DNA of 64,000 nucleotides from contig JAIXOU010000106.1 in assembly GCA_027486585.1 (NCBI GenBank), positions 1 through 64,000 of the forward strand, in the 5' to 3' direction. The position numbers and the translations under genes were made by a program. The notes beneath the pieces were generated by a model. The model did no database searches, was not told the origin of the DNA, and saw only the letters and a program-made list of their open reading frames with translations. Shown here piece by piece: positions 1 through 64,000 of this stretch; position 1 is the stretch's first letter, and the number at the start of each line of letters is the position of its first letter. The DNA is from Verrucomicrobiaceae bacterium (lineage in GTDB: Bacteria; Verrucomicrobiota; Verrucomicrobiia; Verrucomicrobiales; Verrucomicrobiaceae).

Positions 1-111
1 AAGAGCAGCCCGGTCAAAGGCTCCATCCGCAGCAAGCGCAAGCGCTGCTGCCTCGACCCCGCCTTCAGGACCGAAGCCACCCAACACATTTTCCATGGTT
101 TTGGTGCGTAA
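1..111 (+). CDS. possible 3' end of a gene cut by the window edge
   Basis: A reading frame open from base 1 stops with TAA at 109-111. Its third codon positions are strongly G/C, as in the neighbouring plus-strand genes, and a plus-oriented terminator follows about 50 bases later, which fits a gene ending here. The 36 residues visible are basic and match no family I recognise. A minus-strand frame over the same DNA is also open, from about 381 off the left edge, but it would run through the terminator hairpin. The strand is therefore not certain. Confidence 0.25.
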   Translation, partial: KSSPVKGSIRSKRKRCCLDPAFRTEATQHIFHGFGA

Positions 112-157
112 GCCCTGGCCTAAGTTGGCTGACGGCTCATTCAAACTTGAATCTTCC

Positions 158-189
158 AAGGTGCGGGCCGTCACGCCCGCACCTTTTTT
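158..189 (+). terminator. intrinsic terminator
   Basis: An 11-bp perfect stem (158-168 pairs with 175-185, loop 169-174) is followed by a run of six T. This is a classic Rho-independent terminator for transcription coming from the left edge. Its core arms (GTGCGGGC/GCCCGCAC) are the same as in the hairpin at 1317-1343. Confidence 0.7.
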
Positions 190-654
190 GTGCGAGCGGC
201 CCCAGCAGCTAAACCATCGAGGTCGGAAAAAAGCGCCTGCTCTGAAAACTCGGTGTCCAGGGTGCCTCGGTGGTTTAAAATTCCTACCGTCATGAATGTC
301 AGTGCAGACATTCAACACGCCGGAGCCCTGATTGGCGCGGCTATCGACGTGCAGCGCCAGCTTTGCCTGCGCCTCGGCCATTTGCGGGGCCTCCGGCGGT
401 ATGGAATCCAAACATCAGGGCCGCATCGATGCTGAGCGGCTGAAGGTGCGCCTTCTTTCCCTGCATGATGATCCTAAGCGGATCAGAGTTAACCCAATTA
501 AGTGCATATTGTAATTTGCGCTTGGTCCTGGGAGTGATTATTAGATGATTGTCAATGCGTTGCCTTTTGTCCCTTGAAAGCGAACCAACCTGGTTCTTCT
601 GCCAAGCAGCACTCTGCGGCTGCACCTCTCAAAAAAACTGATCCAGCGAATCCC
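190..654. other. intergenic region without a clear gene
   Basis: About 460 bases separate the terminator at 158-189 from the PEP-CTERM gene. A minus-strand ORF (341-625) exists, but its product resembles nothing known and is probably chance. The DNA is G/C-rich up to about 470 and then A/T-richer (about 480-560), where a promoter for the PEP-CTERM gene may lie. I could not assign -35/-10 boxes. Confidence 0.4.
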
Positions 655-1278
655 ATGAAAACCGAATCCCCACTTTCTTTTTCTCGCCATCCCATGCCCT
701 TGGCAGTTTACCTGACGGGCGCGGTCGGCAGCACCTTCCTCGTCAGCGCTCCGCAGACCGAGGCCGCCGTCACCGCCGTCACATTCCCTGTTTCAGGGTT
801 GAACCAATCCTTTGGTTATAACAACGTCCTGTTAACTCCAGGTTTGGGTAATTTGATGGGGATGGGAAACCCATCAAACATAGTCCTTCAAGGTACTTAC
901 CATAATGCAGATTTAGGAGGTGGCCCAACATATGGAACCGCCAAATTTTTTGCCAACGGTACAATCCTCGGCTCTGGCGCTGGTGGCACTCGTGGACCTG
1001 CCCTTTTTTACAGCTCTTATATTAGCTTCACTCTTGCCAGCCAAACGAACAAAAACATCGGCTTCAGGACCTCGACCAACAACTTTGGCTGGGCCAATGT
1101 AAGCTGGAATGCGACAGCGAAAGCCCTGACCTTTAATTCTGCTTACGTTGAGTCCGTGGCAGGCAACACCATCACCGTTGGTGACATCGGTGCCGTGCCT
1201 GAGCCAAGCCGGGCGCTGCTGGCCTTGGCCGGTCTGGGCGCTGCCGCCCTGCGCCGCCGCCGCAAGCAGGCCGCCTAA
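655..1278 (+). CDS. PEP-CTERM sorting domain protein
   Basis: This is a secreted protein of about 207 residues. It has an N-terminal signal peptide (hydrophobic stretch around residues 12-30 ending in an Ala-rich cleavage region), a Gly/Thr/Asn-rich middle with no recognised enzyme domain, and a C-terminal PEP-CTERM tail: VPEP, a hydrophobic Ala/Leu/Gly helix, then an RRRRK cluster. In the family this tail is recognised by an exosortase and the protein is delivered to the cell surface, often with exopolysaccharide. The ATG at 655 is preferred because an in-frame ATG at 574 would put about 27 polar residues before the signal peptide. A perfect hairpin terminator follows at 1317. The cargo role is unknown. 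Confidence 0.85.
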   Translation: MKTESPLSFSRHPMPLAVYLTGAVGSTFLVSAPQTEAAVTAVTFPVSGLNQSFGYNNVLLTPGLGNLMGMGNPSNIVLQGTYHNADLGGGPTYGTAKFFANGTILGSGAGGTRGPALFYSSYISFTLASQTNKNIGFRTSTNNFGWANVSWNATAKALTFNSAYVESVAGNTITVGDIGAVPEPSRALLALAGLGAAALRRRRKQAA

Positions 1279-1316
1279 AAACCTTCCTCACGGCCACATC
1301 GCTCAAAAATCACTCC

Positions 1317-1343
1317 AGTGCGGGCAGACATGCCCGCACTTTT
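1317..1343 (+). terminator. intrinsic terminator after the PEP-CTERM gene
   Basis: A 10-bp perfect stem (1317-1326 with 1331-1340), a GACA loop and a short T-run. It lies between the PEP-CTERM stop and the ATG at 1369, so the downstream gene needs its own promoter or readthrough. An in-frame GTG at 1318 lies inside the hairpin, which argues against it as the start of the next gene. Confidence 0.65.
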
Positions 1344-1368
1344 GATGTATGAGCTCAACCCTTCTTCC

Positions 1369-4080
1369 ATGTCTTCGGCTCCTCACTCCAAACCCAAACT
1401 CCTTCTCGTCGGTTGGGACAGCGCCGACTGGAAGATCATCCAGCCCCTTGTCGATGCCGGGCAGATGCCCGCACTGCAACGTCTGCTCGAACAAGGCACC
1501 TCTGGCAATCTAACCACGCTGGACCCGCAGCTTTCCCCCATGCTGTGGACCAGCATCGCCACGGGCAAACATGCCTACCATCACGGCGTGCCAGGCTTCA
1601 CCGAGGTGAATGCCGCCGGGCAGGTGGTGCCGGTTTCCGCCGCCACCCGGCGCTGCAAGACGGTTTGGGAGATGCTGGGAGAACGTGGGCTGAAATCGCA
1701 CGTCGTCAGCTGGTTTGCGACGCAGGGGGAACAACCTGCGCAGGGCTGCCTGGTCTCAAACTTGTTCAACAGTTTTAAACATCGCGAAGAAGACGCGCCG
1801 GAAGACTGGCCGAAGCCTGCGCCGGGCACCTATTGGCCGGAAGACCTGGCCGAGCATCTCAACGAACGCCGCGTGAGCCCCTGGGACATCGATCCCGATG
1901 AAGTGCTGCGTTTGTTCGTGCCGGAGGCAGCCAGCATTGACCAGTCCAAGGATCAACGACTCTGGCATCTGGCGCAGCAATTGGCAGAAGCTAGCAGCGT
2001 ACACTCCGCCGCCTGCTGGCTGCTGGAGAACCGCCCTGACTGGGATTTCACAGCAATCTATTACCGGGCCATCGACGAGATCTGCCACGAGTTCATGTCC
2101 TTTCATCCCCCGCAGATGCCCGGTGCGCCGGAGTCTGACTTTGCCCTCTACAAAGACGTGGTGAACAGCGCTTACCGCTTCCACGATCTGCTGCTGGCAC
2201 GCCTGATGCAGCTCGCGGGTCCGGACACTGCCATCCTGCTGGTGAGCGATCACGGCTTCCACAGCGATCACCTGCGCCCCACTTTCACGCCACGGGTGCC
2301 GGCAGGCATCACCATTTGGCATCGCCCCCAGGGCATCTTTGCTGCGGCTGGCCCAGGCTTTAAAGAGGACGCACTGATCTACGGCGCGCGTCTGCTGGAC
2401 GTGACGCCGACCATCCTGACCTACTTTGATCTGCCCGTCGGTCAGGACATGGAAGGCCGCGTGCTGCGTGAGGCTTTTGAAATCGCTCCGGACATAAAGA
2501 CGATCCCGACCTGGGAAAGTGAGAGCAAACCGCGTCCTGCCCAAACCACTTCACTCACCGACGACGACAACAAAGCGCTGCTGCAGCAGTTCGTCGATCT
2601 AGGGTACATCAACGAGATTTCCGACGATCCCGGCGAGGCCGCTGAGGAGACCAACCGCGAAAACTCATGGAACATGGCTCGCGCCTGCATGGACACTGGT
2701 CGGCACGAGCAGGCGCTGCCGATGCTGGAGGATATTTTTCATCGCTACCCCGAGCGTCTGGATTACGCCCAAGTGCTGGCCCGTTGCTACCTGCGCCTCG
2801 GCTTGCTCAACGAGGCGGAGAAGACCGTCGCCGCCATTCTAGAAGGCTTTGGAGACAAAACCGGCGCGCACATCATCCAGGCGAACATCGCCATCGAGCG
2901 CAAGCAGCCCGCGAAGGCGCTGGAGCACCTCGCCATCGTCGCCGAGCAGCGTCCGCGTGATCTCGGCTACCTAAGCCTACGTATTGAAGCGCTGCTGAAA
3001 CTGCACCGCTGGGAAGACTGCCAGCAGACCTGCCAGACCACGCTGGAGGTCGATCCTCAGAATGCGCTGGCAAACATCGGCCTTGCCCGCTCGTCGCTGC
3101 ATCTCCATCAGCCGGAAGATGCGGTCGATTACGCGCTCGCCGCCACAGGTTTCCAATACGGCAATCCACGCGGGCATTTCCTGCTCGGTGTCGCGCTGGT
3201 CACGCTCAAGCAATGGGAAGCCGCCGCCCAGGCTCTTGGCCTCGCTACGCAACTGGCGCCGCATTTTTATCCCTCCTGGCATTACCTGGCCCAGGCCTTG
3301 CGTGGTCAAGGCAACACCGAAGCCGCCGACGGTGCGCTCTTGAAGCTCAAACTGCTACGCAGCGAGCACCGCAAGGCCGACAAGGAACGTACAGAGCGAG
3401 TCCGTGCGGAAAGCGCCGCACGTGTCCCAGCCCTGGCCGCGGAAGGCCAGCGCCGGCTCGAAGAAAAGCGCGAGCAAGCCGCCACAATGAAGAGCGACAT
3501 GCCTGCCGATCAGGAGTTCGTCCTCGTCAGCGGCCTGCCACGCAGCGGCACCAGCCTCATGATGCAGATGCTCCGCGCCGGTGGCATGGAACTGATGCAC
3601 GATGGCAAACGCGAAGCTGACATCGACAATCCCGAAGGCTACTGGGAATGGGAAGAGATCAAGAACCTGCCCAAACGCCCACTGCTCATTGAACAAGCCC
3701 GAGGCAAAGCCACCAAGGTCATCAGTGCTTTACTGCCCAGCCTGCCGCCGAAGCACAAGTACAAGATCCTCTTCATGACCCGGCCCATGCAGGAAGTGGT
3801 GGCCAGCCAGTGGAAAATGCTGGAACACAAGGGCACGAACCCAAAGACCGAACGCGAGCACCTTGAAACCGCGCAGCAAAAGCACGCGCTGGAAATCCTG
3901 ACCCTGCTGCGCCAACACCCGCGCGTCAGTTTGCTCGAAGTCGATTACCCTGCCCTCGTTCGTGCCCCAGAGATCGGTGCCAACCGCATTGCCGACTTCC
4001 TGGGTGATGACCGCGTTCCACAGAGGCAAGGCATGCCGAATGTCGTCAAACCCCAGCTCCATCGGCAGCGCAGCACATGA
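1369..4080 (+). CDS. alkaline phosphatase superfamily - TPR - sulfotransferase fusion protein
   Basis: A protein of about 903 residues made of three parts. Residues 9-400 are a type I phosphodiesterase/nucleotide pyrophosphatase domain of the alkaline phosphatase superfamily: the start contains GWDSADW, the nucleophile region reads SPMLWTSIATGKHAYHHG, and the metal site includes SDHG near residue 290. Residues 430-690 are TPR-like helical repeats. From residue 715 to the end is a sulfotransferase fold whose PAPS-binding loop is GLPRSGTS (722-729). The ATG at 1369 is chosen over the GTG at 1318, which lies in a terminator hairpin. The gene overlaps the APS kinase gene by ATGA, so the two are translationally coupled; the kinase would make the PAPS donor. 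No signal peptide is seen, so a cytoplasmic site is likely. The substrate is unknown. Confidence 0.8.
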   Translation: MSSAPHSKPKLLLVGWDSADWKIIQPLVDAGQMPALQRLLEQGTSGNLTTLDPQLSPMLWTSIATGKHAYHHGVPGFTEVNAAGQVVPVSAATRRCKTVWEMLGERGLKSHVVSWFATQGEQPAQGCLVSNLFNSFKHREEDAPEDWPKPAPGTYWPEDLAEHLNERRVSPWDIDPDEVLRLFVPEAASIDQSKDQRLWHLAQQLAEASSVHSAACWLLENRPDWDFTAIYYRAIDEICHEFMSFHPPQMPGAPESDFALYKDVVNSAYRFHDLLLARLMQLAGPDTAILLVSDHGFHSDHLRPTFTPRVPAGITIWHRPQGIFAAAGPGFKEDALIYGARLLDVTPTILTYFDLPVGQDMEGRVLREAFEIAPDIKTIPTWESESKPRPAQTTSLTDDDNKALLQQFVDLGYINEISDDPGEAAEETNRENSWNMARACMDTGRHEQALPMLEDIFHRYPERLDYAQVLARCYLRLGLLNEAEKTVAAILEGFGDKTGAHIIQANIAIERKQPAKALEHLAIVAEQRPRDLGYLSLRIEALLKLHRWEDCQQTCQTTLEVDPQNALANIGLARSSLHLHQPEDAVDYALAATGFQYGNPRGHFLLGVALVTLKQWEAAAQALGLATQLAPHFYPSWHYLAQALRGQGNTEAADGALLKLKLLRSEHRKADKERTERVRAESAARVPALAAEGQRRLEEKREQAATMKSDMPADQEFVLVSGLPRSGTSLMMQMLRAGGMELMHDGKREADIDNPEGYWEWEEIKNLPKRPLLIEQARGKATKVISALLPSLPPKHKYKILFMTRPMQEVVASQWKMLEHKGTNPKTEREHLETAQQKHALEILTLLRQHPRVSLLEVDYPALVRAPEIGANRIADFLGDDRVPQRQGMPNVVKPQLHRQRST

Positions 4081-4586
4081 AACCCGTTTTCTGGCTGCTT
4101 GGTCTGCCTTCATCCGGCAAAACAACCCTGGCGAAGGCTTTGCGGGATCATCTTCAGGCCACAGGCAAACCCGTCATCCTGCTGGATGGCGATGAATTGC
4201 GCTCGGGCCTCTGTGCTGATCTCGACTTTAGCGACAAAGACCGCAGCGAAAACCTCCGCCGCGCCGCACAGCTTGCCAAGCTGCTGGCGGCTCAAGGCAA
4301 CACAGTCATCTGCGCTTTTGTAACACCGAAGGAGCACCACCGTCAACAAGTGCGGCAGATTCTCGGAGAACAGGTGCGGCTCATCCACATCGACTGTCCC
4401 CTGGAGGTGTGCATCGCACGCGATGTCAAAGGTCTGTATGCCAAAGCTGCTGCCCGGCAAATGACGGGCATGACAGGCACGCAAGACGACTTTGATGCAC
4501 CTGAAGCGAGCTGCTTATCCGTCCGCACCGATCTTCTAGAAGTTCAAGACGCCCTGAGTCTGATCCACAGCTCTGAGACCATCTGA
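4077..4586 (+). CDS. cysC: adenylyl-sulfate (APS) kinase
   Basis: A protein of 169 residues that phosphorylates APS to PAPS using ATP. It carries the P-loop GLPSSGKTT near residue 9, the LDGDELR motif near residue 37, the DRSENLRR segment that binds APS, and a CPLEVCIARDVKGLYAKA segment typical of CysC. Length is slightly below the usual 175-200. It deviates in two places: the family's FISPYRxDR is FVTPKEHHR here, and the usual Glu after VC is Ile-Ala. Its start codon overlaps the stop of the sulfotransferase fusion gene, so it probably serves that enzyme rather than sulfate assimilation; no cysD/cysN is next to it. Confidence 0.85.
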   Translation: MKPVFWLLGLPSSGKTTLAKALRDHLQATGKPVILLDGDELRSGLCADLDFSDKDRSENLRRAAQLAKLLAAQGNTVICAFVTPKEHHRQQVRQILGEQVRLIHIDCPLEVCIARDVKGLYAKAAARQMTGMTGTQDDFDAPEASCLSVRTDLLEVQDALSLIHSSETI

Positions 4587-4605
4587 CAAGACCCAACCAT
4601 GAGCG

Positions 4606-5403
4606 CTACTGCGTGGCAAACTTCGTCAACAATCCACGTTTACGAGTCAGGTTCAGAATCCAGACGTACAGCCAGCCGGCGAGAGCAAGGTAGATGACAT
4701 TGAGTCCGAGAGAGGTCCAAAGGTAGCTCCAGTCCATGCTACCGCTTTTCATCACGGCTCTCATGCCCTCAAAGATGTAGGTCGGCGGAAAGCACCAGGC
4801 GATGGGTTGTGACCAAGCGGGCATGTTTTCCACAGGATAAAAGACAGCCACGGCTGGCTGGAAGAAGAACGGGATGGCCCAGGCAAGGGATTCAGCAGCC
4901 TGCCCCCAGCGCAGAATAAGTGCGGTCGAGACCATGCCGAGAGCCCAGCCAAAAAGCATGAGATTGGCAAAGAATGGAATCAGCCACCAGCTCAGCGTGA
5001 AGACATTAAACGCGTAACCAAACCACGAGATGAGACTGAGCACAATGGCTGTAATGACAATCCGCAGCGTTCCAACGATGAAGGTGGCGCTAACGTACTC
5101 AATGGTGCGCACCGGAGCGACAAAAACATTCAGCAAATTACGCGTCCACACATCTTCCAAAAAGGAAATGGCAACGCCCTGTTGGGCGCGGAACATGATG
5201 TCCCATAGGATCATGCCACCGAGAAAGAAGAGCACGAAGTTACCGAAGTCAGGGTTGGTGTTCTTCTGGATGAAAACGGTGACGTTTCCCCAAACCACGA
5301 GATCAACCACCGGCCAGAAGACCAGTTCAACGAGACGCATCGGCGACCGTGTGTAAAGGAAGAGATAGCGCAAGACAAGGGCGCCGACGGTATTGAAATT
5401 CAT
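4606..5403 (-). CDS. ABC-2 type transporter permease
   Basis: A 265-residue integral membrane protein with about six hydrophobic helices. It starts with a short cytoplasmic segment and includes conserved ABC-2 features such as FFLGGMILWDIMFRAQQG and a late IPFFFQPAVAVFYPVENMP segment, where aromatic and Pro residues line the re-entrant region. It overlaps the ATPase gene by 4 bp (ATGA), so the pair is one exporter. The family exports polysaccharides, lipids or drugs; the substrate here cannot be read from the sequence. Confidence 0.85.
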   Translation of the reverse strand: MNFNTVGALVLRYLFLYTRSPMRLVELVFWPVVDLVVWGNVTVFIQKNTNPDFGNFVLFFLGGMILWDIMFRAQQGVAISFLEDVWTRNLLNVFVAPVRTIEYVSATFIVGTLRIVITAIVLSLISWFGYAFNVFTLSWWLIPFFANLMLFGWALGMVSTALILRWGQAAESLAWAIPFFFQPAVAVFYPVENMPAWSQPIAWCFPPTYIFEGMRAVMKSGSMDWSYLWTSLGLNVIYLALAGWLYVWILNLTRKRGLLTKFATQ

Positions 5404-6182
5404 AGAGCTTTGTCTTTCGCGGGTTCGTCGATGATTTCGCCATCGCGGGCGATTTTGATGAAGACGTCCTCCAGGGTGGCGCTGCTGGTGCGGGCCACGA
5501 TATCCGTCGGCGTGCCTTCACAGACAATTTTACCTTTGTGCAGGAAGATGACGCGGTCACAAACTTCCTCGATGTCCTTCATGTTATGAGAGGTGTAGAG
5601 GATACCGATATTCCGCTCCCGCTGGACTTTGCGCACGACTTTGCGGACTTTATCGGCGATGTCAGGATCGAGACTGGCCGTCGGCTCATCGAGCATCAGC
5701 AACTCAGGATCATTGAGGAAGGCTTTGACGAGATTTACTCGCGTGGATTCACCGGCGGAAAGTTGCCCGGTGACGCGGTCGGATAGGTGGCTGATTTCCA
5801 GCAGTTCCATGAGTTCGGCGATCTTCTTTTTCCGATCACGCACGCCATAAATTCGAGCAAAGACGCTGAGATTCTGGCCGACGAGCAGATTCCCCGGCAG
5901 CGCGGTATAGGCTGAGGAAAAATTTGCCCGCTGGAGGATTTCGATACGGTGTTTGTGCAGCTCTTTCCCAAAGGCCAGGATCTCACCACTGGTGGCTAGA
6001 GTCAGCCCAAGCAGACAGTTCATGGCGGTCGTCTTGCCAGCACCATTGGCACCAAGAAGACCTAGCACTTCACCACGGCGAAGTTGAAAGGAAAATTTAT
6101 CGAGCGCTTTCACACCGTCGAACTCACGAGTGAGTTCACGGGCTTCCAAAATGACTTCGCGCGTGTCGTCGGGGGTGGACAT
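5400..6182 (-). CDS. ABC transporter ATP-binding protein
   Basis: About 260 residues with all nucleotide-binding motifs: Walker A GANGAGKTT, signature LSAGEST, Walker B LLMLDEPTASLDPD and an H-loop (TSHN). The signature Ser-Ala-Gly-Glu departs slightly from the usual LSGGQ. The ATG at 6182 is chosen because the longer frame to 6221 begins with TTG and adds 13 residues not expected for the family. It is coupled to the permease downstream by ATGA overlap and lies just after the prepilin-like gene on the same strand. This is an ATP-driven exporter of unknown substrate. Confidence 0.9.
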   Translation of the reverse strand: MSTPDDTREVILEARELTREFDGVKALDKFSFQLRRGEVLGLLGANGAGKTTAMNCLLGLTLATSGEILAFGKELHKHRIEILQRANFSSAYTALPGNLLVGQNLSVFARIYGVRDRKKKIAELMELLEISHLSDRVTGQLSAGESTRVNLVKAFLNDPELLMLDEPTASLDPDIADKVRKVVRKVQRERNIGILYTSHNMKDIEEVCDRVIFLHKGKIVCEGTPTDIVARTSSATLEDVFIKIARDGEIIDEPAKDKAL

Positions 6183-6242
6183 GGGCGCGTAGAGTCCACG
6201 GATTGTCAGAAATTGCAACAAGCAGACGCGATTAGCTCTGCC

Positions 6243-6689
6243 TTAATCCTTGATGTAGCAGATCATGCCACCCTGCCAGTTCAGGAAGTTCATGGCCCCC
6301 TGGATTTCCTCGGGTGTAAGGTAGCTCAATCGAAATACTTTGCCTTTGAAAGGGCCCTGTTTCCCATTGCGTCCTTCGATCAAATTCAGAATAGTCGTTT
6401 CGCTATCATTTTCTGCAATGACTTCGGCACCAACTGCCGTGGCACCCATCGCCAGGGCAGCGATCTCCTGAGCATTTCTTTGATTGCGGACTTCTAAAAG
6501 CACCTCTTCATGGAAACGATTCATGAACACAATCGCGAGTGAAGCTACGATGCCTATTACAGCGATGACGACTAACGCCTCGAGTATTGTGAAGGCGGCC
6601 TGACATTGACGCGGCACACGCGTCTTTTGAAGATCAGAAAATAAAGCGCTTCGGAATGATGAAACTGAAATGGAGGGACACGGAATCAC
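6243..6689 (-). CDS. prepilin-type N-terminal methylation protein (pseudopilin-like)
   Basis: A 148-residue protein with a leader of about 32 residues, then FTILEALVVIAVIGIVASLA, the type IV pilin/pseudopilin N-terminal helix with Glu at position 5 after the cleavage site. The residue before the Phe is Ala rather than the usual Gly, so peptidase processing is plausible but not certain. The C-terminal part is small and has no recognised fold. It starts with GTG. It sits between the ExbD-like genes and the ABC exporter on the same strand. No assembly ATPase or secretin is in the window, so it may work with a system encoded elsewhere. Confidence 0.75.
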   Translation of the reverse strand: MIPCPSISVSSFRSALFSDLQKTRVPRQCQAAFTILEALVVIAVIGIVASLAIVFMNRFHEEVLLEVRNQRNAQEIAALAMGATAVGAEVIAENDSETTILNLIEGRNGKQGPFKGKVFRLSYLTPEEIQGAMNFLNWQGGMICYIKD

Positions 6690-6750
6690 AGGGATCCGAT
6701 GCTACATTCGCCAATTTATAAATTCAATAGATTTCAGAATGAAAATCACT

Positions 6751-8298
6751 TCAATCTAGCTTACGTTTTGGCACAGCAATCCGCACAGCATTGCCTGCTG
6801 CCGGCTTGGCTGCAGTGGGTATGGTAAAACGCTGAATCTCATAACCGGTGACGTTGACAACGAGGTCCAGTTTGGGCAAAAACTCCCATGTGGCCGCAAC
6901 GCCGATCTGATCGGCAATTTGACGCGCTTCGTGATAGGTCTGAAAAGCATCTGCCATGACCTGAAACACGGCGACTCCATTTTCGTCGCCTTTTGCAGCG
7001 CGCATCAAGCGTTGATAATTCGAACCTTCACTGCGCATTTGTTCCAGCGTCTCACCACCGCCGGCCTTGGGTGTGAGCGCTAGTTGGACCAATGGAATGC
7101 CAGGTTTGACACTGGGTTTGAAAGTATAAGAGCTGCCACTCATCATGGGGCTGACGGCTGCACGCTCGAGGATGGCTTGAAGCTTAAAGGCATCATAAAT
7201 GACTTTTGCCTGACTGCGATCCTTGATGTTAGGCATCTGAGCGAGATCCTTGATAAAATAATCCAGAATGTCACGTGGCGTGGACTTCACTTCAACCACC
7301 TTAGCTCCCCAGGAAAAGGTCACTTTTGATGCAGAGGAAGTGGCTTTAATGATCGGCGTGGCAGGATCAGTCGATGGATCCAGCCCTGACCACTTGGAAA
7401 GGTTTCCCTGTATAGCTGCGACGATGGCTTCAGCGACGACAGGCAAGGTGCTGCGAGTCACGATGGAAAGGTCTCCCATGGCAGCGAGAACTTGCTTGGA
7501 GGCAGGAACTTTTGCGGTCACCAGAACTTTATAAGCCAGTGCCACTTGATCCATCTGGAAGGTATTAACCAATGCGGCAATCTCAGGCCATGCCTGCTGA
7601 GCAGCCTGTGGACTTCCTAGAATCTCGGCAAGCATTTTAGCAAAGGGATCAATCTTCACATCTTTGTATTCAAACTGGCTTTTCACCTTATCAAGCCCTT
7701 CGATAATGGGTTGAATGAAGGTCTTTTCATTGAGATAAAGGACCCCTTGTTTGGCAACGAGGACGCGCGTTTCATTTGGCTTTTCTGGAAAAGGCCGTGG
7801 ATTCGGCAGTCGGATGTAAGTCGGTGGTTCGGGCTTATAAATAGGCGTTTGATCCAGCAGCGCTTTCAAGCGCTCTACTTCAGTGATGAGTTTATCGACC
7901 TCGACCTTTTGGGTTTCACGGAGCTTTTTGGCTTCCGCCAGCTTCTTGTGAAAGCTTTCCAGATCCATGAATTTCATCTGAGATTCAAGGCTGGTCGTAT
8001 CAATGGTCTTCAGATCTTCAATCGCCTTTTTGAGTTTTTGTTCAGCGATCTTTTTATCCTCTTCGATCTGCTTTGGATCAGCTGGCGGCGGAGGCAGTTC
8101 CTTCACCACTTGCACCATTTTTTGATATTCTTGTTCGGTGACTGGCGGGAGATCAGAGAGAATCTTTTTCACCGCGCTGGCGATGCTGATGCCCACCATA
8201 ACGAGCACGATGATAAGCACCCCAACGACATTTGTCATGGTGTCCATCAGAGCTACGAAGGGTAGTTCTTGCTCTTCATGTGGTTTGCGCTTGGCCAT
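6751..8298 (-). CDS. ExbD/MotB-like proton-channel partner with long periplasmic domain
   Basis: A 515-residue protein with one N-terminal membrane helix (about residues 14-40) containing Asp19 in FVALMDTMTNVVGVL, the position of the proton-binding Asp in ExbD/TolR/MotB. Residues about 60-160 are charged and likely coiled coil, followed by a large mixed domain to the C-terminus. I see no OmpA-like peptidoglycan-binding domain, unlike MotB. It is the third gene of the cluster after the TolQ/MotA-like channel and the shorter ExbD-like protein. It probably supplies a second, different stator subunit. The cargo or target is unknown. Confidence 0.65.
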   Translation of the reverse strand: MAKRKPHEEQELPFVALMDTMTNVVGVLIIVLVMVGISIASAVKKILSDLPPVTEQEYQKMVQVVKELPPPPADPKQIEEDKKIAEQKLKKAIEDLKTIDTTSLESQMKFMDLESFHKKLAEAKKLRETQKVEVDKLITEVERLKALLDQTPIYKPEPPTYIRLPNPRPFPEKPNETRVLVAKQGVLYLNEKTFIQPIIEGLDKVKSQFEYKDVKIDPFAKMLAEILGSPQAAQQAWPEIAALVNTFQMDQVALAYKVLVTAKVPASKQVLAAMGDLSIVTRSTLPVVAEAIVAAIQGNLSKWSGLDPSTDPATPIIKATSSASKVTFSWGAKVVEVKSTPRDILDYFIKDLAQMPNIKDRSQAKVIYDAFKLQAILERAAVSPMMSGSSYTFKPSVKPGIPLVQLALTPKAGGGETLEQMRSEGSNYQRLMRAAKGDENGVAVFQVMADAFQTYHEARQIADQIGVAATWEFLPKLDLVVNVTGYEIQRFTIPTAAKPAAGNAVRIAVPKRKLD

Positions 8299-8316
8299 GA
8301 GATGTATTGACGTGAA

Positions 8317-9204
8317 TTAGGCAGCTGGTTTAGCAGGTGGCGCAGAGGCAGGTGGCGGAGGGATTTTGCCACGATACTTTTCAAAAAGTGCCAGGTCTAA
8401 AGCCCCTCGACCAGGGATGGGCAACTTGCCGACACGCACATTGTAGTCGCTCTCAGCACGACCAGCTCCATTGTTAAAGGCACCTTGACCGTCATCTCGA
8501 ATCAAATAGAGGATCATGGCGTTCTTGTCCTTGGCCACTTCCGTGAGAAAATAATTGTAGGCAGCGTCAGCAACGACCACTTCAGCAGTGGCGCTGAGTC
8601 TATAGTCTTCCTTCCCCCAAGCTCCGAGGATTTTTAGAGCACCTGTGGCGCATTCGACAAAGTAAACCTTGGTCGTCTCAGGCATGCCTGAACCCGATGG
8701 CTGAACGATGACTGGCGGTGCTTTTTTATCCGCTGGAATCTGACGTTTTTTAATCTCCTCGGCGAGCTCAGCTATGGTCTTTTTACTATCATCCTGCTGT
8801 TTCTTTAATCCATCGATTTCAGTCAGCAGATCATCAAGCTCCTTTTGCAGTTTGGTGGCGATCTGTTGGTTCTGCTCCTTCAGCTCCTTCGAGGAATCCA
8901 GCAATTTTCGGAACCGAATGTACCGCTGCTCTTTGTCCGTCATCTCTTCCTGAATCTTATTGAGTTCAGCAAGTTTTTCTTTGAGCACCGCATCCATTTT
9001 TTCGCGATCAATAAGCTCCTGTTTCATGCGCTTATGCTCCTGAGCCATCTGGACTTCTTCGGGGGTGCGCCCCTCTGTCTGCTGAGTCTGAGAAACGCAA
9101 AGAACAACGATGATGAGCACAAGCACCCCGATAAGTGAACATAGGATATCCAGAAATGGAACAAGAAGAATCTCGTCCTTAGCGCCGTGACGTCTCTTAG
9201 CCAT
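8317..9204 (-). CDS. ExbD/MotB-like proton-channel partner (short)
   Basis: A 295-residue protein with one N-terminal membrane helix and Asp19 in LVPFLDILCSLIGVLVLI, the proton-binding residue expected for ExbD/TolR. A highly charged coiled coil spans about residues 45-165 and a globular C-terminal domain follows, ending in a Pro/Ala-rich tail. It starts 42 bp after the TolQ/MotA-like gene. Its first helix resembles that of the 515-residue neighbour, including the Asp at the same position, but the two periplasmic parts differ. They look like paralogues that form a heteromeric stator. Confidence 0.7.
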   Translation of the reverse strand: MAKRRHGAKDEILLVPFLDILCSLIGVLVLIIVVLCVSQTQQTEGRTPEEVQMAQEHKRMKQELIDREKMDAVLKEKLAELNKIQEEMTDKEQRYIRFRKLLDSSKELKEQNQQIATKLQKELDDLLTEIDGLKKQQDDSKKTIAELAEEIKKRQIPADKKAPPVIVQPSGSGMPETTKVYFVECATGALKILGAWGKEDYRLSATAEVVVADAAYNYFLTEVAKDKNAMILYLIRDDGQGAFNNGAGRAESDYNVRVGKLPIPGRGALDLALFEKYRGKIPPPPASAPPAKPAA

Positions 9205-9246
9205 GAGTGATCAGCGTGGGTGAATGGAGGTTTTTGAAAAGGCGCA

Positions 9247-10734
9247 CTAATCGCGACTAAACCAGCCTTTTTTCTTCACCTGATGAATGAGAATTTGCTG
9301 AGTACCGAGCTCTTTGAGCACGTTATTCAAGCTCTGAATACCACTGGCTAGAGCCCGATTGTACTCGCTGCTCTGTTTAATGGCATCTGATACGGATTGT
9401 GTAAAATCCTCCCTCATGCGATTCACGGCCCGTGCAAACTCTGCATCCACACGCTCTTGATGGGCAGCCGCTCGCTTATCCAGATTCTCTGCCTGCTCTT
9501 TGATTTTGGCAGAGAGGGAATTGAGATCCACCAGAAACTCTTTTTGAGAGTTTGCGACCGCTTTGACCAATACTTCCATGATGCCGTTCGTATCACCACC
9601 AGCGAGGCTGCCGCCATCGTTGAGACGAGGCAGGAGGACCTCATTGCAAAAGGAGTCGATGTCATTCAAGCAGTCATCCTCGGACTTCATCATCCCATTC
9701 AGAGGGAAGTTAAGTGCCAGTGCGAAGACAAGGCCCAGCAAGGTGGCATCAAAGGCGGTGCCCAGACCTCCAGTCACATTACCAAGTGTGGCTGTGATTT
9801 CCTTCAAGTCGGCCATGCCGGCAAAATTCATACCACTAATGGCATGAGAGAGACCGATAACGGTACCGATGAATCCAAGAATGGGAATGGCCCAAAGGAA
9901 GGCTTTCAGCAAAGCATAACTGCCGCCGATCCTCATGCTGTCGATGTCCGACTGACTTGAAAGCATGTTTGTTACATCGCCGACGTTTTGCTTCACCTCA
10001 AAAAGCTCCAGTGACTTCCGAATGCGATTCACCATCATGCTATCACGCAGGCTGCGTGGTAGCTTGTAGAGATTGTCGATAAACGAGCCCACATTATCTG
10101 CATTGATCTCCGCGCCCATCTCCCACGGCAATACGTCAAGCAGCAAAGCCTTGCGTTGGTGGCGGAGTTTTTGATACTTCAGGTAGAGGATCGCAATCGC
10201 CCAAGTAAAGAAGAGCGTGTTCGTAAAGCTCACCAGCATGTGCTTGAAGAAGAGGGACGCGATCCACTGCATGGCAGTGAAGTTTGCGGCCGCTACTTCG
10301 GGTCCAGCCTTGAAGGGAAACAGGAAACCAATCACCACGAGGAAGATCACGAAGCCAATGCCAAAACTCAGCAATGGATTCGGATTCGTAGGGTCCTTCT
10401 CCTCCCAACCACCTCGGGATGCACTTTGTGCAGGTTCTGATGACGGCGCAAAGGTTGGTTGAAGCGGCTGGTCTATGGCTGCGATGTCGCCATCTCTGCC
10501 CCAGGCATCTGACGCTGGGAGGCCGCTAGGCGGAGGCAGGTCAGGTTCCAAATCCATTGGCACGGAGATCTTACCATTGCAGCCGGGACAGCGGACAATT
10601 TTCCCAGCCATCTCAGGCTCGAGCTTCAACTGCATTTCACAAGTAGGGCACTTAAATTTCACGGTGAATGGGGTTTCCTGAAGGGTTTTCGTGTTGTTGG
10701 CAGACGCGTCGTTTGACTTGAATTGTGAATTCAA
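9247..10734 (-). CDS. MotA/TolQ/ExbB-like proton channel with N-terminal zinc ribbon
   Basis: A 495-residue protein. Residues 29-52 form a zinc ribbon with paired cysteines (C29/C32 and C49/C52) of the MJ0042 type. A Pro-rich linker leads to membrane helices near residues 118-140, 165-190, 275-305 and 320-350; the last two carry the Gly-rich, Thr-containing face typical of TolQ/ExbB/MotA. A charged coiled coil follows (about 400-470). It is first in a minus-strand run with two ExbD-like partners, and divergent from the exported protein at 10892. An ion-driven motor is the likely role; the zinc ribbon would face the cytoplasm and may bind a partner. Confidence 0.75.
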   Translation of the reverse strand: MNSQFKSNDASANNTKTLQETPFTVKFKCPTCEMQLKLEPEMAGKIVRCPGCNGKISVPMDLEPDLPPPSGLPASDAWGRDGDIAAIDQPLQPTFAPSSEPAQSASRGGWEEKDPTNPNPLLSFGIGFVIFLVVIGFLFPFKAGPEVAAANFTAMQWIASLFFKHMLVSFTNTLFFTWAIAILYLKYQKLRHQRKALLLDVLPWEMGAEINADNVGSFIDNLYKLPRSLRDSMMVNRIRKSLELFEVKQNVGDVTNMLSSQSDIDSMRIGGSYALLKAFLWAIPILGFIGTVIGLSHAISGMNFAGMADLKEITATLGNVTGGLGTAFDATLLGLVFALALNFPLNGMMKSEDDCLNDIDSFCNEVLLPRLNDGGSLAGGDTNGIMEVLVKAVANSQKEFLVDLNSLSAKIKEQAENLDKRAAAHQERVDAEFARAVNRMREDFTQSVSDAIKQSSEYNRALASGIQSLNNVLKELGTQQILIHQVKKKGWFSRD

Positions 10735-10891
10735 TCAAACTGTCCACGCACCTGCAAGCCTGTTCATTGCATCTATACGGCTTTTTATGCATTTTGTTGG
10801 GGTGCTGACTAAAAATGGCGGAATAATCCAAATGGGGCTTTTGAAAATGCAGCCTTGATTCGCCACGGTCTGATCCTATTCTGATTTATCC

Positions 10892-11569
10892 ATGAAGACC
10901 CGCCTCCTGACCCTACTGCTGATTTCTACCGCCAGCCTCCATCTGCGCGCAAACCCAGAAATCCCACGTTCAGTCGCCCAAAGCTTTGGCGAAGCTGTTG
11001 CCAGTGGCATACTTTTGCTCAAGGGAACCGGCACTACAGGTGAGCCTTCCGAGTGGGTGGCTTTTTCTCGAGATGCTTTCCGCCCTGAAGAGATTTTACG
11101 CATCTCTGTGAAAATGGAAGACGCCATGTGGAAGGCTACCCCCTCTGGCGCAGGCACGAAAGTCCTCTCCCCGGCTCCAACCAGAAAGCTCGACTTCTCC
11201 CAAGTCCGTGAACGCAGTGCGGATGCCCGAGTTGTGGCAGCAAAGGCTGCTGCTCTAGCCCAGACCACCTTTGCGACGGTTGATTATCAATTGGCCTCCA
11301 ATGAAGACACAGGGTCACCGGAGTGGGGCCTAGCCCTGAAAGACGAGACCGGCCATGAAGTTGGCTTTTGCGTCGTTTCGGCAGCGACAGGTGCCCTGGT
11401 TTTCCAGGACTGGACACCCCGCTTTGCCACAGCCCCTTCTTCAGGAGATAGTGAGGGCGAACGCGCCGCAAAGAGTGTGAAGCGCACGGCACGCAAAGCC
11501 TGGAACTGGACCGATAAAGCGCGCACCGAAACCAAAGGTTTTTTCCGCGAACTCTTCCGCAGAAACTGA
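10892..11569 (+). CDS. exported protein of unknown function
   Basis: A 225-residue protein with a clear signal peptide (MKTRLLTLLLISTASLHL...), then a soluble domain with no motif I recognise and a basic, Lys/Arg-rich C-terminus. It is divergent from the TolQ/MotA-like operon and followed by a strong terminator at 11588. It precedes bamA but is probably a separate transcript. No function is assigned. Confidence 0.7.
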   Translation: MKTRLLTLLLISTASLHLRANPEIPRSVAQSFGEAVASGILLLKGTGTTGEPSEWVAFSRDAFRPEEILRISVKMEDAMWKATPSGAGTKVLSPAPTRKLDFSQVRERSADARVVAAKAAALAQTTFATVDYQLASNEDTGSPEWGLALKDETGHEVGFCVVSAATGALVFQDWTPRFATAPSSGDSEGERAAKSVKRTARKAWNWTDKARTETKGFFRELFRRN

Positions 11570-11587
11570 ATTTCAGCCAAAGAAATC

Positions 11588-11627
11588 AAGCCCGCCAACA
11601 AAGGACAGTCCCCTTGGCGGGCTTTTT
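11588..11627 (+). terminator. intrinsic terminator
   Basis: An 11-bp stem (11588-11598 with 11614-11624) with a long loop, followed by TTTTT. It closes the exported-protein gene and isolates the bamA operon. Confidence 0.75.
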
Positions 11628-11666
11628 GCTACCCTCGTCCCTGAGGCCAAAAGACGGTTTTAAGCC

Positions 11667-11695
11667 TTGACGCCCACTCTCTAGACAAGCATTAC
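11667..11695 (+). promoter_or_regulatory. possible promoter of bamA
   Basis: TTGACG at 11667-11672 and CATTAC at 11690-11695, spaced 17 bp. The -35 box is good and the -10 box weak. It lies about 55 bases before the bamA ATG. Confidence 0.3.
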
Positions 11696-11750
11696 TGACC
11701 GCCTACGTCCGCAGTCCACCGACTGTCCAAGACTACATTCCCAAATCTCT

Positions 11751-14174
11751 ATGACCAGAGTCTCTCTCCCGAAACAAATCCTGCTCTCCATCGCCGTCCT
11801 GACGATGACGATTCTCAGCTCCCATGCCCAGCTTTCGCTGAATGCCCCAGCAGCTGGCCGAAAGATTGTCAGTCAGGTAGATGTTAATTTTAATGGCACG
11901 GCAACCATGGATCCAAACCGGATACGCGCCCAAATGTCCACCCGCGTCGGCGAGCCCTATTCTGAAGAAGCGGTCGAAAAAGATATCCGCACCCTCTATG
12001 CAACGGGAGCAGTCGAAAACGTCGATATTCAGCCAATCAATGTCGGCAATGGAGTTCGCGTTGTGGTCACCATCTCAGGTCGCGGCGGCATCGGCGAAAT
12101 CAGCTTTTTGGGCAATGCTGCTTTTGATAACGACAAGCTCCGTAAAGAAATCGAAGTTAAAGTGGGTGATCCAGTCGATGACGCAAAGCTCACCACGGCC
12201 CAGCAAAAGATCCGTGAAGTGTATGAGAAGAAAGGTTTCTCCGACGTCGCCGTGACCTATGATGTCACCCCTTCTGCCAAGGAAGGCTTCACCAGTGTCC
12301 TCTTCAAAATTGACGAAGGCGGCCGCGGCATCATTGATGACATTCGTTTTGAAGGCAACAATGCCATCAGCGCGCGCAAGCTCAAATCCAAGTTGAAGAC
12401 CAAAGAAAAGACCTTCTATCGTCTCTTTGGAAAAGCTGGGAAACTGGACAATCAAACCCTTCAGGAAGACGTAAAAACCATCGAACAGGCATTCCAAGAC
12501 GAAGGTTACGTATATGTCAAAGTTAGCTACCGTCGTGAACCTGTCAGTGACAAAAAGATCGCGCTGATCTTTGAAGTTTATGAAGGTGGTAAATTTGATG
12601 TCGCCTCTGTCGATCTACAAGGCATCACTGTCTTTACCAAGGATGAACTTACCCCAGCCATCCGCACAGAGCCAGGCTTTGCCTATTCGGGGTCGGACAT
12701 TCGCGGTGATGAAAAAATGATCCAAGACTATTATGGCTCACGTGGTTATGCCGATGCTAGGATCGACACCCAACTCAGTGATGCAGGCCCAGGTAAGCTA
12801 CATGTCGCTTTTGTCGTCACAGAAGGTAGCAAATCCTACATCCGCAAAGTAAACATCAGCGGAAATATCAAAACACAAGATGAAGTGATCCGCCGTGAGT
12901 TACCATTTACTCCAGGCGATGAACTCAACACCGTGAAGCTGGAAACAGCCCAGACGACTTTGGATAACTTAAATTACTTCGAGGGTAAAAATGACGCAAA
13001 TCCGCTTACTATCCGCCCAGTCCCGACAGAAGTCATGGGCTTCAAAGACGTCGAAGTAAATGTCACTGAAAAACCAACAGGCTCCGTGAACTTCGGTGCC
13101 GGCTTCAGCTCCATTGATAGCCTCGTCGGTTTCGTCACTGTCACTCAGACAAACTTCGACATCTCAGACTGGGGCGACTTCCGTGGGGCTGGTCAGCGCT
13201 TTAACATGAACCTCCGTTACGGGACACGCACTTCCACTTTCGACATGAACTGGACAGAGCCATGGTTCTTGGGTCAAAAACTCGCTCTTACCACACATTT
13301 GTTCTACCAAAACCTGAACTTCCTTTCCAATCGTTTCCAACAAATCAACATTGGCGCTTCGGTTGGTCTGCGTAAACCAATCGGACAAAATGCGTATTTT
13401 GAGACGACTTATACTCTTCAACAGATTGCTTTAGATGTCGATCAAGCCAGCACGGATGACTCTACGATGATTCTTCGAAATGAAGATGGCAAATACATCC
13501 AAAGTAAACTTGATCTGACCTATGTTCATGACACCCGCGACAGCATCTTCATCACTCGTAAAGGTCACAAGTTTGAAATTGGTGCTCTGCTTTCAGGACT
13601 TGGTGGCGACGTCAATGTTTATGGTGGTAACATCGGTGGTCAGCAGTTCTTCCATCTTCCTGGAGATACGATCCTGAGTTTTGAGGGTATGGCCCGCTGG
13701 GTTCAAGGCAGCACCGACAATGGCATTAGCAGCAATGGCTTCAACAATGGAGGCGTTCCCATCTTTGAACGTCTCTTCTTGGGTGGTGCCAATAATTTAC
13801 GTGGTTACGATTTCCGTGATGTGGGTCCAAAAGATTCAACAGGAGAAGCCATTGGTGGTAACATGTCTCTCTTTGGCAGTGTCGAATACACCTTCCCCGT
13901 GTTTGAAAAAGTGCGCGGTGCCATCTTCTGGGATGTCGGCATGATTTCCACTGATGCGACTGCAGATAACCAAACTTCCGTTCGTAACGGAAAAACCGTT
14001 CAGAACGGCGGCCCCATCATCGGTGACGGTGAGATCTACTCCAACGTTGGCGTCGGTGTCCGCATGTTTCTCCCAGTCGGTCCGATCCGTCTTGATCTTG
14101 GCTTCCCTCTGGTGAAAGACAAATTTGTCGGAAACAGCCCGCGCTTCCAATTCAACATGGGCTACAAATTCTAA
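11751..14174 (+). CDS. bamA: outer membrane protein assembly factor BamA
   Basis: An 807-residue Omp85 protein that inserts beta-barrels into the outer membrane. It has a signal peptide (about 27 residues), a run of POTRA domains (about residues 40-430, each with the alternating strand and helix pattern and Gly-rich turns), then a C-terminal 16-strand barrel (about 440-807). The barrel has the conserved LGGANNLRGYDFRDVGP segment (VRGF-like motif, here LRGY) and ends in an aromatic residue (MGYKF), as expected of the BAM signal. Length fits the family. The order bamA-skp-lpxD matches that in many Gram-negatives. Confidence 0.95.
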   Translation: MTRVSLPKQILLSIAVLTMTILSSHAQLSLNAPAAGRKIVSQVDVNFNGTATMDPNRIRAQMSTRVGEPYSEEAVEKDIRTLYATGAVENVDIQPINVGNGVRVVVTISGRGGIGEISFLGNAAFDNDKLRKEIEVKVGDPVDDAKLTTAQQKIREVYEKKGFSDVAVTYDVTPSAKEGFTSVLFKIDEGGRGIIDDIRFEGNNAISARKLKSKLKTKEKTFYRLFGKAGKLDNQTLQEDVKTIEQAFQDEGYVYVKVSYRREPVSDKKIALIFEVYEGGKFDVASVDLQGITVFTKDELTPAIRTEPGFAYSGSDIRGDEKMIQDYYGSRGYADARIDTQLSDAGPGKLHVAFVVTEGSKSYIRKVNISGNIKTQDEVIRRELPFTPGDELNTVKLETAQTTLDNLNYFEGKNDANPLTIRPVPTEVMGFKDVEVNVTEKPTGSVNFGAGFSSIDSLVGFVTVTQTNFDISDWGDFRGAGQRFNMNLRYGTRTSTFDMNWTEPWFLGQKLALTTHLFYQNLNFLSNRFQQINIGASVGLRKPIGQNAYFETTYTLQQIALDVDQASTDDSTMILRNEDGKYIQSKLDLTYVHDTRDSIFITRKGHKFEIGALLSGLGGDVNVYGGNIGGQQFFHLPGDTILSFEGMARWVQGSTDNGISSNGFNNGGVPIFERLFLGGANNLRGYDFRDVGPKDSTGEAIGGNMSLFGSVEYTFPVFEKVRGAIFWDVGMISTDATADNQTSVRNGKTVQNGGPIIGDGEIYSNVGVGVRMFLPVGPIRLDLGFPLVKDKFVGNSPRFQFNMGYKF

Positions 14175-14223
14175 TCGCTACAATCGAACAGTTTCCCTTC
14201 AACCCTACTCTCAGTCTTCCCCT

Positions 14224-14838
14224 ATGATCCGTAAAATAGCCCTCACTCTCCTCTCCATCATGGCTGTCTCGGCCAGCGCCGCCGACCTCAAGTTCGGTGT
14301 CGTGGACATGTCCAAAGCCTTCTCAGACTTCCATAAAACCAAAGAAGCTGCTGAGAAATTCAAAGTTAATCTGGACAAAGCTCAGAAGGAAATGAACGAC
14401 CGCTGGTCCGTTTACAAAAACCTCATGACGGACATGCAGAAGCTCAAAAAAGAAGCGAGCGATCCAATCATGACCCAAGACGCCCGTGCCAAGAAGGGCA
14501 TGGAATTTGAAGAAAAAGGCAAGGAACTCCGCTCTTTGGAGCAGGAAATTGGCGAAGCCCAAAATCGCCGCAATAACCAGCTCAAACAAGAAGACATGAG
14601 CATTCGTAAAGGCATCTATGACGAGATCCTCGTCGTGGTAAAAGAAAAAGCCAAAGCAGACGGTTATGATTTCATCTTCGACAAATCTGGCATGAGCCTT
14701 TCCACCGTGCCAGTGCTTATCTATTACAAAGATGCTGTGGACGTCACTGACCTCATCATCGTTGAACTCAATAAAGGCGCTCCAGCGGCCGCCGCAGCAG
14801 CACCTGCTGCCGCGACTAAAGAAGAAAAGAAACCTTAA
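14224..14838 (+). CDS. skp: OmpH/Skp family periplasmic chaperone
   Basis: About 204 residues with a signal peptide (residues 1-20), then a long charged coiled coil (about 35-150) typical of Skp, which holds unfolded outer-membrane proteins in the periplasm. The mature start DLKFGVVDMSKAFSDF matches the family's first strand. The ATG at 14224 is preferred over one at 14125, which would overlap the bamA end and spoil the signal peptide. An Ala-rich/Lys tail ends the protein. It is flanked by bamA and lpxD. Confidence 0.9.
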   Translation: MIRKIALTLLSIMAVSASAADLKFGVVDMSKAFSDFHKTKEAAEKFKVNLDKAQKEMNDRWSVYKNLMTDMQKLKKEASDPIMTQDARAKKGMEFEEKGKELRSLEQEIGEAQNRRNNQLKQEDMSIRKGIYDEILVVVKEKAKADGYDFIFDKSGMSLSTVPVLIYYKDAVDVTDLIIVELNKGAPAAAAAAPAAATKEEKKP

Positions 14839-14856
14839 TTCCTTTTTGTGATTTTT

Positions 14857-14894
14857 GAGGCACGCCGATACCATTCGGCGTGCCTCTTCGTTTT
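14857..14894 (+). terminator. hairpin between skp and lpxD
   Basis: An 11-bp perfect stem (14857-14867 with 14876-14886) followed by TTCGTTTT. The T-run is broken, so it may attenuate rather than stop transcription into lpxD, which begins only 9 bases later. Confidence 0.5.
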
Positions 14895-14902
14895 CAGCCA
14901 TC

Positions 14903-15952
14903 ATGAGCGCCACCATTAGCCACGCACGCCTTACCGGACTACTCGGCGGCGAACTGCTTCAGGGTGATCCGGAAGGAATCATCACGGGCATGAACTCCAT
15001 CAGTGAAGCGGCCCCTGGAGAAGTCACCTTTCTGGGCAATCCTAGATACCTAGCAGCCCTGAGAACCACCAAAGCGACCGCAGTCCTTGTCGGTCCAGAG
15101 TTTAACGAGCCACTAGAAAACGTGGCCCTCATTCGTGTCGCTAATCCGACACTCGCTTTTTCGAGTGTTATTCAGCACTTCCGGCCGACACCTCGCACCT
15201 TCATTCCAGGCGTACACCCTTCTGCGGTGGTCTCTGCGTCGGCTGTTTTTGCGTCGGGAAAAGTATCCATCGGGCCCAACGTCGTGATCGAAGATCATGT
15301 GACGATCGGAGATGGAACCATCATCCACGCCGGAGCTTTCGTCGGACACTCAGCCGTTATAGGCAGCGACTGTGTGCTCCACACCAACGTCACCATCAAA
15401 GACCGCTGCCAGCTCGGAAGCCGTGTCATTATTCATAGTAGCAGCGCCATCGGGACGGATGGGTTTGGCTATGAGTTCTCAAAGGGGCGCCATCTCAAGA
15501 TTGAGCAGGTAGGCATTGTTCAGATTGACGATGATGTTGAAATCGGATCCTGCACGACCGTTGATCGCGCCCGCTTTGGCCGCACATGGATTGGTGAAGG
15601 CTGCAAGATCGACAATCTGGTTCAGATCGGACACAACGTCGTTCTCGGTAAGCATTGCATCATCGTGGCTCTTGTAGCCCTCGCAGGCAGCACTCGATTT
15701 GGAGATTATGTGACCATTGCAGGCCAGGTTGGTGTAGGTGGCCACCTGGAAATCGCCAGCAAAGTCACCCTTTTAGCCAGAACTGGCGTCACCAAGAGCA
15801 TCACCGAGCCTGGGGCCTATCTTGGCTTTCCTGCCAAGCCCGCAATGGAAGGGCAACGCCTGGCTGCCGCCCAAACCAAGATCCCAGACATGCTAGCACG
15901 CATCAAAGAACTCGAAAAAAGGCTGGCTGTATTGGAAGGCCCCCAAGACTAG
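14903..15952 (+). CDS. lpxD: UDP-3-O-acylglucosamine N-acyltransferase
   Basis: About 349 residues. LpxD transfers a hydroxy-acyl chain to UDP-3-O-acylglucosamine in lipid A synthesis. It has the N-terminal LpxD domain (GVT-like FLGNPRYLAAL near residue 45) and a left-handed beta-helix of hexapeptide repeats from about residue 110 to 320, including IDNLVQIGHNVVLGKH with the catalytic-type His. A C-terminal coiled helix closes the trimer. The ATG at 14903 is used; the longer frame to 14855 would begin inside the upstream hairpin. Presence of lpxD implies an LPS-like outer membrane. Confidence 0.95.
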   Translation: MSATISHARLTGLLGGELLQGDPEGIITGMNSISEAAPGEVTFLGNPRYLAALRTTKATAVLVGPEFNEPLENVALIRVANPTLAFSSVIQHFRPTPRTFIPGVHPSAVVSASAVFASGKVSIGPNVVIEDHVTIGDGTIIHAGAFVGHSAVIGSDCVLHTNVTIKDRCQLGSRVIIHSSSAIGTDGFGYEFSKGRHLKIEQVGIVQIDDDVEIGSCTTVDRARFGRTWIGEGCKIDNLVQIGHNVVLGKHCIIVALVALAGSTRFGDYVTIAGQVGVGGHLEIASKVTLLARTGVTKSITEPGAYLGFPAKPAMEGQRLAAAQTKIPDMLARIKELEKRLAVLEGPQD

Positions 15953-15976
15953 ACTTCCACGACTGTCGATTGAAAC

Positions 15977-16005
15977 AAAAACGCCCGCAGGAACCTGCGG
16001 GCGTT
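15977..16005 (-). terminator. terminator of the act operon (possibly bidirectional)
   Basis: A 12-bp stem (15980-15991 with 15994-16005) with a 2-base loop. On the minus strand it is followed by TTTTTGTTT, a strong terminator after actD. On the plus strand the T-run is poor, but it may also end lpxD. Confidence 0.75.
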
Positions 16006-16029
16006 ATCAAATCTACCGAATGTTTGAGG

Positions 16030-16629
16030 CTAAATGTCGTCTTCGACGAGTTCGACATTTTTACCGCCAATCTTTTCCAGGAAGGACTTGGTGCCTTCTT
16101 GAGAGAATTTAGGATCGCGGGCTTCAATACACACGAAGAAACCGTCATCCGAGAATTTTGGGAAAGTCTTGGAGGCAAAAAGAGGATGATTCAGACGTGG
16201 CAACCCCATCAAGGCCAACAAGCCAAAGAGAGTCGTGAAAGCCGAGAAGAGAATCGTCAACTCAAACATCACTGGGAAAAAGGCTGGCAGTGTCCAGATG
16301 TCCGTCGGTTTTGCCTGCACCACAGTAGGATAGGTTTCAGCCAGCGTCTGCAAAAAACCAAGACCAATACTAGACCAAAAATTGGTCTGCGTGATTGTCT
16401 GAAGGGTGAAAGCAATGGTAGTCCCGGTAATGCCACCGCAGAACACCAAATAGGGCAGCTTAGAACGCTTCACACCCATGGCATGATCCATGCCATGAAT
16501 GGCAAAGGGTGAATGGACATCCCAGCGTTGGTAGCCCGCATCACGGACATGTTCAGCTGCATGATAGAGGTCAGCCACGCTGTCAAATTCAGCAAGGAAA
16601 CCATGAACGCGTTTGAGGGTAGTGCTCAC
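16030..16629 (-). CDS. actD: alternative complex III subunit ActD (DUF3341)
   Basis: A 199-residue membrane protein with a soluble N-terminal domain (residues 1-55, with GFLAEFDSVADLYHAAE) and two hydrophobic helices (about 58-80 and 115-140), the arrangement of DUF3341/ActD. In alternative complex III it is a small membrane subunit next to ActC. It is the last gene of the operon in this window; a terminator follows within about 25 bases. Genes for ActE, ActF or a cytochrome oxidase do not follow. Confidence 0.9.
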   Translation of the reverse strand: MSTTLKRVHGFLAEFDSVADLYHAAEHVRDAGYQRWDVHSPFAIHGMDHAMGVKRSKLPYLVFCGGITGTTIAFTLQTITQTNFWSSIGLGFLQTLAETYPTVVQAKPTDIWTLPAFFPVMFELTILFSAFTTLFGLLALMGLPRLNHPLFASKTFPKFSDDGFFVCIEARDPKFSQEGTKSFLEKIGGKNVELVEDDI

Positions 16630-16650
16630 AAAAATAGCGTGGATAAAGAG

Positions 16651-18129
16651 TTAAGCGAGGACCTTGGGGACGTGACGGTCTGAGTAATTCATGAGGTCTT
16701 CCTCCTGAATGCCGTCTTTACCGTGATCATCATGATGAGGATTTGATTGTGGCAAGACACCTTTCACTTCCCCAATCGCAATGACCGGAAGGAAGCGCAG
16801 GAACAACAGGAACAACATCATGAAGAATCCGAAGGTGCCGAGGAAGGTCACTTTATCAACCCAAGTAGCCTCATAGGTGCGCCATGAACCTGGCACCAAG
16901 AGACGTTCCAATGTGGTGCCGATAATCACATAACGCTCGAACCACATCCCTGCATTGACGCACATGCAGACAAACATAACAACCCAGAGATTGTGACGGA
17001 AAGGACGATACCAGAATAACTGTGGAGCAAAGACATTGAAACCAAACATGAAATAATAAGCCCATACCGACGGACCATAGAGACCACGCAATTGGAAGGT
17101 CTGAAGTTCGTATTTATTGGCGCTGTAATAGGCCATGAAGAACTCCATACAGTAGGCGTAACCAACGATCGTTCCTGTCAGCAGAATGATCTTAGCCATG
17201 TTGTCGATGTGCTTCGGCGTGATCAAATCACCAAGACCATAGATCTTACTGACGGGAATCATGAGGGTAAGCACCATAGCGAAACCACCAAAGATAGCAC
17301 CAGCCACGAAGTAAGGAGGGAAGATGGTCGTATGCCAGCCTGGAACAACCGAGGTGGCAAAGTCAAAAGAAACCACCGAATGCACCGAAAGAACGAGAGG
17401 TGTAGAAAGAGCGGCCAAGAGCATGTAAGCTGTCTCATAGTGGCTCCAGTGACGGTTGGCACCACGCCAGCCAAGAGAGAAGATGCCGTACATCGTTTTG
17501 CGCAGGCCTGGCTTGCAGCGATCACGCAGAGTCGCTAGGTCTGGAACAAGACCGAGAAACCAGAAGACTGCGGAAACCGAGAAATAAGTGGAAACCGCGA
17601 AGACGTCCCAGAGAAGAGGCGACTTAAAGTTTTGCCAAATTGCGTTGGCATTTGGAATCGGAGCCAAGAACCAAACCATCCAGACACGACCGACGTGAAA
17701 GGCAGGAAAGAGACCGGCGCACATCACGGCAAAAATTGTCATGGCCTCAGCGGCCCGGTTCACAGAAGTGCGCCATTTTTGACGTGTCAGGAACAAGATG
17801 GCGGAAATCAAAGTGCCAGCGTGACCAATACCGATCCAGAACACAAAGTTCGTGATGTCCCAGGCCCAAGCAACCGGCTGCTTTTGACCCCAAACACCGA
17901 CTCCAGTACTGATCAGGTAAGCAAAACAGAACACCATGACACCTGTCAAAATGACAGACGGCACCATGAGTATCCACCAAAGGAGCGGTTGCTTGTTTTC
18001 AACGATGCCGCAAACGCGGTTCGTGATCCATGAGTAGGAACGATTGTTCAGTACAAGTGGCTCACGATCCAAGATGCGTGGAGCACCGGTGTGAGTGTCT
18101 GAATGAGGAGCGATGGTCGTGGCTTCCAT
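16651..18129 (-). CDS. actC: alternative complex III subunit ActC (NrfD/PsrC-type quinol oxidase membrane subunit)
   Basis: A 492-residue polytopic protein with about ten membrane helices, of the NrfD/PsrC family. Conserved features are [20 protein letters not shown] at the start of the membrane part and helices such as [19 protein letters not shown]. It is the quinol-binding membrane core of alternative complex III. It is 9 bp after actB and ahead of actD. Both ends are cytoplasmic and polar, with a His/Asp-rich tail. Confidence 0.93.
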
Positions 18130-18138
18130 GAGTCCGGC

Positions 18139-21100
18139 TTAGATTTGGTGAGCACTCCAGGCAGCGATCTTCTCAGCGCCAGGCATAGCAGAATTAGGGT
18201 TGCGCAAACGGGCTAGATAGCTCGTGCGGGGGCGTGTGCCGATGTATTTGAGGAGTTCGTAGTTGCGAGGAGAAGCCTTGGCCTTGACCACACTGCTGTT
18301 TGGGTCTGCGATGTCACCAAACACAATGGCCTCAGCTGGGCAGGCCTGCTGACAGGCAGTTTTGATACTGTCCGTTGGGGCACGGAAATCTTTGGAATCG
18401 CGCTGCTTCTGCTTCTGAAGAATCTTTCCAGCTTCGAGACGCTGCACGCAGTAAGTGCACTTCTCAATGACACCACGCATTCGCACGGTGACGTTCGGAT
18501 TCTTTTGAAGTCTGAGGGATTCACGGACACCTGTTTTCTCAGGGGTGGAAAGAGGCCCAAGATATAGCTCATCAAGCGGACGCTTGTTGTAGTCGAACCA
18601 GTTAAAGCGCCGTGCGGTATAAGGGCAGTTGTTGGCGCAATAGCGGGTGCCGATGCAACGATTGTAGGCCATGGCATTGAGACCTTCATTCGTGTGAACG
18701 GTGGCATTGACAGGGCAGACGGTCTCACAAGGGGCCGACTCACATTGCTGGCAGGCAACTGGCTGCTGGACCATTTCAGCATTTTCGAGCTGTTCGGCGG
18801 TGGCACTGATGTCCACGTCATCCGATTTGGCTTTACCTTCACCCCATTCATTGGTGGCGAAGTAGCGATCCATGCGAATCCATTGCATCAAGCGGCCTTT
18901 GACAACCTGATCTTTACCGACAATCGGAATGTTATTTTCGCTCTGGCATGCAATGACACAGGCGGTACAACCCATGCACTTGCTAAGGTCGATGGACATA
19001 CCCCATTGATGAAGCTTCTCGTAATTGAAGCCAGCAGGGTTTGTTTTTTCGTCATATTTGCCGACCTGCCCTTTGTAAAGGGAGATGTTGTCCGGGATGT
19101 GACTGTCCATCCCTGTTTTCACGACGAAGTCTGGAGTCTTGGCAAAAGTCTCAAGAGTAGCTTCACGGTAAAGCGCACGGCCTTCCATGGTGTTTTGATC
19201 CTGAGTGATCGCTAATTGGTAAGTGCCAGAGAGCACTTCAATCGTTGCGCCGGAAAGCACAAACTCTGTAGCGCTTTTACGCAGCTTGTAGGCATCAAAA
19301 CCACGACCTTTATTATCGTCACCGGATCCAACAAAGCCGAGGCCAGGTTGACCATAGCCAAGAGGAATGGTGATGGAATTTGAAACGTGCCCAGGAGCCT
19401 CAATGGCCGGCAGGACCAGTTCTGCATCATTGACCTTCACTTTGACAAGTTGACCGATCTTCAAGCCAAGACGGCGAAAAGTCACGCTGCCAATCCATGC
19501 GGCATTGTCCCAAGTAAGTTTGGTGATTGGATCAGGAGCTTCCTGAAGCCAAGCATTGTTGGTGAAGCGACCGTCAAACACCCCGGCATCGGGTGTCAGC
19601 ACGACTTCCAATGAGGTATCAGTCAAAGGAGCAGCAGCTTTGGCTTTGCCTACAATCGCGGCCACAGCGGCCGCATTGATGACTCCAGTTGCTTTGAGAT
19701 AGCTGGAGCCTTTCAGGAAACCGTCGCGAACGGTGAAGTTCCACTTCACTTCATCCAAACCGCCAGCGACTACAGCAAATGTGTCACGCACTGCTTGGTA
19801 AGCAGGATCTTCCGGCGCAGGTGCAGCGGCATCTGCCTTGACAGCTTCAGCGGGTCCCAATTTCTTGCGGCCTAGTAGCGCCAGAAGCACTTCATTTTCG
19901 CTGGCTCCATTGTAGAGCGGCTGAATCATCGGTTGAACGACGGAGTAGCAGCCATCAGCCGCACGCACGTCACCCCAAGATTCTAGATAGTTAGCGGCAG
20001 GAATGTGCAGCATAGCCGCTTTTGCGGTCGTGTTTGGAAGCATTCCGAGATGCACGACCTTGACGCCTTTACTCTTGATGGCTGCCGCAACGCTGGCAGG
20101 AGCATCATAAAGCAGACTTGAACCCGTCAGAGAGACAAGAGTCTTGACTGATCCAGAGGACAGAGCTGTCTCTAACTCAGCGGAAGAACCGAGAGCAGCT
20201 TCAGCGCCATCCTGGAGAAGTTCCACGGTCGTGCCGTAAGCACCGAGAGCATTATTAATCGCAGCAACCAAGGCGTGAACTTCAGCACCATAGCGCGAGC
20301 CAGCAAGGACGACTGACTTACCTTTATGATCAACAAGATCGCGAACGGCAGGAGCCAACCATTCCTTCAATGTGGCAGGCGCAGCAGCAGCCAGAGCTTT
20401 GGCTTCTTTAATGTCCAACAAATCAGCGACCACAGCGACTGCGGATGCAATCAGGCTTGCGGCAAGCGGCTTGCGATGATCTGCCATACCGCCAGTAACC
20501 GTGTAACGATTTTCCAGGGAGTAGAGGCGGTTCATTTCACCACCTGGGGTATCGATCCCACGTTGATTGGTGAAGTGTTTGATTGCCTCTCCTGCGACTG
20601 GGTCGAGACCAAGAAAATCACAATCCAAGCTGAGGATTCTCAAAGCTTTACTGAAGCGAACAAACGTCTTCACACCAGCTCCCAAGACTTCTTTGTTGGC
20701 GCTTTGCTGGCCTTCATTACCAATCGCTTCGTAGCCAAAGAGCTTAGCCTGCGGATAAGCCGTCTTCACTTCGCCGAGAAGGCGGTGCAGCGTCGGAGAC
20801 GATGTGTTGCCGACGACAATAGCTAGCGATGCACCTGCGTCCTTCTTGGCATCAACTGAAATCGCTTCAATGGCTTTATTGGCATCTGCCCAAGCGGATT
20901 TTTTGCCGCCGACGAGAGGATGCTGAGAGCGCTCAGGATCATACAGATTAAGCACCGACGCCTGGGCAAAACTGTCCAAACCGCCTGCAAGAGGATGCAG
21001 TGGGTTGCCTGCCAAATGAGTGGGCCGACCTTCATGCGTCGTCACCACCATTGGCACAGCGCCTGTTGTCGTTGGCATTGCCGTTGCATAGAGCAGCGGT

Positions 21101-21378
21101 TTGCCAGGAATGATCCACTCCACGTGCTGTGTGTAGGGAAGAATATTCGTCAAAGGACGACGGCAGGCAGCGAGACCCATCATTGCCGTGGAGGCACCCA
21201 TGAGCTTCAGGAAATCACGACGCGAGCTTTCACGCTCCTCCTCGTTGAGGGTATCACCGGCGGGAAACTCCACGCCGAGTTTGTTGAGAAATTCTGAGCG
21301 ATTCTCAAATTCATCAGCGCTGCGCCAGTAGCGTTTGCCGGTTTGGGTTTCCTCAGGGTGCTGCCAAATGCGTTTCAT
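18139..21378 (-). CDS. actB: alternative complex III subunit ActB (molybdopterin-like domain plus iron-sulfur domain)
   Basis: A 1,079-residue subunit. The N-terminal part has a Tat-type motif SRRDFLK (residues 52-58) and a possible lipobox ending at Cys72. A molybdopterin-oxidoreductase-like region follows (about 80-730) that in this family is thought to lack the cofactor. The C-terminal region has four Cys clusters for iron-sulfur centres: CMGCTACVIAC, CQQCESAPCETVCP, CIGTRYCANNCP and CTYC...CQQACP. It passes electrons from quinol toward ActA and ActE. Spacing of 24 bp from actA supports one transcript. The fused length is typical of ActB. Confidence 0.95.
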   Translation of the reverse strand: MKRIWQHPEETQTGKRYWRSADEFENRSEFLNKLGVEFPAGDTLNEEERESSRRDFLKLMGASTAMMGLAACRRPLTNILPYTQHVEWIIPGKPLLYATAMPTTTGAVPMVVTTHEGRPTHLAGNPLHPLAGGLDSFAQASVLNLYDPERSQHPLVGGKKSAWADANKAIEAISVDAKKDAGASLAIVVGNTSSPTLHRLLGEVKTAYPQAKLFGYEAIGNEGQQSANKEVLGAGVKTFVRFSKALRILSLDCDFLGLDPVAGEAIKHFTNQRGIDTPGGEMNRLYSLENRYTVTGGMADHRKPLAASLIASAVAVVADLLDIKEAKALAAAAPATLKEWLAPAVRDLVDHKGKSVVLAGSRYGAEVHALVAAINNALGAYGTTVELLQDGAEAALGSSAELETALSSGSVKTLVSLTGSSLLYDAPASVAAAIKSKGVKVVHLGMLPNTTAKAAMLHIPAANYLESWGDVRAADGCYSVVQPMIQPLYNGASENEVLLALLGRKKLGPAEAVKADAAAPAPEDPAYQAVRDTFAVVAGGLDEVKWNFTVRDGFLKGSSYLKATGVINAAAVAAIVGKAKAAAPLTDTSLEVVLTPDAGVFDGRFTNNAWLQEAPDPITKLTWDNAAWIGSVTFRRLGLKIGQLVKVKVNDAELVLPAIEAPGHVSNSITIPLGYGQPGLGFVGSGDDNKGRGFDAYKLRKSATEFVLSGATIEVLSGTYQLAITQDQNTMEGRALYREATLETFAKTPDFVVKTGMDSHIPDNISLYKGQVGKYDEKTNPAGFNYEKLHQWGMSIDLSKCMGCTACVIACQSENNIPIVGKDQVVKGRLMQWIRMDRYFATNEWGEGKAKSDDVDISATAEQLENAEMVQQPVACQQCESAPCETVCPVNATVHTNEGLNAMAYNRCIGTRYCANNCPYTARRFNWFDYNKRPLDELYLGPLSTPEKTGVRESLRLQKNPNVTVRMRGVIEKCTYCVQRLEAGKILQKQKQRDSKDFRAPTDSIKTACQQACPAEAIVFGDIADPNSSVVKAKASPRNYELLKYIGTRPRTSYLARLRNPNSAMPGAEKIAAWSAHQI

Positions 21379-21402
21379 GTCAGATAAAAAAGGGCTCAGG
21401 TT

Positions 21403-22206
21403 TTAGCGATGGCAGGCTGTGCAGGAGTCAGGCGGCTGCACCTGCCAGTGTTTCTTGAGCTGTGTACCCACTTCAAGTTGGGTCACTTTCTTGCCAAATG
21501 TTGTGTCAGCGAGTGAAAGAAGATCTTCGAGACCCTTCGCAGTTTTGCCTTCAGCGATGACACTTGCGATATCATCAGCTTTCACCCCTTTACCAAGCAG
21601 ACTTTGGTAAAAAGCACTGCGGTCGAGCTGTTCCGGCTTGTAATTCAGATTGGTCACCTGATCCAACGGGCGCAGGTTCTTTTCTGGATTACGATGGCAA
21701 TCAAGGCACCAACCCATGGATTGTGGTTCGGCGTGCTTCACCACTTCCATCTCATTGATCTGACCATGGCAATTTTGGCAGGAGATACCACGGTTTAAAT
21801 GCGCGCTATGGTTGAAATACACATAGTCAGGCGCTTTGTGGACCTTGACCCACTCAATCGGCTTACCTGTCTCATTGGCCTTAATCACCTTCTCCAGTTT
21901 TGGGCTGGCAGATTTGATATTGCCTTTGCCTGGGCCATGGCAATTGAAGCAGGTTTGATTGGTCGGCACGTTGGCGTGGCTAGAACTCTCGACAAAAGAG
22001 TGGCAGTAGCGGCAGTCGAGACCGAGCTGACCAGCGTGCACTTTGTGAGAGAATGGCACAGGCTGAGTTGGCTCATAGCCAACCCGTGTGTATTTAGGCG
22101 TGAAATAATACGGCACCGCCAAGCTGGCGCCGAAAACGATGAACCCAGCCGCAACGGCTAGCTTCAAAGGCAGCCAATTGGTCCAGCGCGGAAAGAAGTT
22201 ACCCAT
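21403..22206 (-). CDS. actA: alternative complex III multiheme cytochrome ActA
   Basis: A 267-residue protein with one N-terminal membrane anchor (about residues 13-31, LAVAAGFIVFGASLAVPYYF) and five CxxCH haem-binding motifs (CRYCH, CFNCH, CQNCH, CLDCH, CTACH), in line with the pentahaem ActA of alternative complex III. It is the first gene of the operon. A perfect CRP-type palindrome lies 18-39 bases upstream of its start. It faces the periplasm and takes electrons from ActB. Confidence 0.95.
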   Translation of the reverse strand: MGNFFPRWTNWLPLKLAVAAGFIVFGASLAVPYYFTPKYTRVGYEPTQPVPFSHKVHAGQLGLDCRYCHSFVESSSHANVPTNQTCFNCHGPGKGNIKSASPKLEKVIKANETGKPIEWVKVHKAPDYVYFNHSAHLNRGISCQNCHGQINEMEVVKHAEPQSMGWCLDCHRNPEKNLRPLDQVTNLNYKPEQLDRSAFYQSLLGKGVKADDIASVIAEGKTAKGLEDLLSLADTTFGKKVTQLEVGTQLKKHWQVQPPDSCTACHR

Positions 22207-22223
22207 AATGTGTCAGTTTCAGG

Positions 22224-22245
22224 GCTTGTGAAATTTTTCACAAGC
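22224..22245 (-). promoter_or_regulatory. CRP/FNR-type palindrome upstream of actA
   Basis: A perfect 10-bp inverted repeat (22224-22233 with 22236-22245) whose core is TGTGA-N6-TCACA, the CRP consensus half-sites. It ends 17 bases before the actA ATG, so it could repress or sit in the leader rather than activate at a normal -41.5 position. As RNA it would also form a hairpin with only a 2-base loop. Confidence 0.55.
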
Positions 22246-22358
22246 AGGCTCCAGAATAGAATTCGATCCGCTTTTTGCAAGGCTGGAAATCAAAAAGTCG
22301 TTCTTTTTTATTCTCTCCTTGTTTTGCGTGATTCTTATCTAGCCGCTGTCCCCAAAAG

Positions 22359-22401
22359 AAAAAACCACTCGCCGTATCTGCGCGATACAAACGAGTGGTT
22401 T
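22359..22401 (-). terminator. terminator of the giant protein gene
   Basis: On the minus strand a 10-bp stem (22392-22401 with 22362-22371), with a small inner stem (GTATC/GATAC), is followed by TTTTTT. It ends the 13-kb gene whose stop is at 22430. Confidence 0.75.
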
Positions 22402-22429
22402 AATCAAAACCGCAGTTTCAGCGAATCGA

Positions 22430-25400
22430 TCAAGGAGTCGGCTCAAGAACAACCTGACCGCTGAGAACGGTGGAAGTCTTGATGGTCTGACCAGGCTGTG
22501 GAAGCTGAGGCACCAGAACGAAACCTGCAGCTTTCCATTCTATGACGGAGGTGTTAGGGTCCTTAACTCTTGCCATGACCCCTTGGTAAGTCAGGTTGCG
22601 AACCAGTTCTTTCCTTGAATTCAGAATATCGACTTTACCATTGAAGGATCCAGCCGGCTTAGCAGGAAGCACAAAAGTCAAATTATTTGGGTTATTCGAA
22701 GGAAGGACAATCAATTGCGTAGTCTTGACCGGCGGCGCTGGATTGGTAATCGAGAGAACAGACATATCTAACTCGCTCGTCAACAACCCGCCTTCGGAGA
22801 ATTCTAGGCGTGCATTAATGGCTTTGTTGGCATTATTCACTAATCCACGGACGACTGCGCCATTTTCAACAGGCAGGTATCTACCACCCAGGACATCCAT
22901 GGTGATCGGAGAGAAGCCTTCATGATACAATAGGGACCTCACAGGTGAGGGAGCTGCGGCTTTATTCCAAGTCACCGTTCCATTAATGTAGCTATTCGGT
23001 GCAATGTCTGGAACAAGGGATGGAACCCCGTGCAAGGTGCCCAAGATCGGCGTAAAGGACGCAAAGACCGGCATTTTACCATCAGCCCCCAGAATCGTCG
23101 CCAGAGTAAAGGCATTTCCGTCAGCCGTGCGGCCAACTCCCGTAATCTTGCCATCCTTAGCCAGAGCCATGGTCGCAAAACCATTGCCCTGAGGTATTCT
23201 CAAGACACCCACTTGAGGATCACGAAGATCGAAGAGCATCGTGTAGTCACCGGGATTTGGAGGGTTATCGGCCGCCGAATAGCCCAAGCGCACACCTGTG
23301 CATGAGGCAGTTAACGGCACCGTTTGCAGATCCGTCAGATCAGCGGTCATTTCGCCAGCTGATGTCACGGTGAACTTTAACCTCAAGTTGGACTGCCCAG
23401 CCTTACGTTTAAACTCCGCCGTTCCTTCGACGTATGGCACGGTGTTGCCGACAATGATTGGAGCCACAGAGCCACTAGCGCTGGCACTCAGCCCACTGAG
23501 ATTCAGTTTGAGTGTATAAGCGCCTGCTGGCGTGATCGCCAAATCCACTCGACCACCCATATTCATCGTAGCAGGAGCACGATCAATGAGTCCAACGTAG
23601 GTTCCCTGCACTCCTGTGGGCAAGCCAAGGATCGTTATCCGTATACCCGTTCTGGTCACCGAGTTGGTGACAGCAGAAGGTTTACCTAAAGTATCAACGG
23701 TGTTGTAAACATTCGATGCTGTAATACTGACGTTTTGAGGGGCCGCCACAACGGTCGGCCTGCCGCTAATGAGCCCAGTCTTTGCATTGATCGTCAAACC
23801 TTTAGGTAGATTAGTTGCCGCATATTTGGTGGGCAAGGTGCGCAAATCAGACCCTACAACGACTTGGTAACTATAAGGAACTCCGACAACGCCTGTGGGT
23901 AGGCTGAAAGGAGACGCCCCTGGGATAGTTGGCGGAGCGTTAGGAACAGACAACTCCTGAAGGAATGCATCCAGAGACAAAGATGATTGGCCAGCTTTAA
24001 AGACTCGGCAAATATAACCTCTGCTATCCTCGGGCCGAACATTTTTGATCGTCATCGCTGGACTCTGTGTGCCAATAATCGACGGCCCTTCAGCAATCAC
24101 TCTTGTCTCAGGTTCGTCACTGTAACGCCATCTGTAACTGATCTTGGCTCCTAGCGGTGCTGCCGCAACAACACTCATGACCACATCACCCTTTTCAACC
24201 ACTCGAAGCTGCGGTTTTGAATCAAGCACGAAGATTTCGGCAATGGTCGATGTCGTCGATCCTGCATCATTTGAGACAAAGCAGGTGTACCTTGCTGCCG
24301 ATGCCAAGGTGGCTATGAACTTGTAGGTGGAGCTTGTCGCATTTGGAATGTTGTTATTGTTACTCTTCCATTGATACTTCAGCTTGAGTGGATCACCTGC
24401 GCTTGTGACTTTTAATTCCACCGGCTGACCTAAACGTACGAATTGTGAAACAGGCTGGTTCAGGGAATCAATACGAGGCAGAATATCATCATCTTGAATC
24501 GTCAAATCGAACGTTGATTGCGCCCCTAATGTCGTCGATCCTGATGGTACACCTAAAGTAAGTGTCAGCAGCTCATCCGACTCGCTCAATGAATCATTCA
24601 CCAAGGGAACCCGTATCCAAAAAGTTGTTTGACCAGGCGGGAAGCTGATAACGGAAGGTAAAGTGCCGTAATCATCATTGACCTCAGCTACTCCCGAGAT
24701 GGTAAGGGGACCGGGTAGTGTGGGAATGACTGGCACAGTCACCAACTCCGAGGACGGAGCTGATAGCTCAACCGCCACGAAATAGGAACCATTTCCTTCA
24801 TTTGTCGTATCATTAGCCAAGCCGAACCCAACACTGATGGCTGGTGGACTACCTGTTGTTTCAAAAACCATAATTTTACCGTATGTCCTGATACCATTCT
24901 CCACAGCAAAAGCTCGGAATGCATATTTAGTTCCCGACTGAAGTGCAGAGATGCTTTCCGTTATCGGGACAAGGCCTTCCTGATCGGAACTACCACCGCT
25001 AATCTCGATCAAATCCGCAAGCCTGCCTAACGGCCAATAATTAAAACCAAAACTTGCACCTGCTTTTCTGACAGTGATTTCAGCGTTAATATCAGCCGAC
25101 GTGTTTGTAACACTCGTAGCAGCAAGAGTTTGCACGGAAACAGTATCCAGCGCATCTAACAACCATAGGTCATTGAAGGCATTTGCAGCATTTGCGCCCC
25201 CCAAGAGCCAGAGATCGCCGGAGCTGTCGGTGAAGGCTGCCGAACCACGACGTGACCCAGGTGTGTTTGAAGGTGCCCCAACAAGAATCGACCCATAAAC
25301 TCCTGCGGTAGTCGGGCTCTTCAGTAGCGTCCATGATTTGCTGGTTAAATCAAAGCGCCACAAATCATTGACCAAGCCGGACCTAGTTTGTCCACCAAAC

Positions 25401-28400
25401 ATCCAAACTTCCTGATTGCCAGTGATCCAAGTCATCGAACCAGCTCTGCCGCTGGGTACATTGGAAGGATTCGTCACACCCAGCAATCCAGAAACAGTAG
25501 GCGCGCCGAGAGCTGGAGAGCCCTTGATCCATGACCAACGATTGGATTCTGGGTAATAAACCCAAAGATCATTGAGAAGTCCGACTGTCTTTGGTGCTGC
25601 ACCTAGGCCATTGCCGCCATAAAGGTAAAGCAAACCGTCATGGTCAACCCAACCAGAGGCAAAACTACGAGCTCCAGGATTAGCGACGCTGGAAATGCCT
25701 CCCAGTTCACCATAAACTCCCACGGCATTCAAACCGCTTTCTCCACTGACCCATGTCCAGGTATTCTCAGCCGGAATATACTTCCACAAATCGTTTAGCG
25801 GACCGGACACTGTGCCTGTTCCAGGTTGGCCTAGACCACCAAACAACCAAAGCGTATTTTCGCCATCCACCCAGGCTGTGGCACCCTGCCTTGCACCGGG
25901 TGTACTTGTGCTTGAGGAAGCTCCCTTGACACCATAGGTGCCATTCACATTCACGATGGAAGAGCCCTTCCACCATGTCCATTCAAGTGAATTTGGATCA
26001 AAGGACCAGAGGTCATTGAGTGCACCAGCTTTAGCACTTGTCTCATCAAAACCGTTGCCTCCGAACATCCAAAGCGTGCCATCCTGATCCAGCCAAGAAA
26101 CAGCTCCACTTCGCGCCCCAGGTTGATTGGTATCTTCACTTAATCCCTGTGCGCCATAGTTAGCTTTGGCATTCATACCATTGCTTCCTGAAACCCAGGT
26201 CCAAAGCCCAGTCATTGGATCGCGTTTCCACAAGTCATTCAAAAGACCGGCGACTTTGCCTTCAGCAAAGCCTTGACCACCAAAGATCCACAATGTGCCA
26301 TTAGGTTCAGCCCAGGAAACAAAATCACCGCGAGCACCTGGCATGTTTGCAGAATTTGCGGCACGGCGTGTACCATAAATACCTGACTGCTTGGCGATGT
26401 TTGGCCCCTGGGACCAAACCCAGTTCGGTGGACGCTTGGTGATGGTGATCGTCACAGCGGCCGGATTGGAAAACAGCGTGCCATTCGTCACCTGATACTC
26501 AAAACGATCCACACCGACAAAACCGGCTTTCGGGTTGTAGGTAAAGGTGCCATCTGGTTTCATCAGCAGTACACCATTTTTAACGTTCGCTGTGGCCACG
26601 ACACTGTAGGTCAAAGGTAGCGTGCTATTTGGATCCGTCGCTGGAAGCGGCGTCGATACCACGACCACGTCATCCTCGACACCACTGAACTCGTCTGAGT
26701 TAGCTTCCGGACCACCCACCACGATCGTCACAGTTGCAGGTGCTGAGGTTGTCATACCTTCCGTGACCGTGAAGGTAAATGTCGCAAGACCCACATAATC
26801 TGTCTCTGGCACAAACGTGAACGATCCAGTGTCCACATCAAAAGCACTGATCGTTCCATGCAATGGATTCGGATCCGTAACTTTTGTGAATCCAGCCGTC
26901 GAGTTGAACCTCGAAGCCAAAACTTGTCCATCCACGTCAACATTCTTCGGCGTGAAGACATTCGTCGCCAAAGCTGTGGGTGTAGCCGCCGTGACATTCA
27001 GCGTAATGACTCCAGGAGCGCTCGTCTGCCCACCGGCAACGACGCGGAACTCGAAGGTGTCCGTCCCGTAGAAACCCACATTCGGTGTGTAGCTAAAGAC
27101 TCCAGTGTTAGCGTTAAGAGCAACGCTGCCGGAATCAGGCTGCTTCGAAAGAAGGAAGACCGTGATGCTATCCCCTTCCTCGTCGGTGCCGACCAGGGTT
27201 CCGCTTAGCGTAGGACTTGTAAGCGTGGCGCTCGTGGCGACAGGCGCATCATTCACTGGGGTAATCGACACCGTTACAGCCGCAGCTGTGGAAGTGGCAG
27301 CGCCATCTGTTGCCGTGTATTGAAAAGAGTCCGTTCCAGAGAGGCTGGCATTCGTAGCAGTGTAAAAGAAGTTAGGACTTGTACCTGTTATCGTTCCATT
27401 CGTCGGGCCTGTCGATATGGTGTAGGTGATGGGTTCCTTATCGGCATCTGTACCTTTGAATGGAATGAGCATGGGCACATTCTCGACCACTTTCATGGCA
27501 ACCGCAGCCACCACAGGTAGGCTGTTGAATGAAGTGAAGGCCTGGGTGGCACCAACCACCGAACCATTGGTACTCTCAACCACCAATCTAAACGTATATG
27601 CCGTGTGAGGTGGCAATGCAGCTGCCACAAAAGTCATGGCTCTTGGCGGAGCATTAGCAGGAATAGTCACTTTGGGACTTCTCAGGCTCATCTCCGCCGT
27701 AGTACCGTATTCGAACCAGGCCGTAGCAGGTGCCGTGCCTGCACTTGCCAATCCATTCAAGGTAGCTTTGCCCAATACAATGAGCGTCGCAGGATTGGTT
27801 TGTGCTTTTGGTACGCCTGCCAGAGCTGATCCTAACGTCGTAAAGGTCAAAGTCCCACCTGGCGTTCTGCCCTGGCTATTCTCTGCCACTAAGCGATAGT
27901 GAATGAGTGTTGCAGCAGGCAATCCGCCAACCGGCACTGAGACGGTATTCAGTGAGTATGAGTTCGACAGCCGTGTTGGGGGTGTTTGATTTCCAAACGC
28001 AAGAGAAGTCCCCCATTCAATCCAGTAAGTCGTGGGTAAACCACCTGCCTGAACGGTCCCACCCAAAGTAGCATGAACATCACTAATCATCGCCGGCGGG
28101 GCGGAAGTGACGACCACTGGAGCGAGTCCAAACGAGGCCGTCTCAGTGGACGGGCCGGCGTCAAAGCTAGCCTTAATCTGCGCAGGCAGCATGGCACCGC
28201 CGTGGATTCTGACCGTATTGATGAATCCGCTGAAAGCCTCAGTGAAATCACGCAGCCCAGCTTCTGAACGATTAGCCCCAAGGAGCACCTGGTCATCCCA
28301 TTGATTCACACCAGCAACTGGCGTAACTGATCCAGACGGCACACCATTGATGTAAAGGGTTCGTGTTCCAGCAGACACAACCACGGCAAAGTGTGTCCAA

Positions 28401-31400
28401 GCTCCTACAGTAGGAGCAGGAACCCACGAAGTACCATCATCTGCGCCACTGTAGGTTAACCTCAATCTGCTAAATGGAGTGATATCTCTACCTTGGTTAA
28501 CCAAGGTTTCATTGCTGCCGATCGCCTGATTAAACGCCCATACTTCCAGCGTCTGATCGTCACCATAGCTAAAATCAATATCCGCCTTTGATGCACTTTC
28601 AAAAGCACTGCTGGTGCCATCAAACTGAACCCCAGGATAGCCGGTGCCAGCCACATCGGCTGAAACAGAAGGCGTGCCAACCTTGTCAAACGCACCCAAG
28701 GCTCCGCGGTTCATCCAGCTAGGTCCACCCGTAAAGTCCTGCGCACGTAGATCGACCCAGAGTTTACCTGCACTTGGCAGAACCTGCGGCACAAAAGTCA
28801 CATCCTCGCCGTAGGAAAATCCAAGAGCATTCCGAGAAACCACACGATAGTGATATTCGACTCCAGGCACTAAATTAGGGACATTCAATGTAACCACCGT
28901 CGGCACAGGCGAATTTGGCACAGGGATCGGAGCACTGGCGTTGTCATAAGAATCGGATGTTCCCCATTCAATCCAGGCCGTGGCAGGCATGCCAATAGAG
29001 GCAACCGTTCCATTAAGCGTCACGGATGTCGGGGTCAATCCGCTGACACCTGTGGTCACGGGGACTGGCACGGCAGGTGCATTTTGAACGGGTCCGACTC
29101 TGAAGTTGAAGAGGACATCAGCAGGCTTGAGAACGCCATCATGGATACGCATGGAGTTAATGTATCCCTGCATAAACTTACCCAGAACAGAAGAAGCATT
29201 TCTTGATGCACCCAGGGTGATAGCCTCAGATGAGGTGGCCAGAGTTAAACCAGGCACTGTTACTGCCTTAACACCGTTAATATAAAGGGTTGCTGGTTTT
29301 TTAGCTCCCTCATAGACATAGGCATAATGGTTCCAGCGAGCTAGCGGTGGCAATGTTTTGGCGGCGTAAGCAGCGTTGTTTTTTGCCACGGTTCCGTGCC
29401 TGACTGCGCCATCTGGTTGGGTTAAATTGCTATGGCTAATGGCCACTTGGGTGTCCACACCCTCTTTTCCCATATTCACAAGGGTGTCAGGGGATCCATA
29501 GCCTGGGTTATAAGCCCACACTTCGATCGTCCGATTTGCAGAACCAATGATTCCGGCCCAGGGATTTGGATCAGGGGAAGTAAAGGAAGGCGCAGCAAGT
29601 TCATAAGCCATCGTCTTCCCATCAAAGAAGACCCCTGGTAAACCGGTGCCGTGAACATTTGGGGAAACAAAAGTTGGGACTGCCGCTACAAAATCCCCCA
29701 AGGAGGTGCCTAAATTCTTCCAGGCATTTGTGCCAGCCGTACTATGGTTAGCCGAGGCATTGACGATCAGATTACCAGTGGTCAGATAGGGCACTGCGGT
29801 TGACACCTGGACTCCTCCGACGCGCGTTCCACCCAGACCAGAATCACTGACGGCCTCTAGCTGGTAATAAAGAATCGTTCCCTCAGGTAATCCTGTGATG
29901 GTTTGCGTCACCACCACAGGTTTGGTGCCGTTTGGCAGGCTGAACCATTCTTCCGGAGGCGGTGGCACTGATAGATTCGTTGGGCTATCTCCAGTTCTAA
30001 AATAGTATCTGAGGCTGCCTCGATTCGGGTTGATGGTACCCGCGAGGGTGATCGAGTTGGCGGTGTGTCCAGCATCCAAGGTCGTCACCACGGTTGGTGG
30101 AGCCTGCGTCCGGATCATCCGTACGATCCCTTTAGAGACTCCCATAGCATTGGTGGCTACAGCACGATAGTAGTACGTACCAGGGTATTTGAGGTTCCCT
30201 AAAAATTGACTCATGGGGACAAAACTCGTACCATTGCCCGCAGGGTTTTGATCGATGGTGCGGTTAGGTAAGGAGGCTGGTGAGGTGCCCCACTCAAAAT
30301 AGGAAGTTGTGATGAGGTTGCTTGCAATGTACTTCCCAGTTAAGGTTGCACTTGTGTGCGCAGGGCCCGTGATCGGGTCCGTGAATACCTCTGGGACCGC
30401 GTCATCTCGTAGAGTAACGGTATGGGTGCGTGTTCCGATATTAGCACCGACTGCATTCACCAATTCAAACTCAATTGTCTCATCGCCCTCCGGAGTGGTA
30501 TCTGGATTGGTAACAATAGCGAAAGTCTTCGACGTTGCTCCTGTTGTACTGAACCTTAAGAAGCCGGTTGTTGGTATTAACGGATCTAGATCTGTGGCTG
30601 GAATTTTAAGACTGTAGTCCACACCACGCCCGGTTGCGGATCCACCGATCAGTCTATATTGCACGGTCACCTCTCCAGTAGTGGGCAAGGAGCTAATGGA
30701 CACGGTCACATTCTGTTCCGTGGCTTTTAATGCAGTTTTTTCATTCACCGTGCTGGTTGCAGTCGAAAAACCCACCACTGGACTTGAACCTGGATAGCCT
30801 TCATCATCATCAATAACAATTGAGGATTTGCCCCACCTAATGCCATAGGAATTATCTATGTCTGGTTCGATTGAAACTACCAAGTCCCGACTCCCCCTTG
30901 GAATACTGTCATTAATGACATTGAGTTCTAAAGTGGCTCTATTTTGGGTAGGCTGAATAGTTACCACCCCCAAAGTCTGCGGAGGAGCCAAAGTATAATC
31001 CGTACCTAGTTCAGCTTTACCCGACAAAGAATAAAATACTTCCATTGGGTTAGCGATAGCATCACCAGATCCGGGCCTCCAGAATTGGAATTGAATTCTT
31101 CTGGCTGGATTCTCAGAGATATTATTCAGAGAGCCAGTGCGCTCAACAAAAGACACCGTAACACCGGGTGAATCTCTATCCAAAATGAGAACTGTGGCTT
31201 CAGTTTCAAACCCCAAACTGTAGTTTTGAGCCGAGCTAGGAAGCAGTTGTACCACAAGTTTTTCTGTGGGTTCAGCCACACCATCGTTTTTAATGGTAAT
31301 TGCAATGGTTTTGGATAAATCCTTTTCCAAAAATTCAATTTCTCCAGCTGGATCGGTCCCATACGGCGAGTTATAGTCCGAGTTAACTGTAGCAGTACTT

Positions 31401-34400
31401 TTCGCGGAAGAAATTTGATATCTTACTTTTATACTCGAACCCGTCGGCCCGGGAGCTGGGCGCTCGATTCTATACAACGTTCTTGTCTCATCCAATTCTA
31501 AAAATGGATCACTCAAAGGCACCAAGGTAAACTGACTAATATTGGTATCTTTGATGGTGATCACAGCCTCATTGGACAAACCAACGGCGTATTCAGGATC
31601 AGTTGCAAGACGGAGAACGACGGTTTGATCCAGTTCGTCTATGGAATCGGCAATTGGTACAATCAGGATGTCTGCAGAAAGCTCATTCGCTGGAATAACT
31701 GCCACACCTTCGATACGCCTGTAATCACTCCCTGAAAGAGCGCTGCCACCCAATGAAAACTTCACCAATAAATCTTCACCTATGTCCACGGCTGATCGTG
31801 TAACCACAAATCTAGCAGGTGTTGGGCTGGCTTCAGTACAGTTAGGTACTGGCGCTGTGACTTGAACGATCGGCTGATCGTTGTCCAAAACAAAAAAGGT
31901 TGACTGATTTGACAGGCTATTTTTCACATAAGAGGCACTCGTCTTCAATGAGACGCTAAAACGCTCTGTCCCTTCCGCATACGGATCGTTAATTGCCGAG
32001 ATGCTAAAGGTAGCCTCGGTTTGGCCAACTGGTATCTCAACCGTCAATGGTGCAGAAAAATCTGAACCGTTTGTAGCTATGTCAGTGCCATCCAATGGGT
32101 CCTTCAATGGATAGTCTAAATTGACCGTGAGCGGATTGGTCACACTGCCATCTCTCGTCACACGAACTATGCCTCTATCCCCATTTTCGCCGATGCTTGG
32201 ATCATCAACGGACAACTTGACCTGCGGCAGTGTTGTATCGTTATCAAGGATGGCAACGACAGCACTTCTCTGGCCACTTACATGATACGGCACCGTCCTT
32301 GGAGCTGCGTCCGTTGCGTAGGCATAGGATGCATCAGGAATATCAACAACAGCATATTCAGTGCCTTCTGCATGGGTGTCATTCACTGGTGTAATGGTCA
32401 TGATAATGGTCGCCTGGCCATCCCTAAAACTCACCCCCTCGCAGCCCCTCAGCTCATCTCGATTATTGCCATTATAAACTTGGCCAATGGGTAATTCAAC
32501 GGTTGATGGAAGAGCCCTCCAACTCAATCGGTAATCTGAATCTAAATTTGGGTCTAGACCAGGGACTATATCTGGGTCTCTAGTTGCCGTTCCCTGGCTC
32601 CTCAGCATGACTGGCACTGTGAGAATCCCTGAGCTGCTACTTCTAGTCAGCGTAATGGTGCCTGATGCACCTCCTTCAGTTGCAGTAGCTGTCGTCACCA
32701 CCACATTGACATTCGGGACGATGTCCGCAGACTCCCGCCAATTGAGTCCGACTTTATCCGTACCTAGAATTGGTTCATAAGTCGCCACCCCTTGAGGGAT
32801 GTAAATTTTGGGATAATTGGCTGTTGCAACCGTTATTGTGAAACCTGGTGCGAGGTTAGTCAGCGTGTAGTTTCCATCAGCATCTGTATAGATAGAACGG
32901 AATTCAGCTGGGCCATCCTGGGATGTATTGCTAGCTGGGTAAATATTTTCCAGAGGGTCATTGGAAACCAAAACGCCTTCTACAGGCAGATTGTTAGGTG
33001 TCCCATCTCGGATCGTGCCGGAGACTATGGGTTCAAACACTATCTCATTGCCTTGTTGGTCCAGACCCTGAACTTCCACCAATAAAGATTTGATGGTCCG
33101 CAGACCTTTCATGTCACTGACCACACACAACACCGAATATCTGCCTGGTTGTGCCCACCGCTTTGTCTGAATTCTCGAGTTATCCGTCGAAAAGGTTTTA
33201 TCTCCAAAATCCCATGAATACGCTAAAGCATCGCGCTGGGCATCCGTCCCAAAGGCAGTGAATGTGATGCTCTCTTCTACTCTGATCACGCGCGTGTTAG
33301 CCTCAATGGTAAGGCTAGGTTTTTGATTTCCAGGGAAGGGACCACGGTTTACCACAACGTCCATGTACGGGATGGCGGTTTTATCTTTAACTGTATCACT
33401 TTTGAATATCGGGGTGATGTGCAGATCATTGTCTTTGTCTGAGTAGGTCTGCCCGACAACCAGTCCAGCATCATCACGACTATCTGCGCCTGCTGCAGCA
33501 TTACCTGGCCGTGAGCCAGGAGTCATGTCAAGTAAATGAGCGCCTCCATTACTACCAAAGGCTTGGTTATTTCTAAAGCCAGTGCCCCAAGCACTCCAGT
33601 TGACCATAAGACCGTTCATGAAGCTTGGGATCGTCAGGTGAGTCTGTCTGAATTCAAACCAATAATCTCTCTCAGAGTCCATCTTCACAGCCAACGCATA
33701 GCGCTTATCCGCATCTGCCCGATCCTGATCTCCCTGATAAATCCTGTATGTACCATTGGCCTTCACTTGGTGAACGGCCCCAGGGCTGAGCCATCCTAAA
33801 ATGGACTTATGAACGGATACCATTGGCCCCATGACGACTCCGCCAGTAGAACCCATCACGTCGAACTTATTACCATACTCCTGGTTTAAGCCGGGACCTG
33901 TCAGCGTTGGTTGGTTAGTCACCCAGTAATTGGCGTGAAACAGTCCCAAATTATGGCCTAACTCATGGGTCAAAACGGCCACTGAAGAAGTTTTAAGCCA
34001 AACTCCTCCGGCTCCCACATAGCCCAATCCTCCAAATGATCCAGGCCCACCCACATACTCAACCACATCCAAGTCAAAACTATTGGCGTCGTAGCCCATT
34101 CTGGCGGCTATCGTCAAAGCATGATCGCGCAAGACGAATTCTCCATTGGGTTGATTGCCTATAACACTAGTAGAGGAGTTGTACCAAGTCTGAGGGTAAG
34201 GGAGCACAATCAGCGGGGCTACGGTAGGCGTCAGGTAAAACTGACCATAACTGTTTGTCATGTAGTATTCAGTGGCCTTCCTGAGATTTTCATAGCAACT
34301 GGCTTCAGTCTGCGGATCACGCATGACGTCGGGGAACGCGACGCGGAGATAAAGCAGCTTTTTGGTGCCTGTGGTCCAGCCTGGAGGCACGTTGAATGGT

Positions 34401-35389
34401 GTTGCCCCGCCTCCAGTTCCGCCTTCAGCCAAGACTTTTTTACCCCAATGGGCATCCGCTTCGTCCTGAGTCAATTGATCACCAAATTGGCCGATGTGGC
34501 CACTAGCACACAAGAAATAAACTTTACGATTATCCTCCACAACGGCCGCTTTCGCGGTCACGGGGGCAGGTTGACCATTTGCCGACTGCTCGATAGGCGT
34601 GGTCTTTCCAGAAATAGGACAGACCTCCACAGTAGGTTTATCTGGATTCGGACGTTCTCCGACTTCCAAGACGCGCACAGGTGAATCCAAAACTGCCAAT
34701 TCCCCACCCACGGCAACACCACTCACACGTGTGGATTTACGGCTCCTCATCTTGCTGCGCGAGCCATAAAGGTAGGCATTGTAAAAATTCCCAGCACCCG
34801 CAGATTCAGGCTCAAACAAATGTCGCGCAGAAGCTGTTTTATTTGAACTCTGAGCGCTTTCCTCAGGAACAACACCCAGCACCATCATACTGCCGCGGTC
34901 ATTCACTCGGCTTTCAAGTCGTTGCTCAATTTCATCAGGCAGGTCCTGGCGCACCACCATCGGGACAGCCAATTCCAGAGCTAACTTCGGATCATTTGGG
35001 ATGGTCTGCTTCATGGCTACACGATGCAAATCAGCTAATTCTTGCCCCTTGCTGATGAGTTTGGCGCGGTCGGCCGGCTCCGCAGCAAAGTAACTCTCAG
35101 CCCAATTTCTGAAGTTTTTTACCGCATCAGGAGCGGCTGCCGTCACCTTTGGCACCTTAACTGCTCCTGCAGGTTGGATGACAACATGCCTGATCTTTGG
35201 TTGGATGACTTGGGCAGGAACTTCGACAGACGAAATCTCGTTTTTGGGCTTTACCGAGAGCTCCGTTTTTGCTGGAGCTTTTGCTGATTGATCCGGTCCA
35301 CGACCTTGATACCAAGACCATAAGATCAGGCTACAGACGCCTATCGTAAGAGACTGGATGATTAACTTCGAGGTGATGTGCTTTTTCAT
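22430..35389 (-). CDS. giant secreted multidomain protein with M6-like metalloprotease domain
   Basis: 4,319 residues in one uninterrupted frame. Rough domain order: signal/anchor helix (1-30); M6-like metallopeptidase (about 360-690) with HELGHNLGLFH, zinc ligands H475, H479 and H485; PKD (about 700-770); carboxypeptidase regulatory-like (about 800-870); a series of Calx-beta domains (about 890-1660) with acidic calcium-binding loops; Fn3-like segments; two LamG-like domains (about 1950 and 2280, each with TIEVWAYN/TLEVWAFN); cadherin-like tandem repeats (about 2640-2980); a six-blade Kelch propeller (about 2995-3430, each blade with a GG...NDLW pattern); another Calx-beta, two Ig-like domains and a putative-Ig domain; and a C-terminal module from about 3930. 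That last module is shared with the CAP protein at 52328. It is likely a cell-surface adhesin or protease. Confidence 0.9.
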   Translation of the reverse strand: MKKHITSKLIIQSLTIGVCSLILWSWYQGRGPDQSAKAPAKTELSVKPKNEISSVEVPAQVIQPKIRHVVIQPAGAVKVPKVTAAAPDAVKNFRNWAESYFAAEPADRAKLISKGQELADLHRVAMKQTIPNDPKLALELAVPMVVRQDLPDEIEQRLESRVNDRGSMMVLGVVPEESAQSSNKTASARHLFEPESAGAGNFYNAYLYGSRSKMRSRKSTRVSGVAVGGELAVLDSPVRVLEVGERPNPDKPTVEVCPISGKTTPIEQSANGQPAPVTAKAAVVEDNRKVYFLCASGHIGQFGDQLTQDEADAHWGKKVLAEGGTGGGATPFNVPPGWTTGTKKLLYLRVAFPDVMRDPQTEASCYENLRKATEYYMTNSYGQFYLTPTVAPLIVLPYPQTWYNSSTSVIGNQPNGEFVLRDHALTIAARMGYDANSFDLDVVEYVGGPGSFGGLGYVGAGGVWLKTSSVAVLTHELGHNLGLFHANYWVTNQPTLTGPGLNQEYGNKFDVMGSTGGVVMGPMVSVHKSILGWLSPGAVHQVKANGTYRIYQGDQDRADADKRYALAVKMDSERDYWFEFRQTHLTIPSFMNGLMVNWSAWGTGFRNNQAFGSNGGAHLLDMTPGSRPGNAAAGADSRDDAGLVVGQTYSDKDNDLHITPIFKSDTVKDKTAIPYMDVVVNRGPFPGNQKPSLTIEANTRVIRVEESITFTAFGTDAQRDALAYSWDFGDKTFSTDNSRIQTKRWAQPGRYSVLCVVSDMKGLRTIKSLLVEVQGLDQQGNEIVFEPIVSGTIRDGTPNNLPVEGVLVSNDPLENIYPASNTSQDGPAEFRSIYTDADGNYTLTNLAPGFTITVATANYPKIYIPQGVATYEPILGTDKVGLNWRESADIVPNVNVVVTTATATEGGASGTITLTRSSSSGILTVPVMLRSQGTATRDPDIVPGLDPNLDSDYRLSWRALPSTVELPIGQVYNGNNRDELRGCEGVSFRDGQATIIMTITPVNDTHAEGTEYAVVDIPDASYAYATDAAPRTVPYHVSGQRSAVVAILDNDTTLPQVKLSVDDPSIGENGDRGIVRVTRDGSVTNPLTVNLDYPLKDPLDGTDIATNGSDFSAPLTVEIPVGQTEATFSISAINDPYAEGTERFSVSLKTSASYVKNSLSNQSTFFVLDNDQPIVQVTAPVPNCTEASPTPARFVVTRSAVDIGEDLLVKFSLGGSALSGSDYRRIEGVAVIPANELSADILIVPIADSIDELDQTVVLRLATDPEYAVGLSNEAVITIKDTNISQFTLVPLSDPFLELDETRTLYRIERPAPGPTGSSIKVRYQISSAKSTATVNSDYNSPYGTDPAGEIEFLEKDLSKTIAITIKNDGVAEPTEKLVVQLLPSSAQNYSLGFETEATVLILDRDSPGVTVSFVERTGSLNNISENPARRIQFQFWRPGSGDAIANPMEVFYSLSGKAELGTDYTLAPPQTLGVVTIQPTQNRATLELNVINDSIPRGSRDLVVSIEPDIDNSYGIRWGKSSIVIDDDEGYPGSSPVVGFSTATSTVNEKTALKATEQNVTVSISSLPTTGEVTVQYRLIGGSATGRGVDYSLKIPATDLDPLIPTTGFLRFSTTGATSKTFAIVTNPDTTPEGDETIEFELVNAVGANIGTRTHTVTLRDDAVPEVFTDPITGPAHTSATLTGKYIASNLITTSYFEWGTSPASLPNRTIDQNPAGNGTSFVPMSQFLGNLKYPGTYYYRAVATNAMGVSKGIVRMIRTQAPPTVVTTLDAGHTANSITLAGTINPNRGSLRYYFRTGDSPTNLSVPPPPEEWFSLPNGTKPVVVTQTITGLPEGTILYYQLEAVSDSGLGGTRVGGVQVSTAVPYLTTGNLIVNASANHSTAGTNAWKNLGTSLGDFVAAVPTFVSPNVHGTGLPGVFFDGKTMAYELAAPSFTSPDPNPWAGIIGSANRTIEVWAYNPGYGSPDTLVNMGKEGVDTQVAISHSNLTQPDGAVRHGTVAKNNAAYAAKTLPPLARWNHYAYVYEGAKKPATLYINGVKAVTVPGLTLATSSEAITLGASRNASSVLGKFMQGYINSMRIHDGVLKPADVLFNFRVGPVQNAPAVPVPVTTGVSGLTPTSVTLNGTVASIGMPATAWIEWGTSDSYDNASAPIPVPNSPVPTVVTLNVPNLVPGVEYHYRVVSRNALGFSYGEDVTFVPQVLPSAGKLWVDLRAQDFTGGPSWMNRGALGAFDKVGTPSVSADVAGTGYPGVQFDGTSSAFESASKADIDFSYGDDQTLEVWAFNQAIGSNETLVNQGRDITPFSRLRLTYSGADDGTSWVPAPTVGAWTHFAVVVSAGTRTLYINGVPSGSVTPVAGVNQWDDQVLLGANRSEAGLRDFTEAFSGFINTVRIHGGAMLPAQIKASFDAGPSTETASFGLAPVVVTSAPPAMISDVHATLGGTVQAGGLPTTYWIEWGTSLAFGNQTPPTRLSNSYSLNTVSVPVGGLPAATLIHYRLVAENSQGRTPGGTLTFTTLGSALAGVPKAQTNPATLIVLGKATLNGLASAGTAPATAWFEYGTTAEMSLRSPKVTIPANAPPRAMTFVAAALPPHTAYTFRLVVESTNGSVVGATQAFTSFNSLPVVAAVAMKVVENVPMLIPFKGTDADKEPITYTISTGPTNGTITGTSPNFFYTATNASLSGTDSFQYTATDGAATSTAAAVTVSITPVNDAPVATSATLTSPTLSGTLVGTDEEGDSITVFLLSKQPDSGSVALNANTGVFSYTPNVGFYGTDTFEFRVVAGGQTSAPGVITLNVTAATPTALATNVFTPKNVDVDGQVLASRFNSTAGFTKVTDPNPLHGTISAFDVDTGSFTFVPETDYVGLATFTFTVTEGMTTSAPATVTIVVGGPEANSDEFSGVEDDVVVVSTPLPATDPNSTLPLTYSVVATANVKNGVLLMKPDGTFTYNPKAGFVGVDRFEYQVTNGTLFSNPAAVTITITKRPPNWVWSQGPNIAKQSGIYGTRRAANSANMPGARGDFVSWAEPNGTLWIFGGQGFAEGKVAGLLNDLWKRDPMTGLWTWVSGSNGMNAKANYGAQGLSEDTNQPGARSGAVSWLDQDGTLWMFGGNGFDETSAKAGALNDLWSFDPNSLEWTWWKGSSIVNVNGTYGVKGASSSTSTPGARQGATAWVDGENTLWLFGGLGQPGTGTVSGPLNDLWKYIPAENTWTWVSGESGLNAVGVYGELGGISSVANPGARSFASGWVDHDGLLYLYGGNGLGAAPKTVGLLNDLWVYYPESNRWSWIKGSPALGAPTVSGLLGVTNPSNVPSGRAGSMTWITGNQEVWMFGGQTRSGLVNDLWRFDLTSKSWTLLKSPTTAGVYGSILVGAPSNTPGSRRGSAAFTDSSGDLWLLGGANAANAFNDLWLLDALDTVSVQTLAATSVTNTSADINAEITVRKAGASFGFNYWPLGRLADLIEISGGSSDQEGLVPITESISALQSGTKYAFRAFAVENGIRTYGKIMVFETTGSPPAISVGFGLANDTTNEGNGSYFVAVELSAPSSELVTVPVIPTLPGPLTISGVAEVNDDYGTLPSVISFPPGQTTFWIRVPLVNDSLSESDELLTLTLGVPSGSTTLGAQSTFDLTIQDDDILPRIDSLNQPVSQFVRLGQPVELKVTSAGDPLKLKYQWKSNNNNIPNATSSTYKFIATLASAARYTCFVSNDAGSTTSTIAEIFVLDSKPQLRVVEKGDVVMSVVAAAPLGAKISYRWRYSDEPETRVIAEGPSIIGTQSPAMTIKNVRPEDSRGYICRVFKAGQSSLSLDAFLQELSVPNAPPTIPGASPFSLPTGVVGVPYSYQVVVGSDLRTLPTKYAATNLPKGLTINAKTGLISGRPTVVAAPQNVSITASNVYNTVDTLGKPSAVTNSVTRTGIRITILGLPTGVQGTYVGLIDRAPATMNMGGRVDLAITPAGAYTLKLNLSGLSASASGSVAPIIVGNTVPYVEGTAEFKRKAGQSNLRLKFTVTSAGEMTADLTDLQTVPLTASCTGVRLGYSAADNPPNPGDYTMLFDLRDPQVGVLRIPQGNGFATMALAKDGKITGVGRTADGNAFTLATILGADGKMPVFASFTPILGTLHGVPSLVPDIAPNSYINGTVTWNKAAAPSPVRSLLYHEGFSPITMDVLGGRYLPVENGAVVRGLVNNANKAINARLEFSEGGLLTSELDMSVLSITNPAPPVKTTQLIVLPSNNPNNLTFVLPAKPAGSFNGKVDILNSRKELVRNLTYQGVMARVKDPNTSVIEWKAAGFVLVPQLPQPGQTIKTSTVLSGQVVLEPTP

Positions 35390-36067
35390 GGCTTTGAATC
35401 TTTAGGGGTCAATGAACCGTGCTTTGTTCATTAATTACCTTTTATTTTTTTCATTTTTAGCAGTCCGCCCGTTTTGTTGCAAGCATTTACATAGGCAATA
35501 CATTTTTCTGCCGAATTCCCTGATAAAGCGTCTTCAAATTTTGCCATTCCCACAGATTATCTTCGCATCATAAAAAGGCAGGTGATTCAGACCCGCAAAT
35601 GTGTGGCAGCCAATGTTAATTTTTGCACAGGGACAGCATGGGAGCCAAGAAACCGAAATGCGAATAAATAGCAAAGAAATGCTTTGATTTAGTGAATTAG
35701 AATGTGGAGCAACCGCTCAACCTATTCAGGACATCCTTATACTTAAGGACACCAAAGCAAAATACCTTTATTGCCGTTCCATTTGAACCATTCCTGTTTG
35801 CTCCTGCTTTTCATTCGAAAATTCCAGGGTTCTTGGGCCAGCCTTTTTATTCTGTTCAGCCGCGAAAGGAGCTCACCAAGATCCTGCCCACATTAAAAAA
35901 CACTTCTAGTTTGTTGAAACCCGAGCTTTTAAAGCCTCCAATCGACAATACCGCCTAAACACGACTCAATGTTTTAATCTTCTCTCACCTGAAGGGTTTT
36001 AATCATTTCCCTGAGACATGGCAGTTTAAAGTCCTGACGCAGATCACATTCTTTTAACCTGTCGAAT
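35390..36067. other. intergenic region upstream of the giant gene
   Basis: About 680 A/T-rich bases between the giant gene (its start is at 35389) and the end of the Wza-like gene. It holds the inverted repeat at 35411-35432. A plus-strand ORF of 84 codons (35704-35958) has no recognisable domain and is probably chance. No clear terminator for the Wza-like gene was found. Confidence 0.5.
35411..35432. promoter_or_regulatory. inverted repeat upstream of the giant gene
   Basis: AATGAAC at 35411-35417 and GTTCATT at 35426-35432 form a 7-bp inverted repeat with an 8-base spacer, 22-43 bases upstream of the giant gene's ATG. It could be an operator or a leader hairpin. Confidence 0.3.
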
Positions 36068-36637
36068 TTACTCTGGCACGATGATTTGGTCATCTGGCTC
36101 AACCTGTACATCCACTTGAGGATTACCAACATTAGAAACGAGGTTGTGAATCGTTGGCGTTCTTCCAGCACGGATGAGCTTGACCTTTTTCATGTTTCCA
36201 AAGGGCGTCGGACCACCGGCGGTCATGATGGCTTGAGTGAGCGACATGTTTTGTTTGAAGGGAATGGCTCCAGGCTTATTGACGCCCGTAATCGTGACAT
36301 TGCGTGTCGGTCCGCCTTCGCCGCCGCCACCGTCGATAGAAACGAGCACATTAGGCCGAGTGTAGATTTCACGAGCTACGTAAGTCTGCTCAATGACTTT
36401 CTGGAGGCTCGACGGCTTGATACCCTGGGCTTTGACCTCGCCAATGTGAAGAAGGTTCACGGTGCCGTTGTCTGAGATGGTGTAGATACCACGAATCTGT
36501 GCCACTTCGTTATCTGGAATGGCACCAATGCTGATGGTGATACGATCTCCTTTACGCAAAGGCAGTTCGCCGCTTTGCGCCAGAACTGAACTCAGGCTAA
36601 CCAAAAGAAGCTGAACGAGAATGAGTGCTTTTTTCAT
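36068..36637 (-). CDS. polysaccharide export protein (Wza-like, SLBB)
   Basis: A 189-residue protein with a signal peptide (residues 1-20, MKKALILVQLLLVSLSSVLA). It then has the polysaccharide export domain (GDRITISIGAIPDNEVAQIRG) and an SLBB domain near residues 100-170 (VTITGVNKPGAIPFKQNMSL), as in Wza/GumB. It lacks the lipobox Cys of Wza and the C-terminal helix of Wza, so it may stay periplasmic or need a partner for the outer-membrane pore. The ATG at 36637 is chosen because the longer frame to 36862 overlaps the kinase gene and hides the signal peptide. It lies 25 bp after the BY-kinase gene. Confidence 0.85.
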   Translation of the reverse strand: MKKALILVQLLLVSLSSVLAQSGELPLRKGDRITISIGAIPDNEVAQIRGIYTISDNGTVNLLHIGEVKAQGIKPSSLQKVIEQTYVAREIYTRPNVLVSIDGGGGEGGPTRNVTITGVNKPGAIPFKQNMSLTQAIMTAGGPTPFGNMKKVKLIRAGRTPTIHNLVSNVGNPQVDVQVEPDDQIIVPE

Positions 36638-36662
36638 GATTCGAAGATGGTGAGTAAGGATT

Positions 36663-38855
36663 TTAAAACAGATCACCTGGAGGCATGTTCGAAGGCTTTG
36701 TGGGTGTCGCAGCAACGGCTGGAGCGGCTTGACGCTTCCTGCGTTTTTCAGGTTTAGCACCAGAAGCAGCAGGCTGATTGTTGGGTGAATAGTATGTGTA
36801 GTAGCTGGTATAATAAGCGTATTGGGAATCACTGCGGATATCCACATTGTTGAGCACAACACCCAGAACTTTTCCGCCCACGTTTTCGACCGTTTGTTTC
36901 ACTCGCAATAACATGTGTCGTGGCAGTTTCCGATGTTGGACCACAAGCATGGTCATGTCTGCCACATTGGAAAGAACGGACGCATCACTGACACCGAGAA
37001 TAGGCGGTGAATCAATCAAGACTAAATCAAAGCGACTCTTCACGTCAGATATCAGCTCACTCATGCGTTGTGAGTTCAAAATGCCCGCACTATCGGCGGG
37101 CAACATTCCGCTTGGCATAAAGTAAAGATTTTCGACCGGTGTCCGCACGACGACCTCCTCCAGCCTCACATCACTGGTGAGATAATTGGTCAGACCGGTT
37201 GCATTGCTCACCTCAAAAAGCGTATGCATGCTTGGGCGGCGAAGATCGGCATCAATTAGAAGTACACTGTAGCCGCCCTGGGCACAGACTGTGGCTAGAT
37301 TGCAAAGTGTGGTGGATTTACCTTCACCAGCTCCGCCACTGGTGACGGTAATGCAGTTGGCATCTGGATTGCCACGATTAAACTCGATGTTAGTTCTGAG
37401 AATACGGTAGGCTTCTGCATCTGGATTAAAACCACTGGTGCGGTGTAGAACTCCGACATCTTTGGGAATCACAGCAAGCACTGGCACACCCAAAAAGCGC
37501 TCCACATCATCGAGGCTTTTCACGGTCGTATCCATGTACTCTAGGACAAAAGCCAACCCAAGACCAAACATGAGTCCGAGGATGCCTCCGAGGGCTAGAT
37601 TGATCGCCACATTAGGCTTTGCAGGCCGACTCTCAGGCTCGGCTTTGGCATAAATAGTGGCTGGTGATTTCACCAGGGCCAGGCCTGCTTTGGTTTCTGA
37701 ATAGGTTTCCTTAAACTTCACCAAGAGCGCCTCAATGTAAGTCACGTCGTCTTTAGCAATTTTGTAATCATTGTAAGTGGCCCCTTGATCGATCAGGTCT
37801 TTCTTTGCTCCATCTGTATAGGCTTGGAGAGACTCCTTCCTCTTTTTTGCGGCCTCGAGCCGATTTTGCAGACCAGCCACATGAGACTGCACTTCACCTA
37901 AAATGAGTTCCTTATACTTAATCACCTGACTGTCCAGCGCCAGAACCTGAGGATGCTTATTGCCCATGCCCTGCTGGGTCATTCCTTCACGCATGACTTG
38001 AGCTTCTTGGTATTTCGCCATCATACCCATAACATTCGCGTTATCCAATTTTAAACCTGATGCACGCGCCATCATTTCATCGCCATTGAGCTTGCTTAAA
38101 CCTTCCATTTCAGCGCTCAACGTCTGTAATTCCAGGTCAGCCTGCAGAAGCGCTTGTTCACGGGATACCACCATGGATTCCTCACTGGTCTGAACCACCG
38201 CTCCAGGTGTAAGTGAGTTGCTTCCTGAAGACATCCAATCACCAACAATGCCGGCCTTCTTTTTGGCTTCCTGCATTTTCAACCTAGCTTGATCTCGCAA
38301 CTGCTCCTGCTCCATGATTTGTTGGCCAATCGTCTCCAAAGCTAAGCGTTTTTGACTGGATTCCACCTCGGTTCTTTGGGTCATGTAACTTGCCGCAACG
38401 GCATTGGCGATCTCAACGGCTGTGTTCGGATCTTGGTCATAATACTCAATGACAACAAAGTCTGAGCGCACACTTGATTGCGTATCCAAATTACCTTTGA
38501 GCTTGCCCAGCGCAGCCTGTCGGTTCGGGAGTGTCCAACGTTTTTGAAGATCCAGTTTTTCGACCACTGGATACAGGGTTTCAGGCTTGGTAATGGCCTC
38601 AAATTCATTTTTGATCACCACGTCGCTTGGAGCCATGGATTCATCACCACGGTTATTGAAGACATTGACCTTGTTGGTCATACGCTCAATCTTCATTTCC
38701 ACTCGGCCACGATATTTACGCGGCATAATATAGGTAATGATGGCTGCCGTGGCGAAGACCAACAAAAAAGCCAAAAAAATGAGGCCAAAACGGTTTCTTA
38801 TCACCTGCCAGGAGTCCAGAGCCTGACGCTGAATGTCTGTTCCAGAATCGTTCAT
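36663..38855 (-). CDS. Wzc-like polysaccharide co-polymerase and tyrosine autokinase
   Basis: A 730-residue protein with two membrane helices (about 28-50 and 420-445) around a Wzz/GNVR-type periplasmic part with long coiled coils (about 160-400). A cytoplasmic BY-kinase domain (about 470-670) has Walker A SGGAGEGKSTT, Walker A' VLLIDADLRRPS and Walker B LVLIDSPPI. Near residues 678-690 lies a tyrosine cluster, YAYYTSYYTYY, the autophosphorylation region, followed by a basic, Pro/Ala-rich tail of about 40 residues that is unusual for the family. The kinase cycle controls the chain length and export of exopolysaccharide. Overall length matches Wzc. Confidence 0.92.
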   Translation of the reverse strand: MNDSGTDIQRQALDSWQVIRNRFGLIFLAFLLVFATAAIITYIMPRKYRGRVEMKIERMTNKVNVFNNRGDESMAPSDVVIKNEFEAITKPETLYPVVEKLDLQKRWTLPNRQAALGKLKGNLDTQSSVRSDFVVIEYYDQDPNTAVEIANAVAASYMTQRTEVESSQKRLALETIGQQIMEQEQLRDQARLKMQEAKKKAGIVGDWMSSGSNSLTPGAVVQTSEESMVVSREQALLQADLELQTLSAEMEGLSKLNGDEMMARASGLKLDNANVMGMMAKYQEAQVMREGMTQQGMGNKHPQVLALDSQVIKYKELILGEVQSHVAGLQNRLEAAKKRKESLQAYTDGAKKDLIDQGATYNDYKIAKDDVTYIEALLVKFKETYSETKAGLALVKSPATIYAKAEPESRPAKPNVAINLALGGILGLMFGLGLAFVLEYMDTTVKSLDDVERFLGVPVLAVIPKDVGVLHRTSGFNPDAEAYRILRTNIEFNRGNPDANCITVTSGGAGEGKSTTLCNLATVCAQGGYSVLLIDADLRRPSMHTLFEVSNATGLTNYLTSDVRLEEVVVRTPVENLYFMPSGMLPADSAGILNSQRMSELISDVKSRFDLVLIDSPPILGVSDASVLSNVADMTMLVVQHRKLPRHMLLRVKQTVENVGGKVLGVVLNNVDIRSDSQYAYYTSYYTYYSPNNQPAASGAKPEKRRKRQAAPAVAATPTKPSNMPPGDLF

Positions 38856-38948
38856 AGCAGTGTTTAAATATCTATATATGTTAAAGATTTTAGCTCTTAC
38901 AGCAAACCAGCGGTTGCCGAGGCAATCCGCTGGTTAGCAGTCGGTATT

Positions 38949-40142
38949 TTAAAATGACGCCGTCAGGCCCAACGAAACGTTGTTGCGCTGAAATTCACGC
39001 ACCGCATCATCAGACATAAGAATGGAATAATTGTAGGATGCATCGACTGCTAAGTTCTCAAGAATCTGGTAGTTAACTCCGGCAGAAAGCATCAAAGAGT
39101 GCTCGGCGACGTCAACCACAGGGCCACTGCCATCGAAAGTGCTGTAGGAGTATTGAGCACCTGCGTTCACACCAAATTTCTTGGTAATCTGATGACTCAA
39201 ATTAACTCCGGTGCGCAGAGAACGACGACTATCATAGTTTTGAAGTTCTGCTCCATCAAATGCCACAGAGCCAAACCAGCGAGCTTGCGTTTGACGAGCA
39301 ACAGCATAGTTCATAGCCACTTCGGCATAAGGTGCTGTGTTACTGACCCTATCAGATTTAAAGAATTCAGCACCTGCACGGAAAGAACCTGAGAAGCGCT
39401 CACTCCATGCGTGATCCACACCTGCCAACGCAAACTGTGAACTAAAATCTCTACCATTAGAATTCTGGAACCGAGTTGTGCGGTAGCGATATTCGACATT
39501 TAAGCTGGTTCTTTTGGAGACCGCATAAGAGAACTGTTGAGCGACAAGGTGCGAGAGACGATCTTCAGATGCCGAGATGATTTCATCATCATAACGAATC
39601 CCATCCACAGTGTATGACGTCGTGGTAGAGAAGCGCTGGGACCATGCGTAGCTCACATTAAAATTGTTGAACCCATAAAGATATTGGCCATTGAACAGAT
39701 TGGTCGTTCCGCCCATGGCAATGTTTGGCTGCGCCCCGTAGGTGGTATAAAAATTGTCACTGAACCTCAGACGTTGTGACATCTGATGCGAAATATTAAA
39801 AGACACACGTGCATTGTAGAACGTTTGATCGTAGCCAGCTGTGTCGTCCAAATATTGAATAGCACCCAAGTCGAGAGCTGTACTCCATGGCGTAGTCTGA
39901 TCAGCTTCAGTAAAGGTCGCGCCGACGCCGCCTTGAACATAAGTGGACTCAAAACTATCAAAACCCGGTTCCGAGTAGTTAAGGTTATCATAGCCACCAC
40001 GTCCCGTAATGCTCCAAGTCCAAGGCTGATCTTGCGAAAAATCAGCTGAATAGTTTTGAATGCCTACCAATCCCTGTGCACTTGCTTGAAGCACAGAAAC
40101 TAAGACACAAGCAGCGATCAATGAAGAAAGGCGGAAATTCAT
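38949..40142 (-). CDS. outer-membrane beta-barrel protein
   Basis: About 397 residues with a signal peptide (residues 1-23, MNFRLSSLIAACVLVSVLQA) and then a series of amphipathic strands with aromatic girdles and Asn/Ser/Thr turns; the C-terminus ends in Phe (TASF), a BAM-type signal. The sequence resembles outer-membrane barrels found beside exopolysaccharide genes, but I cannot name a family. It lies 93 bases upstream of the BY-kinase gene on the same strand and is a candidate export pore, since the Wza-like protein lacks a lipobox. The ATG at 40142 is preferred to one at 40163 because it gives a normal signal peptide. Confidence 0.7.
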   Translation of the reverse strand: MNFRLSSLIAACVLVSVLQASAQGLVGIQNYSADFSQDQPWTWSITGRGGYDNLNYSEPGFDSFESTYVQGGVGATFTEADQTTPWSTALDLGAIQYLDDTAGYDQTFYNARVSFNISHQMSQRLRFSDNFYTTYGAQPNIAMGGTTNLFNGQYLYGFNNFNVSYAWSQRFSTTTSYTVDGIRYDDEIISASEDRLSHLVAQQFSYAVSKRTSLNVEYRYRTTRFQNSNGRDFSSQFALAGVDHAWSERFSGSFRAGAEFFKSDRVSNTAPYAEVAMNYAVARQTQARWFGSVAFDGAELQNYDSRRSLRTGVNLSHQITKKFGVNAGAQYSYSTFDGSGPVVDVAEHSLMLSAGVNYQILENLAVDASYNYSILMSDDAVREFQRNNVSLGLTASF

Positions 40143-40189
40143 AAATATGGAAGATGGATGCATTAACGATTAGAAGCACCAACCCTGAA

Positions 40190-40744
40190 TCACGGGTAAT
40201 AGGGGTGGTTCTGAACCGGCGAAATGGATTCATTCGTGCGCTTACGTGGCAGGAAGCCTCCTGGTGATGCTGGCAAGAAAACAGGAATGATATGTGGAGG
40301 CATAGCGAAATCAGGCTCTTCCGCTGGCGGAGCAATGACCGGCAACGGATTCTTTACATCCTTGCCGGAAGGAGTGACCGCTGTCATTTGCTGTGAACTA
40401 GCCGTAACCGCCCCAGGAGAAACCGATGTCGCACAATCCATGATTACGCCCGACATTTTCGGGGCCACTGAGATGGCCGTTTGGACAATTTGATTGACCA
40501 GTGCAGCATCAGCTTGCGACGCAGTGATGGCGGCTTTGATAATTTCACAAGAACAGGCCTCATTAATAACCAAAGCATCCTCCACAATCATCAGGACTTT
40601 GCTTGGATCTTTCTGCACAGCAGAAGCAACGTCGCGCGAAATATCATCACAGGCTCCTGATTGAGCATTAACCTTTGAAGCAGAGGCGAAAGCAGCTAGA
40701 CCTGCAAGGCAAATGCCAAAGCGGAATGTGTTTGAGAGTTTCAT
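40190..40744 (-). CDS. exported protein of unknown function
   Basis: About 184 residues with a signal peptide (residues 1-27) and four Cys in three places (GACDD, NEACSCE, IMDCA) that could form two disulfides. The rest is helical, then Pro-rich (about 125-165), with a basic RKR segment near the C-terminus. The ATG at 40744 is used; the frame to 40813 would put about 23 polar residues before the signal peptide. It is the first gene of the exopolysaccharide cluster, 47 bases before the beta-barrel, and next to a tRNA gene. I know no homologue. Confidence 0.65.
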   Translation of the reverse strand: MKLSNTFRFGICLAGLAAFASASKVNAQSGACDDISRDVASAVQKDPSKVLMIVEDALVINEACSCEIIKAAITASQADAALVNQIVQTAISVAPKMSGVIMDCATSVSPGAVTASSQQMTAVTPSGKDVKNPLPVIAPPAEEPDFAMPPHIIPVFLPASPGGFLPRKRTNESISPVQNHPYYP

Positions 40745-40788
40745 GACAGCAGAAGTTGATTTATTGCGAGCTATTGAACTGTAACTGG

Positions 40789-40859
40789 AGCGGGTAGTGG
40801 GAATCGAACCCACATGGCCAGCTTGGAAGGCTGGAACTTTACCACTAAGCTATACCCGC
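40789..40859 (-). tRNA. tRNA-Gly (TCC)
   Basis: A 71-base tRNA on the minus strand with acceptor arms GCGGGTA/TACCCGC, a D-arm, anticodon loop CTTCCAA (anticodon TCC, reads GGA) and T-arm GGTTCGATTCC. The CCA end is not encoded. Confidence 0.95.
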
Positions 40860-40866
40860 AGTTAAA

Positions 40867-40872
40867 ATTATA
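40867..40872 (-). promoter_or_regulatory. -10 box of the tRNA-Gly promoter
   Basis: On the minus strand, TATAAT at 40872-40867 lies 7 bases before the tRNA 5' end, as expected for a tRNA promoter. A -35 box is not clear. Confidence 0.4.
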
Positions 40873-41273
40873 ATAACACGCAATATCTTACCCTGGCAAG
40901 ATATTTTTTAGAATTAGCACAATAACTTTAAATTTCATAAAGGTTGATCACTCTTCCTTTTTGAAGTTTAAGATTGGTTGTCCCTCCTCAATAATAAAGA
41001 AATAGCACCTCGGGAAGATCTGGCAACAAGTGAATTCACATGGCTTCAAATCTCTTTCAGCTGCAATTAAATCATTATAAAACCAAATCCTGGAAAATCT
41101 AAATTTTCATAATAATGACAAAATGTGAAAACTTATTGACGAAGTCTTCAAACTTTAGTTTTAAGGAGGTGTCATCGTCTGCTCAATTTAACCGTGAAAT
41201 TGTCAGACAACTTGTGTTTAAAGATTGGCAGAATAGCTGCTTCAAAAAAATAGAGCGAAAAGCAGTCGTTTTA

Positions 41274-41282
41274 TGCTATACT
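41274..41282 (+). promoter_or_regulatory. extended -10 promoter of the sigma factor gene
   Basis: TGCTATACT is an extended -10 (TGn plus TATACT) about 65 bases before the ATG. The -35 region is poor, as extended -10 promoters allow. Confidence 0.4.
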
Positions 41283-41347
41283 ACCAATCCCCCACTTTTT
41301 TGACGGGGAATTTAAGAAAAGCATAACTGCATCGTATATCATTTGTA

Positions 41348-42235
41348 ATGTCTAATATGGAACTCGACGGAGGTATTAAAATCTACCTGCGGGAAATCGG
41401 CAAAACGGATTTGCTGACTCCCGATCAGGAAGTGGATCTCGCTGAGCGCATCAAGCGCGGCGATCCAGAAGCGCGCTCACACATGATCCGCGCGAATCTT
41501 CGCTTGGTGGTAAAGATCGCCCAAGATTACGCGAACTACGGATTGCCTCTTCTGGATTTGATTTCAGAAGGCAACATTGGCCTGATGAAGGCCGTGGAAC
41601 GCTTTGATCCAAACAAAGGTGGCAAGCTTTCAACTTATGCAGCCTGGTGGATCAAACAGTCCATCAAGCGCGCACTAGCCAACCAGTCAAAGACCATCAG
41701 GCTACCTGTCCACATGGTGGATAAGATCAGTAAAATGCGCCGCGTGGCCATGGCCATGTCTGAAGAACTCGGACGTGAACCAACCGACGATGAACTCTCT
41801 GAAGAAATCGGTATCGATCGTGCGAAACTCAGTCAACTCAAGGTGGCTTCCATGCGACCTGCTTCACTGGATGCGCCGATCAGTGACGACGACAGCACCG
41901 AGTTCGGTGAAATCGTTGGTGACGAAAATGCGCAAACGCCTTTCGATCTACTCAGCCACAAGAACATGCACAGTCAGCTTGATGGCTTGTTGACCGTCCT
42001 GGATGAGCGTGAGCGTAAGATCATTGATGCCCGCTTCGGTCTTGCTGGTCAAAAACCACGCACTCTAGAAGAAGTGGGCCAGGAGTTTGGCGTCACCCGT
42101 GAGCGTATTCGTCAGTTGCAAAACATCGCGCTTCGGAAGCTGCGCCGTGCGCTTCAGAAAAAGGAAGATCCGATTCCAAAGGCTCTTCGGAATGCTGGCG
42201 CCAAAAAGAAAAAGAAGGCAGCTGCGCTGGAATAG
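41348..42235 (+). CDS. RNA polymerase sigma-70 factor (primary-like, short)
   Basis: A 295-residue sigma factor with regions 1.2 (about 8-40, YLREIGKTDLLTPDQEVDLA), 2 (about 45-115, with STYAAWWIKQSIKRALANQS), 3 (about 120-200) and 4 (about 215-275, helix-turn-helix LEEVGQEFGVTRERIRQLQ). It closely resembles RpoD/SigA in these regions but has no region 1.1 and no non-conserved insert. So it is either a short primary factor or a group 2 factor (RpoS-like role); I cannot tell from one window. A Lys-rich tail ends it. A strong terminator follows. Confidence 0.9.
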   Translation: MSNMELDGGIKIYLREIGKTDLLTPDQEVDLAERIKRGDPEARSHMIRANLRLVVKIAQDYANYGLPLLDLISEGNIGLMKAVERFDPNKGGKLSTYAAWWIKQSIKRALANQSKTIRLPVHMVDKISKMRRVAMAMSEELGREPTDDELSEEIGIDRAKLSQLKVASMRPASLDAPISDDDSTEFGEIVGDENAQTPFDLLSHKNMHSQLDGLLTVLDERERKIIDARFGLAGQKPRTLEEVGQEFGVTRERIRQLQNIALRKLRRALQKKEDPIPKALRNAGAKKKKKAAALE

Positions 42236-42255
42236 TCTTTCAAGCTTCAACCGGA

Positions 42256-42873
42256 TCAGGCAGGTCTCTCCGACCTGCCTTTTTCATGCTCCCATTCAGA
42301 GGGAGTATTGCAGTTCGAGAAGAATGGCTTTTGATGATCTGCCGCCATTCGAATATCAACCAGGTCACAGTCATGAGCTTGCAACAAAAGCTTTTGCAGG
42401 CTCAGTTGATCAGCCTTCAGGGCTTCTTCCATGATCGGCAACATTGACGGAACATAGAGCGCAGCCAGCGGCTCCAATCCTGAAGCTGACGAGTAAAAGA
42501 GACCTCGATCCAAAATCTGCGCTGCCAAGAATTCTTGACGCATAAAATCAGCTGTCATACGCGGCATGTCCACCGCCAAAACAATCAAAGGCATCTGAAC
42601 GACTCTCAACACACAGTCAATAATCCCCAGTGGCCCTAACTGAAAGTTTTGTGGATCAAAAAACCATTCGATCCCAGAATCAATCGGGCCAAACTGCACT
42701 CGTTGTTCTTCCCGGCACGAAAAGATTAGGCGACTCGGATTCAAGGCTGAAAGTTTATCTAACTGAAGCTGCCAGAGACAATCGCCTTCCCATTTTAAAA
42801 AGGCTTTATCCTGCCCCATACGCTGGGATCGACCTCCAGCCAAAAGCACAGCGGCGAAGGGGGGCAGCAACAT
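42256..42873 (-). CDS. mobA: molybdenum cofactor guanylyltransferase
   Basis: A 205-residue MobA that adds GMP to molybdopterin. It has the signature LLAGGRSQRMGQDKAFL (residues 10-26) of the nucleotidyltransferase fold and LAVDMPRM, the metal-binding region. Length is as expected. Its end overlaps the terminator of the sigma factor gene. It is followed on the same strand by no molybdenum gene, so it stands alone. It suggests the organism makes a Mo-bis-MGD enzyme elsewhere. Confidence 0.85.
   Translation of the reverse strand: MLLPPFAAVLLAGGRSQRMGQDKAFLKWEGDCLWQLQLDKLSALNPSRLIFSCREEQRVQFGPIDSGIEWFFDPQNFQLGPLGIIDCVLRVVQMPLIVLAVDMPRMTADFMRQEFLAAQILDRGLFYSSASGLEPLAALYVPSMLPIMEEALKADQLSLQKLLLQAHDCDLVDIRMAADHQKPFFSNCNTPSEWEHEKGRSERPA
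42258..42284 (+). terminator. intrinsic terminator of the sigma factor gene
   Basis: A 9-bp stem (42258-42266 with 42272-42280) and five T. It overlaps the last codons of the convergent mobA gene. Confidence 0.8.
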
Positions 42874-42895
42874 AGAATGGACTGAGGTTCGTTGG

Positions 42896-43792
42896 TCAAC
42901 AGACGGGAGTCACCAAGGGCTGATTGGCAAAATGGGCCGCTAAGTTATCCCGCACCAACTGAGCCATCGCCTGACGTGTCTCATGAGTGGCGCTTCCAAC
43001 ATGTGGCAATATCACCACCTTTTCTGAATCGATAAGTTCGACGGGAACCTGTGGCTCATTCTCAAAAACATCCAAGCCTGCACCACGAATCTCCCCGGTC
43101 TTCAATGCTGCGATCAGGGCTACCTCATCGACCACCGAGCCACGGGCAATATTGATCAAGATGCCGTCTGATCCAAGCGCGCTCAGGACTTTAGCGTTGA
43201 TGAGATGTTTTGTGCCGCTGCCACCGGGACAAGCGACGATTAAAAAATCGGCCTTTTTGGCAAGCCCACAAAGTGAGTCACAATAGTCATAGGCTACGAC
43301 CTGCTGTTGCCTGCCAAAATACGCGATCGTCAAGCCGTGCGCGGTGAGGCGATACGCAATCGCTTTACCAATACGACCCAGTCCGACAATGCCCGCCGTT
43401 TTTCCACGCAACGCGTGGGCTAATGGAAAAGCTCCAGAAGTCCATGAACCAGCGCGGATAAACTTCTCTGCCTCTGCTAGACGACGACTTGTCATGAGCA
43501 CGAGCGCCGTGGCAATATCCGCTACATCCTCGGTGAGAACATCTGGCGTATTGGTCACACGGATTCCACGTTGCTGACAGAGAGCAATAGGAACACCATC
43601 ATATCCGACGCCAAAGACACTGATAACCTCTAGGTTAGGCAAGCTAGATAAGAGACTCTCCGAAACCGCAAAACCTCCGGGCACGACCATGCCACGAACA
43701 GTTGCAGATGGCTCCTGCTCAATCGCGTGCGTTTCAGCCAGTGGCATTACAAGAAAAGATGGCAGCGGAACTGGTAGATAGAGTGCAGACAT
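42896..43792 (-). CDS. D-isomer-specific 2-hydroxyacid dehydrogenase
   Basis: A 298-residue NAD(P)-dependent dehydrogenase of the glyoxylate/hydroxypyruvate reductase type. It has the GLGRIGKAIAYRL dinucleotide motif (near residue 141), then NIARGSVVDE and DVFENEPQVP, and the catalytic His in LPHVGSATHETR with Arg in the RG motif. Length fits. The exact substrate (glyoxylate, hydroxypyruvate or lactate) cannot be decided. It lies between the two-component genes and mobA. Confidence 0.88.
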   Translation of the reverse strand: MSALYLPVPLPSFLVMPLAETHAIEQEPSATVRGMVVPGGFAVSESLLSSLPNLEVISVFGVGYDGVPIALCQQRGIRVTNTPDVLTEDVADIATALVLMTSRRLAEAEKFIRAGSWTSGAFPLAHALRGKTAGIVGLGRIGKAIAYRLTAHGLTIAYFGRQQQVVAYDYCDSLCGLAKKADFLIVACPGGSGTKHLINAKVLSALGSDGILINIARGSVVDEVALIAALKTGEIRGAGLDVFENEPQVPVELIDSEKVVILPHVGSATHETRQAMAQLVRDNLAAHFANQPLVTPVC

Positions 43793-43825
43793 ATCGGATG
43801 GATGTTCGTGGATTGACTCAAGCCA

Positions 43826-45253
43826 TTATTTCGGCGCTTTCGTTCTAGGCCGGTGCTTTCTGACCATGCCCATTTCCTTGAGTTTTCTTTGCAAACTGCG
43901 GCGACTCATGTTGAGAAGCTCAGCAGCTTCACTACGATTGTTGCCGCTGCGTTCCAGAGCTTCCAGGATGAGATGCTTCTCTGCCTGATGAATGTCGAGT
44001 GGTGCTTTGTTGGTCGCTTCATCACTCGGCGCACTTTTACCACCCAAAGTCGCAGGCACCCGCCAGCCGAGTCCGCCAGGCTGCGACAAATAAGCTGGCA
44101 AATGCTTGGCCATGATGCGGCCACTATTGCTCATCACCACGCCATGTTCGATGGCTGCACGTAGCTCGCGCACATTGCCCGGCCAATCATAATTCATCAG
44201 TTGCGGCAGGGCGTCTTCCCCCAGAGCTTTGAATGCCTTACCGTTTGCAGCAGATAACTCCTTGAGGAAATGATCGGCCAGCACAGGAATATCCCCTTTT
44301 CGAGTCCGCAGAGGCGGCATGTGAATGGTCACTACACGCAGCCGCCAATAAAGATCCTCGCGAAACTTGCCCTCTTCTACCATCTTGGCCAGATCCTTGT
44401 TTGTTGCTGCAACAACACGCACATCCACCTTGATGGGCTTGCTGCCGCCAACACGTTCAATGGTTTGTTCTCCCAGGGCACGGAGAAGTTTCACCTGCGT
44501 TGCTGCGTCAATCTCACCGATTTCATCGAGAAAAAGGGTGCCTCCATCTGCCAACTCAAAGCGCCCAATCCGCCGCTCTTGAGCGCCCGTGAACGAGCCC
44601 TTTTCGTGACCAAAAAGCTCACTCTCTAAAATCTGAGCTGACAAAGCAGCGCAGTGCACGGTCACAATTTTGGCCTTGGGACGACCACTAAGATTGTGCA
44701 CGGCCCGAGCAACAAGTTCTTTCCCCGTGCCACTCTCCCCCTCAATCAAAACGGTGGCGCGTGTGGGTGCCACCTGTTGGATGGTTTCTAGAATCGGCTT
44801 TAACGCATCAGCTTTGCCAAGAATGCCTTCGATGGAAAATTTCTGCTCGACCTGCTGCTTCAAAGCCTTGTTTTCATGTTCCAAATGTCGGCTGCGCAGG
44901 GCTCGCTTCACCAGCAGTTCCACTTCATCCAGATTCAGTGGCTTGGTGACAAAATGATAGGCACCTCGGCGCATCGCCTCCACGGCCGTATCCACACTGC
45001 CATAAGCCGTCATCATGATGCAGACAGGCGGCTTGGGCAGAGCGAGCGCCTGCTCCAGCAACTTCATGCCATCATCCTCACCCAAACGAAGATCGGTAAG
45101 CATCACATCGATTTGATCATTTTTCAGATGCTCCATCGCCTCCACCGCATTGCCTGCCACGTAGCAATCAAAGTCATCCTCAAGAGATAGGCGTAACCCA
45201 TCCCGAGTGTGCTTTTCATCATCAACGATGAGAACAGTGGCGAGGTCGGTCAT
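43826..45253 (-). CDS. sigma-54-dependent response regulator (NtrC family)
   Basis: A 475-residue protein with a receiver domain (phosphoacceptor Asp54 in MLTDLRL), an AAA+ domain (about 145-385) with GESGTGKE Walker A, the sigma-54 loop read as GSFTGA rather than GAFTGA, and DGGTLFLDEIGE as Walker B; then a Fis-type helix-turn-helix (NNRSEAAELLNMSRRSLQRK). It activates sigma-54 promoters when phosphorylated. It overlaps the PAS kinase gene by ATGA, so the kinase is its partner. The Ala-to-Ser change in the loop is tolerated in some members. The target genes are unknown. Confidence 0.92.
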   Translation of the reverse strand: MTDLATVLIVDDEKHTRDGLRLSLEDDFDCYVAGNAVEAMEHLKNDQIDVMLTDLRLGEDDGMKLLEQALALPKPPVCIMMTAYGSVDTAVEAMRRGAYHFVTKPLNLDEVELLVKRALRSRHLEHENKALKQQVEQKFSIEGILGKADALKPILETIQQVAPTRATVLIEGESGTGKELVARAVHNLSGRPKAKIVTVHCAALSAQILESELFGHEKGSFTGAQERRIGRFELADGGTLFLDEIGEIDAATQVKLLRALGEQTIERVGGSKPIKVDVRVVAATNKDLAKMVEEGKFREDLYWRLRVVTIHMPPLRTRKGDIPVLADHFLKELSAANGKAFKALGEDALPQLMNYDWPGNVRELRAAIEHGVVMSNSGRIMAKHLPAYLSQPGGLGWRVPATLGGKSAPSDEATNKAPLDIHQAEKHLILEALERSGNNRSEAAELLNMSRRSLQRKLKEMGMVRKHRPRTKAPK

Positions 45254-46431
45254 CCGTTTAGATTAGTCGTTTTGTCCATCACTGCCAAGTCTTCTGTTCC
45301 CGCTTGTAACAAGCGCACCTTGCGCTCGACCAGCGGTAACCAGAGACTGACTCGGGTACCCTGGCCTGCGCGACTCTCAATGTCAATCTCACCGCCATGC
45401 TCACGAATGATGCGGCGGACGATGAGCAGGCCCAGCCCATTTCCACCGGCACGCGTCGTTGAAAAGGGCTGAAACAGACGGCCCATTTGTTCCGCGGAAA
45501 TACCCTTCCCTGTATCTTCAAAGCTCAATCTCACTTCAAAGTCGGTGTACGTCCCAGTAATTGTCAGAGTGCCGCCTTTGGGCATCGCTTGACTGGCGTT
45601 ACGGATCAAATTGTAAATGGCCTGCTTCATCTGATCTGCATCCAGCGGCATGGCTGGCAGATCGTTGCGCAAATCCAGTTTCACCTTCACCTTAGCCTGC
45701 TCCAAATCGGGTTTCAAGAAGCGCAGGCTCTCTTTGACCAGATCGCTAATCTGGGTGCGCTGCAGCTGTGGCTTCGTCGGTCGAATGGCCGCCAAAAACT
45801 GGCTAATGATGCCGTCCATGCGTTTAATCTCACCGGTGGCCACATCCAGATGCTCACGCATCGGCTCGCCTGACTTACCCATTTTTTTCAAACGACGCTC
45901 CAGGAGTTGCAGATGAATGGTCAGCGAATTCAATGGATTGCCGAGCTCATGCGCCACACCTGCGGCGAGTAGCGTAAAGGCATTCAAACGTTCACTTTCG
46001 ATCTGCTCCTCCGTTCGTTTACGCGTCTCGGTAACATCACGAATCAGCATCACAAAACCCAGCGGCTGATCATCGTCGATGCTCGTGATGTAAAAGTTTA
46101 GATAGCGGTTCTCAGGATAAAACACCTCCATATCGCGACTGATCACTGTCCCTGGAATAAGTAGCTCATTCCAATCCAATCCTCTCATGCCCTGGGTGAG
46201 CTTTTGGCCGATCACCTGCTCTTGCTGAAATCCAAAGAGCACACAGGCCGCACTGTTTACATAAGTGACGGTCGCCTCAGCATCCAAAAGAATGACGCCC
46301 TCTTGCAGCGCCTGAAAGGTCTTTTCGAAGAACCCCTTCTCTTTGATCAACTCCAGCACAAAGCCCTGAACCTCGCCAGGCTCCAGGCGGTCCATACGTT
46401 TGAGCAGTTTTTCGATAAAGGCAGATCTCAT
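45250..46431 (-). CDS. cytoplasmic PAS-domain sensor histidine kinase
   Basis: A 393-residue kinase with no membrane helix. A PAS domain (about 35-135) is followed by the H-box with phosphoacceptor His161 (GVAHELGNPLNSL) and an HATPase domain with N box (NLIRNASQA), DTGKGIS and NGLGLLIVRR. It lies upstream of the response regulator with overlapping stop and start. Having no membrane part, it must sense an internal signal. PAS-bound ligand or redox sensing is possible but unproven. Confidence 0.92.
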   Translation of the reverse strand: MRSAFIEKLLKRMDRLEPGEVQGFVLELIKEKGFFEKTFQALQEGVILLDAEATVTYVNSAACVLFGFQQEQVIGQKLTQGMRGLDWNELLIPGTVISRDMEVFYPENRYLNFYITSIDDDQPLGFVMLIRDVTETRKRTEEQIESERLNAFTLLAAGVAHELGNPLNSLTIHLQLLERRLKKMGKSGEPMREHLDVATGEIKRMDGIISQFLAAIRPTKPQLQRTQISDLVKESLRFLKPDLEQAKVKVKLDLRNDLPAMPLDADQMKQAIYNLIRNASQAMPKGGTLTITGTYTDFEVRLSFEDTGKGISAEQMGRLFQPFSTTRAGGNGLGLLIVRRIIREHGGEIDIESRAGQGTRVSLWLPLVERKVRLLQAGTEDLAVMDKTTNLNG

Positions 46432-46459
46432 TTCTAAGCAGAAGTGAATTCAGTCGCAG

Positions 46460-47449
46460 TCATGAGTCGGTGTCAATCCTCCGCGATGAGCGTGCGTGAG
46501 CCCCTTGAGGCATGACTTTAAAGGCATCATACATAAAATAGGCGATCCCTGCATAGCTTGCATGAGGGCGATAGACCGACTCCACACGTTGCAAATCTGC
46601 CTGCATCTCTGCCTCTGTACGACCGAAATAAGACTCCATCGCGGGGCCGATCTTGGCCATCTTCACGCCGACAAAGACTTCCGCTGAGGTCACGTCGGCA
46701 TGGTCAATTGTCCGCTCAACGAGTGCGATGCTCCCATTTCTCCCCTCAACCGTACCGCGATAACTCATGATCGCGACATGATCGACGATGCCGAACAAAT
46801 GCTTCACTGGATCTTGAATTACGCCGCCATGGAGAACTGGATACATTGGCGTTCCTTCAGCATTGAGTTTATCCAGCCAGAAAACAATGTCCGTGCCAAA
46901 GACCAGCCCCGTTGCAGCTGTATCCAGGCGCTTGGCCACTTTGGCATGAACCTCCACGAACTGGGTGATCAGGCGACACTTCGCGGAAAGATCGGCTTTC
47001 TTCCAGTCGGCGAGGCCATGTGGCTCAATGTCCAGATGCAGGCCGTCAAAGCGTGCGTCGGGCGTGTTTTCTTGATTGTAGCTAATGAGGGCATCCACAC
47101 TGGCCAGCACGCGATCATGTTTGGCTGAGAGGGTGTGGGATGGATCTCCCATCAATGCGTGCAGGCGTATTTTCTGACTATGCGCGGCCTTCAAGAACAA
47201 CGCATCAAGGGGGCCTGCTTTCAGTCTAGCGCTCCCGGTCGGCAACTTTTCAAAATGCACCTGCCAAAAGAGGTCGGTGATTTGGCGCTTCTGGCAAAAG
47301 GCAAAAAGCTGCGCCTGTTCCTCCTGAGAGCTAACGATCGTCTCTGTCTTATAAACCCACATGCCACATTTGGGCTCAGCAGCAATGGTCCAACCCGTGC
47401 ACGCGATGATGAGATGGATCAAAAACAGCGTGGGGAGGTGGAAAGTCAT
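46460..47449 (-). CDS. exported TIM-barrel-like hydrolase of unknown specificity
   Basis: About 329 residues with a signal peptide (residues 1-24) and a domain whose central strand is FDGLHLDIEPHG, the DxxDxE-like pattern of GH18-type and related TIM barrels, with an Asp/Glu pair able to act as catalytic residues. Other barrel-like strands are LFWQVHFE, KIRLHALMG and VAIMSYRG. The ATG at 47449 is chosen since the frame to 47575 would add about 42 residues without a signal. No close family is recognised. It lies 28 bases upstream of the kinase gene. Confidence 0.6.
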   Translation of the reverse strand: MTFHLPTLFLIHLIIACTGWTIAAEPKCGMWVYKTETIVSSQEEQAQLFAFCQKRQITDLFWQVHFEKLPTGSARLKAGPLDALFLKAAHSQKIRLHALMGDPSHTLSAKHDRVLASVDALISYNQENTPDARFDGLHLDIEPHGLADWKKADLSAKCRLITQFVEVHAKVAKRLDTAATGLVFGTDIVFWLDKLNAEGTPMYPVLHGGVIQDPVKHLFGIVDHVAIMSYRGTVEGRNGSIALVERTIDHADVTSAEVFVGVKMAKIGPAMESYFGRTEAEMQADLQRVESVYRPHASYAGIAYFMYDAFKVMPQGAHARSSRRIDTDS

Positions 47450-47536
47450 ATCCGAGGGTCCTAGCGTAGGTGTTTCTGGGTTTTCCCCAAATTCAAACTT
47501 CATTTTAGTTTTAACTGCGGCAAGGTAGCCTCCAGC

Positions 47537-48343
47537 ATGTCCTACCCTGGCCCCGTAGATCAAGGAATCACCCAACAGCGTCTGTCACTCGGCTGGCAGA
47601 ACGTGCTAGATTTGGTCTTTCCCAGATCCTGCCGCAGTTGTGAGCTACCTCTGAGCCAGTCGGCTCCGCGAAAAGGACTGAAAGCCTGGCTTTGTCAGCC
47701 ATGCATGGATCATCTAGACCCGATTCAGGCTCCCTACTGTGACCGCTGTGGCGAGCCCTTTTCCGGCCCCATGACACGCGCTTTTTTGTGCTCGAACTGC
47801 GATGGCCGCCGTCTGGCCTTTGATTTTGCTGTCTCAGGCTACAAGGCACACGGCCCCATGCGCGAGCTCATCCACCAGTTCAAATATGGAAAAGACATCT
47901 CCCTGCGGGCTGTCTTGGCTGCGGCCTTAGAAGCTGGATTAAATGACCCGCGCCTAGAGCAGACCGATCTCTCTGAGTGGCTTTTAGTACCCGTGCCAAT
48001 GCACTACTTCCGGCAAATGAAACGCGGATTCAATCAAAGCTGGGAACTCTGCCGAATGCTTCATGAGACCACAGGCATCCCCACAGCCTCCGTTTTACGC
48101 CGGACTCGGCAAACTTCCACTCAGGCAAGACTGCACCGCAAGCAACGGCTGGAAAATTTAAGGGGCGTTTTTGCCCTGCGGCGTTCATTTCCCTGGAGCA
48201 CTCAGCCAGTCCTCAAAGGCAAGAAAATCCTGCTCGTGGACGACGTCCTAACCACCGGAGCCACGGCCCACGAGTGCGCCAAAGTATTAAAACGAGAGGC
48301 CGAGGCTGAAAAAGTGGTGGTCATCACCGCAGCAAGAGGCTAG
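47537..48343 (+). CDS. comF: ComF family phosphoribosyltransferase-like protein
   Basis: A 268-residue protein with an N-terminal zinc region (pairs of Cys: CRSC, CQPC, CDRC, CSNC) and a type I phosphoribosyltransferase domain with the PRPP motif ILLVDDVLTTGAT (near residue 233). ComF/GntX homologues are tied to DNA uptake and repair. Here it precedes accD on the plus strand. It is divergent from the TIM-barrel gene. Confidence 0.9.
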   Translation: MSYPGPVDQGITQQRLSLGWQNVLDLVFPRSCRSCELPLSQSAPRKGLKAWLCQPCMDHLDPIQAPYCDRCGEPFSGPMTRAFLCSNCDGRRLAFDFAVSGYKAHGPMRELIHQFKYGKDISLRAVLAAALEAGLNDPRLEQTDLSEWLLVPVPMHYFRQMKRGFNQSWELCRMLHETTGIPTASVLRRTRQTSTQARLHRKQRLENLRGVFALRRSFPWSTQPVLKGKKILLVDDVLTTGATAHECAKVLKREAEAEKVVVITAARG

Positions 48344-48476
48344 TCTCACCCTCACGTCCGGCAACGACCAGACTGTCCGATGTACGTTGGGGAGGCTCCT
48401 CAGCACTCCTGCGGCTTGCCAACCGAGGAGACAAAAGACAGTCTATCGTGAGGGATATTCACTCTTTATACATACC

Positions 48477-49313
48477 ATGGGATTTTTCAAAAAGCGTTCT
48501 GTCGATGATTTAGGCGAGAAGAAGAAAGACATGCCAGAAGGACTCTGGACAAAGTGCCCTTCCTGCGCTGAAAGCCTTTTTGAGCAGGCCCTGGTGAAAA
48601 ATCTGCGAGTCTGCACTAGCTGCGGCTACCACTTCACCATCAGCTCGGGAGAGCGCATCGCCAGCCTTGTCGATGAAGGCACTTTTCAGGAAATGGACCT
48701 GCAAATCGACTCGGTCGATGCCCTCGGCTTCAAAGGCTACGTGGATAAAGTGAAGGCCTATCAAGCTAAAACAGGGCTTAAAGAAGCCGTCGTGACTGGC
48801 CGCGCTAGCATCGAAGGCATCCCTGTTCTGCTCGCCATCATGGACTTCCGCTTCCTCGGAGCCTCCATGGGCAGCGTCGTCGGTGAAAAAATCACCCGCG
48901 CCATTGAGGCCGCAACGGCTGAGAGCAAACCTGTCATTGTTTTCTCTGCCTCAGGCGGAGCCCGCATGCATGAGGGTATCCTCAGCCTCATGCAGATGGC
49001 GAAGACCAGCGGTGCCCTGGCGCGCCACTCCCAGGCTTCCCTGCCCTACATTTCCGTACTTACACACCCCACGACTGGTGGTGTCACGGCCAGCTTTGCG
49101 ACCCTCGGTGACATCATCATCGCTGAGCCAAAGTGCATGATCGGCTTTGCCGGTCCACGCGTCGTGAAAGAAACGACCCATGCCGACCTACCTCCAGGTT
49201 TCCAAACAGCCGAGTTCATGATGCAGCACGGCCTCGTCGATCTCATCATCGAGCGTAAAGACATGCGCTCAAAGCTGGCAGGCATTTTAAGCTACGCCTC
49301 AAAGACAGCCTGA
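48477..49313 (+). CDS. accD: acetyl-CoA carboxylase, carboxyltransferase subunit beta
   Basis: About 278 residues; together with AccA it makes malonyl-CoA. It has the zinc-finger start (CPSC...CTSC, about residues 23-45) and a crotonase-like carboxyltransferase fold with FSASGGARMHEGILSLMQM. The ATG at 48477 is chosen over one at 48387, which adds a low-complexity leader. AccD is essential in fatty-acid synthesis. The gene is followed by a region of about 320 bases with nothing assigned. Confidence 0.95.
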   Translation: MGFFKKRSVDDLGEKKKDMPEGLWTKCPSCAESLFEQALVKNLRVCTSCGYHFTISSGERIASLVDEGTFQEMDLQIDSVDALGFKGYVDKVKAYQAKTGLKEAVVTGRASIEGIPVLLAIMDFRFLGASMGSVVGEKITRAIEAATAESKPVIVFSASGGARMHEGILSLMQMAKTSGALARHSQASLPYISVLTHPTTGGVTASFATLGDIIIAEPKCMIGFAGPRVVKETTHADLPPGFQTAEFMMQHGLVDLIIERKDMRSKLAGILSYASKTA

Positions 49314-49630
49314 GTAACCCGTTTAGCCCGAGCTTCTCGTTCGGAAAAAAACACCTTGCAAGCTTGGGCTCCAGCCCACACACTAGCTCCGTTCCTGGTT
49401 CTCTCAATCAGGTGAACATTGGTGTCCGCTCTGGTGACTAGAGCTGTGGTTTCAAAAGGCAATTCTTGCTCCCGAAACCCAATCCTGCGACAAGCCTTGG
49501 CTTGGCATGAGCGGAGACCGCGGCAAGGCCGCTTCCCCCATCCGACATCCCATTCCTCCCAGTCAGAAGACGCCGCCAATCAAGCGGTGTGCTACTGGCC
49601 TACCCAACAACTCTCTCAGTCAGCGAAATC
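49314..49630. other. intergenic region after accD
   Basis: About 317 bases with no supported gene. A minus-strand frame of 95 codons (49292-49579) reads out a Glu/Arg-rich peptide unlike anything known and overlaps the accD end, and plus-strand frames are mixed. No clear terminator of accD or promoter of the next gene was found. Confidence 0.4.
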
Positions 49631-50380
49631 ATGGCAGGACATAACAAATGGTCCAAGATCAAACGCAGCAAGGCCGTCATCGACGCCAAGCGCGGGAACG
49701 TCTTCGGTAAGTTCTCCAAGGAGATCACCATCGCCGCAAAGAATGGCGGCTCGAATCCTGACCTCAATGCCCGCCTGCGCTCAGCTATCCTGGAAGCCCG
49801 CGCCGCAAACATGCCCAATGATAACATTGACCGCGCCATCAAAAAAGGCGCTGGTGAACTGGGCGGATCCGTCATCGAAGAGATCACCTACGAAGGCTAC
49901 GGTCCAGGTCGCATCGCATTCATGGTCGAGATCGTCACCGATAATCGCAATCGTGCCGCCAATGATCTGCGCGTGCTCTTCGACAAAAATGGCGGCAATT
50001 TTGCCGACCCAGGCAGCGTCGCCTATCAGTTCACCCGTTGTGGAGAGATTCGCTTTGCCAAAGGCCATCTCAGCGAAGATGCAGCCACAGAACTGGCCCT
50101 GGAGACAGGCGGTGATGATGTCGTCGATTCGGGAGATGAATGGAGCATCTACACAGCCACAGACCAGCTCTTTCAAGTCGTCGCGGCCCTGCGCGAGAAG
50201 GCCATTCAGACCAACTCCCAAAAATTCATCTATCGCCCGAATAGCACTACTCTGCTTACCGACGTTGATACCGCGAAAGCCGTGATCAAACTCTACGACG
50301 TCCTCGACGACTACGACGACACCCAAAACGTACACGCCAACTTCGAGATCGCCGATGAAATCGCCGATGCTCTTTCCTGA
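49631..50380 (+). CDS. YebC/PmpR family transcriptional regulator
   Basis: A 249-residue protein with the start MAGHNKWSKIKRSKAVIDA and the body GGSNPDLNARLRSAILEARA of the YebC/TACO1 family, three alpha/beta domains, no classical DNA-binding motif. Members act as regulators or, in recent work, in ribosome rescue at polyproline; which applies here is unknown. The ATG at 49631 is chosen to match the family start. It precedes rho by 21 bases. Confidence 0.93.
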   Translation: MAGHNKWSKIKRSKAVIDAKRGNVFGKFSKEITIAAKNGGSNPDLNARLRSAILEARAANMPNDNIDRAIKKGAGELGGSVIEEITYEGYGPGRIAFMVEIVTDNRNRAANDLRVLFDKNGGNFADPGSVAYQFTRCGEIRFAKGHLSEDAATELALETGGDDVVDSGDEWSIYTATDQLFQVVAALREKAIQTNSQKFIYRPNSTTLLTDVDTAKAVIKLYDVLDDYDDTQNVHANFEIADEIADALS

Positions 50381-50401
50381 CCCCTTTTGAAACGAATCCT
50401 C

Positions 50402-52255
50402 ATGAGCGACGAACTCCCGTTAGACCTAAAGCCCGCCAAAAAGGCCGCTGCGAAAAAAGCACCTGCTAAGAAAGCGTCCCCCACCAAAAAAGCTGTGGCA
50501 GCCAAGAAGGCACCCGCTGCTAAAAAAGCTGCTGTTGCAGCTCCTGTAGTCGATGTGCCCGCTAAAAAAGCACCTGCCAAAAAAGCTGCCGCTAAAAAGG
50601 CACCTGCCAAAAAAGCTACTGCTAAAAAAGCGTCCGTTGCAAAAGCCACTCCAATCGCAACGCCTGCTGCCGAAGCGCCTGCTCCAGTGATTGAGGCACC
50701 TGTCGTACTAGCTGTGAAGCCAAGCACACGTAAATCAGCCCTTCAGAAAAAAGCGGCGGAGATGCTCGTGGCCATGCAAGAGGCCGTGGTCGAGGCTCAT
50801 GCTCCGACCCCTATCGCCGAGTCAGAACCTCAGGTCGAAAGCGTCTCTAAGCTCGATCCGATACCGGTCGAAACCGCCCCAGCTGTCGAATCAACCCCGA
50901 CGGCAACCTCCCCAGCTGAAGCTCAACAACCCACAGCACCCAGCGATCAGAACAACAGCCCCGAAGGTCAGCCACAAGAACGACGCAAGACCAAGTTTGA
51001 GCGCTGGAAAGAACGCCGGGAACGTTTCAAACAGGAAAAGATCGCGCGTCGATTAGGGCTCGAAGGCAAACCGCCATCCGCTCAAGGTGGCGAAGGCAGA
51101 GCCTCAAATGATGACGACTTTTCACGTCCGGCAGAAGTAACGCTTGGACCACCAGAACCTGCTGATGGCGTGCTCGAAATGACTCCCAAAGGTTACGGCT
51201 TCCTTCGCCAGCGTGAGCGCATGTATGCCCAGCATCCAAATGACGCCTTCATCTCTGGCGACTTCGTCCGTCAATACGGCCTGCGTGAAGGCATGTATGT
51301 CAAAGGCATCTCCCAAAAAGGCCCACGAGGCCCGCAGATCACCAGTGTTGCAGAGGTTAATGGCCGCGTGCCAGAGTCCATGCGTGACATGCCCCTTTTC
51401 GAAGAACTCAAGGCTGTCAATCCTAACAAAAAGATTCAGTTTGAGACGCGCAAAGATCGCTTCACCACACGAGTGATCGACATGTTCACACCCGTCGGTC
51501 GCGGCCAGCGCGGACTCATCGTTGCCCCGCCCCGTGCAGGCAAAACGACCCTGCTCCAGCACATCGCCGAAGCTGTCGTGGAAAATCATCCAGGCATGCA
51601 CCTCATGATTCTGCTCGTCGATGAGCGCCCAGAAGAAGTCACTGAGTTCAAACGCATCCTGCCCAAGGCTGAGATCTATGCCAGCTCAAACGATCAAGAC
51701 GTGAAGAGCCACACCCGCATCGCCACCTTTGCCATCGAGCGCGCCAAGCGCCTCGTTGAATGTGGTGATCATGTCTTCATCCTCATGGACTCCATCACTC
51801 GTCTGGCCCGTGCCTTTAACAATGCCAAATCAGGCGGTGCCACCGGTAGCGGAGGAATGGGCGTCGGTGCCATGGAGATCCCACGCCGACTCTTTGCCGC
51901 CGCGCGCAATACCCGCACCGCAGGCAGCCTCACCATCCTCGCCACCGCACTCATCGAAACTGGCAGCCGAATGGATGACGTCATTTTCCAGGAATTCAAA
52001 GGCACAGGCAACATGGAGCTCGTTCTCGATCGCAAGATCGCCGAGCAATTCTATTATCCTGCCGTGAACATCTTCAAATCCGGCACACGCCGTGAAGAGC
52101 TGCTGCTTCAGCCTTTCCAGCTGGATAAAATCCACATGCTCCGTCGTGGTCTAGCTGGTCATAAGCCCATTGACGCTATCCAGCGCGTCCTCCAGCTCTT
52201 TGAACGCTACCCTAGCAATGCTCAGATGCTCGTGGATCTACCCAGCAAGAGCTAA
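50402..52255 (+). CDS. rho: transcription termination factor Rho with Lys/Ala-rich N-terminal extension
   Basis: A 617-residue Rho helicase. Residues about 10-85 are AKKA/AKKAPAKK repeats like histone H1 tails, followed by a Pro/Ala-rich linker to about 180. The core starts with the RNA-binding cold-shock-like domain (GYGFLRQRE near residue 262), then the RecA fold with Walker A APPRAGKTT (K381), Walker B LMILLVDERPEEV and the SGGATGSGGMGVGAMEIPRR loop. The core is of normal length; the basic extension is about 240 residues. Such extensions occur in several phyla and alter RNA or DNA contact. The ATG at 50402 is used instead of a TTG at 50387. Confidence 0.95.
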   Translation: MSDELPLDLKPAKKAAAKKAPAKKASPTKKAVAAKKAPAAKKAAVAAPVVDVPAKKAPAKKAAAKKAPAKKATAKKASVAKATPIATPAAEAPAPVIEAPVVLAVKPSTRKSALQKKAAEMLVAMQEAVVEAHAPTPIAESEPQVESVSKLDPIPVETAPAVESTPTATSPAEAQQPTAPSDQNNSPEGQPQERRKTKFERWKERRERFKQEKIARRLGLEGKPPSAQGGEGRASNDDDFSRPAEVTLGPPEPADGVLEMTPKGYGFLRQRERMYAQHPNDAFISGDFVRQYGLREGMYVKGISQKGPRGPQITSVAEVNGRVPESMRDMPLFEELKAVNPNKKIQFETRKDRFTTRVIDMFTPVGRGQRGLIVAPPRAGKTTLLQHIAEAVVENHPGMHLMILLVDERPEEVTEFKRILPKAEIYASSNDQDVKSHTRIATFAIERAKRLVECGDHVFILMDSITRLARAFNNAKSGGATGSGGMGVGAMEIPRRLFAAARNTRTAGSLTILATALIETGSRMDDVIFQEFKGTGNMELVLDRKIAEQFYYPAVNIFKSGTRREELLLQPFQLDKIHMLRRGLAGHKPIDAIQRVLQLFERYPSNAQMLVDLPSKS

Positions 52256-52288
52256 AAGCACCAATGGCTTGGTCTTGAATCCAACGAG

Positions 52289-52307
52289 CTTGGTTTTCAC
52301 AACCAAG
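52289..52307. terminator. weak hairpin between convergent rho and CAP genes
   Basis: A 7-bp stem (52289-52295 with 52301-52307) with loop TTCAC and no strong T-run on either side. It may end both convergent genes. Confidence 0.3.
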
Positions 52308-52327
52308 TGTTTGGCCTCTTAGCACCC

Positions 52328-55300
52328 TCACGGCTTTTTCTGCATTAGGACAGAGCCAGAAAGGATCTGGCTATTGGTTGGTGTGGTGGCAGGGGTAGTG
52401 TCGCGTGGGAGCTCTGGAAGCAAGAAGTGGCCAGCTCCGATTGAAGAACCACCGTCCTGGGTGAGAATGCCAGCGAAGTTACCAGTGCGTTTGAGTTTCT
52501 TTCCAACAAAGGCCGAGGCGGTGCGCAGCTCGGGGTCTTCTAAAACAAAGGTACCTGTAAAAAGGCCGGTGGTAGCACTGAGGCCGGTCAGTTTCACACT
52601 CCCAGGATTCTCTGCGGAAAGCGCGATCGGTAGCTTGGCGACGTTCTTGGCAAGAATATCAAACGCCGCAACATTGGGCTTGATGGCTGCTGAGGTGAGT
52701 CCGCCATCAGCAAAGCTGAGCTGGGCTTTATCACCTAATGCCATGCCTAGGATCAGAGCTGGCGCGGTTGGCACGGTGAATTTAGAGCCGACGGCGCTGA
52801 TTTCCACAGTGTCCACAAGGCCATAGCCTAGTGGATAGGTGCGGGAGGTGGCATTAGGCGGACGTATCCATGATACGGTACTGGTGCCGCTGATGATGTC
52901 GGTGGCCATATCTATGTTGATCCGACCAACCAGTGATCCTTTGGAAAGTAAGGTGCCGAAAATCAGGACTTGTCCCTGCGGCCCTAAAAAAGTGGCAGAG
53001 GTGTAGGATTCTCCATCACCAGTTTTCCCAGCAACTGAAAGCTTACCATCTTTTGCGAGTGTGAATGAACCATAGCCATCTCCACGTGGCATTGAGGCAG
53101 GGAGAGCAGGTGGTTTAAGTGCAAAGGTGAATAGTTTGGGTACATCAGTGGCCGGATTCTGCTGTATGCCAGTTGCTTTCCAAATTGAACGCCAACCTTG
53201 GATCTGCGCTGTATTTGTGCCGTCGGTGACGCTGGCGTTGGTGAGGCGATCCGTAGCAGTATCCAAAGAGAACCTCAAAGTAAGCGGTAAGAGTGTGCCT
53301 GTGCGCTTGATGGTGACGGTGGCTTCAGGTGCAGCGGGTGGAATGGCCTGACTGATATCCATGGCCCCAGTCAGAGCATATCGCTGGGCTCCTAAATTGA
53401 TTGAGCCACTTACAAAACCCGTATTGGCGATGGTCAGATCCACGCGCCCACCAAGATTGCCATTGAGTGTGACATTTCGCGCGACGACTCCGGTATAAAC
53501 GCCTTCAACATTCTGAGGTATGGGAGCAATAAAGATCTCATCTGTCGTGATTGTGAAACCAAGACTGTTTCGTGCCGTCAAGGTAACCGTGTAGGGCTTG
53601 GCAAGGGTAGGTTTGCCAGTAATCAGACCTGTGGTCGCGTTGAGTTTCAGACCAGGAATCGTAGGCGTCATCGAGTAACTGCTGGCCGTAATTTCCGTTC
53701 CTACGCCACACTTGATCTGATGCGTATAACTACTGCTGACAATTCCATCTGGCATGCCTTGAGATGCCGTAATCTGAGGCTTGGCGTTGAAGACTTTGAC
53801 ATCGAATGTCCCTGCGAGAAGCATTCCAACATTAGGCACACTGGCTTCACAGGTATAAACGGCTGAGCTGCTATTCGCATTGAGATTCGCAAGGACGAGG
53901 GTCAATGGCGTGGGAGTAGTTAAGGTCTCAATGATGGGCTGTGCCCCTGAAGTCTTTTTCCAAGTCAGCGTCGCTGCACCTGAGACGGCCACGGCTGGCC
54001 TGATCGTGGTGCCAGCGAGTTGCACGAAATTTTGCGTCACCGGCCTGACCACCGCCAAGACCACAGGCGGGGTTTCGATGAATTCTCCTCCGGCACTCAC
54101 AACGACGCTGTAGTTACCGCCGTCCGTTAACTTCACAGAGCTGAAGTTAAGTGTAGATGAAACAGCGCCCTTGATGATGACGCCGTTCTTTTTCCACGTG
54201 TAAATGGGTGTCAGCGTCGGGTGAAAAGCACTAACTGTTAATGAGGCTTGCGCAGTTTCATTTCTAATCAGGGCTACAGGCGGCGCCATAATCGTCGGCG
54301 CATTGCTGCTGCGACCCGTGAGGGCAATGTCGAACGGATTTTCATTCGCATCATTGCTGGCGATTCTCAGGGTAGCCGTCCGCACGCCAGTCGCGGTTGG
54401 CGTGAAGGTGACGGTGAAAGTCGTGCTAGCGGCTGGAGCAAGGCTGAGGGACCCAAGACTATCTGAAACATATTCACTGGCATGAACGCCAACAATACTG
54501 AGTGAGAGTCCGCTTAAATCCTCTGTACCAGTATTTTTGATGGTGAAGGTGCGAATCTCCGACTGTGCTGGATACTTCGTGCCAAAATCAATGGTGGACG
54601 CGCCATCGATCAATCCTGAAGCAGCCGGCTGTTCGACTTCAATCTCAGCGAGGCTAGGAGGACCATCGGTGACTAAGACTGCTTTTACGGGACCAAAGCC
54701 CAAGTCTCTTGATGAGATGATCGGAGATACAGCTAAAAGATAACTACCAGCAGAGGGCGGAGTGAACACAAACGCAGTGCCTGCAGGTAGGGTCGAAGTC
54801 GTGGCTGAACTGGTATCAATCAAATTTCCAAAAGTGATGTCATCAATGTACCAACCAAAGCCATCTGTCGTCTCCTTGAAAAAAGTGCCACTACTAAACG
54901 AAAAGTTGAAGCGAAGCCTGATGGTCGCCCCCGCATAGGCGGCAAGTGAAGCCGTGCGCGCTTGGAAGCCAGTCTCCCCAGGTAATGTAACCCCAGGTTT
55001 AGAGACCCCAGCTTGAGCATAAATTTGCTCCCATGAAAGGCCATTGTTTCTAGAAACTTCCACTCGGGCCACCTGGGCGGTTGTCGCAATTCCAAGACGA
55101 CTGCGGAAGGACAAGCTGGCACCTGCTTTCACATAAAAGCTATTTTGATAAGTTAATGTCTGTGTTCCAGAAACGGGATTGGCCAGACGGTAGCTGCCTG
55201 CGCCTGTGAACTTGATCGAAGTGGACGTGGCAGTGTAACTCCCTTTCTGATCGATGGTCATGCGATTTAAGTTATCGGCTCCATCATTAGCGGTGTTAAC

Positions 55301-56461
55301 ATCAAGCACGGCATGACCTTTATAACCTGTGGCACCTAAAACTGAGTTATAGCTGTAATTGGATGCTAACCCTGTTTGAATCACATCACTTCCGGTCAGT
55401 GTCGCTGGTACAAAAGCAGGCTTAAAATCCACCTTCACATTATTAGCATTAGTAACAACGGCGCTGTCCGTGCCATTCGCTCCAAGGCCTGTAAAAGTGA
55501 TTGCGCGTGTAGCGTCTGCTACTGAGACTGGCACGGCATAGCCACCTGAATTGGAGGTGATGGCATGAAAGCTGGAGCCGTCCACATTCACGGTCAGTCC
55601 ACCGATGCCTTCACCCAGGTCGTAGAAGTTGTTGCCATTGAGGTCGTAATAGGCCACGCCGGTGACAAAGGGCGTATTTGTCTGCGTCGTGCCAAAGTTC
55701 TGGGTGACCAGATGCGGCCCTACGGATTTAGTATCGACTGGGGGATTGCTTCCAAGAATAACTTTGTTTCCCAAAACAACGCCGATTCCAACCTCTCGAA
55801 AATCACTATGATCTCGAAAATCACTATGAATGTTCACTCGGTGTCCTCGCCCAGTCTGCATGCCGTTGTCCGTACCGTTAGCGCCTGAACCCCAGTCCAC
55901 TTGAAAGCCTTCATGACCATGCACGGTGTTACTGGCAAAACAGTAAACATTTTCACCAAGGTTTGCCCAATCATAACCCTGCGCTTCAACACGCTTATCG
56001 TCATATGTGCCGTCGCTGCTTTCGTGAGTCTGCTGGGCGCTATTAAATTGATACTCTGTGTGTAATCGTGCTGCATTAGTGAGTAGCCTGTTCATCGCAA
56101 GCGGTTGCCTCACTGGCAGAGCTGCGAATTCACTTTTCATCACGTTCAAATTAACTTTATATTGGGCAAAGGCCTGCAATGAATTAGGTTCGGTCGTTGT
56201 CGCCAATCTTATCCCTTCAGCCGTGGGATTGGCGCGGGCTCGATTGATCAATTCTAAATACAGCTGCTCTTCATCTGTCGGCTGACCGATAGAATACGCA
56301 GTCGTTTGAATCTGAAAATCTAATTTGGCTACACTGGCTGCACTGCTCTTCAGCTCACGGTGAAGAGGCGCTGGCGGATTCGGCGGTAACGGAATCGTAG
56401 CTTCTTGAATTTGTGCCAGGGCAGGAACTGCCAATAATATGCACAGTAAATAATATTTCAT
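52328..56461 (-). CDS. large secreted CAP-domain protein
   Basis: About 1,377 residues. Signal peptide (1-16); CAP/SCP-type domain (about 45-250) with the family His/Glu residues in RLHTEYQ, HESSDG, ANLGENVYC and GHRVNIHSDF; a short Asp/Asn-rich DLNGNNFYDLGEG segment like SdrD B-repeats (about 265-320); a jelly-roll-like segment with GFGWYIDDITFGN; a choice-of-anchor/HYDIN-like domain (about 625-720); Ig-like and putative-Ig domains; and a C-terminal module shared with the giant protein, including GRVDLTI and a tail with FLLPELPRD and LSGSVLM. The ATG at 56461 is chosen to give a clean signal peptide. It carries an 18-base tandem duplication in the CAP domain. Confidence 0.85.
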   Translation of the reverse strand: MKYYLLCILLAVPALAQIQEATIPLPPNPPAPLHRELKSSAASVAKLDFQIQTTAYSIGQPTDEEQLYLELINRARANPTAEGIRLATTTEPNSLQAFAQYKVNLNVMKSEFAALPVRQPLAMNRLLTNAARLHTEYQFNSAQQTHESSDGTYDDKRVEAQGYDWANLGENVYCFASNTVHGHEGFQVDWGSGANGTDNGMQTGRGHRVNIHSDFRDHSDFREVGIGVVLGNKVILGSNPPVDTKSVGPHLVTQNFGTTQTNTPFVTGVAYYDLNGNNFYDLGEGIGGLTVNVDGSSFHAITSNSGGYAVPVSVADATRAITFTGLGANGTDSAVVTNANNVKVDFKPAFVPATLTGSDVIQTGLASNYSYNSVLGATGYKGHAVLDVNTANDGADNLNRMTIDQKGSYTATSTSIKFTGAGSYRLANPVSGTQTLTYQNSFYVKAGASLSFRSRLGIATTAQVARVEVSRNNGLSWEQIYAQAGVSKPGVTLPGETGFQARTASLAAYAGATIRLRFNFSFSSGTFFKETTDGFGWYIDDITFGNLIDTSSATTSTLPAGTAFVFTPPSAGSYLLAVSPIISSRDLGFGPVKAVLVTDGPPSLAEIEVEQPAASGLIDGASTIDFGTKYPAQSEIRTFTIKNTGTEDLSGLSLSIVGVHASEYVSDSLGSLSLAPAASTTFTVTFTPTATGVRTATLRIASNDANENPFDIALTGRSSNAPTIMAPPVALIRNETAQASLTVSAFHPTLTPIYTWKKNGVIIKGAVSSTLNFSSVKLTDGGNYSVVVSAGGEFIETPPVVLAVVRPVTQNFVQLAGTTIRPAVAVSGAATLTWKKTSGAQPIIETLTTPTPLTLVLANLNANSSSAVYTCEASVPNVGMLLAGTFDVKVFNAKPQITASQGMPDGIVSSSYTHQIKCGVGTEITASSYSMTPTIPGLKLNATTGLITGKPTLAKPYTVTLTARNSLGFTITTDEIFIAPIPQNVEGVYTGVVARNVTLNGNLGGRVDLTIANTGFVSGSINLGAQRYALTGAMDISQAIPPAAPEATVTIKRTGTLLPLTLRFSLDTATDRLTNASVTDGTNTAQIQGWRSIWKATGIQQNPATDVPKLFTFALKPPALPASMPRGDGYGSFTLAKDGKLSVAGKTGDGESYTSATFLGPQGQVLIFGTLLSKGSLVGRINIDMATDIISGTSTVSWIRPPNATSRTYPLGYGLVDTVEISAVGSKFTVPTAPALILGMALGDKAQLSFADGGLTSAAIKPNVAAFDILAKNVAKLPIALSAENPGSVKLTGLSATTGLFTGTFVLEDPELRTASAFVGKKLKRTGNFAGILTQDGGSSIGAGHFLLPELPRDTTPATTPTNSQILSGSVLMQKKP
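55795..55830. repeat. 18-bp tandem duplication inside the CAP domain
   Basis: Two copies of an 18-base unit, 55795-55812 and 55813-55830, match in 17 of 18 positions. In protein the result is HSDFRDHSDFRE, where the family normally has a single copy next to VGIG. It is in frame and inserts six residues. Confidence 0.8.
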
Positions 56462-56568
56462 AGATATGGTTAAACCTGCCTCAATGCCCTCCTTCACACA
56501 AGATTAAAAAGTGCGACTCAGACCTTCAGGGATGAGAAATCCTTCTTTCAATCCTGACCTATCTAGAC

Positions 56569-58212
56569 ATGATTGATGGACAAACTTTTCTACTCATGGT
56601 TCAAGACATCGCATCTCTCGCGCAATCTCTCAGCATCTCGAATGATCACCTATCTCTGTATGGTCGGGACAAGGCTAAGGTTTCCCTTAAAGCCGTTCAA
56701 GATCGCCCGCAGAACGGAAAGTTGATTCTAGTCTCCGCCATCACTCCGACACCAGCCGGTGAAGGAAAAACAACCGTCTCCATCGGCCTTGCGCAGGGTT
56801 TAAAAAAGATCGGGCAGAGTGTGGCTCTGGCGCTGCGCCAGCCTTCGATGGGACCAGTGTTCGGTCGCAAAGGTGGTGCCACAGGTGGTGGAAAGAGCAC
56901 CGTGCAGCCTGCGGAGTCTATCAATCTGCATTTTACAGGTGACTTTCATGCCATCACCAGTGCGCATAATCTGCTCAGCTCAGTGCTGGATAACCAGCTT
57001 TTCAACCAACAATCACGACTTACACCAAGCGGTCTGCTGTGGAAACGTGTGTTGGATGTGAATGACCGCGCCCTGCGCAGTCTCAGAACCAGTGTCGGTA
57101 AATCGACCGAACGCGCATCAGGCTTTGATATTACCGCAGCGTCGGAGGTTATGGCCATTCTTTGCCTCTCCGAATCATTGGCGGATCTGCGCGCACGACT
57201 CGACCGCATTGTCACGGGTTTCACTCCTGAGGGGGAGCCTGTAATGGCGAAGGAAGCCAAGGTCACTGGCGCTCTCATGGCTCTGCTGCGTGATGCCATG
57301 CAGCCGAATCTGGTGCAATCGGTGGAAGGCGTGCCAGCTTTCCTGCATGGCGGGCCGTTTGCCAACATCGCCCATGGCTGTAACTCGGTGGTGGCGACGC
57401 GCATGGCCCTCGCTCACGCCGATTATGCCGTAACCGAGGCTGGTTTTGCCTTTGATCTTGGTGGTGAAAAATTCATGCACATCAAGTGCCGCCAGTCAGG
57501 CCTGCAACCGGAAGCCATCGTCATCGTGGCCACTCTTCGAGCACTGAAAATGCATGGTGGAGTGGCGCTAGACGCACTGACTCAGCCCGATCCAGCAGCC
57601 ATATCACGTGGATTAGAGAACCTAGCGGCGCACCTCGACAGCGCAGCTCAGTTCGAGCGGCCAGTCATCGTAGCGATCAATCAGTTCCTCAATGACAGCG
57701 CTGAAGAGATGGCCATCGTCTATGATTTCTGCAAAGCTCGTGGTGTCCCCTGCGCAATCGCCAATGTATTCGGTCAAGGCGGTGAAGGTGCCGTTACACT
57801 GGCTGAAACAGTATTGGCCGCTCTGCCCAAGGAGACAAAAGCACTGCCCTTCCTCTACCAACCAGAAGACAGCGTGGAGCAGAAACTGACTGCCGTAGCC
57901 ACCAAGATTTACGGTGCAGATAGCGTCACGCTGACGGATGAAGCCAAAGCCAAGTATGCACTGTTTGAAAAGAGCGGTTTCGGTCATCTGCCTCTTTGCA
58001 TGGCGAAAACTCAGAACTCCCTCTCCGACGACGCCACGCGGCTAGGCCGTCCGCGCGGGTTCAGCATCACCGTACGCGACTTCGAGATCGCCAATGGAGC
58101 TGGATTCCTAGTTGCTCTGACTGGTAAGATGATGCGGATGCCAGCCCTGCCAAAAATCCCAGCAGCGGAGCGCATCCAAGTCAGTGAAGAAGGTGTGATC
58201 AGTGGGATTTGA
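56569..58212 (+). CDS. fhs: formate-tetrahydrofolate ligase
   Basis: A 547-residue enzyme that makes 10-formyl-THF from formate, THF and ATP. It has the ATP loop TPTPAGEGKTT (about residues 62-72) and GPVFGRKGGATGGG, plus the FTHFS C-terminal regions. Length fits. An in-frame ATG at 56596 may be the real start because the family's conserved part begins there. The stop codon lies inside the left 20-bp direct repeat. It is divergent from the CAP gene. Confidence 0.93.
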   Translation: MIDGQTFLLMVQDIASLAQSLSISNDHLSLYGRDKAKVSLKAVQDRPQNGKLILVSAITPTPAGEGKTTVSIGLAQGLKKIGQSVALALRQPSMGPVFGRKGGATGGGKSTVQPAESINLHFTGDFHAITSAHNLLSSVLDNQLFNQQSRLTPSGLLWKRVLDVNDRALRSLRTSVGKSTERASGFDITAASEVMAILCLSESLADLRARLDRIVTGFTPEGEPVMAKEAKVTGALMALLRDAMQPNLVQSVEGVPAFLHGGPFANIAHGCNSVVATRMALAHADYAVTEAGFAFDLGGEKFMHIKCRQSGLQPEAIVIVATLRALKMHGGVALDALTQPDPAAISRGLENLAAHLDSAAQFERPVIVAINQFLNDSAEEMAIVYDFCKARGVPCAIANVFGQGGEGAVTLAETVLAALPKETKALPFLYQPEDSVEQKLTAVATKIYGADSVTLTDEAKAKYALFEKSGFGHLPLCMAKTQNSLSDDATRLGRPRGFSITVRDFEIANGAGFLVALTGKMMRMPALPKIPAAERIQVSEEGVISGI

Positions 58213-58221
58213 ATTTGTACA
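58202..58221 (+). repeat. left direct repeat flanking the toxin-antitoxin unit
   Basis: The 20-base sequence GTGGGATTTGAATTTGTACA contains the fhs stop codon. A 19/20 copy is at 58891-58910. Between them lie the antitoxin and the broken toxin. Confidence 0.75.
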
Positions 58222-58288
58222 AGTCGCTGCACTTGTTGCCCTAAAGTTAGCCTTGAGCTAGCTTTACCCTCACTCTAGTCTCTGCGTC

Positions 58289-58534
58289 ATGAAAGCGACA
58301 ATTCAGAATCTCTTTTCTGCTGCCATGACTTTGGATGCTGACACTCGGCGCGACCTTGCCGAACGACTCTGGGATGCAGTGCAGCCAAAAGAAGACTCGG
58401 TGTTTTCTGAAGCCACTTGGCAGGAAATCGGTCGCCGTGTGACCGCAAGTGATGAAGGACAGGTCGAGCACGTAATTGGAGACATCGCCCTAGCCCAAGT
58501 CCGCGCAGAGCATGGATTAGCATTCTCTGAATGA
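58289..58534 (+). CDS. addiction-module antitoxin
   Basis: An 81-residue protein similar to the putative addiction module component family that pairs with ParE/RelE-type toxins. It is helical, with the family-like start (LFSAAMTLDADTRRDLAERLWDAV) shortened here: key pieces are LDADTRRDLAERL and a following acidic WQEI segment. It overlaps the toxin start by ATGA (58531-58534). The toxin carries a stop codon, so this antitoxin may be an orphan left with no active partner. Confidence 0.7.
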   Translation: MKATIQNLFSAAMTLDADTRRDLAERLWDAVQPKEDSVFSEATWQEIGRRVTASDEGQVEHVIGDIALAQVRAEHGLAFSE

Positions 58535-58839
58535 AGAAGATCATCTTCCAGAGATATGCTCTCGAAGAATATCGCTAAGCCGCCGCATTCATCGCACGGG
58601 ATTCGCCGCAGAATGCTCCCTTATTCATTGAGCGCGTCGAAGCCGCTATCGCTTATATACAGACGCATCCATATGCGAACATTAGTGGTAGCTACGGCAC
58701 ATTAAGGCGCAAAGTTCATCGCCAGTCACATTGGATCGTCTATCGAACACTGCCCTCAGACCCCGACACACTGGAAATCATCGCCCTGGCACATGAACGT
58801 CGTGGAGAGCTGTATTGGAAGCAGCGGCTTGCTGGCTAG
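58531..58839 (+). pseudogene. RelE/ParE-type toxin with an in-frame stop codon
   Basis: Read from the ATG at 58531, the frame meets TAA at codon 16 (58576-58578) and then stays open to TAG at 58837. The downstream part resembles a ParE/RelE toxin: SPQNAPLFIERVEAAIAYI, then LRRKVHRQSHWIVYR and LEIIALAHERRG, a late strand with the conserved Arg-rich end. One base change could explain the loss, and I see no in-frame ATG, GTG or TTG restart that would give a complete toxin. Confidence 0.75.
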
Positions 58840-58890
58840 TAGGCTTCAGGATATGAGTTCGTTCTTCGCAAATACATGTCCGTAAAGAAC

Positions 58891-58910
58891 GTGGGATTTG
58901 AATTTGCACA
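58891..58910 (+). repeat. right direct repeat flanking the toxin-antitoxin unit
   Basis: GTGGGATTTGAATTTGCACA matches the left copy (58202-58221) in 19 of 20 bases. It is 27 bases before the GTG of the MurU-like gene. The bases flanking the two copies differ. Confidence 0.75.
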
Positions 58911-58937
58911 TCCGGCACTCCCGCTTAGTAGCCGAGC

Positions 58938-59864
58938 GTGCAAAAAGCCTTCGTCCTCGGCGCGGGTCTCGGTGAGCGGCTGCGTCCGCTGACAGACCAG
59001 CTCCCTAAACCTCTTATTCCGGTCTTCCATCGACCGCTCATCACTTACGCCTTTGATCATCTCATGGCAGCGGGGATCAGCGAGTTTGTGGTGAACACTC
59101 ACCATCTCCCAGCCGAGTATGCGCGCGCTTTCCCAGATGGCCAGTATCGCGGAGCGCCGATTTCTTTTCGCGATGAATCGCCCGTTCGCTTAGAGACAGC
59201 GGGCGGCATCGCCAATGTGCGCGACTTGTTAGGCAACGAGCCATTCGTTGTCTATAATGGCGATATCCTCACCAATCTGCCCCTAGATCCACTGATCCGA
59301 GCGCATGAGGAAGAGGGAAACCTCGTCACGCTAGCTCTGCGTAGCAGCGGTCCGGCTCTGCACATCGGTTACGACGATGTCAGCGGTCGGATTACTGACA
59401 TACGGAACAAGCTCGGCACTGGCAATGAGGGCACGCATCTGTTTACCGGCATCTACATTTGCAGTCCTGAGTTTCTGGACTGGCTCACGCCTGGCAAAGT
59501 GGAGTCTGTGATTCCCATCTTTTTAAAAATGATCGAGCAAGGTGCAGGCTTGGGTGGAGTTGTCCTGGACGAAGGCCACTGGTGGGATCTCGGCAGCCGC
59601 ACCGCTTACCTGGATGCGCATCAAGCTCTGCATGATCAGGGTGAAACAACGCCCGCCATCTCTGCCAATGCACGCATTGAAAACGGTGCCGTCCTGACAG
59701 GACTGAATGTGATCGGTGACGGCGCTGTCGTCGAAAAAGGCGCTGAGATCGAAGACTGCATCCTCTGGCCAGGTGCCCATGTCGTTGCAGGATCACGGCT
59801 TAAACGTTGCATTGTCCGTGCTGGAATCAGAGCATTTGGCAGCCACGAGTCGGCAGACTTGTGA
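58938..59864 (+). CDS. nucleotidyltransferase, MurU-like (N-acetylmuramate 1-phosphate uridylyltransferase)
   Basis: A 308-residue sugar nucleotidyltransferase with the signature LGAGLGERLRPLTDQLPKPL (residues 7-26) and the FVVYNGDILTN metal region; a left-handed helix tail (about 240-300). It starts with GTG. It is next to an AmgK-like kinase, which is the known MurU partner: together they convert MurNAc to UDP-MurNAc in cell-wall recycling. By sequence alone other sugar nucleotidyltransferases are possible, but the pairing makes MurU the best call. Confidence 0.75.
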   Translation: MQKAFVLGAGLGERLRPLTDQLPKPLIPVFHRPLITYAFDHLMAAGISEFVVNTHHLPAEYARAFPDGQYRGAPISFRDESPVRLETAGGIANVRDLLGNEPFVVYNGDILTNLPLDPLIRAHEEEGNLVTLALRSSGPALHIGYDDVSGRITDIRNKLGTGNEGTHLFTGIYICSPEFLDWLTPGKVESVIPIFLKMIEQGAGLGGVVLDEGHWWDLGSRTAYLDAHQALHDQGETTPAISANARIENGAVLTGLNVIGDGAVVEKGAEIEDCILWPGAHVVAGSRLKRCIVRAGIRAFGSHESADL

Positions 59865-59910
59865 GAAAGTCTTTTGCCTGCCGGATTTCCACTTTAGATT
59901 AAACCTTTCC

Positions 59911-60888
59911 ATGCCACCCGAACAAGAGGCCCTACTCATCCTGACACGTCAGCAATTCCCTGCACTGAAGGATGTGCCATGCGAGGTCGAGGCAATCGTC
60001 AAAGGCGGATCGGATCGCCAATTTTACCGCTTCACTTGGGCAGCAGCAGATCAGCCGCCCATGGTGCTCATGATTTACACTCTGGCACGCAGGGATAACC
60101 CAAAGTTCGTGCCTTCTACGCATCGCTTAGCAGCTCTGGGCGTGAATGTGCCTGCCATCTATGCCTTTGATGAGCAGCGTTTGCTCGTCTGGCTTCAAGA
60201 TCTGGGACGGGATGATCTACATGCACATCATGAAGAGCCCTGGGAAATGCGTCGACCTTTGTATGAAGCGACACTTAAAGAGGCCGCCAAAATTCATGCA
60301 GTGGCGGAATCCAGCCTCGCTGCTGAAGAGGTAGCTGCCATGGAGCCTGAGTTTAACGAAGGCATGTATGAGTGGGAGCAGAACTATTTTATTGAGCACT
60401 TCGTACAGGGTTTCTTAAACCGAGATGTGAAGGATTTAAGCTCAGCGCATGATGCCCTGGCGCAGTTACGTCAAAAACTTGGTCAGCTCCCGCGCTGCCT
60501 CGTTCACCGAGATTTCCAAAGTCAAAACGTCATCATGCGGGATGGCGCAGCCTGGCTGGTGGATTATCAAGGCCTGCGTCCGGGCTTAGCCGAGTATGAT
60601 CTGGCCTCATTGCTCTTTGACCCCTATGTGAAAATCAGCCGTAGCGAGCGTGGGGAGATGCTCGCCTATTACGCCAATCTGCGTGGACTGAACCTGCCAG
60701 AGATACGTGAGATTTTTTATCTCTGCGCCGCCCAGCGTCTCATGCAGGCGCTTGGAGCCTATGCCAATCTCAGCCGTAATCTGGGAAAGACCCACTTCGA
60801 GCAACACATCCCAGCCGGCGTGGCCAATTTGAGCATCGTCTGTGAAGAAGCTCCCGAACTGGCACCGCTGCTCACACTTTTCACCTGA
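59911..60888 (+). CDS. aminoglycoside phosphotransferase-family kinase, AmgK-like
   Basis: About 325 residues. It has the kinase motif LVHRDFQSQNVIM (catalytic Asp) and LVDYQGLRPGLAEYDLASLL (metal-binding Asp), as in AmgK, which phosphorylates MurNAc (and GlcNAc) at the anomeric position. The ATG at 59911 is used: the longer frame to 59716 overlaps the MurU-like gene by about 150 bases. The two genes are 46 bases apart and probably cotranscribed. This supports a peptidoglycan recycling role. Confidence 0.75.
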   Translation: MPPEQEALLILTRQQFPALKDVPCEVEAIVKGGSDRQFYRFTWAAADQPPMVLMIYTLARRDNPKFVPSTHRLAALGVNVPAIYAFDEQRLLVWLQDLGRDDLHAHHEEPWEMRRPLYEATLKEAAKIHAVAESSLAAEEVAAMEPEFNEGMYEWEQNYFIEHFVQGFLNRDVKDLSSAHDALAQLRQKLGQLPRCLVHRDFQSQNVIMRDGAAWLVDYQGLRPGLAEYDLASLLFDPYVKISRSERGEMLAYYANLRGLNLPEIREIFYLCAAQRLMQALGAYANLSRNLGKTHFEQHIPAGVANLSIVCEEAPELAPLLTLFT

Positions 60889-60891
60889 GTC

Positions 60892-61902
60892 ATGCACGCC
60901 TTTATTCCGGCAGAGGAGAGTTCCAGCTTTCTCGTTGATGAGCTTAGCCGCGCAGGCATCTCAGCCCGTATCAATGAGCCCTTTGTCCTAGCTGATACAC
61001 TGCCAGATCCAGCCATCTTAGCCTTTGCCCACCAGACGCTGCCGAATGTGATGCTCATCACAGAGGCCTCCATCAACGGCTGGGCGGATCACATCATCGC
61101 CGCTATGCTTGCTGCTTTGAGCGACGATCAACCTTGGCGTCTGCATCTCTGGCCCGCCTACGGTGAAGGCAAAGCAGGCCAACATCGATGCGAGCTCATC
61201 CTCACAGCGCTCACTGAGCGACTCAAAAAACGCAGACGCAGTCTGCTCCGCTCTTGGCAAAAAGACTCCGACATCACCCAGAGCGGAGAAGCCTTAGTCC
61301 AAGCCGTGCTAACAGGTCCCGATGCAGGGTTTGTTTCCGCGACGCCGATAACTCAAGAATTGCGGGCGATCCTCTCCAATCACATCGCTGGATACATCCC
61401 TCATGCTGAGGATAAAGCAGCCCCTTCTCGTGCCTTTGCTAAAGTGATCGAAGCCGAGCTCCGCCTAGGCTGCCAGATCGAGCGTGGGCAGACCTGTGTC
61501 GATCTCGGCGCCTCCCCAGGCAGCTGGAGCTACGTCGCCATTCAGCGCGGCGCGCACGTCACCGCCATTGATCGTTCCCCTCTTCGCGACGATCTCATGC
61601 GCAGTCCAAGGCTCAAATTCATTCAAGCCGATGCTTTTAAATTCAAACCTGAGACACCTGTTGATTGGCTGATTTGTGACATCATTGCTGCTCCACAGCG
61701 CAGCATTGATTTACTCTTGGAATGGCTAAGAGAAAAGCAGATGCGCCGCTTCATCGTGACCCTGAAATTCAAAGGCACGGATGAGTATCACCTCATGGAT
61801 CAACTGAAGCAAGAAGCGCCCCCACTCTGTGCCGACTTCCGCCTGACGCGGCTGTGCGCCAACAAAAATGAGGTGACCGCTTTTGGCCTAACTGCCGAGT
61901 AA
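60892..61902 (+). CDS. RlmM-like 23S rRNA ribose methyltransferase
   Basis: A 336-residue protein with a N-terminal domain (about 1-190) and a FtsJ-type methyltransferase fold with SAM motif VDLGASPGSWSYVA (about 203-216), an acidic AIDRSPL, then CDII and TLKFKG positions consistent with the catalytic K-D-K-E set of RlmM/FtsJ. RlmM methylates C2498 of 23S rRNA; here the specificity is inferred. It starts 3 bases after the AmgK-like gene and is likely in the same operon. Confidence 0.75.
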   Translation: MHAFIPAEESSSFLVDELSRAGISARINEPFVLADTLPDPAILAFAHQTLPNVMLITEASINGWADHIIAAMLAALSDDQPWRLHLWPAYGEGKAGQHRCELILTALTERLKKRRRSLLRSWQKDSDITQSGEALVQAVLTGPDAGFVSATPITQELRAILSNHIAGYIPHAEDKAAPSRAFAKVIEAELRLGCQIERGQTCVDLGASPGSWSYVAIQRGAHVTAIDRSPLRDDLMRSPRLKFIQADAFKFKPETPVDWLICDIIAAPQRSIDLLLEWLREKQMRRFIVTLKFKGTDEYHLMDQLKQEAPPLCADFRLTRLCANKNEVTAFGLTAE

Positions 61903-62030
61903 CTACTGTTCATACGCCTCTTTAGCCAAGAGTCTGAAAAGGGAAAGTCGCTTGCAAATCTTTGCATCCAGCGGCATAAATCCCGTCCCTGAATCTAACA
62001 GGGCTTCGGGTCACACCCCGGAGATCTCCC

Positions 62031-63932
62031 ATGTCAGAACACAAATCGTCAAACAGTTGGTCCCTTGCCTTAGTGGCATTGGGAGTGGTTTTCGGAGACA
62101 TCGGCACGAGCCCGCTTTACGCGCTCAAAGAATGCCTCCATCACGCTAAACCTACACCCGGAGATCCGCTTGGCGTGCTAGGGCCGCTCTCGCTGATGTT
62201 CTGGTCGCTGATCGTCATGGTCTGCTTCAAGTACCTTGGCTTCATCACTCGCGCGACCAATCAAGGAGAGGGCGGTATGTTTGCGCTGCTCACCCTTTTC
62301 CGCTCGGCTAAGCGCAGCTTCAAACCGCAGACCACGGGTGCCATCGTGCTCATTGGTATCTTTGGAGCTTGCCTGCTCTATGGCGACGGCATGATCACAC
62401 CTGCCATCTCGGTTCTTTCAGCCGTCGAAGGCCTGGCTCTTCTAGACGCTAAGCTCGGCACCGATCTAGCTCATTACGTGGTGCCTATTTCGGCTTTCAT
62501 CATTCTAGGACTGTTCTTGGTTCAACGTCATGGCACAGCCACCATTGGCAAAGCCTTTGGTCCGATCATGGTGCTTTGGTTTCTCACCTTGGCCGTTCTC
62601 GGGATAATCAATATTAGCAGCTATCCTGGCGTTTTCTCAGCTCTGTCACCACATCATGGCATCAACTTTCTCATGCATCATGGACATGAGAGCTTCGTGC
62701 TCATGGGGCTCGTCCTTTTAGCTGTGACGGGTTGTGAAGCGATGTATGCCGACATTGGGCACTTTGGCCGTCCGCCACTTGTGCGCAGTTGGTATGTGAT
62801 CGTGCTTCCCGCATTGATGCTAAACTACCTCGGTCAAGGCGCACTGGTCTTATCTGATGTGAATGCCTCCCTTCAGCCCGGCTATCACCACTTCTTCAGT
62901 CTCGTGCCTCAGGTCGCGCTGATTCCTGTGATCTTGCTGGCTACAGCGGCTACGATCATCGCCTCTCAGGCCATGATAACTGGCGTTTATTCACTGACCC
63001 AGCAGGCGGTACAGCTCGGCTATTTGCCCCGTCTCAAAATCATCCACACCAATCCAGATGTGCGCGGTCAAATCTACATGCCGCAGGTTAATTACCTGCT
63101 CATGGTCTGCTGCTTAGCTCTGGTCTTCCATTTCAAATCTTCTACCAATCTCGCTGCCGCCTACGGCCTCTCAGTTGCCTTAGACATGACCTTTACCAGC
63201 CTGCTCTTCTTCCTGGTCGCACGAGAAGTCTGGCAATGGCCTCTTTGGAAAGCAGGCATCCCTGTCATCATCTTCCTGATCCCAGAAATTGGCTACGTGT
63301 CTGGCAGCCTGCTGAAATTCATGGCAGGAGCTTGGTTCCCCCTCGTCATTGGTCTGACGATCTGGATCATCATGAAAACCTGGACCGACGGTCGTGCCAT
63401 CCTTTTCCAAGCCATGCAGCGGGGTAGATTACCGGTGCAGTTCCTCGTCGATGAAATCGGCAAAGACCGCATCATCCGTGTCCCTGGAGCCGCCGTCTTT
63501 ATGTCGGCCAGTGCCGATGGGCTTCCATTAGCCCTGCTGCATCATTTAAAGCACAACAAAGCTCTGCATAAGCAAGTGATCCTGCTGACCGTCCGCTTTG
63601 AAGACTCCCCTTATGTCTGTGATGAAACTCGTCATACGGTCGAGCAGCATTGTGATGAATTCTATCGGGTCGTCTTGCGTTACGGTTTTGCCGAGTCTCC
63701 TCAAGTTTTTGACGACCTCGTCCAAGCCATGGAAGAAAAAACCAAGCTCAAAAAGAATGGCATCACTTTCTACCAGAGCCGCGAAGTGCTGCTCACCAAC
63801 GGCCCTGGCAAAATGGCGCTCTGGCGGAAAAAACTCTTTGTCATGCTTTCCCGTCTGTCTCGGCCTGCCACAGGCTACTTCGATCTGCCGCCACGACAGG
63901 TCTGTGAGCTGGGAATTCAATTGGAGGTGTAG
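62031..63932 (+). CDS. kup: Kup-type potassium uptake transporter
   Basis: A 633-residue membrane protein with about twelve helices (to about residue 450) and a cytoplasmic C-terminal domain. It carries the family start ALGVVFGDIGTSPLYALKE (residues 15-33) and the TNQGEGGMFALL and GDGMITPAISVLSAVEG segments of the KUP/HAK/KT family. It imports K+ with H+. A 128-base leader precedes it: it contains two possible hairpins (GCAAA/TTTGC near 61955 and CCCTG/CAGGG near 61987) and a GGAG before the ATG. No terminator was seen after it. Confidence 0.94.
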   Translation: MSEHKSSNSWSLALVALGVVFGDIGTSPLYALKECLHHAKPTPGDPLGVLGPLSLMFWSLIVMVCFKYLGFITRATNQGEGGMFALLTLFRSAKRSFKPQTTGAIVLIGIFGACLLYGDGMITPAISVLSAVEGLALLDAKLGTDLAHYVVPISAFIILGLFLVQRHGTATIGKAFGPIMVLWFLTLAVLGIINISSYPGVFSALSPHHGINFLMHHGHESFVLMGLVLLAVTGCEAMYADIGHFGRPPLVRSWYVIVLPALMLNYLGQGALVLSDVNASLQPGYHHFFSLVPQVALIPVILLATAATIIASQAMITGVYSLTQQAVQLGYLPRLKIIHTNPDVRGQIYMPQVNYLLMVCCLALVFHFKSSTNLAAAYGLSVALDMTFTSLLFFLVAREVWQWPLWKAGIPVIIFLIPEIGYVSGSLLKFMAGAWFPLVIGLTIWIIMKTWTDGRAILFQAMQRGRLPVQFLVDEIGKDRIIRVPGAAVFMSASADGLPLALLHHLKHNKALHKQVILLTVRFEDSPYVCDETRHTVEQHCDEFYRVVLRYGFAESPQVFDDLVQAMEEKTKLKKNGITFYQSREVLLTNGPGKMALWRKKLFVMLSRLSRPATGYFDLPPRQVCELGIQLEV

Positions 63933-64000
63933 TCCTCAAAATAGCTAGAAATGGCCTAAAGTGGGTTAAAAGCAGGTCGAAAGTCTGAAAATAGTCATAT

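Follow-up and report, generated by a model that had tools for sequence, protein, structure and literature searches.

Sorting domains at the C-terminus are an established class of protein signal. The T9SS C-terminal domain, or Por secretion tail, is a folded beta domain that recurs on dozens of secreted proteins, and both Pfam and NCBIfam include models of it. In the type XI secretion system (T11SS), as outlined in PMC12282271, diverse effectors are directed to the outer-membrane protein Slam by an eight-stranded barrel at their C-terminus, and the PEP-CTERM tail has been proposed, in the account given in PMC1569441, to send proteins outside the cell, in a system tied to exopolysaccharide. The tail described here, found on two proteins encoded in the window (the whole stretch of 64,000 nucleotides analysed, from a genome of the Verrucomicrobiaceae), is a new, large, tandem-barrel variant, for which we predict a likely role in C-terminal sorting or anchoring.

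Like PEP-CTERM, this module of about 400 residues stands at the C-terminus of many unrelated signal-peptide proteins in one genome, and PEP-CTERM occupies the same end of a giant protein, at a locus linked to guaB, in genomes of a clade that lacks the module. The module is, however, long and folded, whereas PEP-CTERM comprises a motif, a TM helix and a basic tail within about 25 residues; the window tails contain no hydrophobic helix (they end in ...LSGQVVLEPTP and ...LSGSVLMQKKP) and were matched by no PEP-CTERM model. The module is also several times longer than the T9SS C-terminal domain, and 22 tails gave no Pfam or NCBIfam match to T9SS or Por-secretion-tail families at E <= 1.

The likeness to T11SS cargo lies in the second of the two barrels of the module, which resembles the barrels of fHbp, NHBA and TbpB with middling Z scores of about 5 to 9. 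In contrast to such cargo, the module strings together two barrels and a third beta part, and because part 3 comes after barrel 2, this barrel is not the last domain. Furthermore, visual inspection of the two window proteins showed no canonical lipobox, and the tails have no sequence match to the cargo barrels in Pfam or the PDB. The Slam family (PF04575) had no match in the genome of the window, and of the other 18 module-bearing genomes in a 40-genome panel 17 were likewise without one. The two panel genomes that did match, one with and one without the module, scored 24.4 and 22.4 bits against a cut-off of 22, and the 14 control genomes also gave none, so that the controls do not demonstrate the sensitivity of this search. 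Since Slam was unmatched in the window's genome and marginal in two of the 40, we do not class the module as T11SS cargo.

Results

Two proteins of the window end in the same block

The two proteins and their shared parts are as follows (window coordinates, all on the minus strand).

22430..35389, minus strand: 4319-aa giant with a signal-like N-terminus, an M6-type metalloprotease-like region (its M6 match scores below the curated cut-off), PKD, Calx-beta, LamG, cadherin-like, Kelch, Ig and He_PIG domains, and the module
24269..24478, minus strand: Ig_3 domain opening the shared block in the giant (Pfam PF13927; BLASTP block from residue 3672)
23699..23908, minus strand: He_PIG (putative Ig) domain directly before the module in the giant (Pfam PF05345, 35.8 bits)
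22433..23620, minus strand: C-terminal module of the giant (residues 3924-4319), by BLASTP and profile match to the 1389-aa protein and 34 further ORFs of the genome
52328..56497, minus strand: 1389-aa secreted protein with choice-of-anchor D/ASH and Ig domains and the module
54095..54298, minus strand: Ig_3 domain with which the shared block of the 1389-aa protein opens (Pfam PF13927; BLASTP block from residue 766)
52331..53542, minus strand: module at the C-terminus of the 1389-aa protein (its final 404 residues, which were modelled; BLASTP, profile, AlphaFold)
53177..53515, minus strand: barrel 1 of this module as modelled, 8-stranded (about model residues 10-122; AlphaFold pLDDT 89.9, VIA-align)
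52772..53170, minus strand: barrel 2 as modelled, 8-stranded (about model residues 125-257; second AlphaFold model, pLDDT 89.4, VIA-align)
52331..52756, minus strand: part 3 as modelled, all beta with longer strands (about model residues 263-404; AlphaFold models, weak profile similarity to barrel 1)

A preliminary description of the window had pointed to a series of motifs common to both proteins, and all twelve are present in the same order in each, spanning residues 3864-4317 of the giant and 949-1387 of the 1389-aa protein. When the full-length sequences were compared by BLASTP, residues 3672-4319 aligned with residues 766-1389 (132 bits, E 3e-34), while the tails alone (400 aa each) aligned over their whole length with 27.5% identity (95.9 bits, E 3e-26). 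The shared block is composed of an Ig domain, a He_PIG-like (putative-Ig) domain and the tail, in that order. It had been said to start at the putative-Ig segment, which is indeed part of it; the positions at which the alignment opens nevertheless place the start earlier, at the Ig domain. All further matches between the two proteins were at chance level (E 0.6 or worse) and the passengers therefore differ, as had been noted. The smaller protein had been taken for a CAP protein, a reading that Pfam does not confirm, as it gives no CAP domain at E <= 0.1. Its likely start is an ATG 12 codons into the ORF (MKYYLLCILLAVPALAQ), which gives a signal-peptide-like N-terminus.

In both window proteins Pfam and NCBIfam place many domains before the tail and none within it, in line with the initial remark that no family was known for it. 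Searches with the 22 tails returned chance-level matches, namely an isolated one in Pfam (1 of 22, E 0.06) and three single ones in NCBIfam (best 0.01), and nine distant relatives gave two single Pfam matches (E 0.19 and 0.35). The two matches of the tail in a PDB sequence search (E 0.5-0.6) are likewise chance, and plasmids gave no match. No description of the domain appears among the literature matches listed for Verrucomicrobia C-terminal sorting, secretion and giant proteins.

The module recurs on exported proteins across the genome

A profile built from the two tails matched 37 places in the genome of the window (6.5 Mb, 97% complete), corresponding to 36 ORFs, and similar searches revealed a phylum-wide family (see below). 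A refined profile puts the end of the module at a distance of 0-17 residues from the C-terminus for 30 of the 36 ORFs. Three of the six exceptions are tandem paralogues on contig 115, in which 107-456 residues of Ig-type sequence stand behind the module; another is a 3435-aa ORF with an internal copy and a partial second module at its terminus; the last two are an ORF with 137 residues after the module and a partial match. The module is C-terminal in most copies but not in all, as the Ig-followed paralogues and the internal copy show. The 22-row alignment of tails omits 14 of the 36 ORFs, which are weak, partial or carry sequence after the module.

A crude hydrophobicity script found a signal-like N-terminal peptide in 40 of the 46 own and related ORFs with a visible start (21 ORFs open at the 5' end were left out of this count). 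Domain scans of 13 further module proteins revealed passengers of extracellular type: subtilase with a P domain, M64 peptidase, CotH/LTD/beta-helix, NHL, RCC1 with ASH, DUF5122 propeller, Calx-beta and Ig/He_PIG arrays. A profile without further proteins, or one that picked up cytoplasmic enzymes, had been named as the outcome that would speak against a sorting signal; the profile found many further proteins, and none of the 13 scanned is a cytoplasmic enzyme. A single C-terminal domain is carried in this one genome by many unrelated exported passengers, the general pattern of a sorting domain.

Among 19 relatives of the protease part of the giant, three carry the module (in genomes G009, G017 and G034), and the genome of a relative with 97% identity (G050) carries it as well. 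The other 16 lack a visible module (two are cut before their end) and come from 10 genomes with and 6 without the module; 12 of them end in a recurrent different tail (e.g. ...RFMRVRVT), which counts against a sorting role. The stretch of genome G047 that encodes the protease relative also contains another ORF, of 635 aa, which bears the module. Long forms (1062-1513 aa) of the 1389-aa protein were found in 12 genomes, all module-bearing, and matching genomes without the module have only short forms of 375-518 aa (33-40% identity).

The tail is predicted to fold into two barrels and a third beta part

An AlphaFold model of the tail of the 1389-aa protein, made with 28 alignment rows, reached a pLDDT of 89.9 and a pTM of 0.87, and is all beta except for a few short turns, with two small barrels followed by the third beta part. 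In VIA-align comparisons barrel 1 (residues 8-123) matched Cap15 (Z 9.7, rmsd 3.1, 106 aligned), quinohemoprotein amine dehydrogenase (9.5), streptavidin (up to 9.4) and TbpB (8.3). The remainder, modelled alone (pLDDT 89.4), contains the second barrel, with matches to Ail (9.5), fHbp (9.2, rmsd 2.9, 107 aligned), NHBA (8.7), TbpB (7.2 and less), OmpX and OmpA. Z scores of this size are middling, and the small barrel is a widespread shape, both of which we count against a sorting role. Foldseek gave a best E of 6e-3 for the whole tail, and three rows just below 1e-3 with poor TM-scores for the second piece.

The strands average 7.8 residues in barrel 1 and 7.6 in barrel 2, and about 20-24% of the residues on the polar faces of both barrels are charged. 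Of 28 tail stretches, a few of which stop before the true end, not one finishes in F, Y or W. With short strands, charged polar faces and no terminal aromatic residue, the modelled barrels are likelier to be soluble than membrane-spanning. The tails have 0-2 cysteines each and their nearly invariant positions are mostly glycine, features that make them unlike an enzyme. An internal repeat search found no match between barrel 1 and barrel 2 or between barrel 2 and part 3; a profile comparison of barrel 1 with part 3 gave a probability of 50% over 35 columns, which is only a hint that the tail might have originated by triplication.

Presence of the module is a trait of clades

At E <= 1e-5 the module is present in 27 of 59 genomes of the family (hereafter positive) and absent from 32 (negative). 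Presence within the family is nearly all-or-none, with at least 14 copies in 25 of the positive genomes, 3 in one and 1 in one; these copy numbers are lower bounds, at most 32 candidates having been scored in rich genomes. A guaB tree was built for 54 of the 59 genomes (four without a match at 1e-100 and one with a stop were left out). The genus of the window has 18 positive and 21 negative genomes among those surveyed, and further positive groups are g4 and g8-g10. On the tree this genus forms two well-supported clades, one with 18 of 18 genomes positive and the other with 19 of 19 negative; the tree does not place the two as sisters, nor does it fix their order relative to g4 and g11. The module label, with the 1-copy and 3-copy genomes scored as positive, changes four times (at least three of them forced) against 18.3 times when shuffled. 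With so few changes, presence of the module is a trait of clades and is not independent from one species to the next, as if the whole set of modules had been gained or lost together.

In a survey of the phylum (six candidates scored per genome, so that copy numbers are lower bounds), 22 of 288 genomes and 14 of 151 genera matched. From other families 17 copies were read, on 13 stretches, and every one of them is followed by 0-87 residues before the ORF or the available sequence stops; their E-values are 5e-11 or better with null2 on. E-values obtained with null2 off are inflated for low-complexity giants. Weak flags on four loci (L135, L136, L137 and L138) were rejected as artefacts, the genomes concerned (G026, G038 and G041) scoring 0. 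A relative of the domain, detected with its own profile, is found in 47 of 56 genomes of a family of another class, with up to 22 matches each, some of them partial, and taken with the copies from other families this makes the domain family wide in Verrucomicrobiota. A separate search with a 4-row alignment matched 118 stretches, of which 30 were confirmed, representing 29 loci, all from Verrucomicrobia/Verrucomicrobiaceae, Prosthecobacter or Brevifollis. Brevifollis gellanilyticus carries the module (locus L087).

The module stands in the place of PEP-CTERM at a syntenic locus

The guaB-guaA pair adjoins a gene for a repeat-rich giant, which is followed by a Verru_Chthon cassette, a term without mention in the literature searched. 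In the two cassettes scanned, proteins A, B, C and D match NCBIfam TIGR02600, 02598, 02599 and 02596, and more weakly GspK, a GspI-type protein (XpsI), GspJ and GspH/G, respectively. Where the end of the giant is visible, the positive genomes show the module there (12 of 12). In 16 of 18 negative genomes where it is visible, the gene before the cassette ends in a PEP-CTERM-like tail, and in the remaining two the upstream ORF found is a different one (locus L139 has another ORF, of 867 aa, upstream of the cassette, and L275, whose PEP-CTERM flag was a pattern error, was counted as without a PEP tail). The module therefore stands, at this syntenic locus, where relatives have PEP-CTERM. Three ends of each kind were compared, and the positive ones read Ig-Ig-He_PIG-module, while in the negative ones the repeats run straight into PEP-CTERM.

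The composition of the cassette differs along the same line, with A-C-D and no B found in 14 of 14 positive genomes and A-B-C-D in 20 of 20 negative ones, so that tail type and cassette composition change together. No cassette was present in the stretch beside guaB in eight further positive and four negative genomes. PEP-CTERM tails at this locus were recognised from a sequence pattern and by visual inspection, and the presence of B was judged from BLASTP matches to three B proteins; in four cases (L249, L251, L266 and L273) the sequence ends before the giant. The window's own genome (G000) has its cassette (L256, A-C-D, with the module) on another contig than guaB and stands outside the 14 and the 12, and L099, which by its identical contig and protein lengths is probably the same genome as G031, was not counted.

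The exchange of PEP-CTERM and module occupies one branch of the tree and represents one event, which weighs against a sorting reading. The case for orthology of the giants is one of synteny. Most A proteins encoded at the locus find their best match in each other across the divide between positive and negative genomes, with exceptions. Positive and negative giants match with medians of 120-176 bits, and two giants from another locus (L148 and L149) match the negative ones about as well (150 and 156 bits), so that the giants' own sequence leaves orthology undecided. These two are PEP-CTERM giants kept elsewhere by positive genomes, and as PEP-CTERM and the exosortase (PF09721) each occur in all 59 family genomes, the two kinds of tail coexist.

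Known export components do not follow the module

Being present in 59 of 59 genomes, the exosortase does not track the module, and Verru_Chthon cassette protein C occurs in 56 of 59, positive and negative alike. None of Slam, exosortase, PEP-CTERM and Verru_Chthon C separates positive from negative genomes. Genes neighbouring module loci were clustered (76 loci and the window), and among the families present in at least three loci the sole recognised secretion-like one was Verru_Chthon A, in four loci. The cassette is encoded beside some module-bearing giants; it is a minor-pseudopilin-like gene set that occurs with and without the module.

Discussion

We infer that the module sorts proteins to the surface. 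The position of the tail on dozens of secreted proteins, together with its occupation of the place of PEP-CTERM, indicates that it is probably an address label for the cell surface or an anchor, and on balance we think it somewhat probable that these roughly 400 residues act as a modular sorting domain at the C-terminus of secreted proteins. The suggestion of a surface anchoring or secretion signal made at the outset agrees with the terminal position, the signal peptides, the variety of passengers and the PEP-CTERM place, and sits less well with the fact that the module is not always terminal. Supporting a sorting domain are the 36 ORFs, 30 of them with a terminal module, the signal-like N-termini (40 of 46), the variety of passengers, the near all-or-none distribution among genomes with few changes on the tree, the exchange with PEP-CTERM, and the likeness of barrel 2 to fHbp and NHBA. 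On the opposite side stand the lack of a partner among Slam, exosortase, PEP-CTERM and Verru_Chthon C, and the few proteins in which the module is internal or has trailing sequence.

A mechanism can be proposed in outline. A Sec-type signal would bring the module proteins into the periplasm, where an Ig and He_PIG stalk would lead into the predicted pair of 8-stranded beta-barrels and the all-beta third part; the folded tail might be read by a putative outer-membrane export or docking component, which is a guess, and the varied N-terminal part would then be displayed outside the cell. Such reading of the tail may be akin to the way in which C-terminal barrels mark type XI (Slam) cargo. A bolder version, which we offer tentatively and consider rather unlikely as a whole, is that Verrucomicrobiota possess an undescribed dedicated export system labelled by the tandem-barrel domain, that dozens of giants per genome depend on this label, that the set is gained or lost together, and that in one clade the label took the place of PEP-CTERM on a syntenic giant as the cassette beside it lost its GspI-like subunit.

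The main rival to export is surface binding. The module could be a retention anchor, its barrels binding a surface glycan, an exopolysaccharide or a surface protein after the passenger had left by a general exit route. Its standing where relatives have PEP-CTERM, a tail that PMC1569441 ties to exopolysaccharide, the several small barrels in a row and the clade-wide presence, which would suit a clade-specific surface polymer, are all in keeping with such an anchor; the most conserved columns, being mostly glycine, are less so, and we see this as a possible but doubtful explanation. We think it quite unlikely that the module has no sorting role and is a spacer or an adhesive domain that duplication has multiplied and that stands at C-termini by chance. 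Copies with trailing sequence do exist, and He_PIG and Ig, the domains next to the module, are themselves promiscuous (this genome has 136 He_PIG matches), as domain shuffling would have it, but chance does not sit well with the terminal position of 30 of 36 copies in the genome and of all 17 from other families, with the alternation of module and PEP-CTERM at one locus, or with the near all-or-none presence per genome.

A pseudopilus similar to that of the T2SS, tipped by the Verru_Chthon cassette (GspK/I/J/H-like A-D), is another conceivable reader of the tail. This route is attractive because tail type and B subunit change together, A-C-D going with the module and A-B-C-D with its absence at the guaB locus, and because cassettes stand directly after module-bearing giants. 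The linked change is, however, one branch of the tree, cassette protein C is nearly universal in the family irrespective of the module and has three matches in the own genome against 36 module ORFs, and at one locus (L083) a complete A-B-C-D cassette is preceded by a module protein, all of which renders the pseudopilus improbable. An integral outer-membrane barrel of the autotransporter (type V) kind, which an all-beta C-terminal domain with Ail, OmpX and OmpA among the fold matches of barrel 2 could bring to mind, is very improbable, given strands that are short for a membrane span, charged polar faces, the lack of a final aromatic residue in all 28 tail stretches (a few cut short) and the absence of any Pfam barrel match. 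Genuine T11SS cargo we consider least credible, to the point of being nearly dismissed: the fold matches of barrel 2 to fHbp, NHBA and TbpB stand against the near absence of Slam from the module-bearing genomes of the panel and the want of sequence similarity to cargo barrels.

Among the literature matches listed there is no account of how very large proteins of Verrucomicrobiota come to be displayed at the surface. In a single genome the domain described here flags 36 candidate proteins, with a further set across the phylum, and the related clades with and without the module, together with the locus at which it is exchanged with PEP-CTERM, provide a natural comparison for finding partner genes.

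Verru_Chthon cassettes and the GspI-like B gene

The guaB-linked cassette loci (DNA stretches L136, L137, L139, L141, L150, L151, L154 and L240-L275) were compared for the GspI-like B gene, which was not found at this locus in any of the 14 module-positive genomes and was found at the same locus in all 20 module-negative genomes.

Judging from their sequences, the four proteins encoded by these cassettes appear to resemble the minor pseudopilins GspK/I/J/H, and protein C is present in 56 of the 59 family genomes. Repeat-rich giant genes often precede the cassettes, both at the guaB-linked loci and in L083 and L099:

L083, 3348-10117: Verru_Chthon cassette proteins A-D
L099, 11559-18808: Verru_Chthon cassette proteins A-D
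34 guaB-linked loci: Verru_Chthon cassette proteins A-D

C-terminal ends and Ig-type sequences

In L150 (genome G021), the module-bearing giant runs a little beyond the module, and this short end contains VPEP and lacks a membrane helix; it is possibly a chance occurrence or a relic of PEP-CTERM, a known sorting tail. Among 19 proteins related to the window's giant, 12 carry yet another recurrent tail at the C-terminus, the third kind seen, with RFMRVRVT or a similar sequence at its end:

L163-L178: third recurrent tail, at the C-termini of M6-type protease giants

The window's own genome contains 136 matches to the putative-Ig domain He_PIG, repeats of which are abundant in an ORF of 9861 aa on contig 55 (L283, L284). 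On contig 115 (L046, L054, L055), Ig-type sequence of 107-456 residues lies behind the module in three adjacent paralogues.

Neighbours of the module genes

Two gene groups lie beside the window's module genes:

16654-22206: NrfD, iron-sulfur and multihaem cytochrome genes, immediately downstream of the giant
36666-40163: ParA/Wzc-like ATPase gene and outer-membrane barrel gene, between the two module genes

The former we take to be alternative complex III-like, and the latter perhaps have a role in polysaccharide export.
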